Shown piece after piece: positions 1 to 64,000 of a stretch of DNA of 64,000 nucleotides (positions are counted from its first letter, which is position 1; every line of letters starts with the position of its first letter). A program made the position numbers and the translations under genes. The stretch is from Mycolicibacterium gilvum (GTDB lineage: Bacteria > Actinomycetota > Actinomycetes > Mycobacteriales > Mycobacteriaceae): positions 496,001-560,000 of the forward strand of contig NZ_UGQM01000001.1 in assembly GCF_900454025.1 (NCBI RefSeq), written 5' to 3'. Below the pieces are notes generated by a model. That model was given only the letters and a program-made list of their open reading frames with translations, was not told the DNA's origin and made no database searches.

Positions 1-93
1 TCGACCGGGGTCGGCCTCGGGGCGGAATGGGATACGCACCTCGTCGATACCGACCCCGGGGATCTGCCGTCCTCGTTCGACCTCTTCGACTGA
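1..93 (+). CDS. C-terminal end of an unidentified gene (partial at window edge)
   Basis: An open frame enters from the left edge and stops at TGA 91-93. Its last residues are acidic and end in SSFDLFD. A strong terminator follows 16 bases later, which supports this as a real gene end. The visible 30 codons are too few to name a family. Confidence 0.5.
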   Translation, partial: STGVGLGAEWDTHLVDTDPGDLPSSFDLFD

Positions 94-109
94 CCCCTCT
101 CTACTCCGA

Positions 110-141
110 GACCCGCACGGATCCTGTGATCCGTGCGGGTC
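110..141 (+). terminator. Rho-independent-type terminator of the upstream gene
   Basis: A perfect 14-bp stem (110-123 with 128-141) encloses a 4-base loop and is followed by a T-rich stretch from 142. It lies just after the stop at 93 and insulates the ini operon from upstream transcription. Confidence 0.85.
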
Positions 142-199
142 TTTGTCGTTTCTGTGGTTCTGGCCTGCGCCAATGGAGGGCCGTGGGGATCCCCCGATG

Positions 200-262
200 T
201 ATCCCCCAATCCCCTAATAGGGGCGCCCCCGCAGCCCTAGTGGGCCGTGCTGGGGATTGGGC
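200..262 (+). promoter_or_regulatory. Candidate operator region upstream of iniB
   Basis: Two symmetric elements lie in the iniB leader. One is a perfect 13-bp palindrome, CCCCTAATAGGGG, at 211-223. The other is a 9-bp inverted repeat, CCAATCCCC at 206-214 with GGGGATTGG at 252-260. In mycobacteria iniBAC is induced by cell-wall inhibitors and controlled by a dedicated regulator (IniR) and by Lsr2. Assigning these sites to IniR is inference from position only. Confidence 0.4.
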
Positions 263-354
263 ACGAGCCCCGTTTCCGGCACGTGCCAGGCTCCATACAT
301 TGGTTCCCAGACGCCGGGAGGAACCGGCGAGACACACCCAGAAAGGGGACTCTC

Positions 355-1371
355 ATGAACACTCTCATCGACTTCATCCTCGACCTCTTCCGCAGCCCGG
401 CCGCGGCCCAGTCCTTCGTCATCGACCCCGACGGCGCACTGCGCGACGCCGGCCTGCCGAACGTGACCGCCGCCCAGCTCGCGTCGGTGGCCGCGACGGC
501 CGCACCGGCCGGCTACGCCCTCGGCGGCGGCGACCCGATCGTCGGCCTGCAGCGCGCGGTCGCCGACCATCACCAGCTCGCGTCGAACTTCGCGTCGCCG
601 TTCTCGCCGCAGACGTCCTACGCACCCACCTTCGCTCCGGAAACCACCACCGACCTGCTCAGCGGAAACAACGTCCCGGTGGCCAGCCCGGTGCAGGACG
701 CCGGCGCGAACGCCCAGAACGGTGCGTTCAACCTCGGCTTCGGCGACATCACCTTCGGTGACAAGACCAGCAACACCGCCACCGACGGCGGCGTCGTGGT
801 CGACGGCGACAACGACGGCGACATCGTCAGCGGCGACGGCGCGGTCCTCGGGGACGGCAACACCATGAACAACGGTGACATCCTGGCCGGCTCGGGCTCC
901 AACGTCGTGGTCGGCAAGGACAACGAGGTCGAGGACAACTCGAAGACCGCCGGCGGCGACCTGATCGCCGACAACGACGCCCCGGTGCTCAACGACGTCG
1001 ACACCAGCGGTGGCAACGGTGGCGGCGCCGACGGCGGCGGCAGCCTGATCGGCATCGGTTCCGGCACCGCGGTCGGCGGTTCCGGCGGCAACGGCGGCGG
1101 CATCATCATCACCGACACCGACGTCAACAGCGGCACCCAGGTCGACGGTGACTACGGCAGCGGCAACGTCGAAGACAACAGCACCAACACCTCGGTGCAG
1201 ACCGACATCGCGACCTCGACCGAGAGCTCGATCGAGGACAACTCCTCGACCTACGAGTCCAACATCGGGTCGGGCAACGACACCAGCACGGACTTGTTCT
1301 CCGACAACGTCACCGGTATCGACACCGATCTGGCGTCGAACAACGACACGACGCTGGTGGACGCGTTCTGA
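355..1371 (+). CDS. iniB: IniB-like Gly/Asp/Asn-rich protein of the iniBAC operon
   Basis: The product has 338 aa. The ATG at 355 is chosen because a purine-rich ribosome binding site (gaaagggga) precedes it and the first residues, MNTLIDFILDLF, match the conserved IniB N-terminal domain. Residues 1-75 form that helical domain. The rest is low-complexity sequence rich in Gly, Asp, Asn, Ser and Thr, with repeated DGDND-like blocks. It is shorter than the M. tuberculosis protein (about 480 aa). The biochemical role of IniB is unknown; the family is envelope-associated and induced by isoniazid and ethambutol. It is the first gene of iniB-iniA-iniC and is separated from iniA by a hairpin. Confidence 0.85.
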   Translation: MNTLIDFILDLFRSPAAAQSFVIDPDGALRDAGLPNVTAAQLASVAATAAPAGYALGGGDPIVGLQRAVADHHQLASNFASPFSPQTSYAPTFAPETTTDLLSGNNVPVASPVQDAGANAQNGAFNLGFGDITFGDKTSNTATDGGVVVDGDNDGDIVSGDGAVLGDGNTMNNGDILAGSGSNVVVGKDNEVEDNSKTAGGDLIADNDAPVLNDVDTSGGNGGGADGGGSLIGIGSGTAVGGSGGNGGGIIITDTDVNSGTQVDGDYGSGNVEDNSTNTSVQTDIATSTESSIEDNSSTYESNIGSGNDTSTDLFSDNVTGIDTDLASNNDTTLVDAF

Positions 1372-1387
1372 TCTGTTGACCAGGCTG

Positions 1388-1418
1388 CCGGCGGGGACCG
1401 AACGATGGTCCCCGCCGG
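1388..1418 (+). terminator. Hairpin between iniB and iniA (partial terminator or attenuator)
   Basis: A perfect 12-bp GC stem (1388-1399 with 1407-1418) with a 7-base loop is followed by TTTG. It sits 17 bases after the iniB stop and 54 bases before iniA. It could terminate part of the transcripts, giving more iniB than iniAC, or protect the iniB mRNA 3' end. Confidence 0.6.
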
Positions 1419-1471
1419 TTTGTCCGCCTACCGTGAGACAGCGCAGCACACGCCCGCCTGAGTAGGGAGCC

Positions 1472-3298
1472 ATGACGCAACCGAACGACCCGAAGAAGGT
1501 CGTCCTCGAGCTCATCGAGCACACCAGGAAGATCGCCGACACGCAGGACCGCGGCGACCTCGTGGCCCGGCTCGACCGCGCCGCGCGGCGCGTCGAGGAC
1601 CCGCAGATCCGCGTCGTGATCGCCGGCCAGCTCAAACAGGGCAAGAGCCAGTTGCTGAACTCGTTGCTCAACATGCCGGTCGCCCGCGTCGGGGACGACG
1701 AATCGACGGTCGTGGCGACGGTGGTGTCCTACGGGGAGCAGCCGTCGGCGCGACTGGTCGTGGCCGGCGGGGACGGTCGGGAACCGGAGCTCATCGAGAT
1801 CCCGACCGCGGACCTGCGCAACGATCTGCGTCGCGCCCCCCAGGCCGGCGGCCGGGAGGTGCTGCGGGTGGAGGTCACCGCACCCAGCCCTCTGCTCAAG
1901 GGCGGGCTCGCGTTCATCGACACCCCGGGGGTGGGCGGACACGGCCAACCGCACCTGTCGGCGACCCTGGGGCTGCTGCCCGATGCCGACGCGATGCTGA
2001 TGATCAGCGATGTCAGTCAGGAGTTCACCGAACCCGAGATGACGTTCATGCGACAGGCTTTGGACATCTGCCCGGTCGCCGTCATCGCCGCGACCAAAAC
2101 CGACCTGTATCCGCACTGGCGCCGCGTGGTCGAGGCCAACGCCGCACATCTGCGGCGCGCGGGGATCACCACCCCGATGGTCCCGGTGTCCTCGACGCTG
2201 CGCAGTCACGCGGTGGCGCTCAACGACAAAGAGCTCAACGAGGAGTCGAACTTCCCGGCGATCGTGAAGTTCCTCTCCGATGAGGTGCTGTCCCGGCACA
2301 ACGGCGGGGTCAGGGAGCAGGTCGTCGCCGAGATCCGCGCCGCCGCAGAACATCTGACGCTCGCCGCGGAGTCGGAACGCTCCGCGCTGACCGACCCGCA
2401 CACCAGGCAGCGGCTGACCGCCGACCTGGAGGCGCGCAAGCTGGAGGCCCAGGACGCGTTGCAGCAGACGGCGTTGTGGCAACAGGTGCTCAACGACGGT
2501 ATCGCCGACCTGACCGCCGACGTCGACCACGATCTGCGAGAGCGCTTCCGCAACATCACCTTTCACACAGAGCGCGTCATCGAGACCGGCGACCCGACGC
2601 TGCACTGGGCCGAGATCGGCGCCGAACTCGAGGACGCCGTCGCCACCGCCGTCGGCGACAACTTCGTCTGGGCCTACCAGCGTGCGGAAGCCCTCGCCGC
2701 CGACGTGGCGCGAACCTTCACCGAGGCGGGGCTCGACGCCGTGCGCATTCCCTCGCTGAACGCCCGCGACATGGGCGCCGATCTCGGCGAGTTCCGCTCG
2801 CTGGCCCAGCTGGAAGCCAAGCCGTTGAAGTTCGGGCACAAGGTGGTCACCGGGATGCGCGGCTCCTACGGCGGCGTCCTGATGTTCGGCATGCTCACCT
2901 CGTTCGCCGGCCTGGGCATGTTCAACCCGCTGTCGCTGGGTGCGGGCTTCGTGCTCGGCCGCAAGGCCTACAAGGAGGACATGGAGAACCGGCTGCTGCG
3001 GGTGCGCAACGACGCCAAGACCAATGTCCGCCGCTTCGTCGACGACGTCGCCTTCGCGGTGGGCAAGGAGTCCCGCGACCGGCTCAAAGGGATTCAGCGT
3101 CAACTGCGTGACCACTACCGCGAGATCGCCAACCAGACCACGCGTTCGCTCAACGAGTCGCTGCAGGCCACACTCTCCGCGGCCAAGATGGAAGAGGCCG
3201 AACGCACCGCCCGCGTCAAGGAGCTGGACCGCCAGCTCAACGTCCTGCGCCAGGTCATCGACCACATCGACCACAAGCTGAGCGCGCCGGCTCACTAA
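1472..3298 (+). CDS. iniA: IniA, dynamin-like GTPase
   Basis: A 608-aa dynamin-superfamily GTPase. Visible G motifs are G1 GQLKQGKS at residues 52-59, G3 DTPG at 150-153 and G4 TKTD at 208-211. A long helical stalk follows. A hydrophobic segment near residues 465-495 (MFGMLTSFAGLGMF and nearby) is the likely membrane-contacting region, and the C-terminus is coiled. In mycobacteria IniA is a bacterial dynamin-like protein with membrane-fission activity; it supports tolerance to cell-wall drugs. The length matches the family. It precedes iniC in the same operon. Confidence 0.92.
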   Translation: MTQPNDPKKVVLELIEHTRKIADTQDRGDLVARLDRAARRVEDPQIRVVIAGQLKQGKSQLLNSLLNMPVARVGDDESTVVATVVSYGEQPSARLVVAGGDGREPELIEIPTADLRNDLRRAPQAGGREVLRVEVTAPSPLLKGGLAFIDTPGVGGHGQPHLSATLGLLPDADAMLMISDVSQEFTEPEMTFMRQALDICPVAVIAATKTDLYPHWRRVVEANAAHLRRAGITTPMVPVSSTLRSHAVALNDKELNEESNFPAIVKFLSDEVLSRHNGGVREQVVAEIRAAAEHLTLAAESERSALTDPHTRQRLTADLEARKLEAQDALQQTALWQQVLNDGIADLTADVDHDLRERFRNITFHTERVIETGDPTLHWAEIGAELEDAVATAVGDNFVWAYQRAEALAADVARTFTEAGLDAVRIPSLNARDMGADLGEFRSLAQLEAKPLKFGHKVVTGMRGSYGGVLMFGMLTSFAGLGMFNPLSLGAGFVLGRKAYKEDMENRLLRVRNDAKTNVRRFVDDVAFAVGKESRDRLKGIQRQLRDHYREIANQTTRSLNESLQATLSAAKMEEAERTARVKELDRQLNVLRQVIDHIDHKLSAPAH

Positions 3299-3394
3299 GC
3301 TCGGGGGATCAGTACCAGCGACCACGTACGGGCGATCCTCGACGGCACCATCGGTGCCTACCGCAGCGACCCCGCGTACCGGCACCGTCCCGAC

Positions 3395-4801
3395 GTGCAC
3401 GCCGAACTCGACCGAATCGGACGCCGACTCAACGAACCGATGCGGATCGCGCTCGCGGGAACGCTCAAGGCGGGCAAGTCGACGTTGGTCAATGCGCTTG
3501 TCGGAGAGACGATCGCGCCCACCGACGCGACCGAGGCGACCCGCATCGTCACCTGGTTCCGGCACGGGCCCACGCCGAAGGTCACCGCCAACCACCGGGG
3601 CGGGCGCCGCACCAACGTGCCGATCGCCCGCGACCCCCACGCGGGCGGCCTGACGTTCGACTTCGCCCGCCTCGACCCCGACGACGTGCTCGACCTCGAC
3701 GTGGAATGGCCGGCGTCCGAACTGGTCGACGCGACGATCATCGACACCCCCGGCACTTCGTCGTTGTCCAAGGACGTGTCGGCGCGCACGCTGCGGTTGC
3801 TGGTTCCCGACGACGGCGTCCCCCGGGTGGATGCGGTGGTGTTCCTGCTGCGGACGCTCAACGCCCCGGACATCGCGCTGCTCAAGCAGATCGGCGAACT
3901 GGTCGGCGGGTCGTCCGGTGCGCTCGGCGTGATCGGTGTCGCGTCCCGCGCCGACGAGATCGGGGCGGGACGTATCGACGCGATGATGTCGGCCGGCGAC
4001 GTGGCGGCGCGCTTCACCAAGGAGATGGAGCAGACCGGCATCTGCCAGGCCGTCGTCCCAGTCTCCGGTCTGCTCGCGTTGACCGCGCGCACGTTGCGGC
4101 AGAGCGAGTTCGGGGCGCTGGACAAGCTCGCCGGCGTCGAACCCGCCGAGCTGGCCAAGGCGATGCTGTCGGTGGACCGCTTCGTGCGCGAGGACAGCCC
4201 GCTGCCCGTGGACGCAGCGACCCGGGCGGCGCTGCTGGACCGGTTCGGAATGTTCGGCCTGCGCATCTCGATCGCGGTGTTGCGCGCCGGAGTGCGCGAT
4301 TCGGTGGCGCTGGCCGAGGAACTGCTGGAGCGCAGTGGGCTGGTCGCGCTGCGCGACGTGATCGACCAGCAGTTCGCGCAGCGGTCCGATCTGCTCAAGG
4401 CACACACCGCGCTGCTGTCGCTGCGGCAGTTCGTGCAGCGCAATCCGGTCTATGCGACGCCGCGGATCCTCGCCGACATCGAGCCGCTGCTCGCGGACAC
4501 CCACGCGTTCGAGGAGCTGCGGCTGCTCAGCCGGCTGCGGTCGCGCCCGACGACGCTCAACGACGACGAGATGGCGTCGTTGCGGCGGGTGATCGGCGGC
4601 TCCGGCACCGACGTCGCGAGCCGGCTCGGCCTGCCGCCGGGCGACGAGTTCGACGGCCCCCGCGCGGCCTTCGCCGCAGTTCAGCGGTGGCGTCGGCGAG
4701 CGGACCACCCGCTCAACGACCCGTTCACCGCGAGGGCATGCCGCGCCGCCGTGCGCAGCGCCGAGGCGATCGTGGCCGATTACGCCCGCAGGGGGCGCTG
4801 A
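3395..4801 (+). CDS. iniC: IniC, dynamin-like GTPase partner of IniA
   Basis: A dynamin-family GTPase with P-loop GTLKAGKS, G3 DTPGTSS and a conserved helical C-terminal half ending in ACRAAVRSAEA. With the GTG at 3395 the product has 468 aa. The conserved reading frame extends 29 codons further upstream, to an ATC at 3308. The residues encoded there (STSDHVRAILDGTIGAYR) match the N-terminus I recall for IniC, but no ATG, GTG or TTG lies in that stretch. The true start is therefore uncertain. It is the third gene of the ini operon and acts with IniA at the membrane. Confidence 0.9.
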   Translation: MHAELDRIGRRLNEPMRIALAGTLKAGKSTLVNALVGETIAPTDATEATRIVTWFRHGPTPKVTANHRGGRRTNVPIARDPHAGGLTFDFARLDPDDVLDLDVEWPASELVDATIIDTPGTSSLSKDVSARTLRLLVPDDGVPRVDAVVFLLRTLNAPDIALLKQIGELVGGSSGALGVIGVASRADEIGAGRIDAMMSAGDVAARFTKEMEQTGICQAVVPVSGLLALTARTLRQSEFGALDKLAGVEPAELAKAMLSVDRFVREDSPLPVDAATRAALLDRFGMFGLRISIAVLRAGVRDSVALAEELLERSGLVALRDVIDQQFAQRSDLLKAHTALLSLRQFVQRNPVYATPRILADIEPLLADTHAFEELRLLSRLRSRPTTLNDDEMASLRRVIGGSGTDVASRLGLPPGDEFDGPRAAFAAVQRWRRRADHPLNDPFTARACRAAVRSAEAIVADYARRGR

Positions 4802-4838
4802 GGCCTAACGTTTCGGGCCGCCGCAACGACGTACAGGT

Positions 4839-6647
4839 ATGCGCAGTTGTCTGGGTGTCTCGCTGGGCACAGCCAACCTCGTCGCCGTGGCCGACGGGCG
4901 GGCGACCGTCCGCCCCGCGGCCGTCACGGTGCCGTCGGGTCTGTCGGTGACGGGGTTCGTGGAACGGGTCGGGGATCCGGTGCCGTTGGTGCTTGCCGAT
5001 CACTCGGTCCACCGGCCGGAGACGCTCGCGGCAGCCGCGGTCGAGGACCTGACCCGCTGGGCCAGCCCGCAGCGGCGCCCGGATCTGGTCACGGTCGCGG
5101 TCCCCGCCCACTGGTCCGGCGCGGCGATCGGTGCGTTCCGGTCCGCGGCTCCGCACGTCACGGTCGTCTCGGAGGTGTCGGCCGCGGTGACGGCACTGCA
5201 GGCCTCACCCGGACTGCCGACCCGCGGCGTGATCGCGCTGTGCGATCTCGGGGCGGGGGGAAGCAGCATCACGCTGGTGGACGCCGGCAACGGGTTCGCC
5301 CCTGTCGGGGACACCGTGCGGCTCGACGTGCTCTCCGGCGACGGTGTCGACGGCGCGGTCCTGCAACACGTCCTCGCCGAGATCGAGACCGACCCCGGCG
5401 GCACCGCGCACGTCGCGGCACTGTCGGGGTTGCGTGACCGGTGCCGGGCCGCCAAGGAGCGGCTCTCTGTCGAGACGGCGACCGGACTCGTCTGGGGCCG
5501 CACGACGGTCCGACTGACGCGCCCCGAGCTCGAAGCCCTGATCGACGACGCCGTCGGCGGCTTCGTCGACGCGGTCGTGACCACGCTCCACCGGTACGGC
5601 GTCTCGCCCGCCGCGCTCGCCGCGGTGGCGACCGTCGGCGGTGGGGCGCGGATACCGCTTGTGACCGAACGACTTTCGGAGGCTCTGCAACGCCCGGTGG
5701 TCACCACCCCGGGTGCCGCACTCGCGGCGGCCGCTGGTGCGGAACTGCTCGCGCGACGTGGCGCGGAGCCGGTGGCGCAGACGGTGTCGGTGGCGGCGCC
5801 GATGACGGCCGCGAACGCGACGGTGGCCGCACCGGTGACGCCGCTGGCGTGGTCGGCAGAGGCAGACGATCCTGGGGCGCACGCCGTGTTCGAGGACGAG
5901 ACGGTGTACGCCACCGCGTACGCGCGCCCCGATGTCCATTTCGAACCCGACGAGATCGACGAGGCCGACGTCGAACCGCTCGGGTGGTACCGCCGGCCCG
6001 GCGTATTGTTCGCCGCTGCAGCGTGTCTGGCCGCGGTCGCGACGACCGGGCTGGTGCTGACCGCTCAGGTCGGACCCGTGGAAGCGGACGCCTCGGACAT
6101 CGCGGCGCCGGTGGCGACCGCGCCGGTGCAGGCTCCCACCATGCCGGTGGAGATCGCACCGCCGCCCCCGCCCGTCACCGAGACCGTCGCGGCAGCCCCG
6201 GCGCCACGGGTCGTCCAGGCCGCCCCGCAGTCCCCGGCCCCGCAGCGGGTGGTCGCGAAACAGGCTGCGCCGCAGGCGGTGCCGCGTCCGGCAGCACCGG
6301 CTACGGAGACGGGCGCGGCTCCCGCGCCGAGCACCACGCCGACCCCGACACCCACTCCCAGCTCGACGCCCACACCCACGCCCAGCTCGACACCCACACC
6401 GACGCCGAGCTCGACACCCACGCCGACCCCGACACCCACCTCGACGCCGCCGCCGACGCCGACCCCGACACCCACCTCGACGCCCGCGCCTACCTCGACG
6501 CCGCCGCCGGTGACGTCACAGCCTGTGCCCGTCGAGACACCGACTGCGACTCAGGAGCCGGCTCCTGCGGAGACGACGGTCAGCGAGACGCCGGCCACCG
6601 AGACGCCGGCTACGGAGTGTGTGCCGACGGCGGAACTCGCCTGCTGA
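4839..6647 (+). CDS. Hsp70/actin-fold ATPase with TM segment and Thr-Pro-rich tail
   Basis: A 602-aa protein. Residues 1-305 resemble an Hsp70-type nucleotide-binding domain: phosphate-1-like GVSLGTANLVAV at the start, phosphate-2-like CDLGAGGSS near 130, and adenosine-like TVGGGARIPLV near 265. No substrate-binding domain follows. A single membrane segment lies at about residues 387-410, then an Ala/Pro-rich stretch and a region of tandem TPTPT/SSTPTP repeats (about residues 500-570). This suggests a membrane-anchored ATPase with a wall-spanning extracellular tail. It follows iniC by 37 bases in the same direction. Its stop abuts the stop of the convergent gene. Function is unknown. Confidence 0.75.
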   Translation: MRSCLGVSLGTANLVAVADGRATVRPAAVTVPSGLSVTGFVERVGDPVPLVLADHSVHRPETLAAAAVEDLTRWASPQRRPDLVTVAVPAHWSGAAIGAFRSAAPHVTVVSEVSAAVTALQASPGLPTRGVIALCDLGAGGSSITLVDAGNGFAPVGDTVRLDVLSGDGVDGAVLQHVLAEIETDPGGTAHVAALSGLRDRCRAAKERLSVETATGLVWGRTTVRLTRPELEALIDDAVGGFVDAVVTTLHRYGVSPAALAAVATVGGGARIPLVTERLSEALQRPVVTTPGAALAAAAGAELLARRGAEPVAQTVSVAAPMTAANATVAAPVTPLAWSAEADDPGAHAVFEDETVYATAYARPDVHFEPDEIDEADVEPLGWYRRPGVLFAAAACLAAVATTGLVLTAQVGPVEADASDIAAPVATAPVQAPTMPVEIAPPPPPVTETVAAAPAPRVVQAAPQSPAPQRVVAKQAAPQAVPRPAAPATETGAAPAPSTTPTPTPTPSSTPTPTPSSTPTPTPSSTPTPTPTPTSTPPPTPTPTPTSTPAPTSTPPPVTSQPVPVETPTATQEPAPAETTVSETPATETPATECVPTAELAC

Positions 6648-7169
6648 TCAGGGGGTCGGCGGCGCCGGCGGAGGCTCGGTGACGGTCTCGGTCTGCGTCT
6701 CGGTCTGAGTGACCGTGCTGGTGCTCGTGCTGGTGGACACCGACGTGCTCGGCGTCGTCGTGGTCGTCGGTGTTGTCGTGGTGGTGGTGGTCGTCGGCTC
6801 GGTGGTGGTGGTCGTCGTGGTCGGCTCGGTGGTCGTCGTCGCCGACTCGCTCGCGGTCTCGGTCACGGTGGCCGGAGGTACCGCGGCGGGAGCCGACGTC
6901 GTGGTCACCGGGGTCAGGGACGATGTCGGCGTGGTCTCGGAGTCCGAGTCGCCGGTGATCGCCTTGGCCAGGCCGAACACGATCAGCGCGATGAGAACGG
7001 CGCCGAGCGCGCCGAGCCCGACCAGCGCGGCGGGTTTGCGGTACCAGGGCACGGGCGACTCGGCATCCGGCGGCGGCGCCTGCTCGTACTCGCCGTAGGC
7101 GTAGTTGCTGAGCTGGGTCGGATCGTCGTCGGAGTAGTTCGGGTCATCGGAATCGCCGTAACGTGCCAC
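6648..7169 (-). CDS. Single-TM protein with Ser/Thr-rich extracellular tail
   Basis: A 173-aa protein from GTG 7169. It has an acidic cytosolic N-terminus (ARYGDSDDPNYSDDD), then PWYRKPAALVG leading into one TM helix (about residues 48-70), then a tail dominated by Thr, Ser and Val with long TTTT runs and TQTETQTETV. The organisation WYRxP-TM-low-complexity tail resembles the C-terminal half of the convergent Hsp70-like protein, which suggests shared surface topology. Stop codons of the two genes touch (TGA/TCA at 6645-6650). Family unknown. Confidence 0.7.
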   Translation of the reverse strand: MARYGDSDDPNYSDDDPTQLSNYAYGEYEQAPPPDAESPVPWYRKPAALVGLGALGAVLIALIVFGLAKAITGDSDSETTPTSSLTPVTTTSAPAAVPPATVTETASESATTTTEPTTTTTTTEPTTTTTTTTPTTTTTPSTSVSTSTSTSTVTQTETQTETVTEPPPAPPTP

Positions 7170-7195
7170 GGAACCCGATAGTAGGCGCTGGCCCG

Positions 7196-7645
7196 TCAGG
7201 TTCCGGGGTAGAGCGTGCGTGTCACGTTGGTCCGAGGCGCCCGCGTGGTGCGCGTGGTCGTCCGGTCGTCGTTCTCGTCGGACTCTCGTGTCCGCGGCGG
7301 ACGGGTACTGCGGGTCGTCGTGGACTCCGACGGCGTGGTCGACGTGCTGGTGTCGTTGATGTCGCTGGTCATCGGGGGGCTGGTGCTGGTGATGGTCCCC
7401 GACGTGGTGGACGTCGTCGAACCGGTCACCGTGGCCGACGAGGACGACGGCGGGATGTAGTAGAGCGGCGGCGGGTCGGGCTCGCTGAACTGCCGTGCGA
7501 TGACCGTGATCAGCCAGATGATCAGCGCGATCGCCGCGATCGCCGCGATCCCCGCGATGCTGGCCCCGAGCAGGGTCGACGTCTGGTTGTGCCACGCGTC
7601 GGGCGGCACCTCGGCGGCGTCGTCGTCCCGTCGGTTCACGGGCAC
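7196..7645 (-). CDS. Single-TM protein with Thr/Ser/Arg-rich tail
   Basis: A 149-aa protein starting at GTG 7645. A short N-terminus (PVNRRDDDAAEVPP) is followed by a TM helix rich in Ala and Ile (about residues 26-50). The tail contains PPPLYYIPPSSSS and then many Ser/Thr and later Arg residues. It lies 26 bases upstream of the similarly built gene at 6648-7169 and is probably cotranscribed with it. No enzymatic motif is visible. Confidence 0.7.
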   Translation of the reverse strand: MPVNRRDDDAAEVPPDAWHNQTSTLLGASIAGIAAIAAIALIIWLITVIARQFSEPDPPPLYYIPPSSSSATVTGSTTSTTSGTITSTSPPMTSDINDTSTSTTPSESTTTRSTRPPRTRESDENDDRTTTRTTRAPRTNVTRTLYPGT

Positions 7646-7678
7646 TGATAGTAGCGGCGACCTCCCCGGACGGCCCGG

Positions 7679-8629
7679 TCAGTGGATCTGGGGGATGACC
7701 TGCTCGGCGAAGAACTCGACGTGCTCGAGGTCCGACATGTCCAGAACCTGCAGGTAGACGCGCTCCACGCCGGCTTCCAGGAACGGCCCGAGCTTGTCGA
7801 CGACCTCGGCCGGGGTGCCGACCGTGGGGGAGTTCGACCGCATCTCGTCGACCTCGCGGCCGATCGCGGCGGCGCGCCGGGCGATCTCGGCGTCGTCGCG
7901 CCCGACGCACACCACGAACGCCGCCGAGTAGGTCAGCGAATCCTTCGCGCGGCCGGCGTCCTCGACGGCCGCGGCGACCCGGGCGTACTGGGTGGTGAGC
8001 TCGTCGAGGGGGACGAACGGGATGTTGAACTCGTCGGCGAACCGTGCCGTCAGGGCCGGGGTCCGCTTGGCGCCCCGCCCGCCGATCACGATCGGCGGGC
8101 GCGGGCTCTGCGCAGGCTTCGGCAGCGCCGGGGAGTCGGCGATGCTGTAGTGCGTCCCCGAGTAGTCGAAGGTCTCTCCCGTCGGCGTCGTCCACAGGCC
8201 GGTGAGGATCTCGAGTTGCTCGGTGAGCCGGTCGAATCGTTCGCCCAGCGGCGGGAACGGGATCGCGTACGCCTTGTGCTCGGCTTCGAACCACCCCGCG
8301 CCGAGGCCCAATTCGACTCGGCCACCACTCATCTCATCGACCTGGGCGACCGAGATCGCGAGCGGCCCGGGATGGCGGAACGTCGCCGAGGTGACCATGG
8401 TGCCCAGCCGGATCGACGACGTCTCCCGTGCCAGACCGGCCAGCGTCACCCAGGAATCCGTGGGTCCCGGAAGACCGTCGCCGGCCATCGCGAGGTAGTG
8501 GTCGGACCGGAAGAACGCCGAGTAGCCGGCCTGTTCGGCCGTCCGCGCGACGGCGAGCTGGTCGGCGTAGGACGCGCCCTGCTGGGGTTCGACGAAGACG
8601 CGGAAATCGACGGAACTCACGCTGACCAC
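7679..8629 (-). CDS. LLM-class F420-dependent oxidoreductase
   Basis: About 313-316 aa. It has the luciferase-like (bacterial luciferase/F420) TIM-barrel pattern: AEQAGYSAFFRSDHYLAM, LGTMVTSATFRHPGPLA, GGRVELGLGAGWFEAEHKAYGIPF-like, and PPIVIGGRGAKRTPALTARFADEFN. Such enzymes use coenzyme F420 or FMN for hydride transfer; the substrate cannot be inferred. Start is GTG 8629 or, more likely, the GTG at 8620 (VSSVDFR). It is the last core-type gene before the mobile cluster. Confidence 0.88.
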   Translation of the reverse strand: MVSVSSVDFRVFVEPQQGASYADQLAVARTAEQAGYSAFFRSDHYLAMAGDGLPGPTDSWVTLAGLARETSSIRLGTMVTSATFRHPGPLAISVAQVDEMSGGRVELGLGAGWFEAEHKAYAIPFPPLGERFDRLTEQLEILTGLWTTPTGETFDYSGTHYSIADSPALPKPAQSPRPPIVIGGRGAKRTPALTARFADEFNIPFVPLDELTTQYARVAAAVEDAGRAKDSLTYSAAFVVCVGRDDAEIARRAAAIGREVDEMRSNSPTVGTPAEVVDKLGPFLEAGVERVYLQVLDMSDLEHVEFFAEQVIPQIH

Positions 8630-8639
8630 CCTAATGGGA

Positions 8640-8887
8640 TCTGATCAGCGAGCCTGCGATCGGTAATGGTCGGTCCGGGTGATGCTGATTGCTGAGCCGC
8701 CGGCTCGGTGAGCACTGCTTCGCCTTGGAGAATCGTTCGACTCCTAAGCCTAGATCGTGCCCCGACTGGTTGGTGAGGTCACCTTTAGCGCTGATGGGGT
8801 GTCGTGCTCCGAGCACTGATCCATTAGGTTGCCGCCGGGTGTCCTTGGGCTCGTAAAAGGTTCCATGACATCGCGTAGGGAGGCGAG
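8640..8887 (+). other. Non-coding left end of an IS110-type element (probable)
   Basis: No gene is visible here. The stretch immediately precedes the truncated IS110-type transposase start at 8888, so it probably represents that element's 5' non-coding end, where IS110-group elements encode their bridge RNA. The outer boundary was not located. Confidence 0.35.
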
Positions 8888-8951
8888 TTGACGCTATTTA
8901 TTGGAGACGACTGGGCTGAAGACCACCACGACATTCATCTGGTGGACGCCG
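8888..8951 (+). pseudogene. IS110-family transposase N-terminus, cut by the IS256 element
   Basis: From TTG 8888, with GGGAGGCG upstream as ribosome binding site, the frame reads TLFIGDDWAEDHHDIHLVDA. This matches the DEDD-domain start of many actinobacterial IS110 transposases (GxDWAxxxH). The frame runs into the IS256-family left end at 8953 after 21 codons. The remainder of this transposase was not found to the right of the composite, so more than a simple insertion took place. Confidence 0.65.
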
Positions 8952-9006
8952 AGAGCCTGTCACGAATTTTGTGTAAGTCAGAGGTGATTTGACTACGAAT
9001 TGTATT

Positions 9007-9467
9007 CTAACACAACGGAAGTCGCCCTGGAAACAGCTTGGCGAGTGTGTTCAATGCCACAGTCCAGTTGTATGTTCCGGTGCCCGAGAACCCTCCTCTC
9101 TCGCTGGAGATGTTGCGCAGCCCGAGGTACAGCAACTTCATCGCGGCGTCCTTGTCGGGGAAATGGCCGCGGTTCTTGGTGATCTTGCGCAGTTGGAAGT
9201 TGATCGATTCGATCGCGTTGGTGGTGTAGACGATCTTGCGCAGCTCGACCGGATAATCCAGGAACGGCACGAACTCGGGCCAGGCGTTGCGCCACACGTC
9301 GATCGCGCCCGGGTACTGGGCGCCGTAGGCGGTGTCGAAGTCCTTGAGCGCGAGCTCTGCGGCCTCCACGGTCGGCGCGCTGTAGATCGCGCGCATCGAT
9401 GTCGCGACCTTCTTGCGGTCTTTGTAGGACACGAACCGCATCGCGTTGCGGATCACGTGCACCACGC
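9007..9467 (-). pseudogene. IS256-family transposase, C-terminal part
   Basis: From the IS110 junction the frame reads CVVHVIRNAMRFVSYKDRKK and continues to IVYTTNAIESINFQLRKITKNRGHFP, the typical IS256 C-terminus, which includes the catalytic Glu in NAIESIN. It ends at 9007. It joins the fragment at 11026-11849 in frame once the IS110 is removed (PETVVQT + CVVHVIRN), so the host transposase was intact before that insertion. Confidence 0.85.
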
Positions 9468-9559
9468 AGACTCCCGCTGTCAACCTTCTGATTCCGGACG
9501 CGTTCGTTCGCGCTGCAGCGATTGTTTGCTGCCTGCAGCGGGACGCTTCTGTAAACCAG

Positions 9560-10819
9560 TTAGGCCGCGGTCGGGCGGTGATGAACTGCCGGGTCGTAAG
9601 CGGTGTGGTCTTGCCAGCAGCGCCACAGGATCCGCACCCAACGAGCACCGAGACCGCGTAACGCTCGATGGTGGGCATGGCCGGCAGCACGGGCCTGCTG
9701 GTAAATCTCGGCCGACCACGGATCTTCACGGGTGGCGACGAACATCCACCAGTCAATGGCGTGCCGCATGCGGCGGTTAGCGGCGTAACGGAACCGAACC
9801 TGCCGTGTGCGCCCGGAGGCCTTGGTAACTGGCGCCAAACCGGTGTCGGCCAGCAGCGACGACGGCGAGGGAAACCGGGTGCGCTCTTCACCCATCTCCG
9901 AGATCAGCACTGCGGCGGTGACGGGTCCGATACCGGGGAAGCTGGTGAAGATGTGGGTGTCGGGGTGAGCGTCGAGTAGTTCACGTAGACGCTTGTCGTG
10001 GCCTCGTAAGTGGGTGTTGAGCAAGGCGAGTTGTTCGGTGAATGCTTTCGCCGCCACCGCTTTACCGGCCACAGTGCCTTCGCTAGCGGACAAAAGGTGC
10101 GGCTGCATGCGCTCGATGAGCGCTTCGGGCTTCTGGCGGCCGCTATAGCCGTGACGGCCGGTGAATCCACCCATCCGCGTCGCGGTGATCCTGCCCGCTT
10201 GCGCGGGCGTGGGATAGGTCTGGATGAAGGCCAGGGTGATGTCACGGTCCAGTGAGGAGAACAGGTGCAATGGCGCGGGATGGTAGGCCTCCAAGATCGA
10301 ACGCAGCCGGTTTTCGGTGTCGACCTGCATGTCGAGGATGCGTTGACGGTCGCGACTGATCGCGGTCAGCTCGGCAAGGACCGGCGACGGGGTGGCTAAC
10401 GGCCGCCACTGGGCATGCTGGTGACGCAACGTGTCGGCCAGCACGTAGGCGTCGAACTCGTCGGATTTTGCTGCCGCCATCCGATACCGTTCACGGGCCC
10501 GAGCCGAGATCTTCGGTGATACGCAATAGATTTCAGCTTCGCATTGCTGTTGGAGATGTTCGACAAGCAAGCCCTCGGCGCGTTCGATAGCGATGAGCAC
10601 TGAGCCGGCCAACGAAGCGATCACCTCGACCAGGGCCATCAGACCGTCGACGGTGTGCGCGATTTTGCGGCTGAGGAGCTGTTGGCCGTCGTCGTCGAGG
10701 ACGCAGAGGTGATGGGAGCGTCCGCCCCAATCGATGCCGCACCAGAAACGTTTCCCACCGTCCGGACTATCCTGAATCACTGCAGTCAGATCCCTTCGAT
10801 CCGAAAGTTCACGCTGCAA
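9560..10819 (-). CDS. IS110-family transposase (DEDD recombinase)
   Basis: A 419-aa protein starting at TTG 10819. The N-terminal RuvC-like DEDD domain shows D30 (CGIDWGG), E79 (IAIERAEG), D120 and D123 (KSDEFDAYV). The C-terminal Tnp_20 domain shows FTSFPGIGPVTAA and LADTGLAPVTKASG, the segment that carries the catalytic Ser in this family. It catalyses bridge-RNA-guided, dinucleotide-core transposition. The non-coding region lies upstream of the gene, which places it in the IS110 group rather than the IS1111 group. The reading frame is intact. Confidence 0.92.
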   Translation of the reverse strand: MQRELSDRRDLTAVIQDSPDGGKRFWCGIDWGGRSHHLCVLDDDGQQLLSRKIAHTVDGLMALVEVIASLAGSVLIAIERAEGLLVEHLQQQCEAEIYCVSPKISARARERYRMAAAKSDEFDAYVLADTLRHQHAQWRPLATPSPVLAELTAISRDRQRILDMQVDTENRLRSILEAYHPAPLHLFSSLDRDITLAFIQTYPTPAQAGRITATRMGGFTGRHGYSGRQKPEALIERMQPHLLSASEGTVAGKAVAAKAFTEQLALLNTHLRGHDKRLRELLDAHPDTHIFTSFPGIGPVTAAVLISEMGEERTRFPSPSSLLADTGLAPVTKASGRTRQVRFRYAANRRMRHAIDWWMFVATREDPWSAEIYQQARAAGHAHHRALRGLGARWVRILWRCWQDHTAYDPAVHHRPTAA

Positions 10820-11025
10820 TGACGGGGCGTGCCCGGAACCTCATCTCGGCACTCACCGCTGATACCGGTGGTGCTGCTCTCGCTGGCCGGTCCATGCCCC
10901 GCAGCCACCACGGGCGGACGGGTCTGCATGTGGACCTCGAAGGTGACGCGTTTGCACAGGTCCTGCCCGTGGTGGTGCAGGTGAACGCCGAGACCATCCC
11001 GGCTCGTCCATTGTTAATAGATGAG
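10820..11025 (-). ncRNA. Candidate bridge RNA of the IS110 element
   Basis: This 206-nt region between the left end and the transposase has no ORF. Read 11025 to 10820 it contains TGCAGACC (10921-10928), identical to the left target flank plus the first core base. It then has CCAGCGAGAGC (10876-10886), which matches 8 of 9 bases of the element's right end (CAGCGGGAG), and AGATGAG (10840-10846), complementary to the left end CTCATCT. The order target guide, left-donor guide, right-donor guide agrees with the IS621 bridge-RNA model. A right-target guide was not convincingly found. Confidence 0.6.
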
Positions 11026-11849
11026 GTCTGCACCACGGTCTCGGGGTAGATCGAGCGGATCGCGTCGGGCAGCCCGGTCAGCCCGTCGCAGCAGGCGATC
11101 AGGATGTCGCGCACCCCGCGGTTGCGCAGATCGATCACGACTTTCTGCCAGAACTTCGCCCCCTCGGAGTCTTGGATCCAGACCCCCAGGGCGTGTTTGC
11201 GGCCGTCGAGATCCACGCCGATGGCCAGATAGGCCACCTTGGTGGTGACGACCCCGTTGTCTTTGATGCGCAGCCGCAGCCCGTCGATGTAGAGGATCGG
11301 ATAGACCTCGTCGAGCGGGCGCGATTGCCAGGCCTTGATCTCATCGACCACCACCTCGGTGATGTTGGAGATCAGCTCTCGCGACACCGACGCGCCGTAC
11401 ACCTCCTCGAGATGTGCTTCGATGTCGCGGGTGGTCATGCCGCGCGAGTACAGCGACAACACCACCGAGTTGAGGTTGCCCAGCCGGCGGACCTTTTTGG
11501 GCACGATCGCCGGCTCGAACGAGCCGTTACGATCACGCGGCACCGCGATGGCCACCGGGCCGTTGACCGTGGACACCGTCTTCGGTGTCGTGCCGTTGCG
11601 GGAATTGCCGCTGCCGCGCCCGGCCGGGTCACCGGCCTCGTATCCCAAGTGGTGGGTCAGTTCCGAATCCAACGCCCGTTCCAGCACCGCCTTGGTCAAC
11701 TCGTTGAGCAAACCATCGGCGCCATCAATCGGGGTTCCCGACTTCACCGCATCCTTGATCAACGAATCCAGCGTCTCAGCCGAAAACGTCTCCGCCAGTT
11801 GCCGAGCCGCCGACTTTCCCGAACCCGACGACGCTATGGCCTTGGTCAC
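11026..11849 (-). pseudogene. IS256-family transposase, N-terminal part
   Basis: The first 274 codons, from ATG 11849: MTKAIASSGSGKSAARQLAE, then LLNELTKAVLERALDSELTHHLGYE and GVWIQDSEGAKFWQKVVIDLRNRGV. The DDE-domain blocks YIDGLRLRI and LIACCDGLTGLPDAI are present. The reading continues into the IS110 end, so the product would be non-functional. Ribosome binding site and left inverted repeat lie just upstream (11850-11927). Confidence 0.88.
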
Positions 11850-11927
11850 AAATCACTCCTTCTGTCCGCCCGAACGGCGGTCCGATCTTGGACCACCCCG
11901 GACTTACACAGATGGAATGACACGCCC

Positions 11928-12474
11928 CGGTGGTGTTCGAGCAGCCCCTTATGACCCCTGCGACCCCGAAATCCCGACAACCGCATATGGTAACGAATTG
12001 ATAACGCATACGCGCGTATGCGCCGCATATGTTCGCTAGATGCTTGACAAGGGGATTACGCTCGGGATCTCGGAGCTTGCGTAGAGGAATCCCGAGCGAC
12101 ACCCCTAGTGCAATTAGCTCGACAACTATTCGCCAACCGCATCACCGCATATGCGGCGCACACGACCTGGGCGAATACCTCCCGCGCCCGCACGTACCGC
12201 ACCAGCGCGTCCTCACGTGCGATTCCGCCGGCCCGGCGCCGCATCTTCTGGGCATCCCCAGCAATGCACAGCGACGTTCGGTCCGCCGCGCACACCACTT
12301 CCCTGACAACCCAGTTGTCAACCACAAAAGGCCACGTCACCGACTCCTACTGTGACCCAGATCACTTGCTTTTCGCGGCGTTGACAATGCCGCGGCCAAC
12401 TCCTGTGCAAACCCCCGCAACAACCCCCGCGGATTCCATGAACGCGTCACCAACCCGCGACGCCAAGGAATTCG
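11928..12474. promoter_or_regulatory. Non-coding region with palindromes, upstream of the HTH-cutinase genes
   Basis: No convincing gene. It contains a perfect 16-bp palindrome, GCATACGCGCGTATGC, at 12007-12022 and a perfect 12-bp palindrome, CCGCATATGCGG, at 12145-12156. The motif CCGCATATG occurs three times, near 11982, 12025 and 12145. TTGACA at 12383-12388 could be a -35 box for the gene at 12475. The density of symmetric sites suggests operators or a plasmid partition/replication remnant. Confidence 0.4.
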
Positions 12475-13191
12475 ATGAACACCTGGGACCACCTCGCCGA
12501 GCAGGCCCACCGCCTCCTCACCCGGCCGAGCCGCGGCGACCTCACCCCCTCTGTGACCCTCGTCCAATCACTGCACAAGCAGCCGCCGCCCTCGCCGGCC
12601 GCGATCTGCGCGCACCTGGAGACCGCCTCCGCCGCCCTACCTCAGATCGCCCGCTATGCCCGCAGCGGTGACCGCCATGCCCTCCTGATGGCCGCAGTCC
12701 TCATGCGCCACCCGCTGCGACGCATCGCCGACATGGCCGACCCCGACGGTTACCGCTCCAGCGACCGTGACGCCCGCGACAACGACACCTTGCGCATCTT
12801 CTTCGAGATCATCCGCACCGCGGGGGACCCCCAGCTGCTCAACTCGCGCTACCTCTACGGCCAGACCCTCAAGCGCGTCCTCAAAGCCCGGCCCGCCGCC
12901 GAATCACCGGCAGTCGCCGTGCGCGTCGATCCCCACTCAGTCGTCCTCGACAGGGCCGATCTGGGCAACGACTACGACCACACCTCCACCCTGCTGCAGC
13001 AGGCTCGCGACCGCCGCATCATCACCGCCCTGGAGCACGACACGCTGCGCGCTCTCTACCTCACCTCCGACGTCTTCAGCCCCTCCACCGCAGCCCGCGT
13101 CCTGGGCGCCAACGTCAGCGCTGTCGAACGCCGCGCCCAGCGCGCGATCCGCAAGCTGTGCACCTTCTACGACGGTGCGGTCGCCGCATGA
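12475..13191 (+). CDS. Sigma-70 region-4-like HTH protein
   Basis: A 238-aa protein starting at ATG 12475 after AAGGAA. The C-terminal part (LRALYLTSDVFSPSTAARVLGANVSAVERRAQRAIRKLC) has the spacing of a sigma region 4/LuxR-type helix-turn-helix. The N-terminal 150 residues are helical with no family I recognise. The stop overlaps the next start (ATGA), so it is translationally coupled to the cutinase gene. A role as regulator of this accessory operon is inference. Confidence 0.65.
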   Translation: MNTWDHLAEQAHRLLTRPSRGDLTPSVTLVQSLHKQPPPSPAAICAHLETASAALPQIARYARSGDRHALLMAAVLMRHPLRRIADMADPDGYRSSDRDARDNDTLRIFFEIIRTAGDPQLLNSRYLYGQTLKRVLKARPAAESPAVAVRVDPHSVVLDRADLGNDYDHTSTLLQQARDRRIITALEHDTLRALYLTSDVFSPSTAARVLGANVSAVERRAQRAIRKLCTFYDGAVAA

Positions 13192-14552
13192 TCCGCACCC
13201 GCCGCCTCACCGCACTGGCGCTCGCACCCGCCGTCAGCGTCGCCCTGCTGCTGAACACCGCACCTACGGCACTGGCCGCCAACTGCCCCGCCGTGGAAGC
13301 CATCGCCGTCCCTGGCACCACGCAGACCAACCCGAAGGCCGACCCGGACAAGCCCGTGGGCGTCCTCGGCAACATCCTGGAGCCGCTCCGTAAGAACGCC
13401 CCCGTACGAATGGTCACCTACTACACGCCCTACCCCGCGACCATCGTCGGCGGCACCGACGGCGGCGGATACCGCGCCTCCAAGAACGCCGGCATCGACG
13501 CCACCAATGCTCGGCTGAAAGCCGTCGCGAACGCCTGCCCGAACACCGTGTTCATCCTCACCGGCTACAGCCAAGGCGCCGACGTCGCCGGTGACGTCGC
13601 CGCCGCCATCGGGCACAACCGCGGCGTCATCCCCGCCAACAAACTGCTCGGCGTAGCCCTGGTCGCCGACCCGTCCCAGGCCCCAGTCGGACAACCCACC
13701 ATCGGCCTGCGCGATCCAGGCATGGGCTTCGCCGGCGTCCGCTCGGGAGGGTTTGGGTCACTGCTGCAGCGCAACGGGCTGCTCTCTGTCTGCGCCCCCC
13801 GGGACTACTACTGCAACCTGCCCCAGGGTGACCTCGTGATGCGCATGATCGGTCACCTCGGCTCTCAGCTCGACGCCGCCGACCCCTCCGGCTCCGCCCA
13901 GAAGCTCGCCACCATCTTCATGGGAGGCCTCATCGCGCCCGCCGCCGCCGCCATCAACCAGATCCTGCAGCTGGTCAACGATCCCAACCTGATCCCCAAC
14001 CTGATGAGCCGCGGCGTCGCCTTCGCCAAGGCCCTCGCCCAGCAGCTGTTCTACCTGGCCGGCCCCCAAGTCGCCGGCGCTGCCACCAACCTCGTCAACG
14101 CCGTCACCAACGTCATCAACCTGGTGACCTCCCGTGCGTGGGCGGCCATCCCCGCCGCCATCACCACCATCGCCACCACCGCCAGTAGCGTCGGCGCCGC
14201 ACTCGCCCAGATGAAGGACCGCACCACCACCATCAACGTCAGCGGCTTCGGCCCCGTCGGAGCGGGCATCTCCCAGGGGGGCGGCGTCAACATCGGCGAT
14301 CTCGCCACCGCCGTGCTCAACGCCATCAGCGTCGCCACCGGCGGCGTCGGCAGCCAGTCCACCGGAATGTTCGGACCCACCTTCTCCCAGTTCTCCGCTG
14401 CCAACGTCGCTCAGGCCGTCAAGCACTACGCCGAGTTCATCAAGGGTGGGTTTCACGAGAACTACGCCACCACGCCACTGGACAAGGCCGGCCACACCGG
14501 CACTCAGATCGTGCAGCGCTACTTCGTCAACCAGATCAACAAGCTCGTCTGA
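13188..14552 (+). CDS. Secreted cutinase-family serine hydrolase
   Basis: A 454-aa protein. ATG 13188 overlaps the preceding stop and is followed by a clear signal peptide ending near ALAANC. The alpha/beta-hydrolase core shows the nucleophile motif GYSQG at 126-130 (Ser128), Asp206 in CAPRDYYC and His223 in MIGHLG. This gives the Ser-Asp-His order and disulfide cysteines of cutinases. About 200 extra Ala/Val-rich residues follow the catalytic domain, far beyond the usual 200-230 aa of a cutinase. The likely substrate is a lipid or polyester, and the protein acts outside the membrane. Confidence 0.85.
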   Translation: MIRTRRLTALALAPAVSVALLLNTAPTALAANCPAVEAIAVPGTTQTNPKADPDKPVGVLGNILEPLRKNAPVRMVTYYTPYPATIVGGTDGGGYRASKNAGIDATNARLKAVANACPNTVFILTGYSQGADVAGDVAAAIGHNRGVIPANKLLGVALVADPSQAPVGQPTIGLRDPGMGFAGVRSGGFGSLLQRNGLLSVCAPRDYYCNLPQGDLVMRMIGHLGSQLDAADPSGSAQKLATIFMGGLIAPAAAAINQILQLVNDPNLIPNLMSRGVAFAKALAQQLFYLAGPQVAGAATNLVNAVTNVINLVTSRAWAAIPAAITTIATTASSVGAALAQMKDRTTTINVSGFGPVGAGISQGGGVNIGDLATAVLNAISVATGGVGSQSTGMFGPTFSQFSAANVAQAVKHYAEFIKGGFHENYATTPLDKAGHTGTQIVQRYFVNQINKLV

Positions 14553-14601
14553 AAGGCACCGCCCCCATGACCATCGACACCGCACCCCGCGAGCGCTGCT
14601 A

Positions 14602-14922
14602 ATGCAGAAGGGACTCCTGTACATGGACTACGGCTTATGGCTGCTCGCCGACGACACCGGCCGCATCACCCTCACCGGATGGTCGGAGACCGGCAGCGGT
14701 GACGCCGTTTCCGGCGCCCCGGCCCGCACCGACCATTGGCCCGTCTACGACTTGTGCGACGACCGCGAGCAGCTGCCCGACTGCCTGCACGATCTTGGTC
14801 TCGATCTGGCTCCTGGAGCCGACCTCAACGACCTCGACCGGAACTGGGACGTGTACGTCCGTCACCCCGACATTGCCTCCCTGCGTAGCGCTCTCGACGG
14901 CCGGAAGGCCACCGCGAAATGA
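14602..14922 (+). CDS. Hypothetical protein, 106 aa
   Basis: From ATG 14602: acidic, with WLLADDTGRITLTGWSE and YDLCDDREQLPDCLHDLGLDL. An 11-codon ORF at 14568-14603 (MTIDTAPRERC) precedes it, and its TAA overlaps the ATG (TAATG), so it may act as a coupling leader. An alternative start is ATG 14623. It is probably cotranscribed with the cutinase gene, whose stop is 50 bases upstream. No family recognised. Confidence 0.5.
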   Translation: MQKGLLYMDYGLWLLADDTGRITLTGWSETGSGDAVSGAPARTDHWPVYDLCDDREQLPDCLHDLGLDLAPGADLNDLDRNWDVYVRHPDIASLRSALDGRKATAK

Positions 14923-15538
14923 CCGCCCAGATCAGCTGCGCCACCCTGCGCCAGAGGGTGCTCACACACGCTCAGTGAATGCAGCCAAGCTGACCCACTG
15001 ACACTTCTGCGGGGCTCCTCGGGTCCACACACGGTGCTCGGCTGTTCGACCATCGCGTCGCATGCGCCGGCATTCCTCAGGGAGACAGATCGGGACGTGT
15101 GTCTGGGCTCGGCCGCTGGCCCCTCGGCGGGCGGTCGCGGTACCCGCGTACGGGGCGCACCATTGCGCACCACCACCAAGTTCCGGGGCCGGATGGGTAC
15201 GGGCGGGCGGATCGGGTCGACGCCCGGCCTGATGTCGCTTGAACGCCCGTCTGCCGCCGGTGCGCAGGCTGTGCGCCACCGCTCGCCAGGGCGCGCCAAC
15301 GACCCGCGCCACGGCCTCACCAACCCCGGCCGCTGGCGAGGGGGCCGCCCACCTCGGACCGACACGGGCGGTCACAGCGGCCGACCGAACCGAGGGTGTA
15401 CCCAAGGTTGTGCCGCAGGCATCCGGCTGATCCTCGCGCAGCTCGTTCACCCGTGGCCCCGGCGATGAATGCGGCTTCGCAGCTCGCTACCCCCACGCCT
15501 CGGCGCGTCCAACGCCGCCGGCCCTCTCACATCGACTT
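14919..15538 (+). other. Short coupled ORF remnant, then non-coding sequence
   Basis: ATG 14919 overlaps the previous stop and opens a 19-codon frame (MTAQISCATLRQRVLTHAQ) that ends at 14978. This looks like the start of a gene lost to a deletion. From 14979 to 15538 I see only GC-rich sequence with weak, mutually overlapping open frames and no recognisable product. Confidence 0.35.
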
Positions 15539-15577
15539 GTGTACACGGTGTGCTACTGGGAGCTACGCTGTGTACAT
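15539..15577 (+). promoter_or_regulatory. Leaderless promoter and likely operator of the toxin-antitoxin pair
   Basis: The palindrome GTGTACAC (15539-15546) and TGTACA (15571-15576) are spaced 31 bp, about three helical turns, and the second overlaps the antitoxin start. A TACGCT -10-like box at 15564-15569 places transcription start at or very near the ATG at 15576, suggesting a leaderless mRNA. Autorepression by the antitoxin through these sites is inferred from TA biology. Confidence 0.45.
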
Positions 15578-15836
15578 GAAGAGCTACGGTGTCCGTGAAC
15601 TGCGTCAGAATGCAGCCATGGTTCTACGCGAGGTGGCCGCCGGAGAAACCGTCGAGATCACCAACAACGGGCACCCCGTCGCGCAGATGATCCCCGCCGC
15701 TTACGACCCCTGGACCGCGCTCATCGCCAGCAAGGAAGTCACTGCCGCCCGACACAGTGTCACCGACATCCTCAAACGCCCACCCCGCTCGTACCGCCAG
15801 ACCGCCAGTACCGCCGCCCCACGGGACGACCGGTGA
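15576..15836 (+). CDS. Phd/YefM (VapB-type) antitoxin
   Basis: An 86-aa protein starting MKSYGVRELRQNAAMVLREV, the N-terminal DNA-binding fold of Phd/YefM antitoxins. ETVEITNNGHPVAQMIP follows. The C-terminal Arg/Pro-rich tail would bind the toxin. It overlaps the toxin gene by GTGA. The product would repress the operon and neutralise the PIN toxin. Confidence 0.88.
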   Translation: MKSYGVRELRQNAAMVLREVAAGETVEITNNGHPVAQMIPAAYDPWTALIASKEVTAARHSVTDILKRPPRSYRQTASTAAPRDDR

Positions 15837-16237
15837 TCTACCTCGACCCCACCGCCCTCATGAAACTCATTGACGAAGCGCCCGAATCCGCCGCCCTGAC
15901 CGCATACCTCAGCGCGCACACCGACACCCGGTGGATCACCTGCGCGCTGTCACGAGTCGAGCTGCTCCGCGCAGTGGCCGCCCTACCGCCAGAAGCCACC
16001 GGTCACGCGCACCACGTCCTGGCCGGGCTCGACACCGTGGCCGTCACCGAGCGCCTCCTCGACGCCGCCGTGGCGCTGGCCCCCAGCCCCGCACGCACCG
16101 TCGACGCACTGCACATCGCCTCGGCCCTGAGCGCCGGACCACGACTGCGCACCCTCGTCACCTACGACCCCGAACTCGCCGGCGCCGCCGCCGGCCACCA
16201 CATCACCACCGTCAGCCCCGGAGGAGGATCACCGTGA
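15833..16237 (+). CDS. VapC-type PIN-domain ribonuclease toxin
   Basis: A 134-aa protein starting at GTG 15833, overlapping the antitoxin stop. The four PIN acidic residues are visible: D5 (YLDPTAL), E43 (SRVELLR), D91 (TVDALHIAS) and D112 (TYDPEL). PIN toxins are Mg-dependent endoribonucleases that cleave tRNA, rRNA or mRNA. The length is normal, and pairing with the Phd-type antitoxin is typical. Confidence 0.9.
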   Translation: MIYLDPTALMKLIDEAPESAALTAYLSAHTDTRWITCALSRVELLRAVAALPPEATGHAHHVLAGLDTVAVTERLLDAAVALAPSPARTVDALHIASALSAGPRLRTLVTYDPELAGAAAGHHITTVSPGGGSP

Positions 16238-16614
16238 TACGCACCCTGATCATCGCGGCGCTCATGACCGGCGCCGCGACACACTTCCTGCACACCGACC
16301 CCTACGAGGCCTTCGGGTACAGCCTCGTCCTCAGCGTCACGCTGTGGTTCTTCTGGCCCCTGCTGCGCCGTCTCGTGCGCCTGGCGCTCCGCCGTCGCCG
16401 CCGCCACAGGGCTCCCGCCCGCACACCCAAGACGGCTTCGCCGCAGCTGACTCAGGTGAACCACTACCACTTCTACGGCCACGTACCCGCGGCAGCACAG
16501 CCGATGCCGCGACCCGACTACAGCCGCCCGGCCCTGCCGGTGCGCACCGAGGGCCAGAAGGCCCACGACGCGATCTACGACATCATCGACATGAACGACG
16601 ACACGACACGATGA
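16234..16614 (+). CDS. Small membrane protein, 126 aa
   Basis: GTG 16234 overlaps the toxin stop and follows a strong GGAGGAGG site. The first 50 residues contain two hydrophobic segments (TLIIAALMTGAATHFL; YSLVLSVTLWFFWPLLRRL). A basic stretch (RRRRRHRAPAR) and a soluble tail follow, with NHYHFYGHV and GQKAHDAIYDIIDM. Its chain of overlaps with neighbours suggests one transcript from the antitoxin through the next gene. This arrangement is typical of plasmid conjugation regions. Family not recognised. Confidence 0.6.
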   Translation: MIRTLIIAALMTGAATHFLHTDPYEAFGYSLVLSVTLWFFWPLLRRLVRLALRRRRRHRAPARTPKTASPQLTQVNHYHFYGHVPAAAQPMPRPDYSRPALPVRTEGQKAHDAIYDIIDMNDDTTR

Positions 16615-16960
16615 GCATGGGCACAGACAACGACGACAACGATCTGCCGATCGACCGCAGCTGGGACAACCGGCGCCTGATCCTGGCGTCGCTGGCCCCA
16701 CGCTCAGCCACGCGCCCGGCCCGCCGCAGCACACCCGCTGACGGTGACAGCGCCCCTCAGGCCGACCCGGACGGAACCCGCAAATCCGGTCTTCTCAGCC
16801 GCGGAATGCGGGCCTCCGACCGTGCCGTGACCGCCGGCGGACGTGCCTTCAACAACCGGGTACCGCGGGAGAACCGCGCCCGCGTGGCCATCATTGCCTC
16901 GGCTGCGACCGCCCGCGCCAAGGCTGTCAAGTCGTTGCGGGAGGGCACGTTGACGGACGC
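16611..16960 (+). pseudogene. Hypothetical protein truncated at a deletion junction
   Basis: From ATG 16611 (overlapping the previous stop) the frame reads MSMGTDNDDNDLPIDRSWDN and then Arg/Ala-rich helical sequence to [12 protein letters not shown]. Near 16955-16965 it joins sequence whose other frame encodes a relaxase C-terminus. Beyond that point this frame is out-of-frame noise until a stop at 17174. The 3' part of this gene is lost. Confidence 0.5.
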
Positions 16961-17958
16961 CGGTGGCTTTCAGCAGCGCCGCGCCTTGCGCTCAGCTCGT
17001 CGGAGCGGCCCCGGTGCGCCGCGCCGCCGCGTGGTACCGGGCGCATGGCCGGTTGCGCACCGGGGATCCGATCGCGATGGCCGCCGACGCCCTGGCCGCC
17101 TATCGGGCCGACACCGCGGCGGGCAAGGATGCGCTGCTGATCTGCGACACCAAAGAGATGGCCGATGCGCTTAACCGGCGCATCCACGACGAATCGATTG
17201 ACGCCCAGGCGCCCACCGTCACCGCGGCGCGCGGACATCGCATCGCCAAAGGCGATGTGATCATCAGCCGCCGCAACGACCCGGCCATCCCGGTCGTCGA
17301 GGCCACCGACATCACCACACCCGCCGCCGATCCGGTGCGCAACGGGCAACGCTGGCGCGTCTTGGCTGTCGACCCGGAGAAGCACCGCATCGCCGCCCGC
17401 CGGCTCGACGACGGCGCGCGCACCGTGTTCTCCGGGGACTACCTACACCAGCACGTCACCCACGGCTATGCGGTCACCGTGCACTCGGCCCAAGGGGTCA
17501 CCGCCGAGACCACGCATGCCGTGCTGGGCGAAACCACCACCCGCTCGCTGCTGTATGTCGCGTTGACCCGCGGCCGCCACACCAACCATGCCTACCTGTA
17601 TGAGCGTTTGGCCGGCGAAACCGAACACGAACACGCCGACCAACAGCCCGGTGTGCACGTGGCTCGTCGCGGCACCAGCGCCGATGCCGCTCAGCTGGTG
17701 CGCGGCATCATCGCCAATCGCGACGAGCGGGCCCGCACCGCCCACGACATCGCCGCCCACACCCAGGACCGCGCCCGGCTACCCAAGCGCGTCCAACGCC
17801 TGCTCGACCGCCGTGATCGGGCTGTACAGCAGCGATGGGCCGCCTACAGAAACTGGCACGGCCAGCGCGTCGAGCAAGCCCTCGAACACCAGCACTGGCT
17901 CGACCAGCACCGCAGCCGCAGCCAATACCAGAGCCTCGACTCCGGACTCGAACTTTAA
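16961..17958 (+). pseudogene. C-terminal (helicase) part of a MobF/TraA-type conjugative relaxase
   Basis: About 330 codons. The sequence [21 protein letters not shown], then [25 protein letters not shown] (superfamily-1 motif V) and [13 protein letters not shown] (motif VI) is the RecD/TraI-like helicase end of a TrwC/MobF relaxase. The catalytic relaxase domain and helicase motifs I-IV are missing at a junction near 16960. This shows that the segment derives from a conjugative plasmid or ICE that lost its transfer function here. The C-terminal end looks natural (stop at 17956). Confidence 0.8.
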
Positions 17959-17993
17959 AGCCTGGATTGATTGCGCGCGTGCGCTTGATCGGA

Positions 17994-18314
17994 TCAGGCC
18001 ATCGCCCGGCACTCTTGAGCGCAGCGGCGACACGACTCTGCGCAGGCGCGGCAGTGATCGTTGTCGTACTTGTCGCACTCGGCCGCGCACGCATCACAAA
18101 TCTCTGCGCACAGCTGGCACAACTGGGCCGCCCAACGCGACCCGCGGGACACCAGCGTCACACACACCGCGCAAATCGCTGCGCAGTCTAGGCATAACCG
18201 GGCGCAGTCGGCCATCTTCGCGTCGTTGACGCAACAGTTGTAGGCGCACGCTTCGCACGCCGCCTGACATTTCGCGCACGCATCCAGACAGGCCTGGTTG
18301 GCCGTTACCGCCAT
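17994..18314 (-). CDS. Four-helix-bundle copper-binding (Csp-like) protein
   Basis: A 106-aa protein starting at ATG 18314 with an AGGAG site upstream. It has 22 cysteines in CxxC/CxxxC spacing on predicted helices (ACLDACAKCQAACEACAYNCC...). This is the pattern of copper storage proteins, whose helix bundles hold many Cu(I) ions. No signal peptide is visible, so it is cytosolic. A perfect TACCC-N5-GGGTA box lies 23 bases upstream of the start, which fits copper-induced derepression by RicR/CsoR-type repressors. Confidence 0.88.
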   Translation of the reverse strand: MAVTANQACLDACAKCQAACEACAYNCCVNDAKMADCARLCLDCAAICAVCVTLVSRGSRWAAQLCQLCAEICDACAAECDKYDNDHCRACAESCRRCAQECRAMA

Positions 18315-18336
18315 GACAGATCTCCTCACTCGTCGT

Positions 18337-18351
18337 TACCCCGTGAGGGTA
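18337..18351. promoter_or_regulatory. RicR/CsoR-type copper operator
   Basis: TACCC-CGTGA-GGGTA, a perfect match to the TACCC-N5-GGGTA palindrome of the mycobacterial RicR regulon. It lies between the divergent copper-protein gene (start 18314) and the LOG gene (start 18477). On the minus strand it overlaps a TATACC-like -10 element, as expected for a repressor site. Confidence 0.75.
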
Positions 18352-18476
18352 TAAGCTAGCAGCCCCTCGTAAGTCGAGTAAACAGTTGGCTTTTCGAACT
18401 TTGAGTTAATCCCCGGTGGGTTCCAGTTGGGGTGCGTGCAGTGTCATCGGCGGCTTCGTGTGGCACGATCGGGTCA

Positions 18477-19208
18477 ATGCCTGGATCCGAAGCGCACCGC
18501 CCCGCCACGTGTGATGAGGAGCTGCTGTGCTGTCTAGGACCAGGGTTTCCCGCGTTGGCGGGCAGCGATCCTGACCGTGTGGTGAGGATCCGCGATGAGG
18601 TGGCGCACGGGTTTGCGGCGCTAGCCGACGTGACCCGTGCGGTGTCGTTCTTCGGTTCCGCGCGCACCCCGCCGGATCATCCGTACTACCAGCTGGCGCG
18701 CACGCTGGCCGCACGGCTGGGGGCCTTGGGGTTCGACATCATCACCGGCGGTGGGGCCGGGATCATGGAGGCCGCCAACCGGGGCGCCCGCGAGGCGGGG
18801 GTGCGCTCGATCGGCCTGGTTATCGAGCTGCCCTACGAGCAGCGCATGAATTCATTTGTGGATCTCTCGCTGGAGTTTAAGTATTTTTTCGTCCGTAAGC
18901 TGATGTTGGTCCGCTACGCGTCGGCGTTTGTGGTGTTTCCGGGCGGCTTTGGCACGCTTGATGAGCTGTTCGAGGCGCTCACGCTCATCCAGACCCAGAA
19001 GATACGACACTTCCCGGTCGTGCTTGCGGGCTCGCAGCACTGGGGCGGACTAGAGCAGTGGATCCGGACCCAGCTGCTTGAGCTGGGAATGATTTCGCCA
19101 GACGACGTCCAGCTGCTCGTGGTCGCTGACGATCCCTACGAGATTGGCGAGGTCATCGAGGGTGGGCTCCGTCGCCAGCTACAGACCTATCGCCCAACCA
19201 CGCCGTGA
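18477..19208 (+). CDS. LOG-family protein (TIGR00730-type)
   Basis: A 243-aa protein from ATG 18477. It shows FFGSARTPPDHPYY, GFDIITGGGAGIMEAANRGA and the signature PGGFGTLDE, with EQRMNSFVDLSLEFKYFFVRKLMLV. LOG proteins hydrolyse the N-glycosidic bond of cytokinin riboside 5'-monophosphates or other nucleotides. The physiological substrate here is unknown. It is divergent from the copper-protein gene and shares the intergenic copper operator, so copper control is possible. Confidence 0.88.
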   Translation: MPGSEAHRPATCDEELLCCLGPGFPALAGSDPDRVVRIRDEVAHGFAALADVTRAVSFFGSARTPPDHPYYQLARTLAARLGALGFDIITGGGAGIMEAANRGAREAGVRSIGLVIELPYEQRMNSFVDLSLEFKYFFVRKLMLVRYASAFVVFPGGFGTLDELFEALTLIQTQKIRHFPVVLAGSQHWGGLEQWIRTQLLELGMISPDDVQLLVVADDPYEIGEVIEGGLRRQLQTYRPTTP

Positions 19209-19224
19209 GCGAATCGCCGAGATC

Positions 19225-19635
19225 ATGAAAGGCGCCGACCCGCGACTGCGTTGCTTAGCTGCCGTCTGCGCCGACGTCGGTGGGGAACAAAAGTTTTCGG
19301 GATTGGTGTGTTTGTTTGGTGGACTGGCAGAAGTGATGGACTCAGACGCGGGCATGGCGTGGCTGCTGGCTGACGCGGCAGGGCCATGCCTAACCGGTGA
19401 CCAGCGCGCGATGGTGTTTGTCGAATTGGGTTGCGGGGAAAATCATCTGGCGATCGAGAGGATTCTTAATGCCGTCGTAGAAAACGGCTTCCCGTTGTCG
19501 ACTGCCGTGCTGGCGGCTCTCACGGAATGGCTGGATTTATACGTCGGCAGCCCCGAGGAGCGGCTGCTGCGGGACCTGGTCCTCCAGGTCCGTGCGCAAC
19601 GACCCGACTTCGAATCGGGACAGCATTGCGATTAA
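19225..19635 (+). CDS. Conserved hypothetical protein, 136 aa
   Basis: ATG 19225, 16 bases after the LOG stop, so probably the same transcript. It is helical throughout: LVCLFGGLAEVMDSDAGMAWLLADAAGPCLTGDQRAMVFVELGCGEN and AAVLAALTEWLDLYVGSPEERLLRDLV. No catalytic motif or membrane segment is evident. Confidence 0.55.
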   Translation: MKGADPRLRCLAAVCADVGGEQKFSGLVCLFGGLAEVMDSDAGMAWLLADAAGPCLTGDQRAMVFVELGCGENHLAIERILNAVVENGFPLSTAVLAALTEWLDLYVGSPEERLLRDLVLQVRAQRPDFESGQHCD

Positions 19636-20070
19636 CGTGCAAGCACTGCTGGTAAGCCTGCTTTGCGGCGGCCACGCCGATCGACGGCTTTGCCGTGTGG
19701 GGGGGCCGCCACCTTGCCAGGGGGTATGCGACCGCCCTGGCCAGCGGCGCGGCACGCACTCCCGTAAACGGTGAGCGTGGACTTTCCGAGAGGCAGACCG
19801 ACGCACACCTCCGTAGCTGTCGGGCCGAAATCAGCAACTCTGAGGGCTTAACCAGCGGACCACCAAGCCGTCCACGGCTTTACGCGTCGTGGAATCAGGA
19901 GTGCTGATAGGCATCGTGTCAGGACGTTTGTCGGTTTTGGAACGCAACGCATGGCGCGCCGGGCCAACCATCTACGGCGCACGCGCCTACACCGCATTAT
20001 GCCGGATTCGCCAGCACACCCTTCTGCGCGAAGCGACGATGTCGGTGACACTACTGGCTGTTTGATACCG
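19636..20070. other. Intergenic region without recognised gene
   Basis: About 430 bases between the LOG-linked gene and the tandem copper operators. The only open frames are short or shadows of the L,D-transpeptidase frame. No repeat or RNA element was recognised. Confidence 0.4.
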
Positions 20071-20104
20071 TACCCGGGCGGGGTACAGATACCCGCAGGG
20101 GGTA
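20071..20104 (+). promoter_or_regulatory. Tandem RicR-type copper operators upstream of the L,D-transpeptidase
   Basis: Two perfect TACCC-N5-GGGTA palindromes: 20071-20085 (spacer GGGCG) and 20090-20104 (spacer GCAGG), centre to centre 19 bp. A TTGATA at about 20063-20068 with TACAGA 16 bases later would place the first box between -35 and -10. The next gene start is GTG 20260. An in-frame upstream stretch rich in Cys and His (20122-20259) lies between. Confidence 0.75.
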
Positions 20105-20259
20105 CAAACCAGACTGTGACGATGCTCGTCTCAGCGGGAATGCGACGCGCATACGCACCCAAAAATTGCTGCCCGACACATAGATCCCAACGACGGTGCG
20201 GCACACATACACCGGGCGGCGCCGGCGGCGACGAATGTGAGAAAGGACAGGAGGCGTCT

Positions 20260-21507
20260 GTGGCTATCGATCGACGAACTCGCATGAGTCTTATCGCGGT
20301 CGCTGTGATCAGTGTGATGGTGGTGGCCGTGGTGGCCGTGGTGATCGGGCGAGGCGATGACCACAATGGTGCGCTGCCCGCAGCGTCGGTCCTGCGCGCG
20401 GAAACGCCTGCGACCGTCACTGTCACTCCGGGCCCCGACGCGGTGAACGTTGACCCGCTGGGCGCGGTCATGGTGAGCGCGGCCAACGGCACCCTGTCCG
20501 ATGTGCAGATGGTCAACGACCAAAACACGCCGATCCCGGGTGTTATGACCCCTGACCACCTGGTGTGGAAGCCCGGCGTGCCGCTGGGGTATGGCCGCAG
20601 CTACACCCTGACCGTGGCCAGTCGCGGGCCGACGGGAACTTTCGCGTCGCAGATGTCGAGGTTCACCACGCTTACACCCAGCAATCAGGCTGCGGTGTCG
20701 CTGACCACGACGTCGGGTGCGGCGCTGCGCGACGGCGGCACCTACGGGGTGGGCACGGTCATTGTTGCCCACTTCGATGAACCCATCATCGATCGCGCGG
20801 CCGCGCAGCGCCGACTGACCGTGACGACCGCTCCGGCCGTGGACGGCTCCTGGTATTGGGTTGATGACCAGAACGCCCATTGGCGCCCGGAGCACTACTA
20901 CGCGGCGGGCACGAAAATCACCGTGGCGGCCAACATCTACGGCGCGCCGCTGGGTGGCGGACTGTACGGCCAAGAGGACCAGCAGACCTCGTTCACCATC
21001 GGTGACGCGCATGTGTCGATCGCCGACGACAACACGAAACAGGTCAACGTTTACAACAACGGCGTTCTGGTGCGCACCATGCCCACCTCGATGGGCATGG
21101 GCGGCACGCAAACCGTCGCCGGGCAGACCCTCACGTTTTGGACCCCACCCGGGGTGTACACGGTGATGGATAAGTCCAATCCGGTCGTGATGGATTCGTC
21201 CACCTATGGCTTGCCCGTCAATTCCCACCTCGGCTACCGCGAGACCATCAACTACGCCACCCGCATCAGCCCCGACGGCATCTATCTTCACCAACTCGAC
21301 AGCACCGTGTGGGCTCAAGGCAACACCAACACTTCCCATGGCTGTCTAAACCTCAACGGCGACAACGCCAAATGGTTCTTCGGGTTTTCCCAACCAGGCG
21401 ACATCGTCGAGGTCCGCAACACCGGGGGCCCGCCCCTGTCGTTGCAGAACAACGGTGACTGGAGTGTGCCCTGGGCGCAATGGCAGGCCGAAAGCGCCCC
21501 CGCCTGA
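20260..21507 (+). CDS. L,D-transpeptidase (YkuD fold) with Ig-like domains
   Basis: A 415-aa protein. GTG 20260 is chosen because AAAGGACAGGAGG precedes it. The N-terminal anchor is MSLIAVAVISVMVVAVVAVV. Two Ig-like domains follow (about residues 50-270). The catalytic YkuD domain contains YRETINYATRISPDGIYLHQLD and the active-site TSHGCLNL (His360, Cys362). This is the domain plan of mycobacterial Ldt enzymes that make 3-3 peptidoglycan crosslinks in the periplasm. Two copper operators upstream suggest copper induction. Copper is known to inhibit these Cys enzymes, so an extra inducible copy could compensate. Confidence 0.88.
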   Translation: MAIDRRTRMSLIAVAVISVMVVAVVAVVIGRGDDHNGALPAASVLRAETPATVTVTPGPDAVNVDPLGAVMVSAANGTLSDVQMVNDQNTPIPGVMTPDHLVWKPGVPLGYGRSYTLTVASRGPTGTFASQMSRFTTLTPSNQAAVSLTTTSGAALRDGGTYGVGTVIVAHFDEPIIDRAAAQRRLTVTTAPAVDGSWYWVDDQNAHWRPEHYYAAGTKITVAANIYGAPLGGGLYGQEDQQTSFTIGDAHVSIADDNTKQVNVYNNGVLVRTMPTSMGMGGTQTVAGQTLTFWTPPGVYTVMDKSNPVVMDSSTYGLPVNSHLGYRETINYATRISPDGIYLHQLDSTVWAQGNTNTSHGCLNLNGDNAKWFFGFSQPGDIVEVRNTGGPPLSLQNNGDWSVPWAQWQAESAPA

Positions 21508-21584
21508 CCCGGCCGGGTGCTCTTCAAGACACGGCACGGGCTCCGTCAACGGTAGTCGCTGTCTCGTTGTAGAAACGCCGCTGC

Positions 21585-22235
21585 TCAAAACGTTTGCAGC
21601 GCTTGGCTCGCCAGATGAACCAAATCTGTCGCGGCAGTTTGGCCCAGGGCGCCGACGCCAGCCGTGATGGCGTAAAGGAGAAGCTGCTTTAACCGGCTGG
21701 GATTTGGTTGAGGCTCAGCGGCTTCCCTTTTGATCTCCACGGCGATCTGATGGGCGTGCTCCACTGCTTCAGGAGGCCCATCCGCGGCCGCCTCTAGGGC
21801 GTCGGCAACCGCCAGCGCTCTTTTAATCTGCTCGGCCACCGTGTACGTCTGGGTTGCGCCAGGGCTGCCGATAGCGACATTGGCGCTGTTACTGATGTGA
21901 ATCGTGGTCGCTCCCTGTGGGTCTGCCGGCGCGTTACCGCCCCGCACCGACTTTCCCGCATCAGCTAGCGCCTCGCCCTTGGCGGTGATGGATGGGCGCA
22001 CCACACCATGGCCCCAAGATGCGGTGCCACTGATGTACTCCTGGTCCCGAAGCCACTCAGAGGCCTCCGCGACCTCTTGTTGTGTCAGCGAGTCGCCTTG
22101 CCACTCAACGGCATTCGCGATGTCGTCGGCCTTCAGCACCGGGTGTCTGTTGCCATCGACCATCGCCTTGAGATACAGCCATTTCAGGACCGCGTCCCGC
22201 ACGCTCCATACCCGGTCAATCGGACTACTCGTCAT
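21585..22235 (-). CDS. Unknown wHTH-like protein, read through from a resolvase frame
   Basis: 216 aa if it starts at ATG 22235 (MTSSPIDRVWSVRDAVLKWLYLK). Residues 10-85 resemble a winged-helix module (LKADDIANAVEWQGDSLTQQEVAEASEWLRDQEYISG). Next is the stretch TTIHISNSANVAIGSPGATQT, a beta-rich pattern seen in several bacterial defence and signalling proteins, then helices (VADALEAAADGPPEAVEHA) and a hydrophobic C-terminus (LLLYAITAGVGALG). The frame is continuous with the upstream resolvase without a stop, so it may be made as a fusion. Function unknown. Confidence 0.55.
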   Translation of the reverse strand: MTSSPIDRVWSVRDAVLKWLYLKAMVDGNRHPVLKADDIANAVEWQGDSLTQQEVAEASEWLRDQEYISGTASWGHGVVRPSITAKGEALADAGKSVRGGNAPADPQGATTIHISNSANVAIGSPGATQTYTVAEQIKRALAVADALEAAADGPPEAVEHAHQIAVEIKREAAEPQPNPSRLKQLLLYAITAGVGALGQTAATDLVHLASQALQTF

Positions 22236-22744
22236 CTCTTCCCCATCTTGTTCTCTGCTTCCATTCAGAGCCCGGTACACCGTCGAGCGCCCGACCAGCA
22301 AGGTGTCAGCGATCTCGGCCACCGGCATACCGGCGGCGGCCAGCTTTCGCGCGTGAGCCAGTCGGCGCCCCCTCAACGCCGGCGGTCGGCCGCCAATGCG
22401 GCCTCGAGCACGCGCGGCGGCCAGGCCCCCCATCGTGCGTTCGTGGTTAATGCCGCGCTCGAACTCGGCGAGCGCCCCAAACACATGCAACACCAGCCGG
22501 CCGGTGGCGCTGCTGGTGTCGATCTCCTCGGCCAGCGACCGTAGCCCTACCCCGGCGGCCGCCAGATTTTCCACCAGGCCGAGGAGATGCGGCAGCGAAC
22601 GGCCTAGCCGATCCAGCCGCGTAACAACCACGGTGTCGCCCGCGACGACGGCCGCCACCAGTTCATCCAGGCCCGGGCGGCGCGCACGGGCCCCAGAGGC
22701 CACATCGGTCCATACACGCTCGCACCCGGCCGCCCGAAGTCCAT
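22236..22744 (-). pseudogene. Serine recombinase (resolvase/invertase), N-terminus missing
   Basis: The frame begins around GLRAAGCERVWTDVASGARARRPGL and continues with DTVVVTRLDRLGRSLPHL, FGALAEFERGINHERT and a C-terminal HTH (MPVAEIADTLLVGRSTVYRALN), all resolvase hallmarks. The first 45-50 residues, with the catalytic Ser, are absent: at 22744 the sequence switches to the divergent discoidin-like gene. It is inactive as a recombinase but retains its DNA-binding helix and is in frame with the downstream gene. Confidence 0.8.
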
Positions 22745-22745
22745 C

Positions 22746-23402
22746 ATGACCGTCGCCGCGGTCGCGATCCTGTTAGTCGCCCTGGCCGGCGTCAACTACC
22801 TCACCACCGACGTCAATCCGCCGGCACCGGCGACGCCGGCCACCGCGGCTCCACCACCACCACCCAGCCAGGCACCGCTCAACCGCGACACGATCCTGTC
22901 CGGGGCCACCGCCTCCGACGTCTGCCCCCGCGACCCCAACTATTCGGACGCCAACCGCGCGTTCGACAGCGACTTCAACACCGCGTGGGTGTGCACCCGC
23001 GCCAAGAACCAGGACGGCCAGCAGATCCAGATCGACTTCGGCCGGCAAGTCACGCTGACCCAGATCCGCATCATCGGCGGCTTCGACGCCACCGCACCCG
23101 ACGGCACCGACCAGTGGTCCAAGCACCGCATCGTCACCAAACTCGAGGTGTACTTCCCGAAAGACCTCAGGCGAGACCCGGTGACAATCGACACCGGCGG
23201 CGCCCGCGACTGGCGATTCATCGCCTTGAACCCGCCGGCCACCGTCAGCAAATTGCTTATCCGCGTCGCTGAAACGTCTCCACCGCCCCAACCAGCAACG
23301 CCGACAAGTGAAACCGCCTCACCCAACCCGGACGAAGTGACCTCGGTAGCAATGTCGGAGATACAGTTCATCGGTATCGACGGACAGGCACCCCCACCCT
23401 GA
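22746..23402 (+). CDS. Discoidin/F5-8 type C-like surface protein, probably 5'-truncated
   Basis: 218 aa from ATG 22746. A hydrophobic segment (VAAVAILLVALAGVNYL) is followed by a Pro/Ala linker and a galactose-binding-like fold: SDVCPRDPNYSDANRAFDSDFNTAWVC, QIQIDFGRQVTLTQIRIIGGF, WRFIALNPPATVSKLLIRVAE. Relatives usually have a zinc-ribbon domain before the TM segment. Here the gene begins exactly at the junction with the beheaded resolvase, so its own N-terminus is probably lost. A hairpin follows the stop. Confidence 0.6.
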   Translation: MTVAAVAILLVALAGVNYLTTDVNPPAPATPATAAPPPPPSQAPLNRDTILSGATASDVCPRDPNYSDANRAFDSDFNTAWVCTRAKNQDGQQIQIDFGRQVTLTQIRIIGGFDATAPDGTDQWSKHRIVTKLEVYFPKDLRRDPVTIDTGGARDWRFIALNPPATVSKLLIRVAETSPPPQPATPTSETASPNPDEVTSVAMSEIQFIGIDGQAPPP

Positions 23403-23418
23403 CGGTTCACCCCCGACA

Positions 23419-23437
23419 GTGATGCACCGTGCATCAC
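23419..23437 (+). terminator. Hairpin after the discoidin-like gene
   Basis: Perfect 8-bp stem GTGATGCA/TGCATCAC with a 3-base loop, 16 bases after the stop at 23402. There is no U-run, so it may act as a processing or weak termination signal. Confidence 0.45.
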
Positions 23438-23487
23438 CGACCGGTCACGCACGGAGCACAGCCGAGTCTCGCGCGTACCGTCGAAAC

Positions 23488-23727
23488 GTGCCCACCACCA
23501 GGACTAAGCCCGCCGTGCGCGACGCCGCGTACGCGCCGATGCTGGCCACCCTGGGCGCCCCGCCCCAGGGCACCGGGCGGGCCGTGGAAGTGAAGGCCGA
23601 CGGCCAGCGCGGCACGATCGTCGTGGCCGACGGCGCCGTCACCGTGTTCTCGCGCAACGGCACCGACATCACTTCTCTCGGGGTCGGCGTGTTGCGAATG
23701 GTCGAAAACCCTACGTCACGGCGCTGA
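23488..23727 (+). pseudogene. N-terminal fragment of an ATP-dependent DNA ligase
   Basis: From GTG 23488: AAYAPMLATLGAPPQ, then motif I EVKADGQRG with the AMP-accepting Lys, and motif Ia FSRNGTDIT. The similarity ends near 23680, and the frame closes at 23725-23727 after unrelated residues. About 80 codons remain of a protein that normally has 350 or more. Another decayed gene at a deletion edge. Confidence 0.75.
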
Positions 23728-23988
23728 CCCTTTGCCTCACCGCCGCAACACGTGTTGTGCACGGCGTCTCCTGCGGATGGCGGGGCCGCGTGCGCGCGGA
23801 AACGTCACTATTAGTCACGGCTGTGGTCCTGCTTTCGAAGGGATGTCGTCAACATCGCTGCACCAGCGACTTCCGGCCCGGTTTCCCGGTGCTGAGCCCG
23901 GTAAACGCCCGCCCGCGTAAGCCGAACTGCTTGCCGGCTGTGTATTGCTTTTCGGGAGTCAGCCCACACCCCGGCCCTGGAGTCGGGG

Positions 23989-25113
23989 CTACTGCGGATC
24001 GGTGTCGGGATTGGTGTTGTCGGTGGCGGTGCTGTTTTGTCGGGCGTACGCGGCGTCGCGCACGACATCGTCGGTTTCTAATCCCGCGCCCAGCGCGCCG
24101 CCCAGGGTGGCCAACGAGCAGGTCAGCCACGCCAGCTCGGCGTAATCGCCGATGTGGACGGGATGTCCGACAGCGTCGCTGAAGCTGCGCGGCACCACCA
24201 GGCAGGCCGCCCCGATACCGGCGAGCACCAGCAAGACGGCATACAAGGCCGCTACGCCGATCACTACCGTGGCCGTGGTGGCGATGTTGAACAGCACCAC
24301 CTGTTCCCGGTTGCGCCGCCCCGGCGCACGCTCCCACAACTCAGCGCCGATGATCAGGGTGGCGACCACCGCGGTGAGGGAGCCGATGGTGGCGCCGGCC
24401 AGCCGCACCGCGCCGAACGTGTCGGCCAGTCGCCAGATGTCGGAGGTCACCAACGCGAACACGCCGGCGGCCGCAGCCGCGGCCAGTGCCCGCGATAACC
24501 GCAGCGTCAGCCGCCAGGGCTGATTGGCCCGGACCATGCCGATCAGCAGTCGGATGTTGCCGGTGAGCACCCGGGCGGTGAAGGCATACGGTTGCTCGCC
24601 GATGTCGGTGCCCAGTTCCCGCACCCGCTGCGCGACGTCCTCAGCAGACCCCGCGTCGGTGTGCGTCACGTTCTGGTCGACGCCGAGGAGTTGCTCGACG
24701 AGCTGCACCATCAGATGTTGGGCGCGGTGGCGCCGTCCCGCGCCGAGCGCGGGCACACACAGCACCGCCACTTGATGCACCGGGTTGGCATGCGCGAGGA
24801 CCGGACGACGGGCGCGGGTGTGCAACGGCAGATCGGTCAGACACACCACCACATCCCAGTCGCGGCGCAACAGCAGCCGCCGGGCCGCACGCACGATGTC
24901 CGCGTCGCTGGCGGGCGCGGCGACGAGCCGATCCTGCTCAACCTCGATGCGCCACGTCGCGCCGGGCAACCGCTGCTCGAGAAGGGACTGAAGACCATCG
25001 GCGATCACCCGATGCGCCATCTCCATTGATCGGCCCGGGGTGGCAACCACACCAAGCACCACGCACGCAGCTTGCTGCGCCTCACCTGCTGCCGGGCTCA
25101 CCACCGCTCCCAC
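23989..25113 (-). CDS. Conserved membrane protein with N-terminal soluble domain
   Basis: About 370 aa (GTG 25113, or GTG 25104). The N-terminal 180 residues form a soluble alpha/beta domain (VVLGVVATPGRSMEMAHRVIADGL, DWDVVVCLTDLPL, LGTDIGEQPYAFTARVLTGNIRLLIGMV). Four hydrophobic segments follow (ALAAAAAAGVFALV; GATIGSLTAVVATLIIG; TTATVVIGVAALYAVLLVLAGIGAACLV; LTCSLATLGGALGAGL). Such proteins occur next to mycobacterial regulators, but the role is unknown. It is codirectional with the TetR gene upstream, about 100 bases apart. Confidence 0.65.
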   Translation of the reverse strand: MGAVVSPAAGEAQQAACVVLGVVATPGRSMEMAHRVIADGLQSLLEQRLPGATWRIEVEQDRLVAAPASDADIVRAARRLLLRRDWDVVVCLTDLPLHTRARRPVLAHANPVHQVAVLCVPALGAGRRHRAQHLMVQLVEQLLGVDQNVTHTDAGSAEDVAQRVRELGTDIGEQPYAFTARVLTGNIRLLIGMVRANQPWRLTLRLSRALAAAAAAGVFALVTSDIWRLADTFGAVRLAGATIGSLTAVVATLIIGAELWERAPGRRNREQVVLFNIATTATVVIGVAALYAVLLVLAGIGAACLVVPRSFSDAVGHPVHIGDYAELAWLTCSLATLGGALGAGLETDDVVRDAAYARQNSTATDNTNPDTDPQ

Positions 25114-25210
25114 CTCAACATCGCTCGGCGGGCACCGCCCTGGGCGCCCTCGTCGAGCAGGAATCTCCAGGTCGACACGACCGATCCGTCGTCGGAGACA
25201 GCGGATACCT

Positions 25211-25966
25211 TCACCGGTCCATCGGCCAGCAGTGCTGCCCCTCGACGAGACGTTCGAGCCGGTCCAGAACGGATTCGAGCATGTTCTCGAACTCGGTGGC
25301 GCTGTGATCTGCTGACAGCATCATCTCCAGTCGTTGCAGATGAGGATACTTCGACAGATCACCGCTGGCGCGCCGCTGGTTCAGAACGGTCTGGTCGGGA
25401 TGCAGGTGAGCCCCGCGGGCAGAAATCTCCAACAACAGCTGCCCCAGCAGCGACGCGGTGTAGGTGCGGTAGGCCGCGACCGCGGCGACATCGTCGAAAC
25501 CATAGGAGATCAAGGTGTCCAGGAAGGTCTCCATCCAGCGCAGACTCCGCAGCGGGGGACGCACCCACGGCGCCTCCGGCGCTTCGGAGGCCAGCAACGG
25601 AAACACCTGGGGATGATCGAGCGCGATCTGACGGACCCCATGGGCCAGCCGCAGCAGATAGTCCTGCCAGCTGTCGTGTTGGTACCGTGCGGCGAGGTGG
25701 TCGGCATGGAGTCGGTCCACGATATGGTCGACCACCCCGGTCAACAAGTCGCCGCGGCCGCGCACATACCGGTACAGCGCCATTGCTTCCACGCCGCACG
25801 CCCCGCCCAGCCGGCGCATCGTCAATCGGGCCAGGCCGTGCTGATCGATGAAGGTCAGGGCCGCCTCGACGATGACCTCGCGGCTCAGCCCAGACACACT
25901 CTGAACAGCACGATCGTCAGCGTGAGGAGCACCGTCATCGCGCTCGACCACACGCTGGCTGTCCAC
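25211..25966 (-). CDS. TetR/AcrR-family repressor with TetR-type C-terminal domain
   Basis: 251 aa from GTG 25966 (VDSQRVVERDD), chosen because of AAAGGA upstream. The HTH is SREVIVEAALTFIDQHGLARLTMRRLGGACGVEAMALYRYVRGRGDLLTGVVD, followed by a tetracycline-repressor-like ligand domain. The gene is divergent from the STAS gene. A perfect 19-bp palindrome in the intergenic space is the probable binding site, controlling both directions. Confidence 0.87.
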   Translation of the reverse strand: MDSQRVVERDDGAPHADDRAVQSVSGLSREVIVEAALTFIDQHGLARLTMRRLGGACGVEAMALYRYVRGRGDLLTGVVDHIVDRLHADHLAARYQHDSWQDYLLRLAHGVRQIALDHPQVFPLLASEAPEAPWVRPPLRSLRWMETFLDTLISYGFDDVAAVAAYRTYTASLLGQLLLEISARGAHLHPDQTVLNQRRASGDLSKYPHLQRLEMMLSADHSATEFENMLESVLDRLERLVEGQHCWPMDR

Positions 25967-26170
25967 AGCCCATCGTCCTTTCCACGCCGGAGCTGCCGCC
26001 CCGCCACACCCAGGGGGTGAAGTGGCGGCCCTGTCAGACGCACCGGGTCGTCGAACTGCCCGCCTGCCGCGTGACACCCCACCCTGAGCAGTGTAGAGCG
26101 GGCCGCGGTGGGCGCTGAAAAGCGCGGCTGTGTCGGGCAGCCGAACAGTGGCCCGCCCCACACACATTGC

Positions 26171-26189
26171 CTGTTTACACCGTAAACAG
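26171..26189. promoter_or_regulatory. Probable TetR operator
   Basis: CTGTTTACACCGTAAACAG: two perfect 8-bp arms and a 3-base centre, the size and symmetry of TetR-family operators. It lies between the repressor (start 25966) and the divergent STAS gene (start 26288). Confidence 0.7.
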
Positions 26190-26287
26190 AGTGGGGGTAG
26201 GGTCAGGTTCACCGGCTTCAGCGCGTAGGGCGGTAACCATCACCGCTAGCCCCGCGCAGCCTGCGCGAGAGAGGGTCGGGACCTCCG

Positions 26288-26746
26288 ATGAACACCTCCG
26301 TCTCCACCTTTTACCCTGGTCTGCGGCTCAGTAAGTGTCTTGCTGCCGCACTCATCGATCCGCACAGCATGCTGCGCATCACCGCCGAGCGCGTCGGATC
26401 CGCGGTGGTGGTGCACGCCGGCGGCGAGATCGATGCACGCAACACCACCACCTGGCGATGCGTGCTCGATGAGGTCACGGCCGCCGCGGTCGCTCCCGGC
26501 CCGGTCGTGATCGATCTCGACGGGCTCGATTTCCTGAGTTGTTCGGCGTTCGCGGCGCTCAGCGAGGCCGCCGACCGGTGCCGATCGCAAGGGATCCCGC
26601 TGCGTCTGGTCAGCACCCGATCCGCGGTGGACCGGGTGCTGGCAGCCACCGGCTGGCAGGACCAGTTGCCCGTCTTTGGTGATGTGTGGGCCGCAGTCGA
26701 TACCGACAACACGCCCGCCGCGGCCAGCCTCGACAGCGCCCTCTAA
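26288..26746 (+). CDS. STAS-domain anti-sigma-factor antagonist
   Basis: A 152-aa protein. The STAS domain occupies residues 33-135: GSAVVVHAGGEIDARNTTTW, VVIDLDGLDFLSCSAFAAL (Ser at the usual phosphorylation site), GIPLRLVSTRSAVDRVL. These proteins bind and release anti-sigma factors depending on phosphorylation. It is the first gene downstream of the TetR operator and is followed by a PAS-domain gene, so the pair could form a sensing branch. Confidence 0.85.
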   Translation: MNTSVSTFYPGLRLSKCLAAALIDPHSMLRITAERVGSAVVVHAGGEIDARNTTTWRCVLDEVTAAAVAPGPVVIDLDGLDFLSCSAFAALSEAADRCRSQGIPLRLVSTRSAVDRVLAATGWQDQLPVFGDVWAAVDTDNTPAAASLDSAL

Positions 26747-26823
26747 GCGCGACCGGCAGTTCTTGCTGCAGGCAATCCAACGTCTGGGCTCACTCGTGTC
26801 CGGCCTCGCCGCCGGGGGACTTT

Positions 26824-27360
26824 ATGGAGATCATGATGAAGACAATCGACAGGGGGGCACTGGCAGATCGACGCGTCGATGGCCAGCGCGGTTTCTCCGG
26901 CTCCGCGCGCGGGTTTCCGGTGCCGCAGCTGGGGTCGGTGCGCTTTCTCTTCGATGAGGCGCGGTGGGACTGGTCGCCCACCGTCGCGCATATCCACGGC
27001 TACCGACTGGGAACGACGGCACCCGATACCGGGCAGCTGTTGAGCCACATCCATCCCGATGACCGCAGCCACGTCGAAAGTCTTCTCCAACGGCTATGGC
27101 GCACGCCGCAACCGTTCAGCACCCACCACCGCATCATCGACACCCACAACCGAGTGCACGACGTGGTCGTAATCGGGGCGCCGATCTACCGCAGCGGCGG
27201 TGACCGCGCTGCGGTGGGAATGCAATGCTCCTGCGTTGACCTCACCGCAGCCACTTCCCCCGCCGATGCCGTGCGCGAGCAGCCGCGCAGTACGGCGGAA
27301 TACGGCTACACCGATGATGAGGATCGGCGACGCCGGATCCGCGCCGCCACACGATGCTGA
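26824..27360 (+). CDS. PAS-domain protein
   Basis: A 178-aa protein; starts at ATG 26824 or ATG 26833/26836 are possible. A single PAS_3-type fold: [63 protein letters not shown]. No output domain follows; the C-terminus is charged and short. Mycobacterial PAS-ANTAR proteins share this N-terminus, so this may be a PAS-only sensor or a shortened form. It follows the STAS gene in the same direction. Confidence 0.75.
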
Positions 27361-27524
27361 CTCCGCGGGCCAGGAGCGAAGAACCCGGTCGTTCACCCCG
27401 CCCACCTGCCGCGGTGACAACGACCGCGCTCCTTGCCCGTCGACAAGGAGCCATCAACTCAGTTCCGCCCGACAGCACCGGCGGTAGACCCGAACCGAAC
27501 AACCGTCGAGGAGACCCTTCGCTC

Positions 27525-28628
27525 ATGACCGCAACCGCCGCTGCCACCCGCTGCCCGTGGCCGGGAATCCTCACCGCCTACGCTGACCGGCTGCCGACGG
27601 AAACCGGTTGGGCCGCGGTCACTCTCGCGGAGGGGGCCACCCCGCTGCTGCCGGCGCCCCGGCTGTCCGCGCTCACCGGGTGCACGGTGGCGCTCAAGGT
27701 CGAAGGCCTCAACCCCACCGGGTCGTTCAAAGACCGCGGCATGACGGTGGCCCTCACCGCGGCGGTGGCCAGCGGCGCCGAAGCGGTGCTGTGCGCCTCG
27801 ACCGGTAACACCGCCGCCTCAGCCGCAGCATATGCCGCGCGCGCGGGCATCACCTGCGCGGTGCTGGTACCGCACGGCAACATCGCCGCCGGCAAACTCG
27901 CGCAAGCGGTCATGCACGGCGCCACCGTCATTCACGTCGCGGGCTCGTTCGACGACTGCCTCACCCTGGCTCGCGCCGTGACCGCAGACGATCCGGCGAT
28001 CGCGTTGGTGAACTCCATCAACCCTTATCGCATCGCCGGTCAGAAGACCGCCGCCTATGAGGTCGTCGAATCCCTGGGCGGCGCCCCGGACGTGCACGTG
28101 CTGCCGGTGGGCAACGGCGGCAACATCACCGCCTACTGGCAGGGCTACACCGACTACCATCGTGAAGGGCTCACCGACAAGCTGCCCCGCATGCTGGGCG
28201 TGCAGGCCGCCGGCGCAGCCCCGCTGGTGCGCGGTGAGCCGGTCACCGAGCCCGACACCGTCGCCACCGCCATCCGCATCGGCGCACCGGCGGCCTGGAC
28301 CTCCGCTGTCGAGGCCCAACACGCCTCGGGTGGCGCGTTCCTCGCCGTCGACGACACCGACATCCTGGCCGCCTACCGTACGGTGGCGCGCCTAGAAGGC
28401 CTGTTCGTCGAGCCAGCCTCTGCGGCCAGCATCGCGGGCCTGCTGAGGGCAGCTGAGCAGGGCTGGATCCCCCGCGGATCGACCGTGGTATGCACACTGA
28501 CCGGCAACGGCCTCAAAGACCCCGCCACGGCACTGCACGGGCTACCCCCGATCAGCGCGGTCCCCGCCCACACCGCCGCCGTCCGGGCCGCCATCCACGC
28601 CACCGACCCCGGCGAGCAGCGGCGATGA
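27525..28628 (+). CDS. thrC: Threonine synthase (PLP-dependent)
   Basis: 367 aa from ATG 27525, preceded by GAGGAG. Shows the PLP-lysine motif [11 protein letters not shown] (Lys69), [37 protein letters not shown], the phosphate-binding VGNGGNI and C-terminal [11 protein letters not shown]. It converts O-phosphohomoserine to threonine. The expected hom or thrB neighbours are absent and the setting is accessory, so this is likely an extra copy. A 3' fragment of a second, divergent thrC lies at 30550-30719. Confidence 0.92.
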
Positions 28629-28737
28629 CGATCCACCGGTGGGCAGGTGACTTCCGGCGCTCCAGCGTCGCCGCATCGACGGCACCGCGATCTGAGGGCT
28701 GTCGGGCGGGTCGACGCGCCAGGGGCGGCTCCCGCGC

Positions 28738-29934
28738 GTGACTGACGACGCGTCGACACGCACCGACCGATTGATCGCGCCGCCGGTCTTGGCGACTGAC
28801 GACACCCGCAGCGCCTCTCGCCTCGAATTGTTCTTCGACTTGGCTTACGTTCTGGTGGTCGCGCAGCTGGCGTCCCGATGGGCCAGCGACATGTCGTGGA
28901 AGGCCGCGGCGGAGTTCGCCGGGCTGTTCACTGTCGTGTGGTGGTCGTGGGTAACCACCACGCTTTATGCCAACCGTTTCGCCAGTAACGATGTGCTGTA
29001 CCGACTGACCAAGTTAGCCATCATGGGTGCGGTGGTGGTGATGGCCGGCAGCGCGACCACGGCAACGACAACAGATGCCAACATCTTCGCCGGCGGCTAC
29101 CTGGCCACCCGCATCCTGCTGATGGGCCTGTACCTGCGCGCCTTACGTCACGTGCATCAGGCCCGCCCAACCATGGCGATCTACAGCGCCTGCATAGCCG
29201 TCGGGATCGGCGCCTGGGCGACGTCGTTAGCCGTTGACGGCGCTGTGAAGCTCGCCCTGTGGGCCGTGGGGATCGCGGTCGAGGCGCTGGCGCCGGTGCT
29301 GGCGAGCCGGTATGGATCCAACGTCCCGGTTCACGTCGAGCACCTCCCGGAGCGGTTCGGCCTGCTGGTCATTCTGGTGCTCGGGGAATCCATCGCCGCG
29401 GTGGCGACCGGTCTGCACGATTCGCACTGGAACCGGCCGTCACTGTTACCGGCGGCGTGCGGGTTTATCCTCGCCGCGGCCGCCTGGTGGGTGTACTTCG
29501 ACCTCGGCGGCAAGGCCGCCCAAGGCCACCTGCAACACGGCCGGGATCCCCAAAGCAGCGGCGCCGCTGACCGCTACGTGTACGGCCATCTCCCGCTCAC
29601 CTTCGGATTGGCTGTGCTGGGCGTCGGGATCGAGCAGCTGGTGCTACATCCGGGTGGGGACGTGTCCACCACCGGGCGGTGGGCGTTGACGATCGGTTTC
29701 ACCGCCTTCCTCCTCGGCACGACCATCGTGCTCGCCGGGACAGCGCATTCCTGGCGAGCGGGCTGGCCATGGCCGGCCGCGGCGATTCCTGGTGTCCTTG
29801 CCCTGGGTGTCCTCGCCCAACGCTGGACAAGTTTGTCTGCGGTGCTGCTGACCAGCGCCGCCTGCCTCACCGTGATCACCGGACTTGCTGTCCGGGCGAA
29901 ATCCGGGCAGCAGCGCGCCGCGCCCCCCGAATGA
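28738..29934 (+). CDS. LtrA-family (low temperature requirement A) membrane protein
   Basis: 398 aa from GTG 28738. Typical LtrA start SRLELFFDLAYVLVVAQLA, then many TM helices with GLFTVVWWSWVTTTLYANRF, PERFGLLVILVLGESIAAVATGL and FGLAVLGVGIEQLVLHPG. About ten TM segments. The family's molecular function is not established. It follows thrC by 109 bases in the same direction. Confidence 0.88.
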   Translation: MTDDASTRTDRLIAPPVLATDDTRSASRLELFFDLAYVLVVAQLASRWASDMSWKAAAEFAGLFTVVWWSWVTTTLYANRFASNDVLYRLTKLAIMGAVVVMAGSATTATTTDANIFAGGYLATRILLMGLYLRALRHVHQARPTMAIYSACIAVGIGAWATSLAVDGAVKLALWAVGIAVEALAPVLASRYGSNVPVHVEHLPERFGLLVILVLGESIAAVATGLHDSHWNRPSLLPAACGFILAAAAWWVYFDLGGKAAQGHLQHGRDPQSSGAADRYVYGHLPLTFGLAVLGVGIEQLVLHPGGDVSTTGRWALTIGFTAFLLGTTIVLAGTAHSWRAGWPWPAAAIPGVLALGVLAQRWTSLSAVLLTSAACLTVITGLAVRAKSGQQRAAPPE

Positions 29935-30068
29935 CCCCGCTGCGCTGCGCAGTTCGCCCCTCCTGCGAGCCCGCGCCCAGCAAAGCCCCCGGCCGGTAGC
30001 TCAGCGACCCGGCGGTGATCTGTTCACGTCGACACCCACTGGGCCGATCAGCGCCAAGCGCGCCGCCG

Positions 30069-30269
30069 TTACCCCAACGGGGGTTCGGGCGGGTTCGGGT
30101 GTGACGGCGCACGGCCGCGGACTTGACGCCGGATGCCGTCGAGTGCCTCGTCTTCGGTGTCGGCCTGCCACGACAGCGCCGGTTCGCAATCACACAGCCC
30201 TCGATACAACAGGCACTCGGGCGACCACAACACCCGGTAGGTGAGGCCGTCAACCACGCTCACCCGCAC
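30069..30269 (-). CDS. Small HicB-like protein
   Basis: 66 aa from GTG 30269. YRVLWSPECLLYRGLCDCEPALSWQADTEDEALDGIRRQV follows the HicB pattern (partially degraded RNase-H-like fold: WSPE...GLC..P.LS...T..EAL..I). No HicA partner lies next to it. It may be an orphan antitoxin-like domain or a remnant. Confidence 0.55.
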   Translation of the reverse strand: MRVSVVDGLTYRVLWSPECLLYRGLCDCEPALSWQADTEDEALDGIRRQVRGRAPSHPNPPEPPLG

Positions 30270-30549
30270 TGTTGACCACTCGGCATCACTGGGGCCGCGT
30301 CGCCGCGGCGCGCGGCTCACCGACCACCGCGAGTGGTGCGCATGGTGTCATCATCGCGCGCCCGCGGTCTGTGCGGAAGCGGCGGCGTGCCCCGGTCCGC
30401 CGGCAGGGCCAGTGCCGGAGGGTGGCCGAGGCGCAGCGTCCGGGACACCGCGGCGCCGGGGGGATCACTGCCCACCAGATCCCGCAGTCTTCAGGGCGCC
30501 GACCGAGCGCCCGCCAGCCCGCAGCGGGAGACCCTGACGACCGGGCCCC

Positions 30550-30719
30550 GGCCTGCTCGCCGCCGCCGAGCAAGGCCTGCTCACTCGCGGCTCGACCGTG
30601 GTGTGCACCATTACCGGCAACGGGCTCAAAGACCCCACCACCGCACTCGACGGCCAGGCCCCGATCGCCGCGGTTCCCGCCGACGCCCCGCGGCCATCGT
30701 TGCCGCCCTGCACCTGTGA
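30550..30719 (+). pseudogene. 3' fragment of a second threonine synthase gene
   Basis: The frame reads [35 protein letters not shown], which corresponds to the C-terminal 50 residues of ThrC and aligns with [19 protein letters not shown] in the intact gene. It differs at enough positions to be a different allele. After a frameshift near 30690 it ends AAIVAALHL at a TGA (30717-30719). The 5' part is missing; 30321-30549 has no recognisable gene. Confidence 0.75.
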
Positions 30720-30759
30720 CCGGCGGCGCAATGAGCGAGTGTGGCCCAGCACCCCGAAC

Positions 30760-31140
30760 TCATTCGCGCGATGGACTGTGCAGCACCTTCAGGCCCGCAG
30801 CTTTCAACGCGCGATAGGCTTCTGCACCGGGAATCGCAACCAACGCGATGGCGATGCCGTCGCGCTCGCCGTTCGCAACGAGACGTTGAAGCGCCTCCAC
30901 CGCGCAGGGGCTGAACCACGTCACAGCACTGACATCCACGATCACCGAACGGCACCCCGGACCGGAAACGGCGATTGTCTCGGCCATCAGCTCATCCACC
31001 CTGCGGAAGTGGCGACCGAAAAGCTCTCCGAACAGAAGCAGACAGCCGTCGCCGTAGATGCCGAAGTCGAGCGTGCCCAAGTAGTCGTATCCGATTCTCA
31101 ACGGCTCGGCCCCGAAGTCCGCGTTCGACACGACGGTCAT
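30760..31140 (-). CDS. STAS-domain protein
   Basis: 126 aa from ATG 31140. [25 protein letters not shown] and [20 protein letters not shown] match a STAS fold. The phospho-acceptor position is within WFSPC. It resembles proteins that pair with ANTAR/GAF regulators. Upstream sequence 31141-31691 has no gene I can support. Confidence 0.65.
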
Positions 31141-31691
31141 GGCCCCGCCCCACTCCACGCGACAGTCCGCTTCACCAGCGAATTTACGCCCACAGTTGCG
31201 AACCTCGCGGCAACCGTGCACCGCTCTTCGTTTTTCGACACCGATTCGTCGTAGATCGAACCGTCGTGGTGTGGGGGCCCGGCGACCGGCAACACCCGTG
31301 CCTGGCAGCGTGGGACAAGCCCGACCCGGCACGCGTGTTTCCAGGGCAGCGACCGCGAGCTGATGCTGACTGCTTAACATCAGGATTGACCCGGAGTCGC
31401 CTACACCAGGTCGCCCACGACGCAATCTCATCCACTACCCGCTGATGCCGGGCGGGTGCCCGGTCCACGACCGGCTAAACCGGCGCGGGCCAACGGGTTC
31501 GCGGACCGCTCGGTCCGTCGAGGAAGCTGACGGAGCTGCGAGCGACGCGCGCCACTGTGAGGCGTCGACCCGCGGATGTTGGTCTCCGCCCCGTGGGTGA
31601 CGATTGGCTGGTTCGCTCGGTCGTCGGCGCGGTATGTGGAGGCCTGGACCGGACTCGATGCTGGTCGACTCGGTGGGTGTCGCTGGGATGG

Positions 31692-32381
31692 TCACCGGGT
31701 GTCGATGACGCGTTGTGCGATCTCGACCAGTTTGGTGTTGGTGTCTTGGGACAGTTGCCGCAGCATCGCGAAGGCGCGGCCGTCGTCGACGGTATAGCGC
31801 TCCATGATGATGCCCTTGGCCTGGCCGATGCGGTCCCGAGTGGACAACGCGGACTGCAGTTGCTCTCCTTCGCGGCTGGCCACGATCGCTGCTGCGGCGT
31901 TGCGCGGCCAGCACCAATCCGACGGTTTCGGCGTCGCCGTTCCACCGGTGGGGCGCGAACCCGAACAGGTTCAGCGCCCCCGCGGTGCGCTCGGCGGTGT
32001 AGAGCTTGAACGACAGCGCGCTGAGCACACCGAGGTCGACGACCTTGGACGCGTAGGTGGGAAGCGGGGCTCGGCGCGGAAGTCGTCGGTGCGCACCATG
32101 ACCTCGTCGAGCGCGGCGTGCAGGCACGGCCCCTCGCCGGTTTCCATCTGCAGGGTGTCGAGTTCGAACATCAGATCGTCGGTGGTGGCAAGGGTCTGGT
32201 GCGTGGCGTCCTTACCGACCAGGAGCACTCCGGCGACGTCGACGCCGGGGATCATCTCCTTGGCAGCGGTGGTGACGTCGATCAACACGTCCTCGACGGT
32301 GCGCTGCGCCAGCGCCCGAGCCAGCTCCGCCATCCTTCGCGCGAGGTGGTGCCGGTCGGGCGAGGCGGTCATCCGCGTCAT
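31692..32381 (-). pseudogene. GAF-ANTAR regulator disrupted by two frameshifts
   Basis: Compared with the intact paralogue at 46286-46969, the gene reads MTASPDRHHLARRMAELARAL...RTDDFRAEPRF. It loses one base near 32060, continues in another frame (TYASKVVDLGVLSALSFKLYTAERTAGALNLF), then gains one base near 31901. The final frame is IVASREGEQLQSALSTRDRIGQAKGIIMERY...RVIDTR. The first 100 codons encode the GAF domain and the last 60 the RNA-binding ANTAR domain. The ANTAR part remains open and could still be made from an internal start. Confidence 0.82.
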
Positions 32382-32425
32382 TCTGCCCTCCCGCGCATCG
32401 AACCGTGAGCCGGCGCTGAACGCCG

Positions 32426-32797
32426 GTGCGGGATCACGACGCCGGGGACGCGGTGCTCATCGAGTTCGCCCACGGCGGCGCGGCGCATCCTCGGCGACGA
32501 CGCCGTGTTCGCCCGACGGATGGGTGGAGAGGAGTTCGTTGTGGCGATGCTTGGCCGCGACGTGGGCAGCAGTCACCGCGTGTTGAGCCGCATCGGCGCC
32601 AACATGCCACCAGGAGCAGAGCTGTTCGAATCGGCTACACCTGTTGGCGCCCACCGGAAGCACTGGCCACCACGGTGGCGCGAGCTGACGCTGCGCTGTA
32701 CCGGGGGAAGGACCGTGGTCGCAATCAGATCGCCTACCTCGCCCACCCCAGCACTGCCGGGAATGTGCCCGATGTCGTGCGCTTCGCGCCGCCGTAG
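32426..32797 (+). pseudogene. Degenerate GGDEF (diguanylate cyclase) fragment
   Basis: Pieces of a GGDEF domain occur in three frames. HDAGDAVLIEFA at about 32438-32473 is followed by ILGDDAVFARRMGGEEFVVAMLG at 32488-32555, and then ATTVARADAALYRGKDRGRNQIAYL at 32670-32740, ending at 32797. The substrate-loop signature GGEEF survives, but at least two frameshifts separate the parts and the start is missing. Confidence 0.7.
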
Positions 32798-32872
32798 CGG
32801 AGTCCATCAGCCCGCGAATGCGCCCCGGGGAGGGAGGGGATCTCCGCCGGACCGGTCGGTGCTCGCCGCGGT

Positions 32873-33202
32873 CTACAGGTCAGAGGTCACCGACTTGCGG
32901 GTCTTCTTCACCTTCTTCAGATCGGTTTCCAGACCTTTGACCGTGGTGCGGTGCTCAGAGAGGGACTTCTTCACCTTCTTCAATGCTTTGGTGTGCCGCT
33001 CAAGGGATGTGCGCAGTGCCGCTTCGCGGCGTTCGACGCTGCGCAGCACTTTCTGGGCAGCCGCAACGCTGGCCGCGGGCGGCGTCGGTGCCTTGGCCGG
33101 CTTGCGGCTCGCCGGCTTTCTGCTGGCCGGCGTGCTCTTCTTACCCGATGAGGATGTCGGTGTAAGACTCGACTTGCGAGAGGAGCGCTGGGTGGAAGCC
33201 AT
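32873..33202 (-). CDS. Lys/Arg/Ser-rich basic protein with coiled-coil C-terminus
   Basis: 109 aa from ATG 33202. The N-terminal half is Ser/Lys/Pro-rich (SSRKSSLTPTSSSGKKSTPASRKPASRK), like histone-H1-type tails. The C-terminal half is a charged coiled coil (RREAALRTSLERHTKALKKVKKSLSEHRTTVKGLETDLKKVKKT). It may bind nucleic acid or polyanions. It heads a run of stress-type genes on this strand. Confidence 0.6.
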   Translation of the reverse strand: MASTQRSSRKSSLTPTSSSGKKSTPASRKPASRKPAKAPTPPAASVAAAQKVLRSVERREAALRTSLERHTKALKKVKKSLSEHRTTVKGLETDLKKVKKTRKSVTSDL

Positions 33203-33260
33203 GATGAATCCTTGTTTGAAGGGTTGGGACGCCATGGGTTTGGCGGTGCGTGTCAGCCGG

Positions 33261-33542
33261 TCACTGTGGGGGTGCGGCCGGGGTCGTGGTGGCCGGCGGC
33301 GGCGCCAGGGGCGCGCTGTCGGGGTGCGGGTTGTCGATGAGGTCGGTGTCGTCGTGGCCGCGTCCGCTGCGGCGGCGGGTGAACGCCGACACCGACAACA
33401 GCGCGCGCGAGAGCCTGGTCGGGGCGCCGCCGTTGCGACGTTGCAGATACAAGCCCACCTTTGACAGGACGAAGGCGATCAGCGGGAGCAGCAGGCTGGC
33501 CAGCAGCCAGCGGCGCACAGGCGAACTCAGAAGTGCCAGCAT
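33261..33542 (-). CDS. Small membrane protein, 93 aa
   Basis: From ATG 33542. One hydrophobic segment (WLLASLLLPLIAFVLSKVGLYL) then a basic stretch (RRNGGAPTRLSRALL) and a Pro/Ala-rich tail. The pattern resembles small DUF-type proteins found next to GlsB/CsbD genes in actinobacteria. Function unknown. Confidence 0.6.
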   Translation of the reverse strand: MLALLSSPVRRWLLASLLLPLIAFVLSKVGLYLQRRNGGAPTRLSRALLSVSAFTRRRSGRGHDDTDLIDNPHPDSAPLAPPPATTTPAAPPQ

Positions 33543-33572
33543 GGCGAGTCCTTTCCGAAATCGAGGGAGCGG

Positions 33573-33851
33573 CTAACGGGTGCGGGTGCCGCGGCGGCCG
33601 GTGATGCCGAGGTAGCCGGCGATGAGCAGGACCGCGAAGATGATGCCGACCAGGAACGGGATGATTTTGAAGCCGCCGTTCTGGTTGGAGTAGCCGAGTT
33701 TGTAGGACACCCAGGTACCCAGGAAGGAGCCGATCGCACCGAGCAGCACGGTCATGATGACGCCGATGTTCTGTTTGCCGGGCATGACGAGTCGGGCCAG
33801 CACGCCGACGATGAGTCCGACGACGATCGCGCCGATGATGGTTCCGATCAC
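33573..33851 (-). CDS. GlsB/YeaQ/YmgE-family stress membrane protein
   Basis: 92 aa. Three TM helices with the family's glycine pattern: MIGTIIGAIVVGLIVGVLARLVMPG, GVIMTVLLGAIGSFLGTWVSYKLG, FLVGIIFAVLLIAGYL. Usual length for the family. Such proteins belong to transglycosylase-associated (Tag) stress proteins of the envelope and are often next to Asp23 or CsbD genes, as here. Confidence 0.88.
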   Translation of the reverse strand: MIGTIIGAIVVGLIVGVLARLVMPGKQNIGVIMTVLLGAIGSFLGTWVSYKLGYSNQNGGFKIIPFLVGIIFAVLLIAGYLGITGRRGTRTR

Positions 33852-33975
33852 GGAATTCTTTCCTTTGATGGTTGGGGGCCGCGTCTCTTGAGAGCCGCGG
33901 TAGCGACGGAATATTTGGGGTCGCCGGAAGATGAACGGTGGCCGCCTCTGCCAGGCGGTGGGGATCGGGTAGGTC

Positions 33976-34005
33976 GGCTGCCCCGCCGCAGGGGGCGGGG
34001 CAGCC
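33976..34005 (-). terminator. GC-rich hairpin after the CsbD gene
   Basis: Perfect 12-bp stem (33976-33987 with 33994-34005) and a 6-base loop, eight bases beyond the stop of the CsbD-like gene on the minus strand. No U-run. Likely an I-shaped mycobacterial terminator. Confidence 0.6.
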
Positions 34006-34012
34006 GGTGTGA

Positions 34013-34249
34013 CTACTCGGCGGCTTTCTGGCGTGCTTCGTGGGTCTTGGCTTCACCGCGGGCGGCTTCGGCTTCGGCTTCCTTTTGGGCGACGTCGCGT
34101 TGGGCGTCGGCCTTGTCCTGCTGGGCCTTGCCCTCTTCAGTGAGGCTGTCGTTGCCGGTCACCGCGCCGATGGCCTCTTTGGCCTTGCCCTTGACTCCTT
34201 CGACGGCGCCCTTGATGCCTTCGGCGGGGCCGCTGTTGCTGTCTGCCAT
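34013..34249 (-). CDS. CsbD-family stress protein
   Basis: 78 aa from ATG 34249. GPAEGIKGAVEGVKGKAKEAIGAVTGNDSLTEEGKAQQDKADAQRD is the CsbD signature (small hydrophilic, KGxxKExxGxxTGN). These are general-stress proteins of unknown mechanism. An ATG-proximal ribosome site is visible upstream. Confidence 0.88.
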   Translation of the reverse strand: MADSNSGPAEGIKGAVEGVKGKAKEAIGAVTGNDSLTEEGKAQQDKADAQRDVAQKEAEAEAARGEAKTHEARQKAAE

Positions 34250-34345
34250 GATGGTGTTTCCCTTCTGGTGGTGGTGCTGACTTCTCCCGCCCCCTATGTG
34301 GACGGGAAACCTGGTGATACCCAACGTGTTCGGTGGTGGGTGTGG

Positions 34346-34915
34346 TTATGCGAGTCGCCGGGCTTGGGTTTTGCGGGTGTTGACGTGCAGGCGGGTTTGG
34401 ACGGCGATGGCGTCGCCGAGCATGCCCACGGTGGTGGCGGCGACCTCATCAGCGGCGTGCGCGGCGTGGGCCAGGGCGTCGGTGCCAGCGGCGGTGACAT
34501 CGAGGTGGATGCTGGGTTTGCCGCGGTCGATGACGGCTTTGCCGCTGGCTGACGCGATGGCGGGGCGCTCGCGCAGTTCGGCGGCCGCGGCGTCGGCCAA
34601 CGATCCCAGGTTGGCCGACAGGCACCCTTCGGACAGATTGCTTTCCGCCAGGGTGAGATCGCGGGCGCGGCGGGCGGGCCGGTGGGTGGCCAGCCAGCGC
34701 AGGCCGAGCAGCACCAGCAAGACTCCTGCGGCGGTGACGGCCCAGGGCCACCACGCCGTTGCGGCGGCCGACACCAGCCCCGGCGCGGTCAGGTAGACCG
34801 GGGTGCCGTCGATGAGGTGGGTTGTCCAGATCACCATGGCAGCACCGACGGCCGCGAGCAGAACTCCGAGGACGAGGGCGGCGATGCGGTCGATGACGGT
34901 GGCGGTACCGGTCAT
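34346..34915 (-). CDS. Two-TM protein of the Asp23 cluster (AmaP/DUF-type)
   Basis: 189 aa. Two TM helices (IAALVLGVLLAAVGAAMVIW and WWPWAVTAAGVLLVLLGLRWL) are followed by a soluble domain with the Asp23-like repeat pattern (SASGKAVIDRGKPSIHLDVTAAGTDALAHAAHAADEVA). This is the plan of the membrane anchors that recruit Asp23 proteins. It lies three bases after the upstream gene's stop, so it is in the same operon. Confidence 0.72.
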   Translation of the reverse strand: MTGTATVIDRIAALVLGVLLAAVGAAMVIWTTHLIDGTPVYLTAPGLVSAAATAWWPWAVTAAGVLLVLLGLRWLATHRPARRARDLTLAESNLSEGCLSANLGSLADAAAAELRERPAIASASGKAVIDRGKPSIHLDVTAAGTDALAHAAHAADEVAATTVGMLGDAIAVQTRLHVNTRKTQARRLA

Positions 34916-34918
34916 GGG

Positions 34919-35545
34919 TTAGGGCCTTTCCACTCGGGTGCGCACCGAGATCCGCGGTGTTGAGGACAGTGGTTGCAGCGCGGTACGGACCGCGCCGGCG
35001 ATGGTGTCTTTGGTGACGTCGGGTCCGGTGGTGCGGGCGGTCACTTTGACGGCGCGGCGGCTGGCTGAGGCGGTGGCCTTGGTGACTCCGGGCACCACGC
35101 GGGCGGCGGCGCCGGCCAGTTTCGCGGTGTCGCACACGTCGAGGTACACACTGGTCTGCGCGGTGACGGGGATGGCCTTGCGGCGGCGCGGGGACAGCGC
35201 GGCGCCGATCAGGACCAGCCCGGCCAGAGCGGCGATCACGCCGACGGGCACCATCCAGCCGTGCGCGGATTGACCGTCGAACCAGTCAATGGCGGCGCGG
35301 GTCCACGACGGTCCGCTGATCCAGCCGGCGGCGGCGATTCCATCGCGGATACCGACCGCACCAGCGGCGATCAGCAGCAGCGCGCTGATTACGCCGACAT
35401 AGTGCGCAGCCGCCGGGGCCAGGGGCGGGGGCGCAGCGGCCGGTGTCTGCGGCGTCGCGGCGGGTTGGCGGGTGCCGTTGTGAAGGACCCCGGGCGCCGA
35501 CGGTGCCGAAGGAAGGTGTTCGAGGTGTTCGGGGACGGTCATCAT
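34919..35545 (-). CDS. Two-TM protein with C-terminal Asp23-like domain (DUF6286-type)
   Basis: 208 aa. A Pro/Ala-rich N-terminus (about 45 aa), TM helices HYVGVISALLLIAAGAVGI and GWMVPVGVIAALAGLVLIGAAL, then a domain with SVYLDVCDTAKLAGAAARVVPGVTKATASASRRAVKVTARTTGPDVTKDTIAGAV. It starts at ATG 35545, overlapping the preceding stop (ATGA), so it is translationally coupled. A probable envelope anchor for Asp23/Gls24 proteins. Confidence 0.72.
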   Translation of the reverse strand: MMTVPEHLEHLPSAPSAPGVLHNGTRQPAATPQTPAAAPPPLAPAAAHYVGVISALLLIAAGAVGIRDGIAAAGWISGPSWTRAAIDWFDGQSAHGWMVPVGVIAALAGLVLIGAALSPRRRKAIPVTAQTSVYLDVCDTAKLAGAAARVVPGVTKATASASRRAVKVTARTTGPDVTKDTIAGAVRTALQPLSSTPRISVRTRVERP

Positions 35546-35919
35546 TGGACCCGCTTTCGGGTGGTGGCGGCGGGAGTGGTGACCGCGGCGACGGCCACGT
35601 CGACCCCGTCGACCTGCAGTCCGGCCAGGTGCGACAGCGCGAAGGTCACGTTGGCCCGCACCGCGGCACCGACCGCGCCGAGGTGATAACTCCAGGGCAC
35701 CGCGATGTCGACTGTGGCGCGCACGCGGTCACCGGCAATGCTGACCTGGGTCTTCGGGGTCGTGCGTCCGGTCAGCTTGTCCAGGCCGCTGGCATGGAAC
35801 TGCACTCCGGCGGTGTCCAGAGCCGCCTTGGCGGCGATCTGTTCGGCAACCCGGTCGTGCACGGTCAACGAGCCCCGCTCCCCGGGATCGCGGCCGACCG
35901 ATGGCGGGGTGTCAGCCAC
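35542..35919 (-). CDS. Asp23/Gls24-family envelope stress protein
   Basis: 125 aa from GTG 35919, which overlaps the stop of the small TM gene upstream. LTVHDRVAEQIAAKAALDTAG...DKLTGRTTPKTQVSIAGDRVRATVDIAVPWSYHLGAVGAAVRANVTFALSHLAGLQVDGVDVAV matches the Asp23 fold (IADKVVxxIAxxAAxxxxGV...VxVxVxxxYG...). Peripheral envelope protein recruited by TM anchors encoded downstream. Confidence 0.82.
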   Translation of the reverse strand: MADTPPSVGRDPGERGSLTVHDRVAEQIAAKAALDTAGVQFHASGLDKLTGRTTPKTQVSIAGDRVRATVDIAVPWSYHLGAVGAAVRANVTFALSHLAGLQVDGVDVAVAAVTTPAATTRKRVQ

Positions 35920-36091
35920 GGCCGCGTCCCCGCAGCATCGCCGCCAGGTCGAACTCGCCGTCGCGCTGCCCGCCGACCGCGTAACCGACCGCACCCAGGA
36001 TCAGGGCGATCAGGAAGCCGGTGAATCCGCCGGCGGCGGCAGCGACGCCGAGCAGCAGCCCGGCCAGTAAACCCACAGTGGCAGTGGTCAT
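35912..36091 (-). CDS. Small membrane protein of the Asp23 operon (59 aa)
   Basis: From ATG 36091: MTTATVGLLAGLLLGVAAAA, then a second hydrophobic stretch (FTGFLIALILGAVGYAVGG), then QRDGEFDLAAMLRGRGRG. The stop overlaps the next gene's GTG start. Small DUF2273-like membrane proteins are regular partners of Asp23 genes. Two helices in a hairpin are likely. Confidence 0.7.
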   Translation of the reverse strand: MTTATVGLLAGLLLGVAAAAGGFTGFLIALILGAVGYAVGGQRDGEFDLAAMLRGRGRG

Positions 36092-36136
36092 GTCGATGGT
36101 CCTCTCACATTCTTATGGTCGTTAGGGGTGGGCGGT

Positions 36137-36382
36137 TCAGAGGGTGATGTAGCGGCGGGCCCGGCGCCGGCGCCGCCACTGATACAGCCGGCGGCGCAGT
36201 CGCGCCTGCCGGGAGTGACGGACGATGAGCACCGGCTGGCCCGCGTCGGTGCCGTGGTCGATCGCGGCCAGCGCGGCGATGAACGCTGCCGCGGACCCGC
36301 CACGGTCGGGGTGATGGCGCCAGGCGGCCGACCGCCGCGCCCGGCGACGAGCGTGGCCCGCCTCCGCCCCCGGATCGGTCAC
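36137..36382 (-). CDS. Small Arg-rich hypothetical protein, 81 aa
   Basis: GTG 36382 overlaps the preceding stop (GTGA). Very basic (SRQARLRRRLYQWRRRRRARRYITL at the end) with a short helix SAAAFIAALAAIDHGTDAG. No TM segment. It is kept in the operon chain by its overlap, but no family is recognised. It might contact nucleic acid or anionic lipids. Confidence 0.5.
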   Translation of the reverse strand: MTDPGAEAGHARRRARRSAAWRHHPDRGGSAAAFIAALAAIDHGTDAGQPVLIVRHSRQARLRRRLYQWRRRRRARRYITL

Positions 36383-36699
36383 CGCGATCTCGTGTCCACC
36401 GCTGGGGCGACATCTTCAACGGTGACGTTGACCGTGACGCCTGGATGCAGGCGCCCGACGGTGGCGCGCACCGCGGCGGCGGTCTCCCGCACGGCGGCAC
36501 CAAACACGATCACCACATGAACGTCGACGGCCTCGTCGGTGACCCGGATCCCCGCGACACGGCGTCCCGGCAGATAGGTGCCGACCTCGCCGAACATGCC
36601 GGGGTGCAACGCGGCGACGCCGGGCACCGCCAGGACCGCCGCGGCGAGCCGCTCGGCGGGCTCCCGCGGTGCCGGCGTCGCCGCACCCCCCAGGGTCAT
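36379..36699 (-). CDS. Asp23/Gls24-like small protein, 106 aa
   Basis: From ATG 36699, immediately after the stop of the upstream gene. RLAAAVLAVPGVAALHPGMFGEVGTYLPGRRVAGIRVTDEAVDVHVVIVFGAAVRETAAAVRATVGRLHPGVTVNVTVEDV shows the Asp23 topology: conserved Val-Pro-Gly-Val start, then two beta-helix units. It is followed by the Arg-rich protein with a GTGA overlap. Confidence 0.75.
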   Translation of the reverse strand: MTLGGAATPAPREPAERLAAAVLAVPGVAALHPGMFGEVGTYLPGRRVAGIRVTDEAVDVHVVIVFGAAVRETAAAVRATVGRLHPGVTVNVTVEDVAPAVDTRSR

Positions 36700-37173
36700 C
36701 TACTGCACCCGAGCCGGGCGGCTGCTGTCGGTGCTGGTGTCGTCGTCGCTGTCGTCTTCGACGTGCACGTCGTTGACGGTGATGTTGACCTCGGTGACCT
36801 CCAAGCCGGTCATCTTCTCGATCGCGGCGATCACATTGCGGCGAATGCCGTTGGCCAGATCGGCGATCGCAACGCCGTACTCGGCGACGATCTCCAAATC
36901 GATGGCGGCCTGCTTCTCGCCGACCTCCACCGACACGCCCTGGGAATGGTTGACCGTCGCGCCGGGGATGCGCTCCCGCAACTGACCGACAATGCGCGAC
37001 GCGCCGCCGCCCAGATCGAACACGCCGTTGACCTCGCGGGCCGACAGGCCGGCGATCTTGGAGACCACCGTGTCGGCGATCGTGGTCTTGCCCTGCGAGG
37101 AGGTCAACGCCGAATCGGCGGCGGTCACCGCCGGGGACTTCGGGGCGGTCGCAGTCGGTTGGGTGCTCGTCAT
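36700..37173 (-). CDS. Asp23/Gls24-family envelope stress protein
   Basis: 157 aa from ATG 37173. SSQGKTTIADTVVSKIAGLSAREVNGVFDLGGGASRIVGQL, VEVGEKQAAIDLEIVAEYGVAIADLANGIRRNVIAAIEKMTGLEVTEVNITVNDVHVE is the full-length Asp23 pattern. It is the first gene of the cluster on this strand, divergent from the ECF sigma factor gene. Confidence 0.9.
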   Translation of the reverse strand: MTSTQPTATAPKSPAVTAADSALTSSQGKTTIADTVVSKIAGLSAREVNGVFDLGGGASRIVGQLRERIPGATVNHSQGVSVEVGEKQAAIDLEIVAEYGVAIADLANGIRRNVIAAIEKMTGLEVTEVNITVNDVHVEDDSDDDTSTDSSRPARVQ

Positions 37174-37371
37174 GGGCACGTTCCTTTCATCATCCTGATT
37201 TCGGTTACAGGGGCGTAGACGGGGTAGAAGCAGCGAAGTGCACGCCCAGCGCGCAGATGTGAGGTAGAACACATGCACGCGGTTTCACACGGCTGCACAA
37301 GAGGTATCTCCCGACATGCGCCGCCGTGGCGCGCCAACCCGGCAAGGCAGGGCGCTCGGGAGGAGGCCGCG
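37174..37371. promoter_or_regulatory. Divergent promoter region between the Asp23 operon and the sigma factor
   Basis: About 200 bases separate the two divergent starts. GGTTA at about 37203-37207, with GGGTAG 14 bases later, resembles a SigF-type promoter (GTTT-N15-17-GGGTA) facing the sigma gene, one base short of consensus spacing. GGGAGGAGG precedes GTG 37372. Confidence 0.35.
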
Positions 37372-37953
37372 GTGGAACCCCCACCCCGTGCAGCTGCTGC
37401 GGCGGCCACACGTTTAGGTGACCGGACATTGGCCGCCGCCGCAGCGTTGGGCGAACGCGCAGCGTTCGAGACGATCGTGCACCGCTACGGCCCGATGCTC
37501 TACGGCTACGTGCGGCGCATGGTCGTTGACGGCGGTGCGGTCGACGACGTGGTGCAGGAGACGCTCGTGGCCGCCTGGCGCCAAATGGACCGCTACCGCG
37601 GCGAGGCGAGTCTCAAAACCTGGCTCTTCCGCATCTGTGACCGCAAGATCATCGACTCGCGGCGGGTCCGCTACGCCGAACCGATCGATGACCGCCTCCT
37701 CGATCCCGTCGACGGAGCCGCCGACGCCGACCCGGCCGTGGTGCTGTCCAACACCGAATTCCTGGCCTCATTGGAGCGCGCCCTGGCCGAACTCCCGGTC
37801 CGCCAACGCGCATCATGGGTGCTACGCGAGATCGATGGCTTGACGTTCCCCGAGATCGCAGTGACCCTGAATCTGAGTCCCGGCGCAGTGCGTGGACACC
37901 ACCACCGGGCTCAATCAACCCTTCGACAAAGGATGCAGCGGTGGCAGCGATGA
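37372..37953 (+). CDS. ECF-type RNA polymerase sigma factor
   Basis: 193 aa from GTG 37372, chosen for the GGGAGGAGG site. Region 2: AAFETIVHRYGPMLYGYVRRMV and VDDVVQETLVAAWRQMDRYRGEASLKTWLFRICDRKIID. Region 4: LERALAELPVRQRASWVLREIDGLTFPEIAVTLNLSPGAVRGHHHRAQSTLRQRM. No anti-sigma factor with a zinc motif follows; instead an Asp23-like gene overlaps its stop. A natural guess is that it drives the neighbouring envelope-stress operon. Confidence 0.9.
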   Translation: MEPPPRAAAAAATRLGDRTLAAAAALGERAAFETIVHRYGPMLYGYVRRMVVDGGAVDDVVQETLVAAWRQMDRYRGEASLKTWLFRICDRKIIDSRRVRYAEPIDDRLLDPVDGAADADPAVVLSNTEFLASLERALAELPVRQRASWVLREIDGLTFPEIAVTLNLSPGAVRGHHHRAQSTLRQRMQRWQR

Positions 37954-38420
37954 ACGGGGACGACCCGCTCGATGTGCTGCTGAGCCGCGCCGGACAAGCA
38001 TTGCGAGAACTCAGCGAACCCGGCTGGGATCGCATCGCCGACACCGTGATCGCCGCCATCCGCAACACCCCCCGCTCGGGCTGGCCGGTGGCCGCCGAAG
38101 ACCCCGACCCGCAGGAGCCCCCGCAGCCCGGCGGTATCGCGGTCAGCGATCTGGTCATCCGCGCCGCACTGGCCGCCGCGCTACGCCTCGACCAGATCTG
38201 CGCGCCCGCCGCAGTCGACGTGCATCTCGACGGCACCGAACTGCACCACATCAGCGTCGAAATCACCGGCCGCTACGGCCACCGGCTCACCGAAGTCGCC
38301 GACCACGTGCGCGGTATCGCCGCGACCATCCTCGATGACCTCCTCGGGGCAGCCGCCCTCGGACATCAGATCGACGTCGCCGTCATCGACATCGTGCGCG
38401 CAAACCCGCTCACCGAATAA
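37950..38420 (+). CDS. Asp23-related protein coupled to the sigma factor
   Basis: 156 aa; ATG 37950 overlaps the sigma stop (ATGA). The N-terminal 45 residues (NGDDPLDVLLSRAGQALRELSEPGWDRIADTVIAAIRNTPRSGWPV) are helical. The second half (DLVIRAALAAALRLDQICAPAAVDVHLDGTELHHISVEITGRYGHRLTEVADHVRGIAATILDDLLG) is Asp23-like. Its position in place of an anti-sigma factor suggests that it could regulate the sigma factor; this is inference. Confidence 0.7.
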   Translation: MNGDDPLDVLLSRAGQALRELSEPGWDRIADTVIAAIRNTPRSGWPVAAEDPDPQEPPQPGGIAVSDLVIRAALAAALRLDQICAPAAVDVHLDGTELHHISVEITGRYGHRLTEVADHVRGIAATILDDLLGAAALGHQIDVAVIDIVRANPLTE

Positions 38421-38511
38421 CGCGCTGAACCCTAGTCAGGGGATAAGTGTTTCGTTGAGCGGGATGAGGGAACTGTCTCCGACGACGTAGCTCACGAGGA
38501 CTGGAGTGCAC

Positions 38512-38697
38512 ATGAGGGACGCTCTCAACGACATGTGGCGCTCGGTAGCCACCTTCGCCCCGAAACTGGTGGCATTCCTGCTGATCCTGATCATCGGGAT
38601 CATCGTGGCCAAACTGATCTCCAAAGCGGTCGACAAGATCCTGGAACGGGTCGGTTTCGACCGCGCCGTCGAACGCGGTGGGGTCAAACGCGTCCTA
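38512..38697 (+). pseudogene. 5' part of a conserved-TM-helix (CmpX/MscS-like) membrane protein
   Basis: From ATG 38512 after a GAGGA site: MRDALNDMWRSVATFAPKL, then one TM helix and AKLISKAVDKILERVGFDRAVERGGVKRVL. The frame enters an IS701 element at 38699. Joining it to the 3' part at 40128-40805 through one copy of CTAG restores an uninterrupted frame of 287 aa (RVL-ANSQYDAST). Proteins with this repeat unit are small mechanosensitive-channel relatives. Confidence 0.82.
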
Positions 38698-38698
38698 G

Positions 38699-40124
38699 TA
38701 CTACAGCCGTAGATCGTTGCTCGTCGGCGTGTTTGCCTTGCTGGATTGGGTGACCGCGGCATCGTTCGGAGTTTGTGAGAACTAACGATGATGCCGCGGT
38801 CGCCGCGGCTTACAGGGTAGACGTTGATCGGTGGCGAAGTGGCTTTGATGAGGTGCTGGATCGGGTCGCGTCACGGTTCGCTCGGTGCGAGCCGCTGCGC
38901 AACGCCGGCGCGTTGATGCTCGGGTTGGTCTGTGACATTGACCGTAAGAACTGTTGGACGCTGGCCGAGCGTTGCGGCCACAGCAGCCCGGACCGGATGC
39001 AGCATCTGCTGGCGCGGGCGAAGTGGGACGCCGAGGGAGTGCGTGATGATCTTCGCGCCTACGTGGTCGACCACCTCGGCGATGACGAGGCGATCCTGAT
39101 CGTCGATGAGACTGGAGACGTGAAGAAGGGCACTCATACCGTCGGGACTCAGCGCCAGTACACCGGTACCGCGGGCAGGATCGAAAACGCCCAAGTCGCT
39201 GTGTATTTGGCCTATGCGGGGCCCAACAGTCACGCACTGGTGGACCGCGAGCTATACCTGCCGAAGTCGTGGATCGACGACTCGGAACGCCGTCAGTGCG
39301 CCGGGGTGCCCACCGATGTCGAGTTCGCCACCAAACCTGCGCTGGCCGAGCGGATGATCACTCGTGCTGTGGCCGCCGGAGTCCCTGCGCGATGGGCCAC
39401 CGGCGACGAGGTCTACGGCGCCGACCCCGACCTGCGCGCCGCGATCGCCGCCCAGGGGCTGGGCTATGTGCTGGCCGTCGGGTCCAATCGCACCGTCACC
39501 ACCAGTACGGGCAGCCAGCGAGTAGACGAGCTTGCCCGGTCTCTGCCGCGGCGGGCCTGGCGGCGCGTCAGCGCCGGAACCGGCGCCAAGGGCCAACGCT
39601 GGTACTCCTGGACGTTGGTCGAAATCACCGACGCCGAGCCCGGCCACCATCACCTGCTGGTGCGCCGCAACGACAAGACCGCTGAATTGGCCTATTACCG
39701 CTGCTACAGCCCCAATCCGGTCACCCTGGCCGACTACGTACGGGTCGCCGGGCGGCGCTGGAAGGTCGAGGAATCGTTTCAAGCCGGCAAGGGCCTGGCC
39801 GGGCTCGACGAGCACCAGGTACGGACCTGGACCTCTTGGCACCGCTGGGTCACCCTATCCATGCTTGCCCATGCCTTCCTCGTCGTCACGACCGCCGCTC
39901 AACGGCGCAGCGACGAACCCGACGACCAGACCGGCCAGACACTGATCACGTTGACAGTCAATGAATTCCGCAGACTCTTCATCGCCCTGGTATTGCAGCC
40001 GCTACACGCGGTTGCCGACGTCCTCGCCTGGTCCACCTGGCGGCGACGACATCAAACGAGAGCCCGCACCTACCATTACCGCAAACAACATCAACAACAA
40101 TGAACGCTATCTACGGCTGTAGTA
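38699..40124 (+). mobile_element. IS701-family element
   Basis: Terminal inverted repeats begin TACTACAGCCGTAGAT at both ends. The element is flanked by a 4-bp duplication CTAG (38695-38698 and 40125-40128), which fits the YTAR target rule of IS701. Length 1426 bp, one intact transposase. A recent-looking insertion. Confidence 0.9.
38775..40103 (+). CDS. IS701-family transposase
   Basis: 442 aa from GTG 38775. DDE-type (DDE_5) with EAILIVDETGDVKKGTHTVGTQRQYTG, VPARWATGDEVYGADPDLR and VAGRRWKVEESFQAGKGLAGLDEHQVR. These contain the probable catalytic Asp, Asp and Glu. Length and motifs are as usual for IS701. The open reading frame is complete. Confidence 0.93.
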   Translation: MRTNDDAAVAAAYRVDVDRWRSGFDEVLDRVASRFARCEPLRNAGALMLGLVCDIDRKNCWTLAERCGHSSPDRMQHLLARAKWDAEGVRDDLRAYVVDHLGDDEAILIVDETGDVKKGTHTVGTQRQYTGTAGRIENAQVAVYLAYAGPNSHALVDRELYLPKSWIDDSERRQCAGVPTDVEFATKPALAERMITRAVAAGVPARWATGDEVYGADPDLRAAIAAQGLGYVLAVGSNRTVTTSTGSQRVDELARSLPRRAWRRVSAGTGAKGQRWYSWTLVEITDAEPGHHHLLVRRNDKTAELAYYRCYSPNPVTLADYVRVAGRRWKVEESFQAGKGLAGLDEHQVRTWTSWHRWVTLSMLAHAFLVVTTAAQRRSDEPDDQTGQTLITLTVNEFRRLFIALVLQPLHAVADVLAWSTWRRRHQTRARTYHYRKQHQQQ

Positions 40125-40127
40125 CTA

Positions 40128-40805
40128 GCCAACAGCCAATACGACGCCTCCACCATCGCCGGAAAAATCGTCTACTACGCACTGGTGCTGTTCGTGCTGC
40201 AACTGGCGTTCGGCGTGTTCGGCCCCAACCCCGTCAGCGACCTGCTCACCGGGGTCATCGCCTTCCTGCCCAAACTGTTCGTCGCCCTGATCATCGTGGT
40301 CGTCGCGTCGGCCATCGCCGCCGCGGTGCGAGATCTGTTGTCCAACAGCCTCAGTGGCCTGTCCTACGGCAGAATGCTGGCCAACATCGCCAGCATCTTC
40401 ATCCTCGGCCTGGGGATCATCGCCGCCCTCAACCAGATCGGCATCGCGCTGACAGTCACCCTGCCGGTGCTCGTCGCGATCCTGGGCACCATCGGGGGCA
40501 TCCTGGTGGTCGGGGTCGGCGGCGGACTAATCAAACCAATGCAGCACCGCTGGGAGGACTACCTCAACAAGGCCGAGCAGGAAAGCCGCAACCTCCGCGA
40601 CACAGTGTCCTCCTCGCCCGACACCTCGCGTCCACAGCCACCAAACCAGGTCGGGGCGCCACCGAACTTCTACGACCCCTCCGCGCAGCAGCAAGCCCAG
40701 CCAGGCAGTCAGCCACCCTACGACTACCAGCAGCCCGGCTACCCGCCCCCCGGACAGCAGCAATCGCCCTACGGGACCAATCCGCCGCATCGGCCGGAGT
40801 ACTAG
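40128..40805 (+). pseudogene. 3' part of the conserved-TM-helix membrane protein
   Basis: Continues the frame begun at 38512: ANSQYDASTIAGKIVYYALVLFVLQLAFGVFG, LTGVIAFLPKLFVALIIVVVASAIAAAVRDLLS, SYGRMLANIASIFILGLGIIAALNQIGIA, and LPVLVAILGTIGGILVVGVGGGLIKPMQHRWEDYL. These are repeated TM units, then a Pro/Gln/Tyr-rich tail. It lies downstream of the sigma/Asp23 pair, which suggests a membrane role in the same envelope-stress set. Confidence 0.82.
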
Positions 40806-40928
40806 CCCCTCGTTAACACAACCTGTTCCGTCGATTCGGTATCAGGGTCAGGGACCGGGGCGGTCGCGCGACTCTGTCGTGGAACGTCTCACTGCGGTCT
40901 CGCGCCCGTTTCCGACCAGACCATGACG

Positions 40929-41281
40929 CTAGGACTCGCATTTGTGTCCGGCGCCTTGTTGCTTGGCTCGGTACATGGCTTGGTCGGCGCGCTGCAGTGC
41001 ATCGCCACCGGATTGGCCAGGGCGGATCATGCTGACACCGATGGAAACACTCCCTCGGGAGTGGACCCGCACCTCGTCAACCAGAGTGCGAGCCAGTTTA
41101 TGGGCCTGGTTGGAAGTGGTATGTGGCAGCAGGGCGGCGAATTCATCGCCACCGATACGGGCGAAAACATCGGAAAGACTCAGGCGACGACGGATGGTGT
41201 GAGCGACGCTCTTGATGTAGTCATCGCCAGCGGCGTGGCCGTGCTGATCATTGATCCGTTTAAGCCCGTCAAGGTCGATCA
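40929..41281 (-). pseudogene. GGDEF domain, C-terminal half of a PAS-diguanylate cyclase
   Basis: Reads LIDLDGLKRINDQHGHAAGDDYIKSVAHTIRRRL, the active-site FARIGGDEFAALLPH, and RADQAMYRAKQQGAGHKCES. The GGDEF motif is intact. It is separated from its N-terminal half (42623-43001) by an IS3 element at 41282-42622. Removing the IS and one copy of the 3-bp repeat restores AVLIDLDG in frame. Confidence 0.85.
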
Positions 41282-41354
41282 TGGGACTTGACCCCGTGTG
41301 TTGGACACGCTCAATCCCAGGAATGTGCTGGGGGAAGCGAGATGATCCAACCCG

Positions 41355-41687
41355 ATGGCAAGGAAAAATTACCCCGATGAGTTCAAGCGTGACGCGGTCG
41401 CGCTCTACCGGGACACCGAGGGCGCGACGATCGCCCAGATCGCTGCCGAGCTCGGTGTCAGCGAGGCCACGCTCTCGGCGTGGTGCAAGTCGGCCGGGGT
41501 GCCGATTCGGCACCGCCGCGGTGTCGTAGTGGCCGAGCCTGTGCCAGGGGCCGAGAGCCCTGAGCAGGAGCTGGCCCGCCTCCGCAGTGAGGTCAAGGCG
41601 TTACGCGCCACCGAGGCGCGGTTGTCCACCGAGCGTGACATCTTGCGGTCGGCGGCCAAATATTTCGCCGGGGAGACGAACTGGTGA
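41355..41687 (+). CDS. IS3-family OrfA
   Basis: 110 aa. HTH YPDEFKRDAVALYRDTEGATIAQIAAELGVSEATLSAWCKSAGVP, then a leucine-zipper-like helix (EQELARLRSEVKALRATEARLSTERDILRSAAKYFAGE). It overlaps orfB by GTGA at 41684, where programmed slippage or coupling yields the OrfAB transposase. Confidence 0.92.
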   Translation: MARKNYPDEFKRDAVALYRDTEGATIAQIAAELGVSEATLSAWCKSAGVPIRHRRGVVVAEPVPGAESPEQELARLRSEVKALRATEARLSTERDILRSAAKYFAGETNW

Positions 41688-42583
41688 GCCGCTTTCAGTT
41701 TGTCGCCGACCACCTGCACGCCTTCGAGGTGAAGTGGCTCTGCGCAGTCGTCGAGGTTGCGCGTTCGTCGTTCTACGCGTGGTTGGCCGGTGCTGACGGA
41801 CGAGCGGCCCGTCGGGCTGCTGACGAGGCGCTGGCCGAGCGTATCCGCGCCGTCCACGACGAGGACAACACCTACGGGGCGCCGCGGATCACCGCCGAGC
41901 TCAACGACGGTGCGCCCGAGGGGCAGCGGGTCAACCACAAGCGGGTGGCTCGGGTGATGCGCGGCGCCGGGATCGCCGGTTATCGACGCCGACGTCGGGT
42001 CAAGACGACCGTGGCGGACCCGGCGAACCAGAAGGTCCCCGACCTGCTCAAACGGGATTTCACCGCCGCGCAGGTCAACACCCGTTACGTCGGCGACATC
42101 ACCTACTTGCCATTGGCGACCGGCGCCAACCTGTACCTGGCCACCGTGATCGACTGCTGTTCACGGCGGGTCGCCGGGTGGGCGATCGCCGATCACATGC
42201 GCACCGAACTGGTCATCGATGCGCTCAAAGCCGCTGCTGCACTGCGGGGTTCACTGGCTGGTGCAATATTCCATGCAGATAATGGAAGTCAGTACACCTC
42301 ACGGGATTTCGCGAATCTCTGCCGCGATCTGGGGGTCGTCCAGTCGATGGGTGCGGTGGGGTCAAGTGCCGATAACGCGTTGGCCGAATCGTTCAACGCC
42401 GCCCTCAAGCGCGAGATTCTGCAAGACCGTAACTGCTGGCCGGACGCGGCGATCTGCCGCCGTGAGGTCTTTCGGTGGCTGGCCCGCTACAACACCACAC
42501 GACGGCACTCCTACTGCCGTCATTCCAGCCCCGCGACCTACGAAAGGAACCTGACACCGGCTACGCTGCCCGAAGCCGCATAA
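41684..42583 (+). CDS. IS3-family OrfB (rve integrase domain)
   Basis: 299 aa. HTH_21-like YGAPRITAELNDGAPEGQRVNHKRVARVMRGAGIAG, then DDE residues in VGDITYLPLATG, FHADNGSQYTSRDF and NALAESFNAALKREI. Complete and apparently functional. Confidence 0.93.
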   Translation: MSRFQFVADHLHAFEVKWLCAVVEVARSSFYAWLAGADGRAARRAADEALAERIRAVHDEDNTYGAPRITAELNDGAPEGQRVNHKRVARVMRGAGIAGYRRRRRVKTTVADPANQKVPDLLKRDFTAAQVNTRYVGDITYLPLATGANLYLATVIDCCSRRVAGWAIADHMRTELVIDALKAAAALRGSLAGAIFHADNGSQYTSRDFANLCRDLGVVQSMGAVGSSADNALAESFNAALKREILQDRNCWPDAAICRREVFRWLARYNTTRRHSYCRHSSPATYERNLTPATLPEAA

Positions 42584-42622
42584 CCACAAATCCCGTGTCC
42601 ACTACATGGGGGCAAGGCCCCA

Positions 42623-43001
42623 TCAACACCGCAGCCTCGCCGTCGTAACCCTCAGAGCCACTCAACGCTGCGTAAAGCGCAAGTTCTTCTTCGAATCGCC
42701 CGCGGTTGAAGACATCTGTCAACGTGTCGTGAGTTGCCTGGCGCCGCAGAAGTTGCTCGTCCCGCTTACGAGCCGAGATATCTTCAATGTGGGCAATGAA
42801 ATTGAGGGGTTGCCCCTCGGCGTCATGGGCCATTGAAGCCGACAGATGGACCCAGATAAGGTGGCCATCCTTTGCGTAGTAGCGCTTGTCCATCTGATAG
42901 CTCGTGATATCGCCTTGCAGCAATCGGCCAGCCTCGTGCAGGTCGGTGTCGAGATCATCGGGATAAGTGATGTCTTGGAACGTAAGTTGAGTCAGTTCGT
43001 G
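42623..43001 (-). pseudogene. PAS domain and start of the GGDEF domain of the split cyclase
   Basis: Reads SHELTQLTFQDITYPDDLDTDLHEAGRLLQGDITSYQMDKRYYAKDGHLIWVHLSASMAHD...IAHIEDISARKRDE (PAS plus PAC), then the linker and ATHDTLTDVFNRGRFEEELALY. The N-terminus is cut by the second IS3 element at 43002, so the start of the gene is lost. Confidence 0.82.
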
Positions 43002-43040
43002 TGACCCCTCCCGGCGAGTCCGGAGGCTGTGTTCGTTGAA

Positions 43041-43340
43041 TCACCCTGCCTTTGGTGGGGTGCGTTTGTGATCGTAGTGGAGCTTCTCGACGGCCTCGGG
43101 GGTGAAGTCGTCGAGGTACTCATGCGGACGCTCGGCGTTGAACCACACCACCCATTCGGCGGTGGCCAACTCGACCTGGTTGACGTCGCGCCACGGCCCT
43201 TGGCGGCGGATCACCTCGTTCTTGAACGACCCGACGGTCGTCTCGGCCAACGCGTTGTCCAGGGCGTCGCCGACGGAGCCGACCGAGGGATCCACGCCTT
43301 CGTCGATGAGGCGCTGGGTGAACGCCACCGAGGTGTACTG
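43041..43340 (-). pseudogene. IS3 OrfB, C-terminal part
   Basis: From the IS30 junction: QYTSVAFTQRLIDEGVDPSVGSVGDALDNALAETTVGSFKNEVI...AEWVVWFNAERPHEYLDDFTPEAVEKLHY. It contains the catalytic Glu (ALAETT). It continues the frame of 44789-45454 after removal of the IS30 (SDAGSQ-YTSVAF). Confidence 0.85.
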
Positions 43341-44788
43341 ATCAGGCTCAACCGGTGGACGCAACACCCGAGGTCAGGAGGGTACTGTGGGACGTCCGTC
43401 GGATTGGGTTCGTGAGGTTACCGGGCGTAGACCGCTGCGGTCGCCGGGGCATCCCGGTCACCATCGTGGGTTGGAGCGTCGATTCTGGGGCAAGGTGGCC
43501 GAGGGGATGTTGCCTTCGGAAGCCGGGGTGGCGGTCGGTGTGTCGGGCGTCGTGGGATCACGATGGTTCCGTCAAGGTGGGGGCATGTCCCCGTACTCGT
43601 GGCCGGCGCCTTCAGGTCGCTATTTGACCTTTCCCGAGCGAGAAGAGATCGCGCTACTTCGCGTGCAGGGTAGAGGGATTCGGGAGATCGCTTCGGCTTT
43701 GGGGCGGAGTCCGTCGACGATCTCGCGGGAGCTGCGCCGCAACGCAGCGACCCGCAGCGGCACACTGCAATATCGGGCGTCGGTAGCGCAATGGAAGGCA
43801 GAACTGTTCGCCCGCCGACCGAAGGCCACCAAGCTGGAGACCAATCCGAAGCTGCGCGAGTACGTGCATCAACGACTGTCTGGCCAGGTTCATGATGCCG
43901 AGGGCAATGTGGTCGCCGGACCCGCGGTCGGGCAGTGGACTGGCCGCAACAAGCCGCATCGGGCCGATCGACGGTGGGTGCAGGCGTGGAGTCCTGAGCA
44001 GATCGCGAACCGGATCACGATCGACTTCCCCGATGATCTGTCGATGCGGATCAGCCACGAGGCGATCTACCAGGCCTTATACGTCGAGGGACGGGGTGGC
44101 CTCGACCGTGACGAGATCCTGAGTCTGCGCACGGGTCGAGCGTTGCGCATGCCGCGAGCCCGCTCGAAACGGGTCGCGTGGGCGCATGTCACCGAGGACA
44201 CCGTGATCAGCAAGAGACCGAAGGAGGCGGATGACCGCGCAGTTGCCGGCCACTGGGAGGGAGATCTCATCATCGGGCTTGGACGCTCGGCGATCGGCAC
44301 GGTTGTCGAGCGAAAGACGAGGTACACCATGCTTGTTCACCTGCCACGCCAGGATGGGTGGGGCGTGAGTAAACCGGTCAAGAACGGCCCGGCTCTCGGC
44401 GGCTACGGAGCGCTGTCCATGAACACCGCGCTGGAAGCGAAGCTGACGAAACTTGCAGAGCCGCTGAGGAAGTCACTGACATGGGACCGAGGCAAGGAAC
44501 TATCTGCTCACACCGCGTTGACCGAGGCGACCGGTGTGCGGGTGTACTTCGCCGATCCGCACAGCCCGTGGCAGCGCGGAACTGATGAGAACACCAACGG
44601 TCTGCTGCGGCAGTACTTCCCCAAGGGGACTGACTTATCACGTTGGACATCAGCAGAATTGCAAGCTGTTGCCGACACATTGAACAACCGTCCGCGCAAG
44701 ATACTCAAGTGGCGAACACCCGCCGAACTGATGCACGATGAACTATCCTCGATCGAGATTAGTGTTGCGTCGACCAATTGAATCCGCG
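43341..44788 (+). mobile_element. IS30-family element inserted in IS3 orfB
   Basis: Imperfect 27-bp terminal repeats ending in GACGCAACAC face each other at 43341-43367 and 44762-44788. A 3-bp duplication CTG (43338-43340 and 44789-44791) flanks it. One intact transposase. Confidence 0.85.
43387..44781 (+). CDS. IS30-family transposase
   Basis: 464 aa from GTG 43387. HTH region YLTFPEREEIALLRVQGRGIREIASALGRSPSTISRELRRNA. DDE residues in AVAGHWEGDLIIG, LTWDRGKELSAH and DPHSPWQRGTDENTNGLLRQYFPKG. The last two motifs are IS30 hallmarks. The frame is intact. Confidence 0.93.
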   Translation: MGRPSDWVREVTGRRPLRSPGHPGHHRGLERRFWGKVAEGMLPSEAGVAVGVSGVVGSRWFRQGGGMSPYSWPAPSGRYLTFPEREEIALLRVQGRGIREIASALGRSPSTISRELRRNAATRSGTLQYRASVAQWKAELFARRPKATKLETNPKLREYVHQRLSGQVHDAEGNVVAGPAVGQWTGRNKPHRADRRWVQAWSPEQIANRITIDFPDDLSMRISHEAIYQALYVEGRGGLDRDEILSLRTGRALRMPRARSKRVAWAHVTEDTVISKRPKEADDRAVAGHWEGDLIIGLGRSAIGTVVERKTRYTMLVHLPRQDGWGVSKPVKNGPALGGYGALSMNTALEAKLTKLAEPLRKSLTWDRGKELSAHTALTEATGVRVYFADPHSPWQRGTDENTNGLLRQYFPKGTDLSRWTSAELQAVADTLNNRPRKILKWRTPAELMHDELSSIEISVASTN

Positions 44789-45454
44789 CTGGCTGCCCGC
44801 ATCGCTGTGTGCAATGAGCCCGCGCAAGCTGGTGCCGTCCTGGGTGCGGGTGAAGAATGCGTGCTCGACGGCGTCGAGGACCAGATCGGTGGTCATCGAC
44901 CGGGCGGCCCTCCAGCCCACGATCCGGCGGCTGTACGCGTCGATGACGAACGCGACGTAGACGAACCCCATCCACGTCGCCACATAGGTAAAGTCGGCTA
45001 CCCACAACCGATTTGGCGCCGACGCGTAGAACCGGCGGTCCACCAGATCTGGATACCGCCGGTGGGTCTCGTCGGCGATGGTGGTCTTGTGTTTGGACCC
45101 GTACCGGGCACCCTCCCACCCGTTGTCGCGCATGATCCGCTCCACCGTGCAGCGGGCGACGTCGTGGCCCTGGCCGCGTAGCCAGATCCACAACTTGCGT
45201 GACCCCAGCGTCTGGACGAACCTGCCCTTCTTCTTGTCTTCCCTTGCCGCGGTGATGATCTCGACCAACTCGGCATCGCGGATCTCGCGCCGGGTCGGGG
45301 ACTTGGCGATCCACTCGTAGTAGGTCGACGGGCTGATCGCGGTGCCGTGCTCAGACAGCACGGCACACATGGGCTCGACACCCCAGCGCAGCCCGGCCCC
45401 GCCGTCGGGGCCGGCCACCTGATGGTCCTTGTGTTCGGCGATGAACCGGATCAC
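44789..45454 (-). pseudogene. IS3 OrfB, N-terminal part
   Basis: MIRFIAEHKDHQVAGPDGGAGLRWGVEPMCAVLSEHG..., then HTH_21-like REDKKKGRFVQTLGSRKLWIWLRGQ, NRLWVADFTYVATWMGF (first Asp) and GLIAHSDAGSQ (second Asp). It stops being homologous at the IS30 insertion. It starts at 45454, overlapping orfA. Confidence 0.87.
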
Positions 45455-45774
45455 CGTCTCCCGGGCCGGTCGAGCTCGGCCCCGAAGAAAATCGCCGCTG
45501 CTTTCAAGATCTCATTGGCCCGACGCAACTCGGCGATCTCCTTACGCAGCGCCTTGTTCTCCTCGGCCATCTGCGTGGTCACCCCCGGACGCTGGCCGGT
45601 ATCGACCTCCGAGCGGCGAATCCAGGTCCGCAAGGTCTCCGGGGTGCCGATCCCCAACATGCCCGCGACCGCGGTGATCGCCGCCCACTGCGACGGGTAC
45701 TGCGGACGGACCTCGGCGACCATGCGCACCGCACGCTCACGCAACTCGTCGGGGTACTTGCTCGGACGTCCCAT
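45451..45774 (-). CDS. IS3-family OrfA
   Basis: 107 aa. MGRPSKYPDELRERAVRMV, WAAITAVAGMLGIGTPETLRTWIRRSE (HTH), coiled AEENKALRKEIAELRRANEILKAAAIFFGAELD. The end overlaps orfB by a few bases, which is where frameshifting would occur. The OrfAB product is no longer possible because orfB is split. Confidence 0.9.
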   Translation of the reverse strand: MGRPSKYPDELRERAVRMVAEVRPQYPSQWAAITAVAGMLGIGTPETLRTWIRRSEVDTGQRPGVTTQMAEENKALRKEIAELRRANEILKAAAIFFGAELDRPGRR

Positions 45775-45883
45775 AACTCAGATCCTCCCAAGATCGGGAG
45801 CCTCCGGAAACGCCGGGACGGGTCAATGACTGAAAAATCAGGCGTTTTTGCTGCGAGAAGACGAGTCTCCTCTCCGCTGAGAT

Positions 45884-45935
45884 GAAGTGCCGCCCGCCAG
45901 GAAGCTAGGGAGCCGAGCCTGACGGACGGCACTTC
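45884..45935. repeat. Long imperfect inverted repeat of unknown nature
   Basis: Arms GAAGTGCCGCCCG (45884-45896) and CGGACGGCACTTC (45923-45935) pair over 13 bp with one mismatch. The 26-base loop can form a further short CAGG/CCTG stem. It lies just outside the IS3 right end and is not part of it. It could be a terminator, a relict IS end pair or a recombination site. From 45936 to 46285 I see no gene. Confidence 0.45.
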
Positions 45936-46285
45936 ACCATCGCACATCACTTGGGGTGTGCACAGCGATTGACGGAGCCCGAAATTAAGCCGACGGCCAT
46001 CTTCGCCGCGATTGCCAGAACTCTGCGCCGCACCCACGGTGTTCCCAAACCGCCTATGTGCAGAGATTGTCTCGTTTGTAGTGAATGTGGACGGCTCGTA
46101 TCTTGTCTCGTCTCACGCCTCGAAGCACGTTGACGCGTTTCGACTGAGCAGCGGGCCGCAGTCTGCGGCGATCAGGCCACTCTCGACAGCTCGGCTGCCG
46201 GAGCCTGGCGTGTCTGGTGTGGGCCACACCATGGGGTCGCGCCGTTTCCGAGCAGCCGTCCGTTCGATGAGGCACACTTCCCCCG

Positions 46286-46969
46286 ATGACATACACCGGT
46301 GGCGCGGACTTGGCGGGGCGAATGGCGGAATTGGCGCGAACGCTGGCCAGCCCACGCCCCGTCAAGCGCGTGCTCTCAGACGTGTGCACCGCCGCGCTGG
46401 ATCTCATACCTGGGGTGGATGCCGCTGGAGTGCTGCTGATCGGAAAAAATCGCACGTTCGAGACGATCCCCGCTGAGCACGATCTGGCGCACCGGTTGCA
46501 CGCGTTGCAGATGGAATACGACGAAGGACCCTGCGTGCAGGCAGCCCTAGAGGACGTCGTCGTACGCACCGACGACTTCCGCCACGAGGCACGCTGGCCG
46601 CGGTACGCGCCGGCGTGCGTCGAGATCGGCATCTTGAGCGGATTGTCGTTCAAGCTGTACACCGCCGAGCAGATCGCCGGGGCGTTGAATTTGTTCAGCT
46701 TCCAGCCGAACGTGTGGAGCGCCGACGCCGAGAACGTCGGCGCCGTGCTGGCCGCGCACGCCGCGGCGGCTATTTTGGCCAGCCAGAACAACGAGCAACT
46801 ACAGGCTGCGCTATCCACCCGCGACCGCATCGGTCAAGCCAAGGGCATCATCATGGAGCGCTTCAAGGTCGACGACGTGGCGGCCTTCAACATGCTGCGC
46901 CAACTGTCCCAAGAGAGCAACGTCAAGCTCGTCGACATCGCCGCCAAAGTCATCGCCACCCGCGACTAA
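46286..46969 (+). CDS. GAF and ANTAR domain regulator
   Basis: 227 aa. The GAF domain covers about residues 20-165 (VKRVLSDVCTAALDLIPGVDAAGVLLIGK, LQMEYDEGPCVQAALEDVVVRTDDF, GILSGLSFKLYTAEQIAGALNLFSF). The ANTAR RNA-binding domain covers about 168-225 (LQAALSTRDRIGQAKGIIMERFKVDDVAAFNMLRQLSQESNVKL). ANTAR proteins bind tandem hairpins in mRNA leaders and prevent termination. The intact paralogue of the broken gene at 31692-32381. Confidence 0.9.
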   Translation: MTYTGGADLAGRMAELARTLASPRPVKRVLSDVCTAALDLIPGVDAAGVLLIGKNRTFETIPAEHDLAHRLHALQMEYDEGPCVQAALEDVVVRTDDFRHEARWPRYAPACVEIGILSGLSFKLYTAEQIAGALNLFSFQPNVWSADAENVGAVLAAHAAAAILASQNNEQLQAALSTRDRIGQAKGIIMERFKVDDVAAFNMLRQLSQESNVKLVDIAAKVIATRD

Positions 46970-47168
46970 CTCCACAGACCGGCGGTCTCCAGTAGCCCAT
47001 CCATGCCTACGACGGTGAACCTAACGTGGGCGCATCGGTGGCACGAGCTGCATTCACGCTTCGAGGTGTTGATGCGATGGGTAGGGTAAGTCCCCTGGGG
47101 TGGTGGGGTTTCGGGGGTGAGGCGAGCGAGCCGGGACTGACTTGAGGTGTGTCGGTGAGCCTCTTGAA

Positions 47169-48525
47169 GTGGGGCATCGCGTAGTGGTCATTGAGTTACC
47201 GACCAAAGTGACTCAAGTAAAGGACGCACCACGCGATGACCCAGGACTATTCTGCCTTGCTCGCCCAGCTCGATGCGCTCAAGTCCGCTGATGCGGGCGC
47301 GGTGTTCGCCGAGTTGATCCGTGCTGGACTGCAGGCGTTGATCGAGGCCGAGGCCGCTGAGGCGATCGGGGCCGGGCGCTATCAACGCAGCGAGCAACGC
47401 AACACGCACCGCAATGGGCATCGGGCCAAGACGGTGTCGACGACGTCCGGGGACATCGAGGTCAAGATCCCCAAGCTGCGGGCCGGCTCGTTCTTCCCGT
47501 CGCTGCTTGAGCGGCGCCGCCGCATCGACAAAGCGCTGCACGCGGTGATCATGGAGGCCTACGTCCACGGTGTCTCCACCCGCAGCGTCGATGACTTGGT
47601 TGCTGCCCTCGGCGTCGGCTCGGGGGTCTCCAAGTCCGAGGTGTCGCGTATCTGCGCCGGTCTCGATAAGGAGATCGAGGCGTTTCGGACCCGCAGGCTG
47701 ACTCACACCCAGTTCCCCTACGTGTTTTGCGATGCCACGTTTTGCAAGGTCCGCGTCGGGGCCCATGTGGTGTCCCAAGCGCTGATCGTGGCCACCGGGG
47801 TGTCCATCGACGGCACCCGCGAAGTGCTCGGCACGGCCGTGGGTGACAGCGAATCCTTCGAGTTCTGGCGCGAGTTTTTGGGCTCGCTCAAAGCGCGCGG
47901 CCTGACCGGGGTGCATCTGGTGATCTCCGATGCCCATGCGGGCCTCAAAGCCGCCGTGGCCCAGCAGTTCGCCGGATCGTCGTGGCAGCGCTGCCGGGTG
48001 CATTTCATGCGCAACCTGCACGGCGCGGTCGCGGCCAAACATGCCCCGGCGGTCACGGCGGCGGTCAAGACGATCTTTGCCCACACCGATCCCGCCGAGG
48101 TCGCCGCTCAATGGGATCAGGTAGCCGACACGCTCTCGGCGAGCTTTCCGAAAATCTCGACAATGATGGATGAGGCCAAAACCGATGTGTTGGCGTTCAC
48201 CGCGTTCCCGCGGGCGCACTGGCAAAAGATCTGGTCGAACAACCCCATCGAACGGCTCAATAAAGAGATCAAACGCCGCGCCGACGTGGTAGAAATCTTC
48301 CCCAACCCTGCGGCGTTCCTACGACTGGCGACCGCGGTGGTCATAGAAGCCCACGACGAATGGCAAGTCACTCGCCGCTACCTCTCCGACATCTCGATGG
48401 TCGAGCTGCGCAAAGTCATCGCCGCCAAACAGGCCGCCGCTGAACCCGCCGCCAAAGCCCTCGCCGAACAGCGCCAAATCGCCTAGCATTCACCACGACT
48501 CGTTGATCACTACGCGTACACCCAC
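47169..48525 (+). mobile_element. IS1081-like IS256-family element
   Basis: A 27-bp imperfect inverted repeat (47169-47195 and 48499-48525) with CGCGTAGTG in both arms brackets one transposase. It differs from the composite IS256 at 8953. Outer ends are approximate, since the repeat similarity fades outwards. Confidence 0.7.
47236..48486 (+). CDS. IS256-family (IS1081-like) transposase
   Basis: 416 aa. EAAEAIGAGRYQRSEQRNTHRNGHRAKTVSTTSGDIEVKIPKLR, AYVHGVSTRSVDDLVAALG, VFCDATFCKVRVG, LVISDAHAGLKAAVAQQF, RCRVHFMRNLHGAV and WSNNPIERLNKEIKRRADVVEIFP contain the DDE residues and the usual IS256 C-terminus. Complete frame; a long antisense open frame here is a shadow. Confidence 0.93.
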   Translation: MTQDYSALLAQLDALKSADAGAVFAELIRAGLQALIEAEAAEAIGAGRYQRSEQRNTHRNGHRAKTVSTTSGDIEVKIPKLRAGSFFPSLLERRRRIDKALHAVIMEAYVHGVSTRSVDDLVAALGVGSGVSKSEVSRICAGLDKEIEAFRTRRLTHTQFPYVFCDATFCKVRVGAHVVSQALIVATGVSIDGTREVLGTAVGDSESFEFWREFLGSLKARGLTGVHLVISDAHAGLKAAVAQQFAGSSWQRCRVHFMRNLHGAVAAKHAPAVTAAVKTIFAHTDPAEVAAQWDQVADTLSASFPKISTMMDEAKTDVLAFTAFPRAHWQKIWSNNPIERLNKEIKRRADVVEIFPNPAAFLRLATAVVIEAHDEWQVTRRYLSDISMVELRKVIAAKQAAAEPAAKALAEQRQIA

Positions 48526-48809
48526 GCCGATCCGAAGTCCACCACGCCACGGGACTCTGTCCCAGACACCCGTCCGCTAGACACGGGTGCGAAATTGATC
48601 GGGGGAACCGTGACAACGCGCTGCAGATTGGCGAACCACACCGAAAACAAGCTCGGCGCCGCCAACTTCACCGTGTCGAAGCCCTACGGGATATTGTCCC
48701 GCTGGCCTCGGCGCAGAGCTTCCCCCGTGAAAGACCACCATCGCGGCAGTCCACCGTTGACGCCGGTGCGATTCAGTGCGCCGGTTGATTTCGATCGGGA
48801 GGCTACGTG
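48526..48809. other. Leader region of the first porin gene
   Basis: About 280 bases between the IS256 end and the porin. No gene; a GGGAGG ribosome site precedes the ATG at 48810. It does not share the conserved block found upstream of the other two porins. Confidence 0.4.
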
Positions 48810-49502
48810 ATGCTGCTTCGTTTTGCCACGGTGGTGACCGCTTACATATTGATCTCTGTTGCGACGGCGCCACTGGCATCGACCGCTCCAGAATCAGATC
48901 CCGATCCTGCAGTGGCCGCGGCGAGTAGCGCCGATCCGCCTGCACCACCTCCAAATGACGGCCTGGTGCCCTCTGGGGCGCGCGCCACCCGCACGACCGC
49001 TGACGGCTGGACGATCAGCGTTTGGGCCGACGACGAGTCAGAAGTGCCGGTGGCGCCATTGACGACTTCCACGGCGTCACGTGAGTACATCGTGGGCGGC
49101 GCGTTCAACGCGTCGGTGACCGGCGCGGGCACCACCACGTTGACCGGCGGGACGCTCGAGGTCGGCTATCAGATCGGTTGTGGCATCGAGTTAGGGGTCA
49201 ATGGCGTGCAATTAACGGGCTCGGTCGGCGTGGTCCCGGCGCTGGGTCCGACGGGACTGAGTGCCGGGCTTCCGATCAACGGCTCGGTTGCGGTCTACTT
49301 GGTGCCAGGCAAAGTCAACATCGTTCCGGTCAGCAAGATGGTGTTTAAGGGCACTGATCCGCGGATCACCATCTCGGACTTCCGCGTGTAAATCGACGGC
49401 TGCGTCGGGGAGTCGTTCCTGCGCTCGTATGCCACGCTGACGGGCACAACGACGGATACCCAAGACATCATCTCCTACACCGGCATCACGAAGGCCGTCT
49501 GA
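48810..49502 (+). pseudogene. MspA-family porin with internal stop codon
   Basis: From ATG 48810: signal peptide (LLRFATVVTAYILISVATAPLAST), then ADGWTISVWADDESEVPVAPLTTSTASREYIVGGAFNAS and GGTLEVGYQIGCGIELG, the MspA pattern. At 49389 a TAA replaces the codon that is Lys (AAG) in the paralogue (HIKIDGC). After it the frame continues IDGCVGESFLRSYATLTGTTTDTQDIISYTGITKAV to TGA 49500-49502. Loss of the last 37 residues, including a conserved Cys and the C-terminal strand, should abolish pore assembly unless the stop is read through. Confidence 0.88.
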
Positions 49503-49598
49503 CGCTGGATGCTCGTATTTGATCATTGGTCCCAGAGGAAGCGCCGCGAGACCGGCTGCCTACGCGCTGACACGACCAGATATGGAGTGAGCTTCATC

Positions 49599-50156
49599 AT
49601 GACGGCGTCACCAGTGGGAGAACTTGCCCGGGCATTCGCATTGTTGCTCACCGCTTTTGGCGTCAGCCTTGCTGCCCTACCAGCGGCGGGCGCTGACCCC
49701 AACGACCTGGCGGTCCCGGGCACGCCCGAGCCCGGCACAGTCGTTGCGGGGTCGAGCGCTGCGGCGGACGCCAACCCGGCGTCGGCGGCAGCGTGCTCGC
49801 AGTTCGCCAACGCGCTCGACTCTGCCGCGGTCAACTACTCCGATTTCGCTGCTGGGATGTCATCTCCAGACTGGAATTACGCGAATCCGACGGTGCGGAG
49901 CGCCAATGTGGCCGGCAGGACCGCGCTACGGGAAGCGGCTCGCGCAGCTCTTAGCGCCTCGGACACGCCGGGTTTGCAGTCAGACGTCGCGGCTCCGATA
50001 CGGGTCTGGTCGACACGGGCAGCGAAACTGCTCGTCAATATGTTTCTTCACCGCAGCAACGACGCTGTCGACACCGCGGCCACCGAGCTGAATGAGGCCA
50101 CCTACAATGTCCAGATGGCTTGCGCGAAGGCCGGTACCCCGGCGGTGACCAGCTAG
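49599..50156 (+). CDS. Secreted mycobacterial protein, helical, about 185 aa
   Basis: ATG 49599. Signal peptide (RAFALLLTAFGVSLAALPAAGA) then DPNDLAVPGTPEPGTV and a helical domain with ACSQFANALDSAAVNYSDFA, VAGRTALREAARAALSASDTPGLQSDVAAPIRVWSTRAAKLL, two Cys likely forming a disulfide. Paralogue at 54993-55538. Family is mycobacterial and of unknown function; both copies neighbour MspA porins. Confidence 0.75.
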   Translation: MTASPVGELARAFALLLTAFGVSLAALPAAGADPNDLAVPGTPEPGTVVAGSSAAADANPASAAACSQFANALDSAAVNYSDFAAGMSSPDWNYANPTVRSANVAGRTALREAARAALSASDTPGLQSDVAAPIRVWSTRAAKLLVNMFLHRSNDAVDTAATELNEATYNVQMACAKAGTPAVTS

Positions 50157-50585
50157 ACTCAACGGGCTGCTGTGCAGGACCGAAAACTAAACGGCCACAA
50201 AGGGATGCGGCTAGGCTAAGCCCTTTCCATCCGACATCGTGGGCATACCGCCGCGGTGTATTCGGTTCGGACATATGGTGATTACTGGCACCCGGCGACG
50301 AGGTGAGCTTGCCCAAGCTCACCCGCAGCCACGCCCGGTCGGGGTCAGATCGATCGCGGTGGCGAACGCTCAGACAGGCTATACGGCAGGTCACGAGCGG
50401 GGGGCCGCCACCTCAATTTCCACCAGACCTGGGGCTAGAGAATCGGTGACACCAGGGGCGCGATTTTGCCGACTTCGGTGATTCGTGCTGTGATCGAATA
50501 CGCGATGTGACCAGCGCCGTACCGCTATCCGAAAAATTCTCGGTAGTGTGCGGAATAACCGGGATGCCTCTGCTTCCTGGCTTAG
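50157..50585. other. Intergenic region without recognised gene
   Basis: 430 bases between the secreted protein gene and the IS1380 left end. Open frames on both strands are short and low in similarity to anything I recognise. Confidence 0.4.
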
Positions 50586-52256
50586 CCTTGATCCACCGAT
50601 CGAATAGGAGTTGGGGCGGGTTGTAAAAACGAAATGCCCTGTCGCGGTGAAAGAATGGGATTTGTCTAGGATCACATTCGGTCAGAACGAAGGGCATCTC
50701 GTAGATGCAACTATCTCACACTCGTCCTGTGGCGTCAGCCCGCTTTGATGACCCCAATCTGGTGTCGTGTGCCGGGCTGGTCCCGATGGCCGCTCTGGCT
50801 CATCAGTGCGGGTTGAGCAGCCTGGCTGATGAGCACATCACGGTGCCGACCGACAAGGGCGCCAACGCCGGGGCGAAAGTCTTGTCGCTGGTCGCGGGCA
50901 TGGTAGCTGGTGCTGACAGCATCGATGACATGGCCTTGCTGCGCCACGGCGCGATGGGCACCGTGTTCGACCGCCCGTACGCCCCGTCGACGCTGGGATC
51001 GTTCCTGCGCGAATTCAGCTTCGGTCATGTCCGCCAACTCGACGCCGTGGCGGCGCGGTTGCTGGCCGGTCTGCACGAACGCACTCCGGTGCTGGCCGGT
51101 GTTGACGGTCCGGTGTGTGTTGATCTCGATGACACCATCATCGAAGTGCACGGCTACACCAAACAGGGATCTGGTTACGGATACTCCGGGGTCCGTGGGT
51201 TAAATGCGCTGATCGCCACGCTCACCACTGAGCATGGTGCACCGATCATCTGCGGCCAACGCCTACGCAAAGGCGCCTGCGGATCAGCACGTGGAGCTGC
51301 CCGCATCGTCGGCGACACGCTGGCCACCGTGACACGACTGCGCTCTTCGGCGGCAGCCACCCGGCCGCTGCTGCGAGCCGACTCGGCGTTCTACGGCTAC
51401 CCAACCGTGGCGGCTGCTCTGCGCGGTGGTGCCGACGTGTCGATCACCGTGCGCCTGGACCCAAAAGTCAAAGCCGCCATCGCCGCCATACCCGAGGACG
51501 CCTGGATCCCGATCCAGTACACCGACGCGATCTACGACGAGAACACCCAGCGCTGGATCTCGCGCGCCGAGGTCGCCGAGATCGACTTCACCGCGTTCAG
51601 CTCCCGCAAAACCAGCGAGCAGATCCCCGGCAGGCTGGTGGTGCGGCGCATCCCCGACCTCAACCCCGCCAGCGGCGAGGGGCAGACCACCCTGTTCGAC
51701 ACCTGGCGCTTCCATGCCTTCTTCACCACCACCGACCTCGATACCGTCACCGCCGACAAGACCCACCGCGGCCACGCGCTCATCGAGCAGGTCCACGCCG
51801 ACCTCAAAGACTCTGCTCTGGCCCATCTGCCCTCGGGGCGATTCGGCGCCAACGCCGCCTGGCTGGTGTGCGCAGCGATGGCGTTCAACCTCACCCGCGC
51901 CGCGGCCACCCTGACCGGACCAGCGCTGGCCAAAGCCCGCACCGGCACCATCCGCCGCACCCTGATCAGCGTGCCGGCACGCATCGCCTCCTCGGCCCGA
52001 CGCCTGACCCTGCACCTGCCACGCAACTGGCCCTGGGAAACCGCGTGGAACACCCTGTTCCACAGTCTGTTTGGCCGAAACCGGCCACTGCTGGCCTAAC
52101 AGAGCAACCCCAACCGCCCGCACGAGACGAAAGACCCACAGGAACAAGCCGATACCGAGATCGGGCCATCACACACACCCACCTCACGGCACACCCCGGG
52201 CCCAACGCACACAATCGAAATCGACTTCACACCGACAGCTCACCGGTGGATCGAGG
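50586..52256 (+). mobile_element. IS1380-family element
   Basis: Ends CCTTGATCCACCG at 50586 and, on the other strand from 52256, CCTCGATCCACCG. Flanked by the direct repeat CTTAG (50581-50585 and 52257-52261), 4-5 bp as expected for IS1380. 1671 bp, one transposase. Inserted 39 bases upstream of the SulP gene. Confidence 0.87.
50705..52099 (+). CDS. IS1380-family transposase
   Basis: 464 aa. FDDPNLVSCAGLVPMAALAHQCGL, AGADSIDDMALLRHGAM, VDLDDTIIEVHGYTKQGSGYGYSGVRGLNALIAT, LLRADSAFYGYPTVAAAL and HLPSGRFGANAAWLVCAAMAFNLTRAA are IS1380/DDE_1 features with the catalytic Asp residues. Intact. Confidence 0.93.
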   Translation: MQLSHTRPVASARFDDPNLVSCAGLVPMAALAHQCGLSSLADEHITVPTDKGANAGAKVLSLVAGMVAGADSIDDMALLRHGAMGTVFDRPYAPSTLGSFLREFSFGHVRQLDAVAARLLAGLHERTPVLAGVDGPVCVDLDDTIIEVHGYTKQGSGYGYSGVRGLNALIATLTTEHGAPIICGQRLRKGACGSARGAARIVGDTLATVTRLRSSAAATRPLLRADSAFYGYPTVAAALRGGADVSITVRLDPKVKAAIAAIPEDAWIPIQYTDAIYDENTQRWISRAEVAEIDFTAFSSRKTSEQIPGRLVVRRIPDLNPASGEGQTTLFDTWRFHAFFTTTDLDTVTADKTHRGHALIEQVHADLKDSALAHLPSGRFGANAAWLVCAAMAFNLTRAAATLTGPALAKARTGTIRRTLISVPARIASSARRLTLHLPRNWPWETAWNTLFHSLFGRNRPLLA

Positions 52257-52295
52257 CTTAGTGAGTGTGCGAACTGACAGAGAGGATCCCACGCC

Positions 52296-54551
52296 ATGCC
52301 GGCTTCTGCTTCGGCTGTAGTAGCGGACGCCGACGCCTCCGTGGACCCACCTAACAGCCTGCGTGACCGTCTGAAGACCGTCGCGAGGTACGACCTTCCG
52401 GCGTCGATCGTGGTCTTTCTCGTTGCGGTGCCATTGTCGATCGGGATCGCAATCGCCTCCAACGCACCGATTATGGCGGGGCTGATCGCCGCGATCGTCG
52501 GCGGCATAATTGCTGGCGCGGTGGGTGGAGCGCCTCTGCTTGCCTCGGGTCCGGCCGCCGGCTTGACAGTAGTGGTAGCCGAGACGGTCAATACCTTTGG
52601 CTGGAAGACCACCACCGCCATCGTCGTCGGAGCCGGGTTGCTGCAAGTAGTTCTCGGCGTGAGCCGGCTCGCGCGATCGGCGCTGGCCATATCGCCCATC
52701 GTGGTGCACGCAATGCTCGCCGGGATCGGCATCACGATCGCCCTGCAACAAGTTCACGTACTGCTCGGCGGCAGCTCTCGGAGTTCGGTGTGGCGCAACC
52801 TGACCGAATTGCCGGCTCAGCTTCGGGCTCCCCACCTAAGCGACATCGTTGTAGGGCTCATTGTCGTCGCGATCATGCTGAGCTGGAAACGAAGCCCGGC
52901 TCGGCTACAAATACTTCCCGGGCCGCTAGTCGCAATCGTCGCCGCGACGGCGATATCGTTCGTGCCGCCGCTGAACGCCGACAGAATCGAACTCAACGGT
53001 TCGATCCTCGACGCGATCGGCTTGCCGACTCTGCCGCACGGCACCTGGGTGCCGTTTGTACTGGCTGTGTTGACCATCGCGTTGATCGCCAGCGTGGAAA
53101 GCTTACTTTCGGCAGTTGCGGTCGACAAGATGCACAACGGCCCGAAAGCCGATCTGAACCGCGAGCTCATCGGTCAGGGCGCGGCCAATATGGTGTCGGG
53201 GATGCTCGGCGGGCTGCCGGTAACCGGCGTGATCGTCCGCAGCGCAACCAACGTGGCGGCCGGTGCACGCACGCAGGCTTCGTCGATTTTGCACGGCGTG
53301 TGGGTGCTGCTGTTTTCCGTGTTGCTGGCCGGTCTGGTGCAACAAATTCCGAAGGCCGCCCTGGCCGGGTTGCTGATCGTGATCGGTATCCAGTTGGTCA
53401 AGTTGGCACACATCCGGCTGGCCTGGCGTACCGGCGACCTGGCTGTTTATGCGATCACAGTCACCGGAGTTCTGTTCCTGAACCTGCTGGAAGGCGTCGC
53501 CATCGGCGTCGCCGTCACCCTCGTCGTGGTGTTGTGGCGGGTGGTGCGCGCCTCAGTACATGCCGAACCGATCGACGAGGAGCATCACGAATGGCGTCTC
53601 ACACTCGAAGGAGCCCTCAGTTTCCTTTCCTTGCCGCGGCTATCGCGCGTGCTGGCCTCAATTCCGCGTGGCAGCCGGGTCACCGTGGAGATCACAGTCG
53701 ACTTCCTTGATCACGCCGCATACGAGGCCATCGAGGAGTGGGCTCGGCGGCACCGCCTAGCTGGCGGCTCGGTTTGCATCGACGAAATCGGCGAGAGCGC
53801 GATGGCAGCGGCCACCGTAGGGCCGCCGATTCGCCGGTCGCACAGCGCGATAGCCCGCGGCCTATCGCCCTGGCGCTCTCACGGCCACCACCCAGGGGAC
53901 ACCGGTTCGATGCTCACCCCGGTGTTGGACGGCGTCGCGCGTTACCATCGCCGACACGCCCCGCTGCTTCGCGAACATTTCAACGAGCTGCGCGGCGGGC
54001 AGCGACCGCGCGCTCTGTTCCTGACCTGCGCAGACGCTCGCTTGGTGCCCAATGTCATCACCGCCAGCGGGCCCGGTGACCTTTTCACCGTGCGCAACCT
54101 CGGCAACCTCGTTCAGCCGAACGCCGCTGACATGTCGATGGAAGCCGCATTGGCGTACGGAATCATCGAGTTGAACGTCAACACCATGATCATCTGCGGC
54201 CACTCCAGATGCGGAGCGATGACGGCATTGCTCTCCGAGGCTGGCCATCGTGACGGCATTCCCCCCGCTGTCGCGGCATGGATCGAACAGGCGCTGCCAA
54301 GCCTCGACGCGTTCCGCGCCGGTCACCCCGTCGGCCGGGCGGCGGCCAGGCAGGGGTATGACGCCTGCGATCAGTTGGCAATGGTCAACGTCGCTTGGCA
54401 AATTCAGAACTTGAAAGTCCATCCCGTGGTGGGTCCCGCTCTGGAAGAGCAGCGATTGGATACATTGGGGCTCTTCTTCGATATCGCCTCGGGCCGGGTA
54501 CTGCGTATTACAGAGAGCGACGTCGAAAACCTCGGCGCGCCGAACGACTGA
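52296..54551 (+). CDS. SulP-family anion transporter fused to beta-carbonic anhydrase
   Basis: 751 aa. Residues about 30-430 form a SulP transporter (YDLPASIVVFLVAVPLSIGIAIAS, GGIIAGAVGGAPLLASGPAAGLTVVVAE, LNRELIGQGAANMVSGMLGGLPVTGVIVRSATN). A STAS-like stretch is at 440-510. The C-terminal carbonic anhydrase has zinc ligands Cys578, His636 and Cys639 and the Asp580/Arg582 pair (TCADARL; CGHSRCGA). This is the plan of M. tuberculosis Rv3273, proposed to couple bicarbonate transport and CO2 hydration. An IS1380 sits directly upstream and may have displaced its promoter. Confidence 0.92.
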   Translation: MPASASAVVADADASVDPPNSLRDRLKTVARYDLPASIVVFLVAVPLSIGIAIASNAPIMAGLIAAIVGGIIAGAVGGAPLLASGPAAGLTVVVAETVNTFGWKTTTAIVVGAGLLQVVLGVSRLARSALAISPIVVHAMLAGIGITIALQQVHVLLGGSSRSSVWRNLTELPAQLRAPHLSDIVVGLIVVAIMLSWKRSPARLQILPGPLVAIVAATAISFVPPLNADRIELNGSILDAIGLPTLPHGTWVPFVLAVLTIALIASVESLLSAVAVDKMHNGPKADLNRELIGQGAANMVSGMLGGLPVTGVIVRSATNVAAGARTQASSILHGVWVLLFSVLLAGLVQQIPKAALAGLLIVIGIQLVKLAHIRLAWRTGDLAVYAITVTGVLFLNLLEGVAIGVAVTLVVVLWRVVRASVHAEPIDEEHHEWRLTLEGALSFLSLPRLSRVLASIPRGSRVTVEITVDFLDHAAYEAIEEWARRHRLAGGSVCIDEIGESAMAAATVGPPIRRSHSAIARGLSPWRSHGHHPGDTGSMLTPVLDGVARYHRRHAPLLREHFNELRGGQRPRALFLTCADARLVPNVITASGPGDLFTVRNLGNLVQPNAADMSMEAALAYGIIELNVNTMIICGHSRCGAMTALLSEAGHRDGIPPAVAAWIEQALPSLDAFRAGHPVGRAAARQGYDACDQLAMVNVAWQIQNLKVHPVVGPALEEQRLDTLGLFFDIASGRVLRITESDVENLGAPND

Positions 54552-54717
54552 CTCTTCCAACAGGGTAAGTCCCTCGGGCCTCGACAGCGGGGTCTCCAAT
54601 CGGTCTCACGAATCTGCGCCGGCCCGGATGATTGATCGCCGGGATGCGGTTGCGGGCCGGCGGGCCAACTCGGGCGAGGGTGCGGGGCGCATGGTCGCCG
54701 GAGCGATCGCGTGATTC

Positions 54718-54905
54718 GTCGAGGGACCGACCAAAGTCACTCGAGCAAAGGAATCGACGCGATGACCACTGGCCACAATATTGACAGGCCGGCTGTGCTG
54801 GCTGATCGACTCACCGCCTGCCGCCCCGATGTGCTGCGCGAGCTGCTGGCAACTTTCATCCACGCCCTGATGGGTCGAAGTCGACGCTCTATGCTTCTCG
54901 AAGAG
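54718..54905 (+). pseudogene. 5' fragment of an IS256-family element
   Basis: GACCGACCAAAGTCACTCG and the ATG at 54762 align with the leader of the IS1081-like element (GACCAAAGTGACTC, 47201 onward). MTTGHNIDRPAVLADRLTACRPDVLRELLATFIHALMG is an IS256 transposase N-terminus. Similarity ends near 54900, with the rest deleted. The remaining intergenic sequence from 54552 to 54992 shows no other gene. Confidence 0.7.
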
Positions 54906-54992
54906 GCAGCCTCGGCGAGGTGCTCTTCACCCCAAACATGAACGGACGCAGTCGTTCTTGTTCAAGCTCCTCTGACGACGACGGGGCTAACC

Positions 54993-55538
54993 TCAGGCGT
55001 GCGTTCCTGCGGCGGCACATGCCGTTTGGGCGTTGTAGGCGTCGTTGTTGAGCTCGGTGGCCACATTGTCAAGGGTGTCACCGCCGCGGCGGAGTCCCAT
55101 GATCAACAGGAGCTTCGTCGCGTCCACTGACCATGCCCGCATCGGCGCGGCGATCTCGGGCTGCAGACCCGGTGTCGCCGCCGCGGTCATGGCCGCGGCC
55201 GCCGCTTCCCGCAGCGCGGTCCGAGCGGTCACGTTACTGTTCCTGACAGTCGGATCTCTGTAGTCGGGAAGGTCCGTACCTTCGGTGGCGTCGGCGAAAC
55301 CCGAGTAATTGGTCGCGGCGAAATTCAGCGTTGTGGCGAACTGCTTGCAGGCCACCGCCGCCGCGGGATTGACGTTGTCCGAGGTCGGCGCGGGGACCGT
55401 TACCATACCCGGAGCCGGCGTGTCCGTCTGTTCTGCGTCGTTGGGGTCGGCGGATGCGGTTGGGACGACCGCTAGCCCGATGCCAAACGCGATGAGAGAC
55501 GCGGCCAACCCGCGCTCGCAAACATGTGATGACCTCAA
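54993..55538 (-). CDS. Secreted mycobacterial protein, paralogue of 49599-50156
   Basis: About 181 aa from TTG 55538, with AGGAGG six bases upstream. Signal peptide (GLAASLIAFGIGLAVVPTASA), DPNDAEQTDTPAPG, then CKQFATTLNFAATNYSGFAD, VTARTALREAAAAAMTAAATPGLQPEIAAPMRAWSVDATKLL. Same fold and Cys positions as the copy at 49599. Lies divergently from the two downstream porins. Confidence 0.75.
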   Translation of the reverse strand: MRSSHVCERGLAASLIAFGIGLAVVPTASADPNDAEQTDTPAPGMVTVPAPTSDNVNPAAAVACKQFATTLNFAATNYSGFADATEGTDLPDYRDPTVRNSNVTARTALREAAAAAMTAAATPGLQPEIAAPMRAWSVDATKLLLIMGLRRGGDTLDNVATELNNDAYNAQTACAAAGTHA

Positions 55539-55852
55539 CAATTCCTCCTGCCGTGTCGGCCTGATCGCGGGCGATGCCGCGCCACCGGACCAGCTGATCT
55601 TGCCCTCACCGCCATTGAGCGGCTCTCCGTGCGAGACCACAGCAGAGTCAGGCGAATACGAGGCCGCAGTGATCGACAGAGAGCTCTCATGATCAGGTTC
55701 AAGGCATGGTTGTATATATCGAATGGTCGAGTCTACAGCTCACCAAATGATGAACCGCCGCTCAACGCTGGGTGGCCGTGCGGCGTCCATTCGATGCTGT
55801 GGACAGCCAGAGGCGCTCTCGATGGGTATGTGGCATGAACTGTTTTCGGTCC

Positions 55853-55936
55853 GTTTACCGTTTGGACACTCGGCCACTCAATCATACGACGCGACAGTTC
55901 CCTTGAATTCGGACCACGAGAGGCGTCACCGCGACC
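55853..55936 (+). promoter_or_regulatory. Conserved porin leader block
   Basis: About 80 bases ending CGAGAGGCGTC before the porin ATG resemble the leader of the next porin (about 56968-57045). Shared pieces are CCGTTTACCGTTTGGA versus CCGTTCACCGTTTAGA, AACAGTT-like, and ACGAGAGGCG. Conservation in two paralogues points to a promoter and ribosome site rather than coding sequence. Confidence 0.45.
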
Positions 55937-56626
55937 ATGCCGAATCGTTTTGCCACCTTGACCGCCGTCTGCATGCTGATCCCGGTTGGGGTTGCGCCAC
56001 TCGCGTCGGCCGAACCGCCCCCGGATCCCGCGGTGGAGCCGGCGGGAAACGCCGCACCTCCACCCCCGCCGAACAACGGCGCCGTCCCGCCCGCGGCACC
56101 GGGGGTCTTGGATACCCCGGACGGTTGGCATTTGACGGTGTCCGCGGTGGCCGAGACCCAGCTGCCGGTGGCGCCGCTGACTACCTCGCTGGCGTCGCGC
56201 GAATACCTCGTGGGCGGCACGTTCGTCGGGGCGATCACGGGCTCGGGTAAAACCGAGCTGAACGGCGGAAAACTGGAGGCAGGCTATCAGATCGGCTGCG
56301 GCATTACGCAAAATACTATCGAAACTCTTGTCGGGGCCGGTATTACCCCTTCGATCCGCATACCGTTTGCTGACAACGATCCGTCCTTCGCTCCGAACCT
56401 CACATACCGGGGAAGAATAGACCTCCGTCCCGGCACCGTGTCCACGGTTGCGGTCGACGAGAAAGAGTTCGAGGGGAAAGAAACGCGGGTCACGATCACC
56501 GGTTTCCGCATTGGCGTCGACCAATGTGCCGGTCAGTCGTTCATCCGGTCGTACGCGACGTTGACCAGCTCGACCGAGAACACCGAGGACGTCATCACCT
56601 ATCTCGGTGTCACCAAGGCCGTGTGA
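55937..56626 (+). CDS. MspA-family porin
   Basis: 229 aa from ATG 55937. Signal peptide (RFATLTAVCMLIPVGVAPLASA), Pro-rich linker, then DGWHLTVSAVAETQLPVAPLTTSLASREYLVGGTFVGAITGSG, KLEAGYQIGCGI and C-terminal QSFIRSYATLTSSTENTEDVITYLGVTKAV. The central loop (NTIETLVGAGITPSIRIPF...DNDPSFAPNLTYRGR) is more divergent than in the paralogues. It forms octameric outer-membrane pores for hydrophilic solutes in fast-growing mycobacteria. Confidence 0.9.
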   Translation: MPNRFATLTAVCMLIPVGVAPLASAEPPPDPAVEPAGNAAPPPPPNNGAVPPAAPGVLDTPDGWHLTVSAVAETQLPVAPLTTSLASREYLVGGTFVGAITGSGKTELNGGKLEAGYQIGCGITQNTIETLVGAGITPSIRIPFADNDPSFAPNLTYRGRIDLRPGTVSTVAVDEKEFEGKETRVTITGFRIGVDQCAGQSFIRSYATLTSSTENTEDVITYLGVTKAV

Positions 56627-57054
56627 TGCGGTTTCGCAAGCGCGGCTGTGCCGGCGTCGATTTGGTGCCGCCGCGAAAGCCGCTCATGCAGCGAGACCTC
56701 GTGGGTTCAGGGATCGAGGCGCCGGTTCGCCTCCCGCCGACACCGGCGTATCCGTCACCGTGGTCACGCCCTGAACTGTCCGCCGACGTGATCAATCGCG
56801 CAGTGACCGAAGCGGTCCCGCGGGTCACGGTGCGTCGCCGGCTGGCCGCGGCGCGATCAAGCCGCGCCAATGGTTCACGTGTGCCGTTATCCGGCGAATC
56901 CATTTCAGAAATGGCTTACCAGCTTGAGAGACGCGCACTCGATAGTTTCGGGTGGCAAGTGTTGTTCATCCGTTCACCGTTTAGATACCTGGTCCATCGA
57001 TCATTCGGCGGAACAGTTGCTTTGGATTACGACGACGAGAGGCGCCCCCGCACA

Positions 57055-57738
57055 ATGTTTTATCGTTTAGCCACTCTGGCCGCTGTTTGCATGCTGGTCT
57101 CGACCGGGACAGCTCCGCTCGCCGCGGCGGAGCCGGATCCCAACCCGCCGCCGGTACCCGTCGCAAACGCCGGTCCCCCGCCGGACACCGGCGCCGTCCC
57201 GTCGGAGCAGCCGGGAATCGTCACGACCCCGGACGGCTGGCAGTTGACGGTGGCTGCGCTGAACGAGACCCAGCTGCCGGTGGCGCCGCTGACTACCGCG
57301 CTGTCGTCGCGCGAATACCTCGTGGGCGCCACGTTTACCGGGTCGATCACGGGCTCGGGTGACACCACGTTGGACGGCGGAAAGCTGGAGGTCGGCTATC
57401 AGATCGGCTGCGGCATCGAACTGGATAGGGTCAGGCTGGCTGGCCAGATCGGCATTGGCACGTCGGGGTCGACGCTCGCGGGTCTCGTACCTACCGGCGC
57501 CTCGCTCCCGATCAGCGGTACGTTTGAAGTCCAGCCCAAGCCGGGCGAGGTGACCACCGTTTCGGTGACCAAGAAGAAGTTCAAGGCCCAGGATGCCCGG
57601 GTCACCGTCAAGGATGTTCACATCAAGATCGACGGCTGCGTCGGTCAGTCGTTCCTGCGGTCATTCGCGGTATTGACGAGTTCGACCGCGGACACCAACG
57701 ACATCGTCGCTTACTACGGCGTCACCAAGACCGTCTGA
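57055..57738 (+). CDS. MspA-family porin
   Basis: 227 aa from ATG 57055; the long open frame further upstream is not needed and the start matches the neighbouring porin. Signal peptide YRLATLAAVCMLVSTGTAPLAAA, Pro-rich linker, DGWQLTVAALNETQLPVAPLTTALSSREYLVGATFTGSITGSG, GKLEVGYQIGCGIELD, and HIKIDGCVGQSFLRSFAVLTSSTADTNDIVAYYGVTKTV. The best-preserved porin of the three. The 430 bases between the two porins contain the conserved leader block but no other gene I can support. Confidence 0.92.
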   Translation: MFYRLATLAAVCMLVSTGTAPLAAAEPDPNPPPVPVANAGPPPDTGAVPSEQPGIVTTPDGWQLTVAALNETQLPVAPLTTALSSREYLVGATFTGSITGSGDTTLDGGKLEVGYQIGCGIELDRVRLAGQIGIGTSGSTLAGLVPTGASLPISGTFEVQPKPGEVTTVSVTKKKFKAQDARVTVKDVHIKIDGCVGQSFLRSFAVLTSSTADTNDIVAYYGVTKTV

Positions 57739-57784
57739 CATCAGAGGTGGAGCGTGGGTATCCGAGCCGAAGGAGACGCCAGCC

Positions 57785-58480
57785 ATGAGTAGCCGAGATC
57801 GCGGGGCGGTCGCCAAGGACGTGATCGCGAGCATTGTGGTGGCCGGTGCGCTCGCCGTCGGTGCGGCGGTCGCCCACGCGGCGCCCGCCGCTGCGGACCC
57901 TCCCGCGCCGCCCGCTGATCCGGCGATTCCGGTCCCGCCGCCGCAAGGGCCGACGATACCGATCATCGGCGCGCCTTTAGGGCCTAGTGGGCTTTCGGGA
58001 TTGGCGCAAATTGGGGCTCCTGCCGCCGGCCCTCTTGGCCTACCCGAGATGCCCGACCCGACCGTCGGCAACGACTTGATGCTGGGCCAGAACCCAATTC
58101 CCTCGCCACCGGGCGGCCCCCCAGGCACGCCGCCGAACCTCAACGCGTTCAACAACGCCTACCTGCTCCCGCAGAACGTCGATCCCGCAGCGCCCGGCCA
58201 GGGAACGATGTTCGGGGTGGCGCCGGGCGACGAGAATGCGGACATCTCCGGCTTGGACTACCTCAGGCGCCTGCGTGCGATGTATAGCGACGACCGTCTG
58301 AAAGGCGGGCTTCTCGGCCAGATGCCACTGGATCAGCTCGGTGAGCCGCTGCCTGGTACCGCGCCCCCGCCCGGTACTGCGATTCCGGCCGGGCTGGGAC
58401 AGGTCTTGCCGGATCAACCGCCGATCGTTTCACCCGGGCCGCCGCCGGTAAGTCCACCGGGGCCGCCGCCGGCCGGTTAA
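57785..58480 (+). CDS. Secreted Pro/Gly-rich mycobacterial protein
   Basis: 231 aa from ATG 57785 after AAGGAGACG. Signal peptide (VIASIVVAGALAVGAAVAHA), Pro-rich linker, then NDLMLGQNPIPSPPGGPPGTPPNLNAFNNAYLLPQN, SGLDYLRRLRAMYSDDRLKGGLLGQMPLDQLGEPLPGTAPPPG. This matches a conserved mycobacterial secreted family of unknown function. It follows the third porin by 46 bases in the same direction. Confidence 0.78.
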   Translation: MSSRDRGAVAKDVIASIVVAGALAVGAAVAHAAPAAADPPAPPADPAIPVPPPQGPTIPIIGAPLGPSGLSGLAQIGAPAAGPLGLPEMPDPTVGNDLMLGQNPIPSPPGGPPGTPPNLNAFNNAYLLPQNVDPAAPGQGTMFGVAPGDENADISGLDYLRRLRAMYSDDRLKGGLLGQMPLDQLGEPLPGTAPPPGTAIPAGLGQVLPDQPPIVSPGPPPVSPPGPPPAG

Positions 58481-58638
58481 CCTCCGCCGGTCCGTGGTAC
58501 GCGGACCGCGTCGACGGTCGCTTCGATCAGCCGGTCTAGCACTTCGGCCGTTGCGCCAGTCCTGGTGCGGAGGGTGATCGCGTTCAGTGTCTCGGTCGCG
58601 ATCTCGGCGAGCGCGCCGGTCGCCCAAGGCCAGAGCAT
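58477..58638 (-). pseudogene. C-terminal fragment of a probable TetR-type regulator
   Basis: Frame PPMLWPWATGALAEIATETLNAITLRTRTGATAEVLDRLIEATVDAV ends in a TAA at 58479-58477, overlapping the stop of the secreted-protein gene. The helical end looks like a TetR ligand domain. Upstream coding sequence is absent, so it is a fragment. Identification is tentative. Confidence 0.4.
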
Positions 58639-58726
58639 CGGCGGCACACCACGTCAGATTTCACTCCCCGACGTTCGCGCATGCTCCACAACCGGCGAGT
58701 AAAGCAGAGGCGCCACGCTGTCGACC

Positions 58727-58764
58727 GTCACGTAATTCCCCCGGGGTATCCGTCAGGTAATTCC
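58727..58764. repeat. IS21-type terminal repeats
   Basis: GTCACGTAATTCC (58727-58739) and GTCAGGTAATTCC (58752-58764) form two near-identical direct repeats 25 bp apart beside the IstB fragment. IS21 elements carry such multiple terminal repeats for transposase binding. Confidence 0.5.
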
Positions 58765-58790
58765 GCCACCGGTGGGCCTCGGGTGTAGGT

Positions 58791-58958
58791 CTACCGGGTG
58801 GCTTTGGTGTTGTCTACTGGCGCGGTGGCGCCGGGTCGTTTCCGCGGTCGATAGCTGGGTCCGTCCATCAGGATTTGGTGGCTGGTGTTGATCAGTCGGT
58901 CGAGCAGTGATTCGGCGACGACGGGGTTGGGGAACAGGTTGTACCAGTCAACTGGAGC
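58791..58958 (-). pseudogene. IstB-like (IS21 helper ATPase) C-terminal fragment
   Basis: Reads DWYNLFPNPVVAESLLDRLINTSHQILMDGPSYRPRKRPGATAPVDNTKATR and stops at 58791. The segment VAxSLLDRLxxxSxxxxxxGxSYR is the typical IstB C-terminus. The P-loop part is missing at a junction near 58958, where the recombinase module begins. Confidence 0.65.
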
Positions 58959-59088
58959 TGGCACATGTTCGTTGTGACCGTTTTGCCCTGCTAGCTGGGC
59001 TTTCGACTGGTCTGCGTGTCTTGCCGATCTTCAAGGCGTGGTCGCGATATATTAGGTGCTGCCTTAACCAGTTAGGTGAGAAGAAGGT

Positions 59089-60156
59089 GTGCGGCTAGTG
59101 GAGGGTCTGCGGCTGATTCCCGGTGGCGCCGCACCGGTCGAGCCTGTTTCTGCCGATCCTGTTGTGTTTCAACGTGAATGCGTCGATGCGTTGGTGGCGT
59201 CGTGGCATGCTCGAGGATTCAGCCTGGTGACGATCGACAATGATATTGGGTTGTTGGAGCGGACGTTGGCGGCGCTGGGGCGTCCGGCGTGGGAGGTCAC
59301 CAGTGAGGACATCGATCGCGTGGTCGGCGAGCTGGCGATGGCGGGGCGAGCGGCGTCGACGCGCCGAGAGTACGTGCAGATCTTCAAGGGGTTCCATCGG
59401 TTCCTGCAGACCCGCAAGGCTGCTGAGATCGAGGCCATGTTCGGGACGCGGTTGGTATGCCCGGTGGACGAGTTCAACGCCTCCCGGCACGTGGGCGACG
59501 ACTCGCCGGCAGTCGCGGCGCCGCCGACCCCGGAGCGGGTGAGCGAGTTCTTCGAGTTCCTGAAGTCGAGGATCGCCACCGCCCGCAAGTACGGTCCGGC
59601 CGCGCGGGACTACGCGATGTTCCGGACGCTGTATCACGCTGGGTTGCGGTCGGAAGAGTCTGCGCTGCTGGAGATTCCGGACGTGCATTTCGATCGTGGA
59701 CCGTTCGGTAAGTTGCACGTGCGGTTCGGCAAGGCTGCCCACATGTCCGGTCCCCGGCCGCGGTGGGTACCGATGTTGGACGGGCTGGAGGTGTTGTTGC
59801 GCTGGTTTCTGGCCGATGTGCGCCCGAAGTTCCCGGACTCGCCGGTGCTGTTCGCCGACGAGTCCGGCGGCCCATTGCATCGTGGCACGATCCGCAATCG
59901 GCTGCGATATCTGATGGAGCTGGAGGGCCGGCCGGCGACCGAGCGGTTCAGCCCGCACGCGCTGCGCCGGGCCTGCGCTACTCACAACTATGAGCGCGGT
60001 GTGGATCTGGTTGCGATTCAACAGCTGTTGGGGCATTGGACGGTGAGCTCGACGATGCGGTATGTGCGGCCGTCGGCGACATTCATCGAGGACGCCTACC
60101 GGCGTGCGGTCACCTCGACGCTGGCCGAGCTGAGCGGAGAGGACGGGACGGCATGA
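59089..60156 (+). CDS. Tyrosine recombinase/integrase
   Basis: 355 aa from GTG 59089. SAM-like N-terminal domain (residues about 25-125: DIGLLERTLAALGRPAWEVTSEDIDRVV, YVQIFKGFHRFLQTRK). The catalytic domain has Arg187 (HAGLRSEE), His290 and Arg293 (SPHALRRACAT), His316 (LLGHWT) and Tyr325 (TMRYVRP). All catalytic residues are present. First gene of a coupled module: its stop overlaps the XRE gene (ATGA). Confidence 0.92.
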   Translation: MRLVEGLRLIPGGAAPVEPVSADPVVFQRECVDALVASWHARGFSLVTIDNDIGLLERTLAALGRPAWEVTSEDIDRVVGELAMAGRAASTRREYVQIFKGFHRFLQTRKAAEIEAMFGTRLVCPVDEFNASRHVGDDSPAVAAPPTPERVSEFFEFLKSRIATARKYGPAARDYAMFRTLYHAGLRSEESALLEIPDVHFDRGPFGKLHVRFGKAAHMSGPRPRWVPMLDGLEVLLRWFLADVRPKFPDSPVLFADESGGPLHRGTIRNRLRYLMELEGRPATERFSPHALRRACATHNYERGVDLVAIQQLLGHWTVSSTMRYVRPSATFIEDAYRRAVTSTLAELSGEDGTA

Positions 60157-60467
60157 AGATTCGATGGCGGCTACGGATGGCCGCGGCCCAGCGCGAGGTC
60201 TGGACCGGCACCGAGCTGCGGCGGCTACTGGCCGAGCGAGCGGGTCTGGAGTTATCAGCGGCGTCGGTGTCAGCGCTGTTGACCAAAGAGCCCACCCAGA
60301 TCAAGCTCTCGACGCTGATCGCCTTATGCACCGCGCTGGACTGCACCGCAGATGACTTGTTCGAGATCGACACCACCCCAGTCGAACAGATCGCGCCATC
60401 GCCGCGCCCAGTTGTCTCAGAGCCCAAGACCGCCACCGCGCGGGGTCGGTCGATGCCGCCAATGTAG
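60153..60467 (+). CDS. XRE/Cro-type HTH protein of the recombinase module
   Basis: 104 aa; ATG 60153 overlaps the integrase stop. HTH: WTGTELRRLLAERAGLELSAASVSALLTKEPTQIKLSTLIALCTALDCTADDLFEI. A short disordered tail. Likely regulates the module or acts as an accessory factor for recombination. Confidence 0.87.
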   Translation: MKIRWRLRMAAAQREVWTGTELRRLLAERAGLELSAASVSALLTKEPTQIKLSTLIALCTALDCTADDLFEIDTTPVEQIAPSPRPVVSEPKTATARGRSMPPM

Positions 60468-60501
60468 GGCCCCACTCAAGGGTTAGAACGGGTTGCGGCT
60501 G

Positions 60502-60692
60502 ATGGGGAAACGGCAACGAGACTGCCTCGACTGCGGCGCACCGGTCGGATACATCGGCCGCGAGCACTGCTGCCGGTGCACCCGCCGGTTACGAGAGCAG
60601 GCGGCCAAGGCGCGATGCCCGGGCTGCGGCCAGGGCCGGGTGTTGATTCCGGAGACGGGCCGGTGCGTGCTGTGCTCACGCCGCTGCCGCGA
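60502..60692 (+). pseudogene. Zinc-ribbon protein, cut by the second IS256 composite
   Basis: From ATG 60502: GKRQRDCLDCGAPVGYIGREHCCRCTRRLREQAAKARCPGCGQGRVLIPETGRCVLCSRRC, with four CxxC pairs. The frame then enters the IS at 60694. The third gene of the recombinase module; its full length and role cannot be seen. Related mycobacterial loci appear to carry a much longer protein here, but that is from memory and unverified. Confidence 0.7.
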
Positions 60693-60747
60693 AGAGCCTG
60701 TCACGAATTTTGTGTAAGTCAGAGGTGATTTGACTACGAATTGTATT

Positions 60748-61208
60748 CTAAGACAACGGAAGTCGCCCTGGAAACAGCTTGGCGAGTGTGTTCAATGCCA
60801 CAGTCCAGTTGTATGTTCCGGTGCCCGAGAACCCTCCTCTCTCGCTGGAGATGTTGCGCAGCCCGAGGTACAGCAACTTCATCGCGGCGTCCTTGTCGGG
60901 GAAATGGCCGCGGTTCTTGGTGATCTTGCGCAGTTGGAAGTTGATCGATTCGATCGCGTTGGTGGTGTAGACGATCTTGCGCAGCTCGACCGGATAATCC
61001 AGGAACGGCACGAACTCGGGCCAGGCGTTGCGCCACACGTCGATCGCGCCCGGGTACTGGGCGCCGTAGGCGGTGTCGAAGTCCTTGAGCGCGAGCTCTG
61101 CGGCCTCCACGGTCGGCGCGCTGTAGATCGCGCGCATCGATGTCGCGACCTTCTTGCGGTCTTTGTAGGACACGAACCGCATCGCGTTGCGGATCACGTG
61201 CACCACGC
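60748..61208 (-). pseudogene. IS256-family transposase, C-terminal part (copy 2)
   Basis: Identical to 9007-9467 apart from the final codon (PLS instead of PLC). Holds the catalytic Glu segment NAIESIN. Separated from its N-terminal part by the IS110. Confidence 0.85.
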
Positions 61209-61300
61209 AGACTCCCGCTGTCAACCTTCTGATTCCGGACGCGTTCGTTCGCGCTGCAGCGATTGTTTGCTGCCTGCAGCGGGACGCTTCTGTAAACCAG

Positions 61301-62560
61301 TTAGGCCGCGGTCGGGCGGTGATGAACTGCCGGGTCGTAAGCGGTGTGGTCTTGCCAGCAGCGCCACAGGATCCGCACCCAACGAGCACCGAGACCGCGT
61401 AACGCTCGATGGTGGGCATGGCCGGCAGCACGGGCCTGCTGGTAAATCTCGGCCGACCACGGATCTTCACGGGTGGCGACGAACATCCACCAGTCAATGG
61501 CGTGCCGCATGCGGCGGTTAGCGGCGTAACGGAACCGAACCTGCCGTGTGCGCCCGGAGGCCTTGGTAACTGGCGCCAAACCGGTGTCGGCCAGCAGCGA
61601 CGACGGCGAGGGAAACCGGGTGCGCTCTTCACCCATCTCCGAGATCAGCACTGCGGCGGTGACGGGTCCGATACCGGGGAAGCTGGTGAAGATGTGGGTG
61701 TCGGGGTGAGCGTCGAGTAGTTCACGTAGACGCTTGTCGTGGCCTCGTAAGTGGGTGTTGAGCAAGGCGAGTTGTTCGGTGAATGCTTTCGCCGCCACCG
61801 CTTTACCGGCCACAGTGCCTTCGCTAGCGGACAAAAGGTGCGGCTGCATGCGCTCGATGAGCGCTTCGGGCTTCTGGCGGCCGCTATAGCCGTGACGGCC
61901 GGTGAATCCACCCATCCGCGTCGCGGTGATCCTGCCCGCTTGCGCGGGCGTGGGATAGGTCTGGATGAAGGCCAGGGTGATGTCACGGTCCAGTGAGGAG
62001 AACAGGTGCAATGGCGCGGGATGGTAGGCCTCCAAGATCGAACGCAGCCGGTTTTCGGTGTCGACCTGCATGTCGAGGATGCGTTGACGGTCGCGACTGA
62101 TCGCGGTCAGCTCGGCAAGGACCGGCGACGGGGTGGCTAACGGCCGCCACTGGGCATGCTGGTGACGCAACGTGTCGGCCAGCACGTAGGCGTCGAACTC
62201 GTCGGATTTTGCTGCCGCCATCCGATACCGTTCACGGGCCCGAGCCGAGATCTTCGGTGATACGCAATAGATTTCAGCTTCGCATTGCTGTTGGAGATGT
62301 TCGACAAGCAAGCCCTCGGCGCGTTCGATAGCGATGAGCACTGAGCCGGCCAACGAAGCGATCACCTCGACCAGGGCCATCAGACCGTCGACGGTGTGCG
62401 CGATTTTGCGGCTGAGGAGCTGTTGGCCGTCGTCGTCGAGGACGCAGAGGTGATGGGAGCGTCCGCCCCAATCGATGCCGCACCAGAAACGTTTCCCACC
62501 GTCCGGACTATCCTGAATCACTGCAGTCAGATCCCTTCGATCCGAAAGTTCACGCTGCAA
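61301..62560 (-). CDS. IS110-family transposase (copy 2)
   Basis: The translated 419 residues are identical to the copy at 9560-10819, with D30, E79, D120, D123 and the C-terminal TGLAPVTKASG segment. Intact. Confidence 0.92.
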   Translation of the reverse strand: MQRELSDRRDLTAVIQDSPDGGKRFWCGIDWGGRSHHLCVLDDDGQQLLSRKIAHTVDGLMALVEVIASLAGSVLIAIERAEGLLVEHLQQQCEAEIYCVSPKISARARERYRMAAAKSDEFDAYVLADTLRHQHAQWRPLATPSPVLAELTAISRDRQRILDMQVDTENRLRSILEAYHPAPLHLFSSLDRDITLAFIQTYPTPAQAGRITATRMGGFTGRHGYSGRQKPEALIERMQPHLLSASEGTVAGKAVAAKAFTEQLALLNTHLRGHDKRLRELLDAHPDTHIFTSFPGIGPVTAAVLISEMGEERTRFPSPSSLLADTGLAPVTKASGRTRQVRFRYAANRRMRHAIDWWMFVATREDPWSAEIYQQARAAGHAHHRALRGLGARWVRILWRCWQDHTAYDPAVHHRPTAA

Positions 62561-62766
62561 TGACGGGGCGTGCCCGGAACCTCATCTCGGCACTCACCGC
62601 TGATACCGGTGGTGCTGCTCTCGCTGGCCGGTCCATGCCCCGCAGCCACCACGGGCGGACGGGTCTGCATGTGGACCTCGAAGGTGACGCGTTTGCACAG
62701 GTCCTGCCCGTGGTGGTGCAGGTGAACGCCGAGACCATCCCGGCTCGTCCATTGTTAATAGATGAG
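62561..62766 (-). ncRNA. Candidate bridge RNA (copy 2)
   Basis: Same 206-nt sequence as 10820-11025. Target-like TGCAGACC lies at 62662-62669, the right-end-like segment at 62617-62627 and the left-end-complementary AGATGAG at 62581-62587. Confidence 0.58.
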
Positions 62767-63590
62767 GTCTGCACCACGGTCTCGGGGTAGATCGAGCGGA
62801 TCGCGTCGGGCAGCCCGGTCAGCCCGTCGCAGCAGGCGATCAGGATGTCGCGCACCCCGCGGTTGCGCAGATCGATCACGACTTTCTGCCAGAACTTCGC
62901 CCCCTCGGAGTCTTGGATCCAGACCCCCAGGGCGTGTTTGCGGCCGTCGAGATCCACGCCGATGGCCAGATAGGCCACCTTGGTGGTGACGACCCCGTTG
63001 TCTTTGATGCGCAGCCGCAGCCCGTCGATGTAGAGGATCGGATAGACCTCGTCGAGCGGGCGCGATTGCCAGGCCTTGATCTCATCGACCACCACCTCGG
63101 TGATGTTGGAGATCAGCTCTCGCGACACCGACGCGCCGTACACCTCCTCGAGATGTGCTTCGATGTCGCGGGTGGTCATGCCGCGCGAGTACAGCGACAA
63201 CACCACCGAGTTGAGGTTGCCCAGCCGGCGGACCTTTTTGGGCACGATCGCCGGCTCGAACGAGCCGTTACGATCACGCGGCACCGCGATGGCCACCGGG
63301 CCGTTGACCGTGGACACCGTCTTCGGTGTCGTGCCGTTGCGGGAATTGCCGCTGCCGCGCCCGGCCGGGTCACCGGCCTCGTATCCCAAGTGGTGGGTCA
63401 GTTCCGAATCCAACGCCCGTTCCAGCACCGCCTTGGTCAACTCGTTGAGCAAACCATCGGCGCCATCAATCGGGGTTCCCGACTTCACCGCATCCTTGAT
63501 CAACGAATCCAGCGTCTCAGCCGAAAACGTCTCCGCCAGTTGCCGAGCCGCCGACTTTCCCGAACCCGACGACGCTATGGCCTTGGTCAC
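62767..63590 (-). pseudogene. IS256-family transposase, N-terminal part (copy 2)
   Basis: Identical to 11026-11849 at protein level. Interrupted at PETVVQT by the IS110. Confidence 0.87.
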
Positions 63591-63668
63591 AAATCACTCC
63601 TTCTGTCCGCCCGAACGGCGGTCCGATCTTGGACCACCCCGGACTTACACAGATGGAATGACACGCCC

Positions 63669-64000
63669 TCAGCCGTCGCAGCAGGCGATCAGGATGTCGC
63701 GCACCCCGCGGTTGCGCAGATCGATCACGACTTTCTGCCAGAACTTCGCCCCCTCGGAGTCTTGGATCCAGACCCCCAGGGCGTGTTTGCGGCCGTCGAG
63801 ATCCACGCCGATGGCCAGATAGGCCACCTTGGTGGTGACGACCCCGTTGTCTTTGATGCGCAGCCGCAGCCCGTCGATGTAGAGGATCGGATAGACCTCG
63901 TCGAGCGGGCGCGATTGCCAGGCCTTGATCTCATCGACCACCACCTCGGTGATGTTGGAGATCAGCTCTCGCGACACCGACGCGCCGTACACCTCCTCGA
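63669..64000 (-). pseudogene. Third IS256 transposase copy, truncated, continuing past the window
   Basis: Reads VYGASVSRELISNITEVVVDEIKAWQSR to VRDILIACCDG and then a TGA created by the junction with the left end of copy 2. Sequence equals the internal part of the composite's transposase (11075-11405). It lies in tandem, same orientation, directly against copy 2. The N-terminal part lies beyond 64000. Confidence 0.85.

What the first reader, a model, noticed from the sequence alone, without database searches (positions are those of the whole stretch)
20071..21507. L,D-transpeptidase behind two perfect RicR-type copper boxes
Two TACCC-N5-GGGTA palindromes, 19 bp apart, lie 156 bases upstream of an Ldt with an intact TSHGC active site. 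Copper inhibits L,D-transpeptidases through their catalytic Cys, so a copper-inducible spare copy would keep 3-3 crosslinking and beta-lactam tolerance under copper stress. I know of no Ldt in the described RicR regulon (mymT, lpqS, mmcO, ricR, socAB).
Basis: partly seen in the sequence, partly recalled or inferred. Interest (0 to 1): 0.75.

Follow-up and report, generated by a model that had tools for sequence, protein, structure and literature searches.

The report
Copper-switched cell-wall enzyme from plasmid
A cell-wall crosslinking enzyme carried on a mobile copper-resistance module of environmental mycobacteria sits behind what look like control sites of the bacterial copper sensor, which suggests that the cell makes a spare crosslinker when copper poisons the usual ones.

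Summary
Two perfect TACCC-N5-GGGTA boxes (20071-20085, 20090-20104) precede an intact L,D-transpeptidase (Ldt, likely GTG 20260 to 21507). A third perfect box (18337-18351) lies between a Csp-type copper-storage gene and a LOG-type gene. The genome has 15 perfect boxes; Markov models predict about 1, and the reversed motif occurs 0 times. A RicR orthologue passes NCBIfam's cut-off. The block 17006-22740 is about 99% identical to 13-kb Mycobacterium avium/chimaera MobF plasmids (pVT2 type) and lies on a segment present twice in this genome. The Ldt box is kept in four diverged promoter types and before one 70%-identical Ldt near copper-type genes; it is absent in 74 of 76 genome-contig loci and in 60 of 60 further stretches. 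Of 19 plasmid Ldt loci examined, 14 have a copper-type marker nearby (markers from this genome only), against 7 of 76 genome-contig loci and 0 of 9 control windows. Best reading: a mobile, RicR-type, copper-inducible Ldt that keeps 3-3 crosslinking going under copper. Copper induction, RicR binding, enzyme activity and benefit are untested. The target lists read in passages of two papers name no Ldt; the motif itself is recalled.

The parts
17006..22740 (.). segment homologous to 13-kb MobF plasmids (pVT2, pS2c, ZUERICH-2 plasmid 4)
   Evidence: blastn 98.8-99.5% over 5.7 kb
17994..18314 (-). Csp-type four-helix copper-storage protein (ATG start inferred; longer GTG ORF to 18329)
   Evidence: PF03860 30.0 bits (cut-off 20.4); Csp3 5fig E 2.3e-20; plasmid annotation 'four-helix bundle copper-binding protein'
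18337..18351 (.). perfect RicR-type box, 22 nt upstream of csp and 125 nt upstream of the LOG-type gene (divergent)
   Evidence: kept in pVT2 with a changed spacer base
18477..19208 (+). LOG-type TIGR00730 Rossman-fold protein, divergent from csp
   Evidence: TIGR00730 149.7 bits, cut-off 96.35 (longer ORF from 18432); PF03641; start as on the plasmids
19225..19635 (+). hypothetical protein of the plasmid module
   Evidence: no Pfam match for the longer ORF from 19144; annotated on pVT2
20071..20085 (.). RicR-type box 1
   Evidence: one extra spacer base in pVT2
20090..20104 (.). RicR-type box 2
   Evidence: perfect in the six pVT2-type plasmids read
20260..21507 (+). L,D-transpeptidase (Big_10 + YkuD); N-terminus hydrophobic by inspection, no lipobox found, single Cys = Cys362 of SHGC
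21585..22703 (-). resolvase-type recombinase, N-terminal part of the domain missing
   Evidence: PF00239 profile positions 42-144 of 145
11937..23672 (.). segment present a second time in the genome (C1:2407973-2421137), with an IS inserted in the other copy
   Evidence: 99.9% identity; boxes and Ldt in both copies

Best explanation
The gene is cargo of a mobile mycobacterial copper-resistance module. RicR (or its paralogue at C1:734654) sits on the two boxes and blocks transcription; Cu(I) releases it, and the Ldt is made together with the copper-storage protein behind the neighbouring box. The extra Ldt is held in the envelope by its N-terminal hydrophobic segment and restores 3-3 peptidoglycan crosslinks while copper inactivates part of the resident Ldts through their catalytic cysteine. 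Shown by sequence: the boxes, their conservation in the mobile clade, a RicR orthologue, an intact active-site motif, the copper-storage neighbour, the plasmid origin. Inferred: repression and copper induction, membrane anchoring, transpeptidase activity, the physiological benefit.
For: 15 perfect boxes against 0.9-1.5 expected by Markov models and 0 reversed controls; 6 lie in this module's two copies and 4 at CsoR/copper-ATPase/chaperone/DUF305 genes. RicR orthologue 181.2 bits. Box kept at a similar distance from the same coding site in pVT2-type, 21-kb, pMAH135-type and M. gordonae promoters; core 10 of 10 against 61-73% identity in the flanks. A 70%-identical Ldt on contig G150:C2 has a perfect box, with two P-type ATPases, a CopZ-like and a CsoR-like gene within 9 kb. 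Copper-type markers near 14 of 19 plasmid Ldt loci, against 7 of 76 genome-contig loci and 0 of 9 control windows. Copper inhibition of Ldts is cited in a review passage.
Against: No expression or binding data. The box is missing in two close relatives (M. nebraskense 90%, G045 89%) and in nearly all more distant orthologues examined. Box 1 is broken in pVT2. The promoter scan found no sigma-70-like site. The G150 box lies inside a predicted opposing ORF. A spare Ldt carries the same type of cysteine, so more enzyme alone may help little; nothing shows that this one is copper-resistant. 10 of 10 core bases against about 65% flank identity is only modest evidence per pair. Extra envelope genes near relatives are not enriched over controls (7 of 19 against 2 of 9).
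Confidence: 0.6

Rival explanations
1. The Ldt is copper-induced but acts as general envelope reinforcement that lowers copper entry or repairs damage, and not as a replacement of inhibited Ldts.
For: Some plasmid copper islands carry further envelope genes near the Ldt: RipB/RipC hydrolases, Lnt, Lgt, M23 peptidases, BlaI/M56 pairs.
Against: Such envelope markers occur in 7 of 19 plasmid loci and in 2 of 9 control windows, so they do not mark the Ldt neighbourhood. Some of them are, from recall, thiol enzymes (NlpC/P60, Lnt), which fits target replacement equally well.
Confidence: 0.2
2. The Ldt is plasmid cargo for beta-lactam tolerance, and copper control is incidental.
For: Ldts bypass penicillin-binding proteins (listings and reference titles seen); BlaI/M56 pairs lie near some relatives.
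Against: No BlaI/M56 marker within 6-7 kb of this Ldt (a beta-lactamase was not searched for); the boxes and the csp gene point to metals; the nearest clade in the tree includes Ldts in persulfide-type operons.
Confidence: 0.1
3. The boxes are chance or decayed, and the Ldt is not copper-controlled.
For: No enrichment at 1-2 mismatches; box absent in some close relatives.
Against: P about 5e-8 for two perfect boxes in a given 300 nt by base composition; similar position in four promoter types.
Confidence: 0.06
4. A different CsoR-family repressor than RicR reads the boxes.
For: The genome has a second RicR-like gene (158.3 bits, below the cut-off of 175) behind its own two boxes at 734612/734638.
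Against: The RicR orthologue lies just behind a box-bearing gene too; both look like copper-type C-H-C proteins by inspection, so the copper logic would be unchanged.
Confidence: 0.2

Closest known systems
RicR regulon of Mycobacterium tuberculosis (mymT, lpqS, mmcO, rv2963, socAB, ricR and others)
   Different: an L,D-transpeptidase as target, on a mobile plasmid-derived module; the lists seen name no Ldt
LdtMt2 (LppS), mycobacterial L,D-transpeptidase
   Same: aligned over nearly the full length (E 2.9e-88), catalytic TSHGC motif
   Different: 40-42% identical to the genome's own lipobox Ldts of that type; no lipobox found, one Cys only, about 10 residues inserted, RicR-type boxes, plasmid origin
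pVT2-type 13-kb MobF plasmids of the M. avium complex
   Same: 5.7-kb module at 98.8-99.5% identity
   Different: only a part of the plasmid is here, in the largest contig, twice
Csp3/Csp1 copper-storage proteins (neighbour gene)
   Same: Cys-rich four-helix family, E 2.3e-20 to 5fig
   Different: below the NCBIfam Csp1 cut-off (41.3 against 100)

Membership tests
RicR regulon | TACCC-N5-GGGTA in the promoter | tested here: met
   motif definition recalled, not from a held paper
RicR regulon | RicR orthologue in the genome | tested here: met
   NF052430 181.2 bits, cut-off 175
RicR regulon | box conserved at orthologous promoters | tested here: inconclusive
   kept in four mobile-clade promoter types and before the G150 Ldt; absent in 74 of 76 genome-contig loci and 60 of 60 further stretches
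RicR regulon | copper-induced, RicR-bound | not testable with these tools
   needs expression and binding assays
YkuD L,D-transpeptidases | YkuD domain with His and SHGC catalytic motif | tested here: met
   69.0 bits (cut-off 23.4); His344 and Cys362 invariant in 45 aligned sequences, Ser359 and His360 in 90% or more
YkuD L,D-transpeptidases | 3-3 crosslinking activity | not testable with these tools
   no assay
Csp copper-storage proteins (neighbour gene) | Csp family sequence match | tested here: met
   the NCBIfam Csp1 subfamily cut-off is not reached
complete pVT2-type plasmid | whole plasmid with an intact MobF relaxase | tested here: not met
   apart from a 47-nt match only 17006-22740 aligns with pVT2; the relaxase is represented by its C-terminal part

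The most novel reading that the evidence does not exclude
Mobile copper islands, and related persulfide-detoxification operons, of mycobacteria and rhodococci carry spare thiol-dependent envelope enzymes, the Ldt foremost, switched on with the detoxification genes: a target-replacement arm of metal and sulfur stress resistance next to export, oxidation and storage.
Probability: 0.33. Interest if true: 0.8.

Novelty: new variant of a known kind. Interest (0 to 1): 0.62.

Why it matters
Copper is reported to inhibit Ldts (cited in a review passage), and mycobacteria depend heavily on 3-3 crosslinks (review passage). A copper-switched Ldt on mobile elements of the M. avium complex would make the wall a recognised target, and a defended one, in copper resistance. 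It would give a direct test of whether copper toxicity in mycobacteria acts through Ldts. Carriers include a heater-cooler-unit isolate.

Tried and rejected
Searched phages for the Ldt: no match. Rfam at gathering threshold over 11900-23700: no match. Sigma-70 scan of 18250-21650: none; my own hexamer readings are not used. Boxes with mismatches: no enrichment, dropped. Idea that copper-island Ldts lack a lipobox as a rule: rejected, since the ones at C1:745905 and C1:3776884 match the lipobox pattern. Boxes before the other own Ldts: none at 1 mismatch or less before 12 others (10, where one 2-mismatch box was seen; L034 and L035; for L035 the frame shown may not be the Ldt). First pass of the 30-locus promoter check used a wrong motif filter and dropped 15 loci; repeated on all 30. 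Literature: ten searches; no paper naming an Ldt as a RicR target was seen in the listings or passages read. Most subscription papers are not held.

Full report
WHAT IS THERE. The window is part of a 6.4-Mb genome whose record is unnamed here; its Ldt's closest relatives are in mycobacteria. Two perfect TACCC-N5-GGGTA boxes lie at 20071-20085 and 20090-20104, and the Ldt likely starts at GTG 20260 behind AGGACAGGAGG. An upstream in-frame ATG at 19951 would put the boxes inside the ORF. I reject that start: the GTG and its surroundings are kept in related promoters whose upstream DNA has diverged, and the plasmid annotation starts at or after this GTG. A third perfect box at 18337-18351 lies between a minus-strand Csp-type gene and a plus-strand LOG-type gene.

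IS IT CHANCE? Base composition predicts 0.07 perfect boxes per 64 kb; three were found (P 5e-5), and two within a given 300 nt have P about 5e-8. For the whole genome base composition predicts 6.9, but Markov models of order 1-3, trained on own-genome stretches fetched here, predict 0.9-1.5, against 15 found; for the reversed pattern they predict 2.4-5.6, and 0 was found. Over 98 genus genomes the totals are 659 boxes and 231 reversed, with more boxes in 83 genomes, fewer in 6, equal in 9. At one mismatch there is no excess (80 against 88). Of the 15, by inspection: 6 are in this module's two copies; 4 lie at DUF305 followed by ricR (192463), at a RicR-like gene with chaperone and copper-type ATPase (734612, 734638) and at a CopZ-like gene and ATPase (3764602); 2 lie at genes that I only guess to be metal-linked (a response regulator and kinase, 2490281; a His-rich lipoprotein, 4449135); 3 have no such neighbour (1199823, 2399158, 5716548).

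ORIGIN. Window 17006-22740 matches the 13-kb MobF plasmids pVT2, pS2c and that of M. chimaera ZUERICH-2 (15 kb) at 98.8-99.5% (annotation). Apart from a 47-nt stretch no more of pVT2 aligns here. A larger segment, 11937-23672, recurs at C1:2407973-2421137 at 99.9%, with an insertion sequence in the other copy. An almost identical 3-kb IS stands at 8952-11927 and 60693-63668.

CONSERVATION OF THE BOX. Measured from a site about 14 nt inside the gene, a perfect box begins 184-217 nt upstream in six pVT2-type plasmids, two 21-kb plasmids, two pMAH135-type plasmids and M. gordonae. Between the last three promoter types the box core is identical in 10 of 10 positions, against 61-73% in the flanks. 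In pVT2 box 1 has one extra spacer base while box 2 is perfect, and the csp/LOG box differs only in its spacer. Against this: no box in M. nebraskense (90% identical) or G045 (89%). In 76 genome-contig loci (78 found; L116 and L117, fragments at contig ends, dropped) only the two M. gordonae loci have a box at 1 mismatch or less within 700 nt upstream of the match; two of the 76 had less upstream DNA (L060, L108), and nine matched only from about residue 146, so less of their promoter was seen. Of 30 loci of the genus search three have a perfect box (own, M. gordonae type, G150) and one a 1-mismatch box; of 60 further upstream stretches none has. These sets overlap in species, and whether each contig is chromosome or plasmid was not determined. 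The G150 case is a 70%-identical Ldt with two P-type ATPases, a CopZ-like and a CsoR-like gene within 9 kb upstream, on a 444-kb contig; its box lies inside a predicted opposing ORF.

REGULATOR. Of four CsoR-family genes, the one at C1:193165 scores 181.2 bits against NCBIfam repress_RicR (cut-off 175); the one at 734654 scores 158.3; the other two about 45.

THE ENZYME. The closest solved structures by sequence are LdtMt2 (E 2.9e-88). His344 and Cys362 are invariant in 45 aligned sequences, Ser359 and His360 nearly so. Cys362 is its only cysteine, and no lipobox was found; the membrane anchor is my reading of the hydrophobic N-terminus. In a FastTree tree (support values not examined) the boxed clade, with M. 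nebraskense, is sister to a group that includes Ldts of CstR/ETHE1-type persulfide operons (M. adipatum pMYC1, contig C5 of this genome, L055) and L051.

COPPER CONTEXT OF RELATIVES. Of 86 plasmid records with a match I examined 19 loci, chosen by me for apparent lineage, with the pVT2 type twice. Within about 6-7 kb on each side 16 of 19 have a copper-type marker, against 7 of 76 genome-contig loci and 1 of 9 control windows cut from three of the same plasmids (Fisher P 3e-10 and 4e-4). Because some markers came from these plasmids, I repeated it with markers of the own genome only: 14 of 19, 7 of 76, 0 of 9. Limits: the csp marker comes from this very module and carries both pVT2-type loci; DUF305 and P-type ATPase are not copper-specific (L166 looks like a general heavy-metal cluster); some genome contigs are short; lineages are not independent, so the P values are indicative. 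L171 shows no marker, and L126 and L128 no copper marker: L128 is a persulfide cluster, and L126 has a CstR-like gene 7 kb away. Repeated companions in the annotations are MCO, CopC, DUF305, F510_1955, P-type ATPases and two-component pairs. Envelope genes (RipB/RipC, Lnt, Lgt, BlaI/M56) occur in 7 of 19 loci, but also in 2 of 9 control windows, and one control stretch is rich in them.

MECHANISM. Copper inhibition of Ldts is cited in PMC9302775 (passages; the original paper is not held); that it acts through the catalytic cysteine is recalled. RicR represses and copper releases it (PMC10470581 passages; PMC10961391 passages). From this I infer that copper induces the Ldt together with Csp storage. 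A spare enzyme bearing the same cysteine works by dosage unless it is itself less sensitive; neither is tested. Log activity sensitises a M. tuberculosis proteasome mutant to copper through an aldehyde, so a LOG-type gene beside a copper box is unexpected and unexplained.

LITERATURE. Seen as passages: PMC10470581, PMC9302775, PMC4324632, PMC12729407, PMC4801387, PMC10961391, PMC10141476, PMC4524478, PMC6016246, PMC3353115, PMC11877719, PMC9283954, PMC8224329, PMC7730460. PMC4324632 (pMAH135) has no occurrence of copper or transpeptidase in its main text. PMC11877719 (NTM plasmidome) mentions copper 3 times and transpeptidase not at all. The RicR motif itself is recalled; the primary RicR papers were not held.

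VERDICT. Observation confirmed. Interpretation plausible and strengthened, with a different origin (a mobile plasmid module) and a broader pattern (Ldts in copper-type islands). Regulation is likely; the function is inferred.

Noticed in passing
window 18337-19208: A LOG-type (TIGR00730) gene shares a copper-type box divergently with csp, although Log activity sensitises a M. tuberculosis proteasome mutant to copper.
   Followed up: partly
L041 (contig C5:20000-39999), 7557-14404: Persulfide-type operon (CstR-like, DUF302, TauE, ETHE1-like) followed by an Ldt and genes that look like cytochrome bd; much the same gene order up to the Ldt on M. adipatum pMYC1.
   Followed up: partly
C1:192463-196076 (L005, L037): A DUF305 gene with a perfect box stands just before ricR, and another Ldt lies about 1.7 kb downstream of ricR without a box.
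   Followed up: no
window 8952-11927 and 60693-63668: Nearly identical 3-kb IS copies (99.97%) enclose about 49 kb that includes this module.
   Followed up: no
L168, L170 (Rhodococcus and Tsukamurella plasmids): Annotated Lnt and Lgt lipoprotein-maturation genes lie near the Ldt in copper-type islands.
   Followed up: no
window 15396-16237: PhdYefM/PIN toxin-antitoxin-type pair in the same duplicated segment.
   Followed up: no
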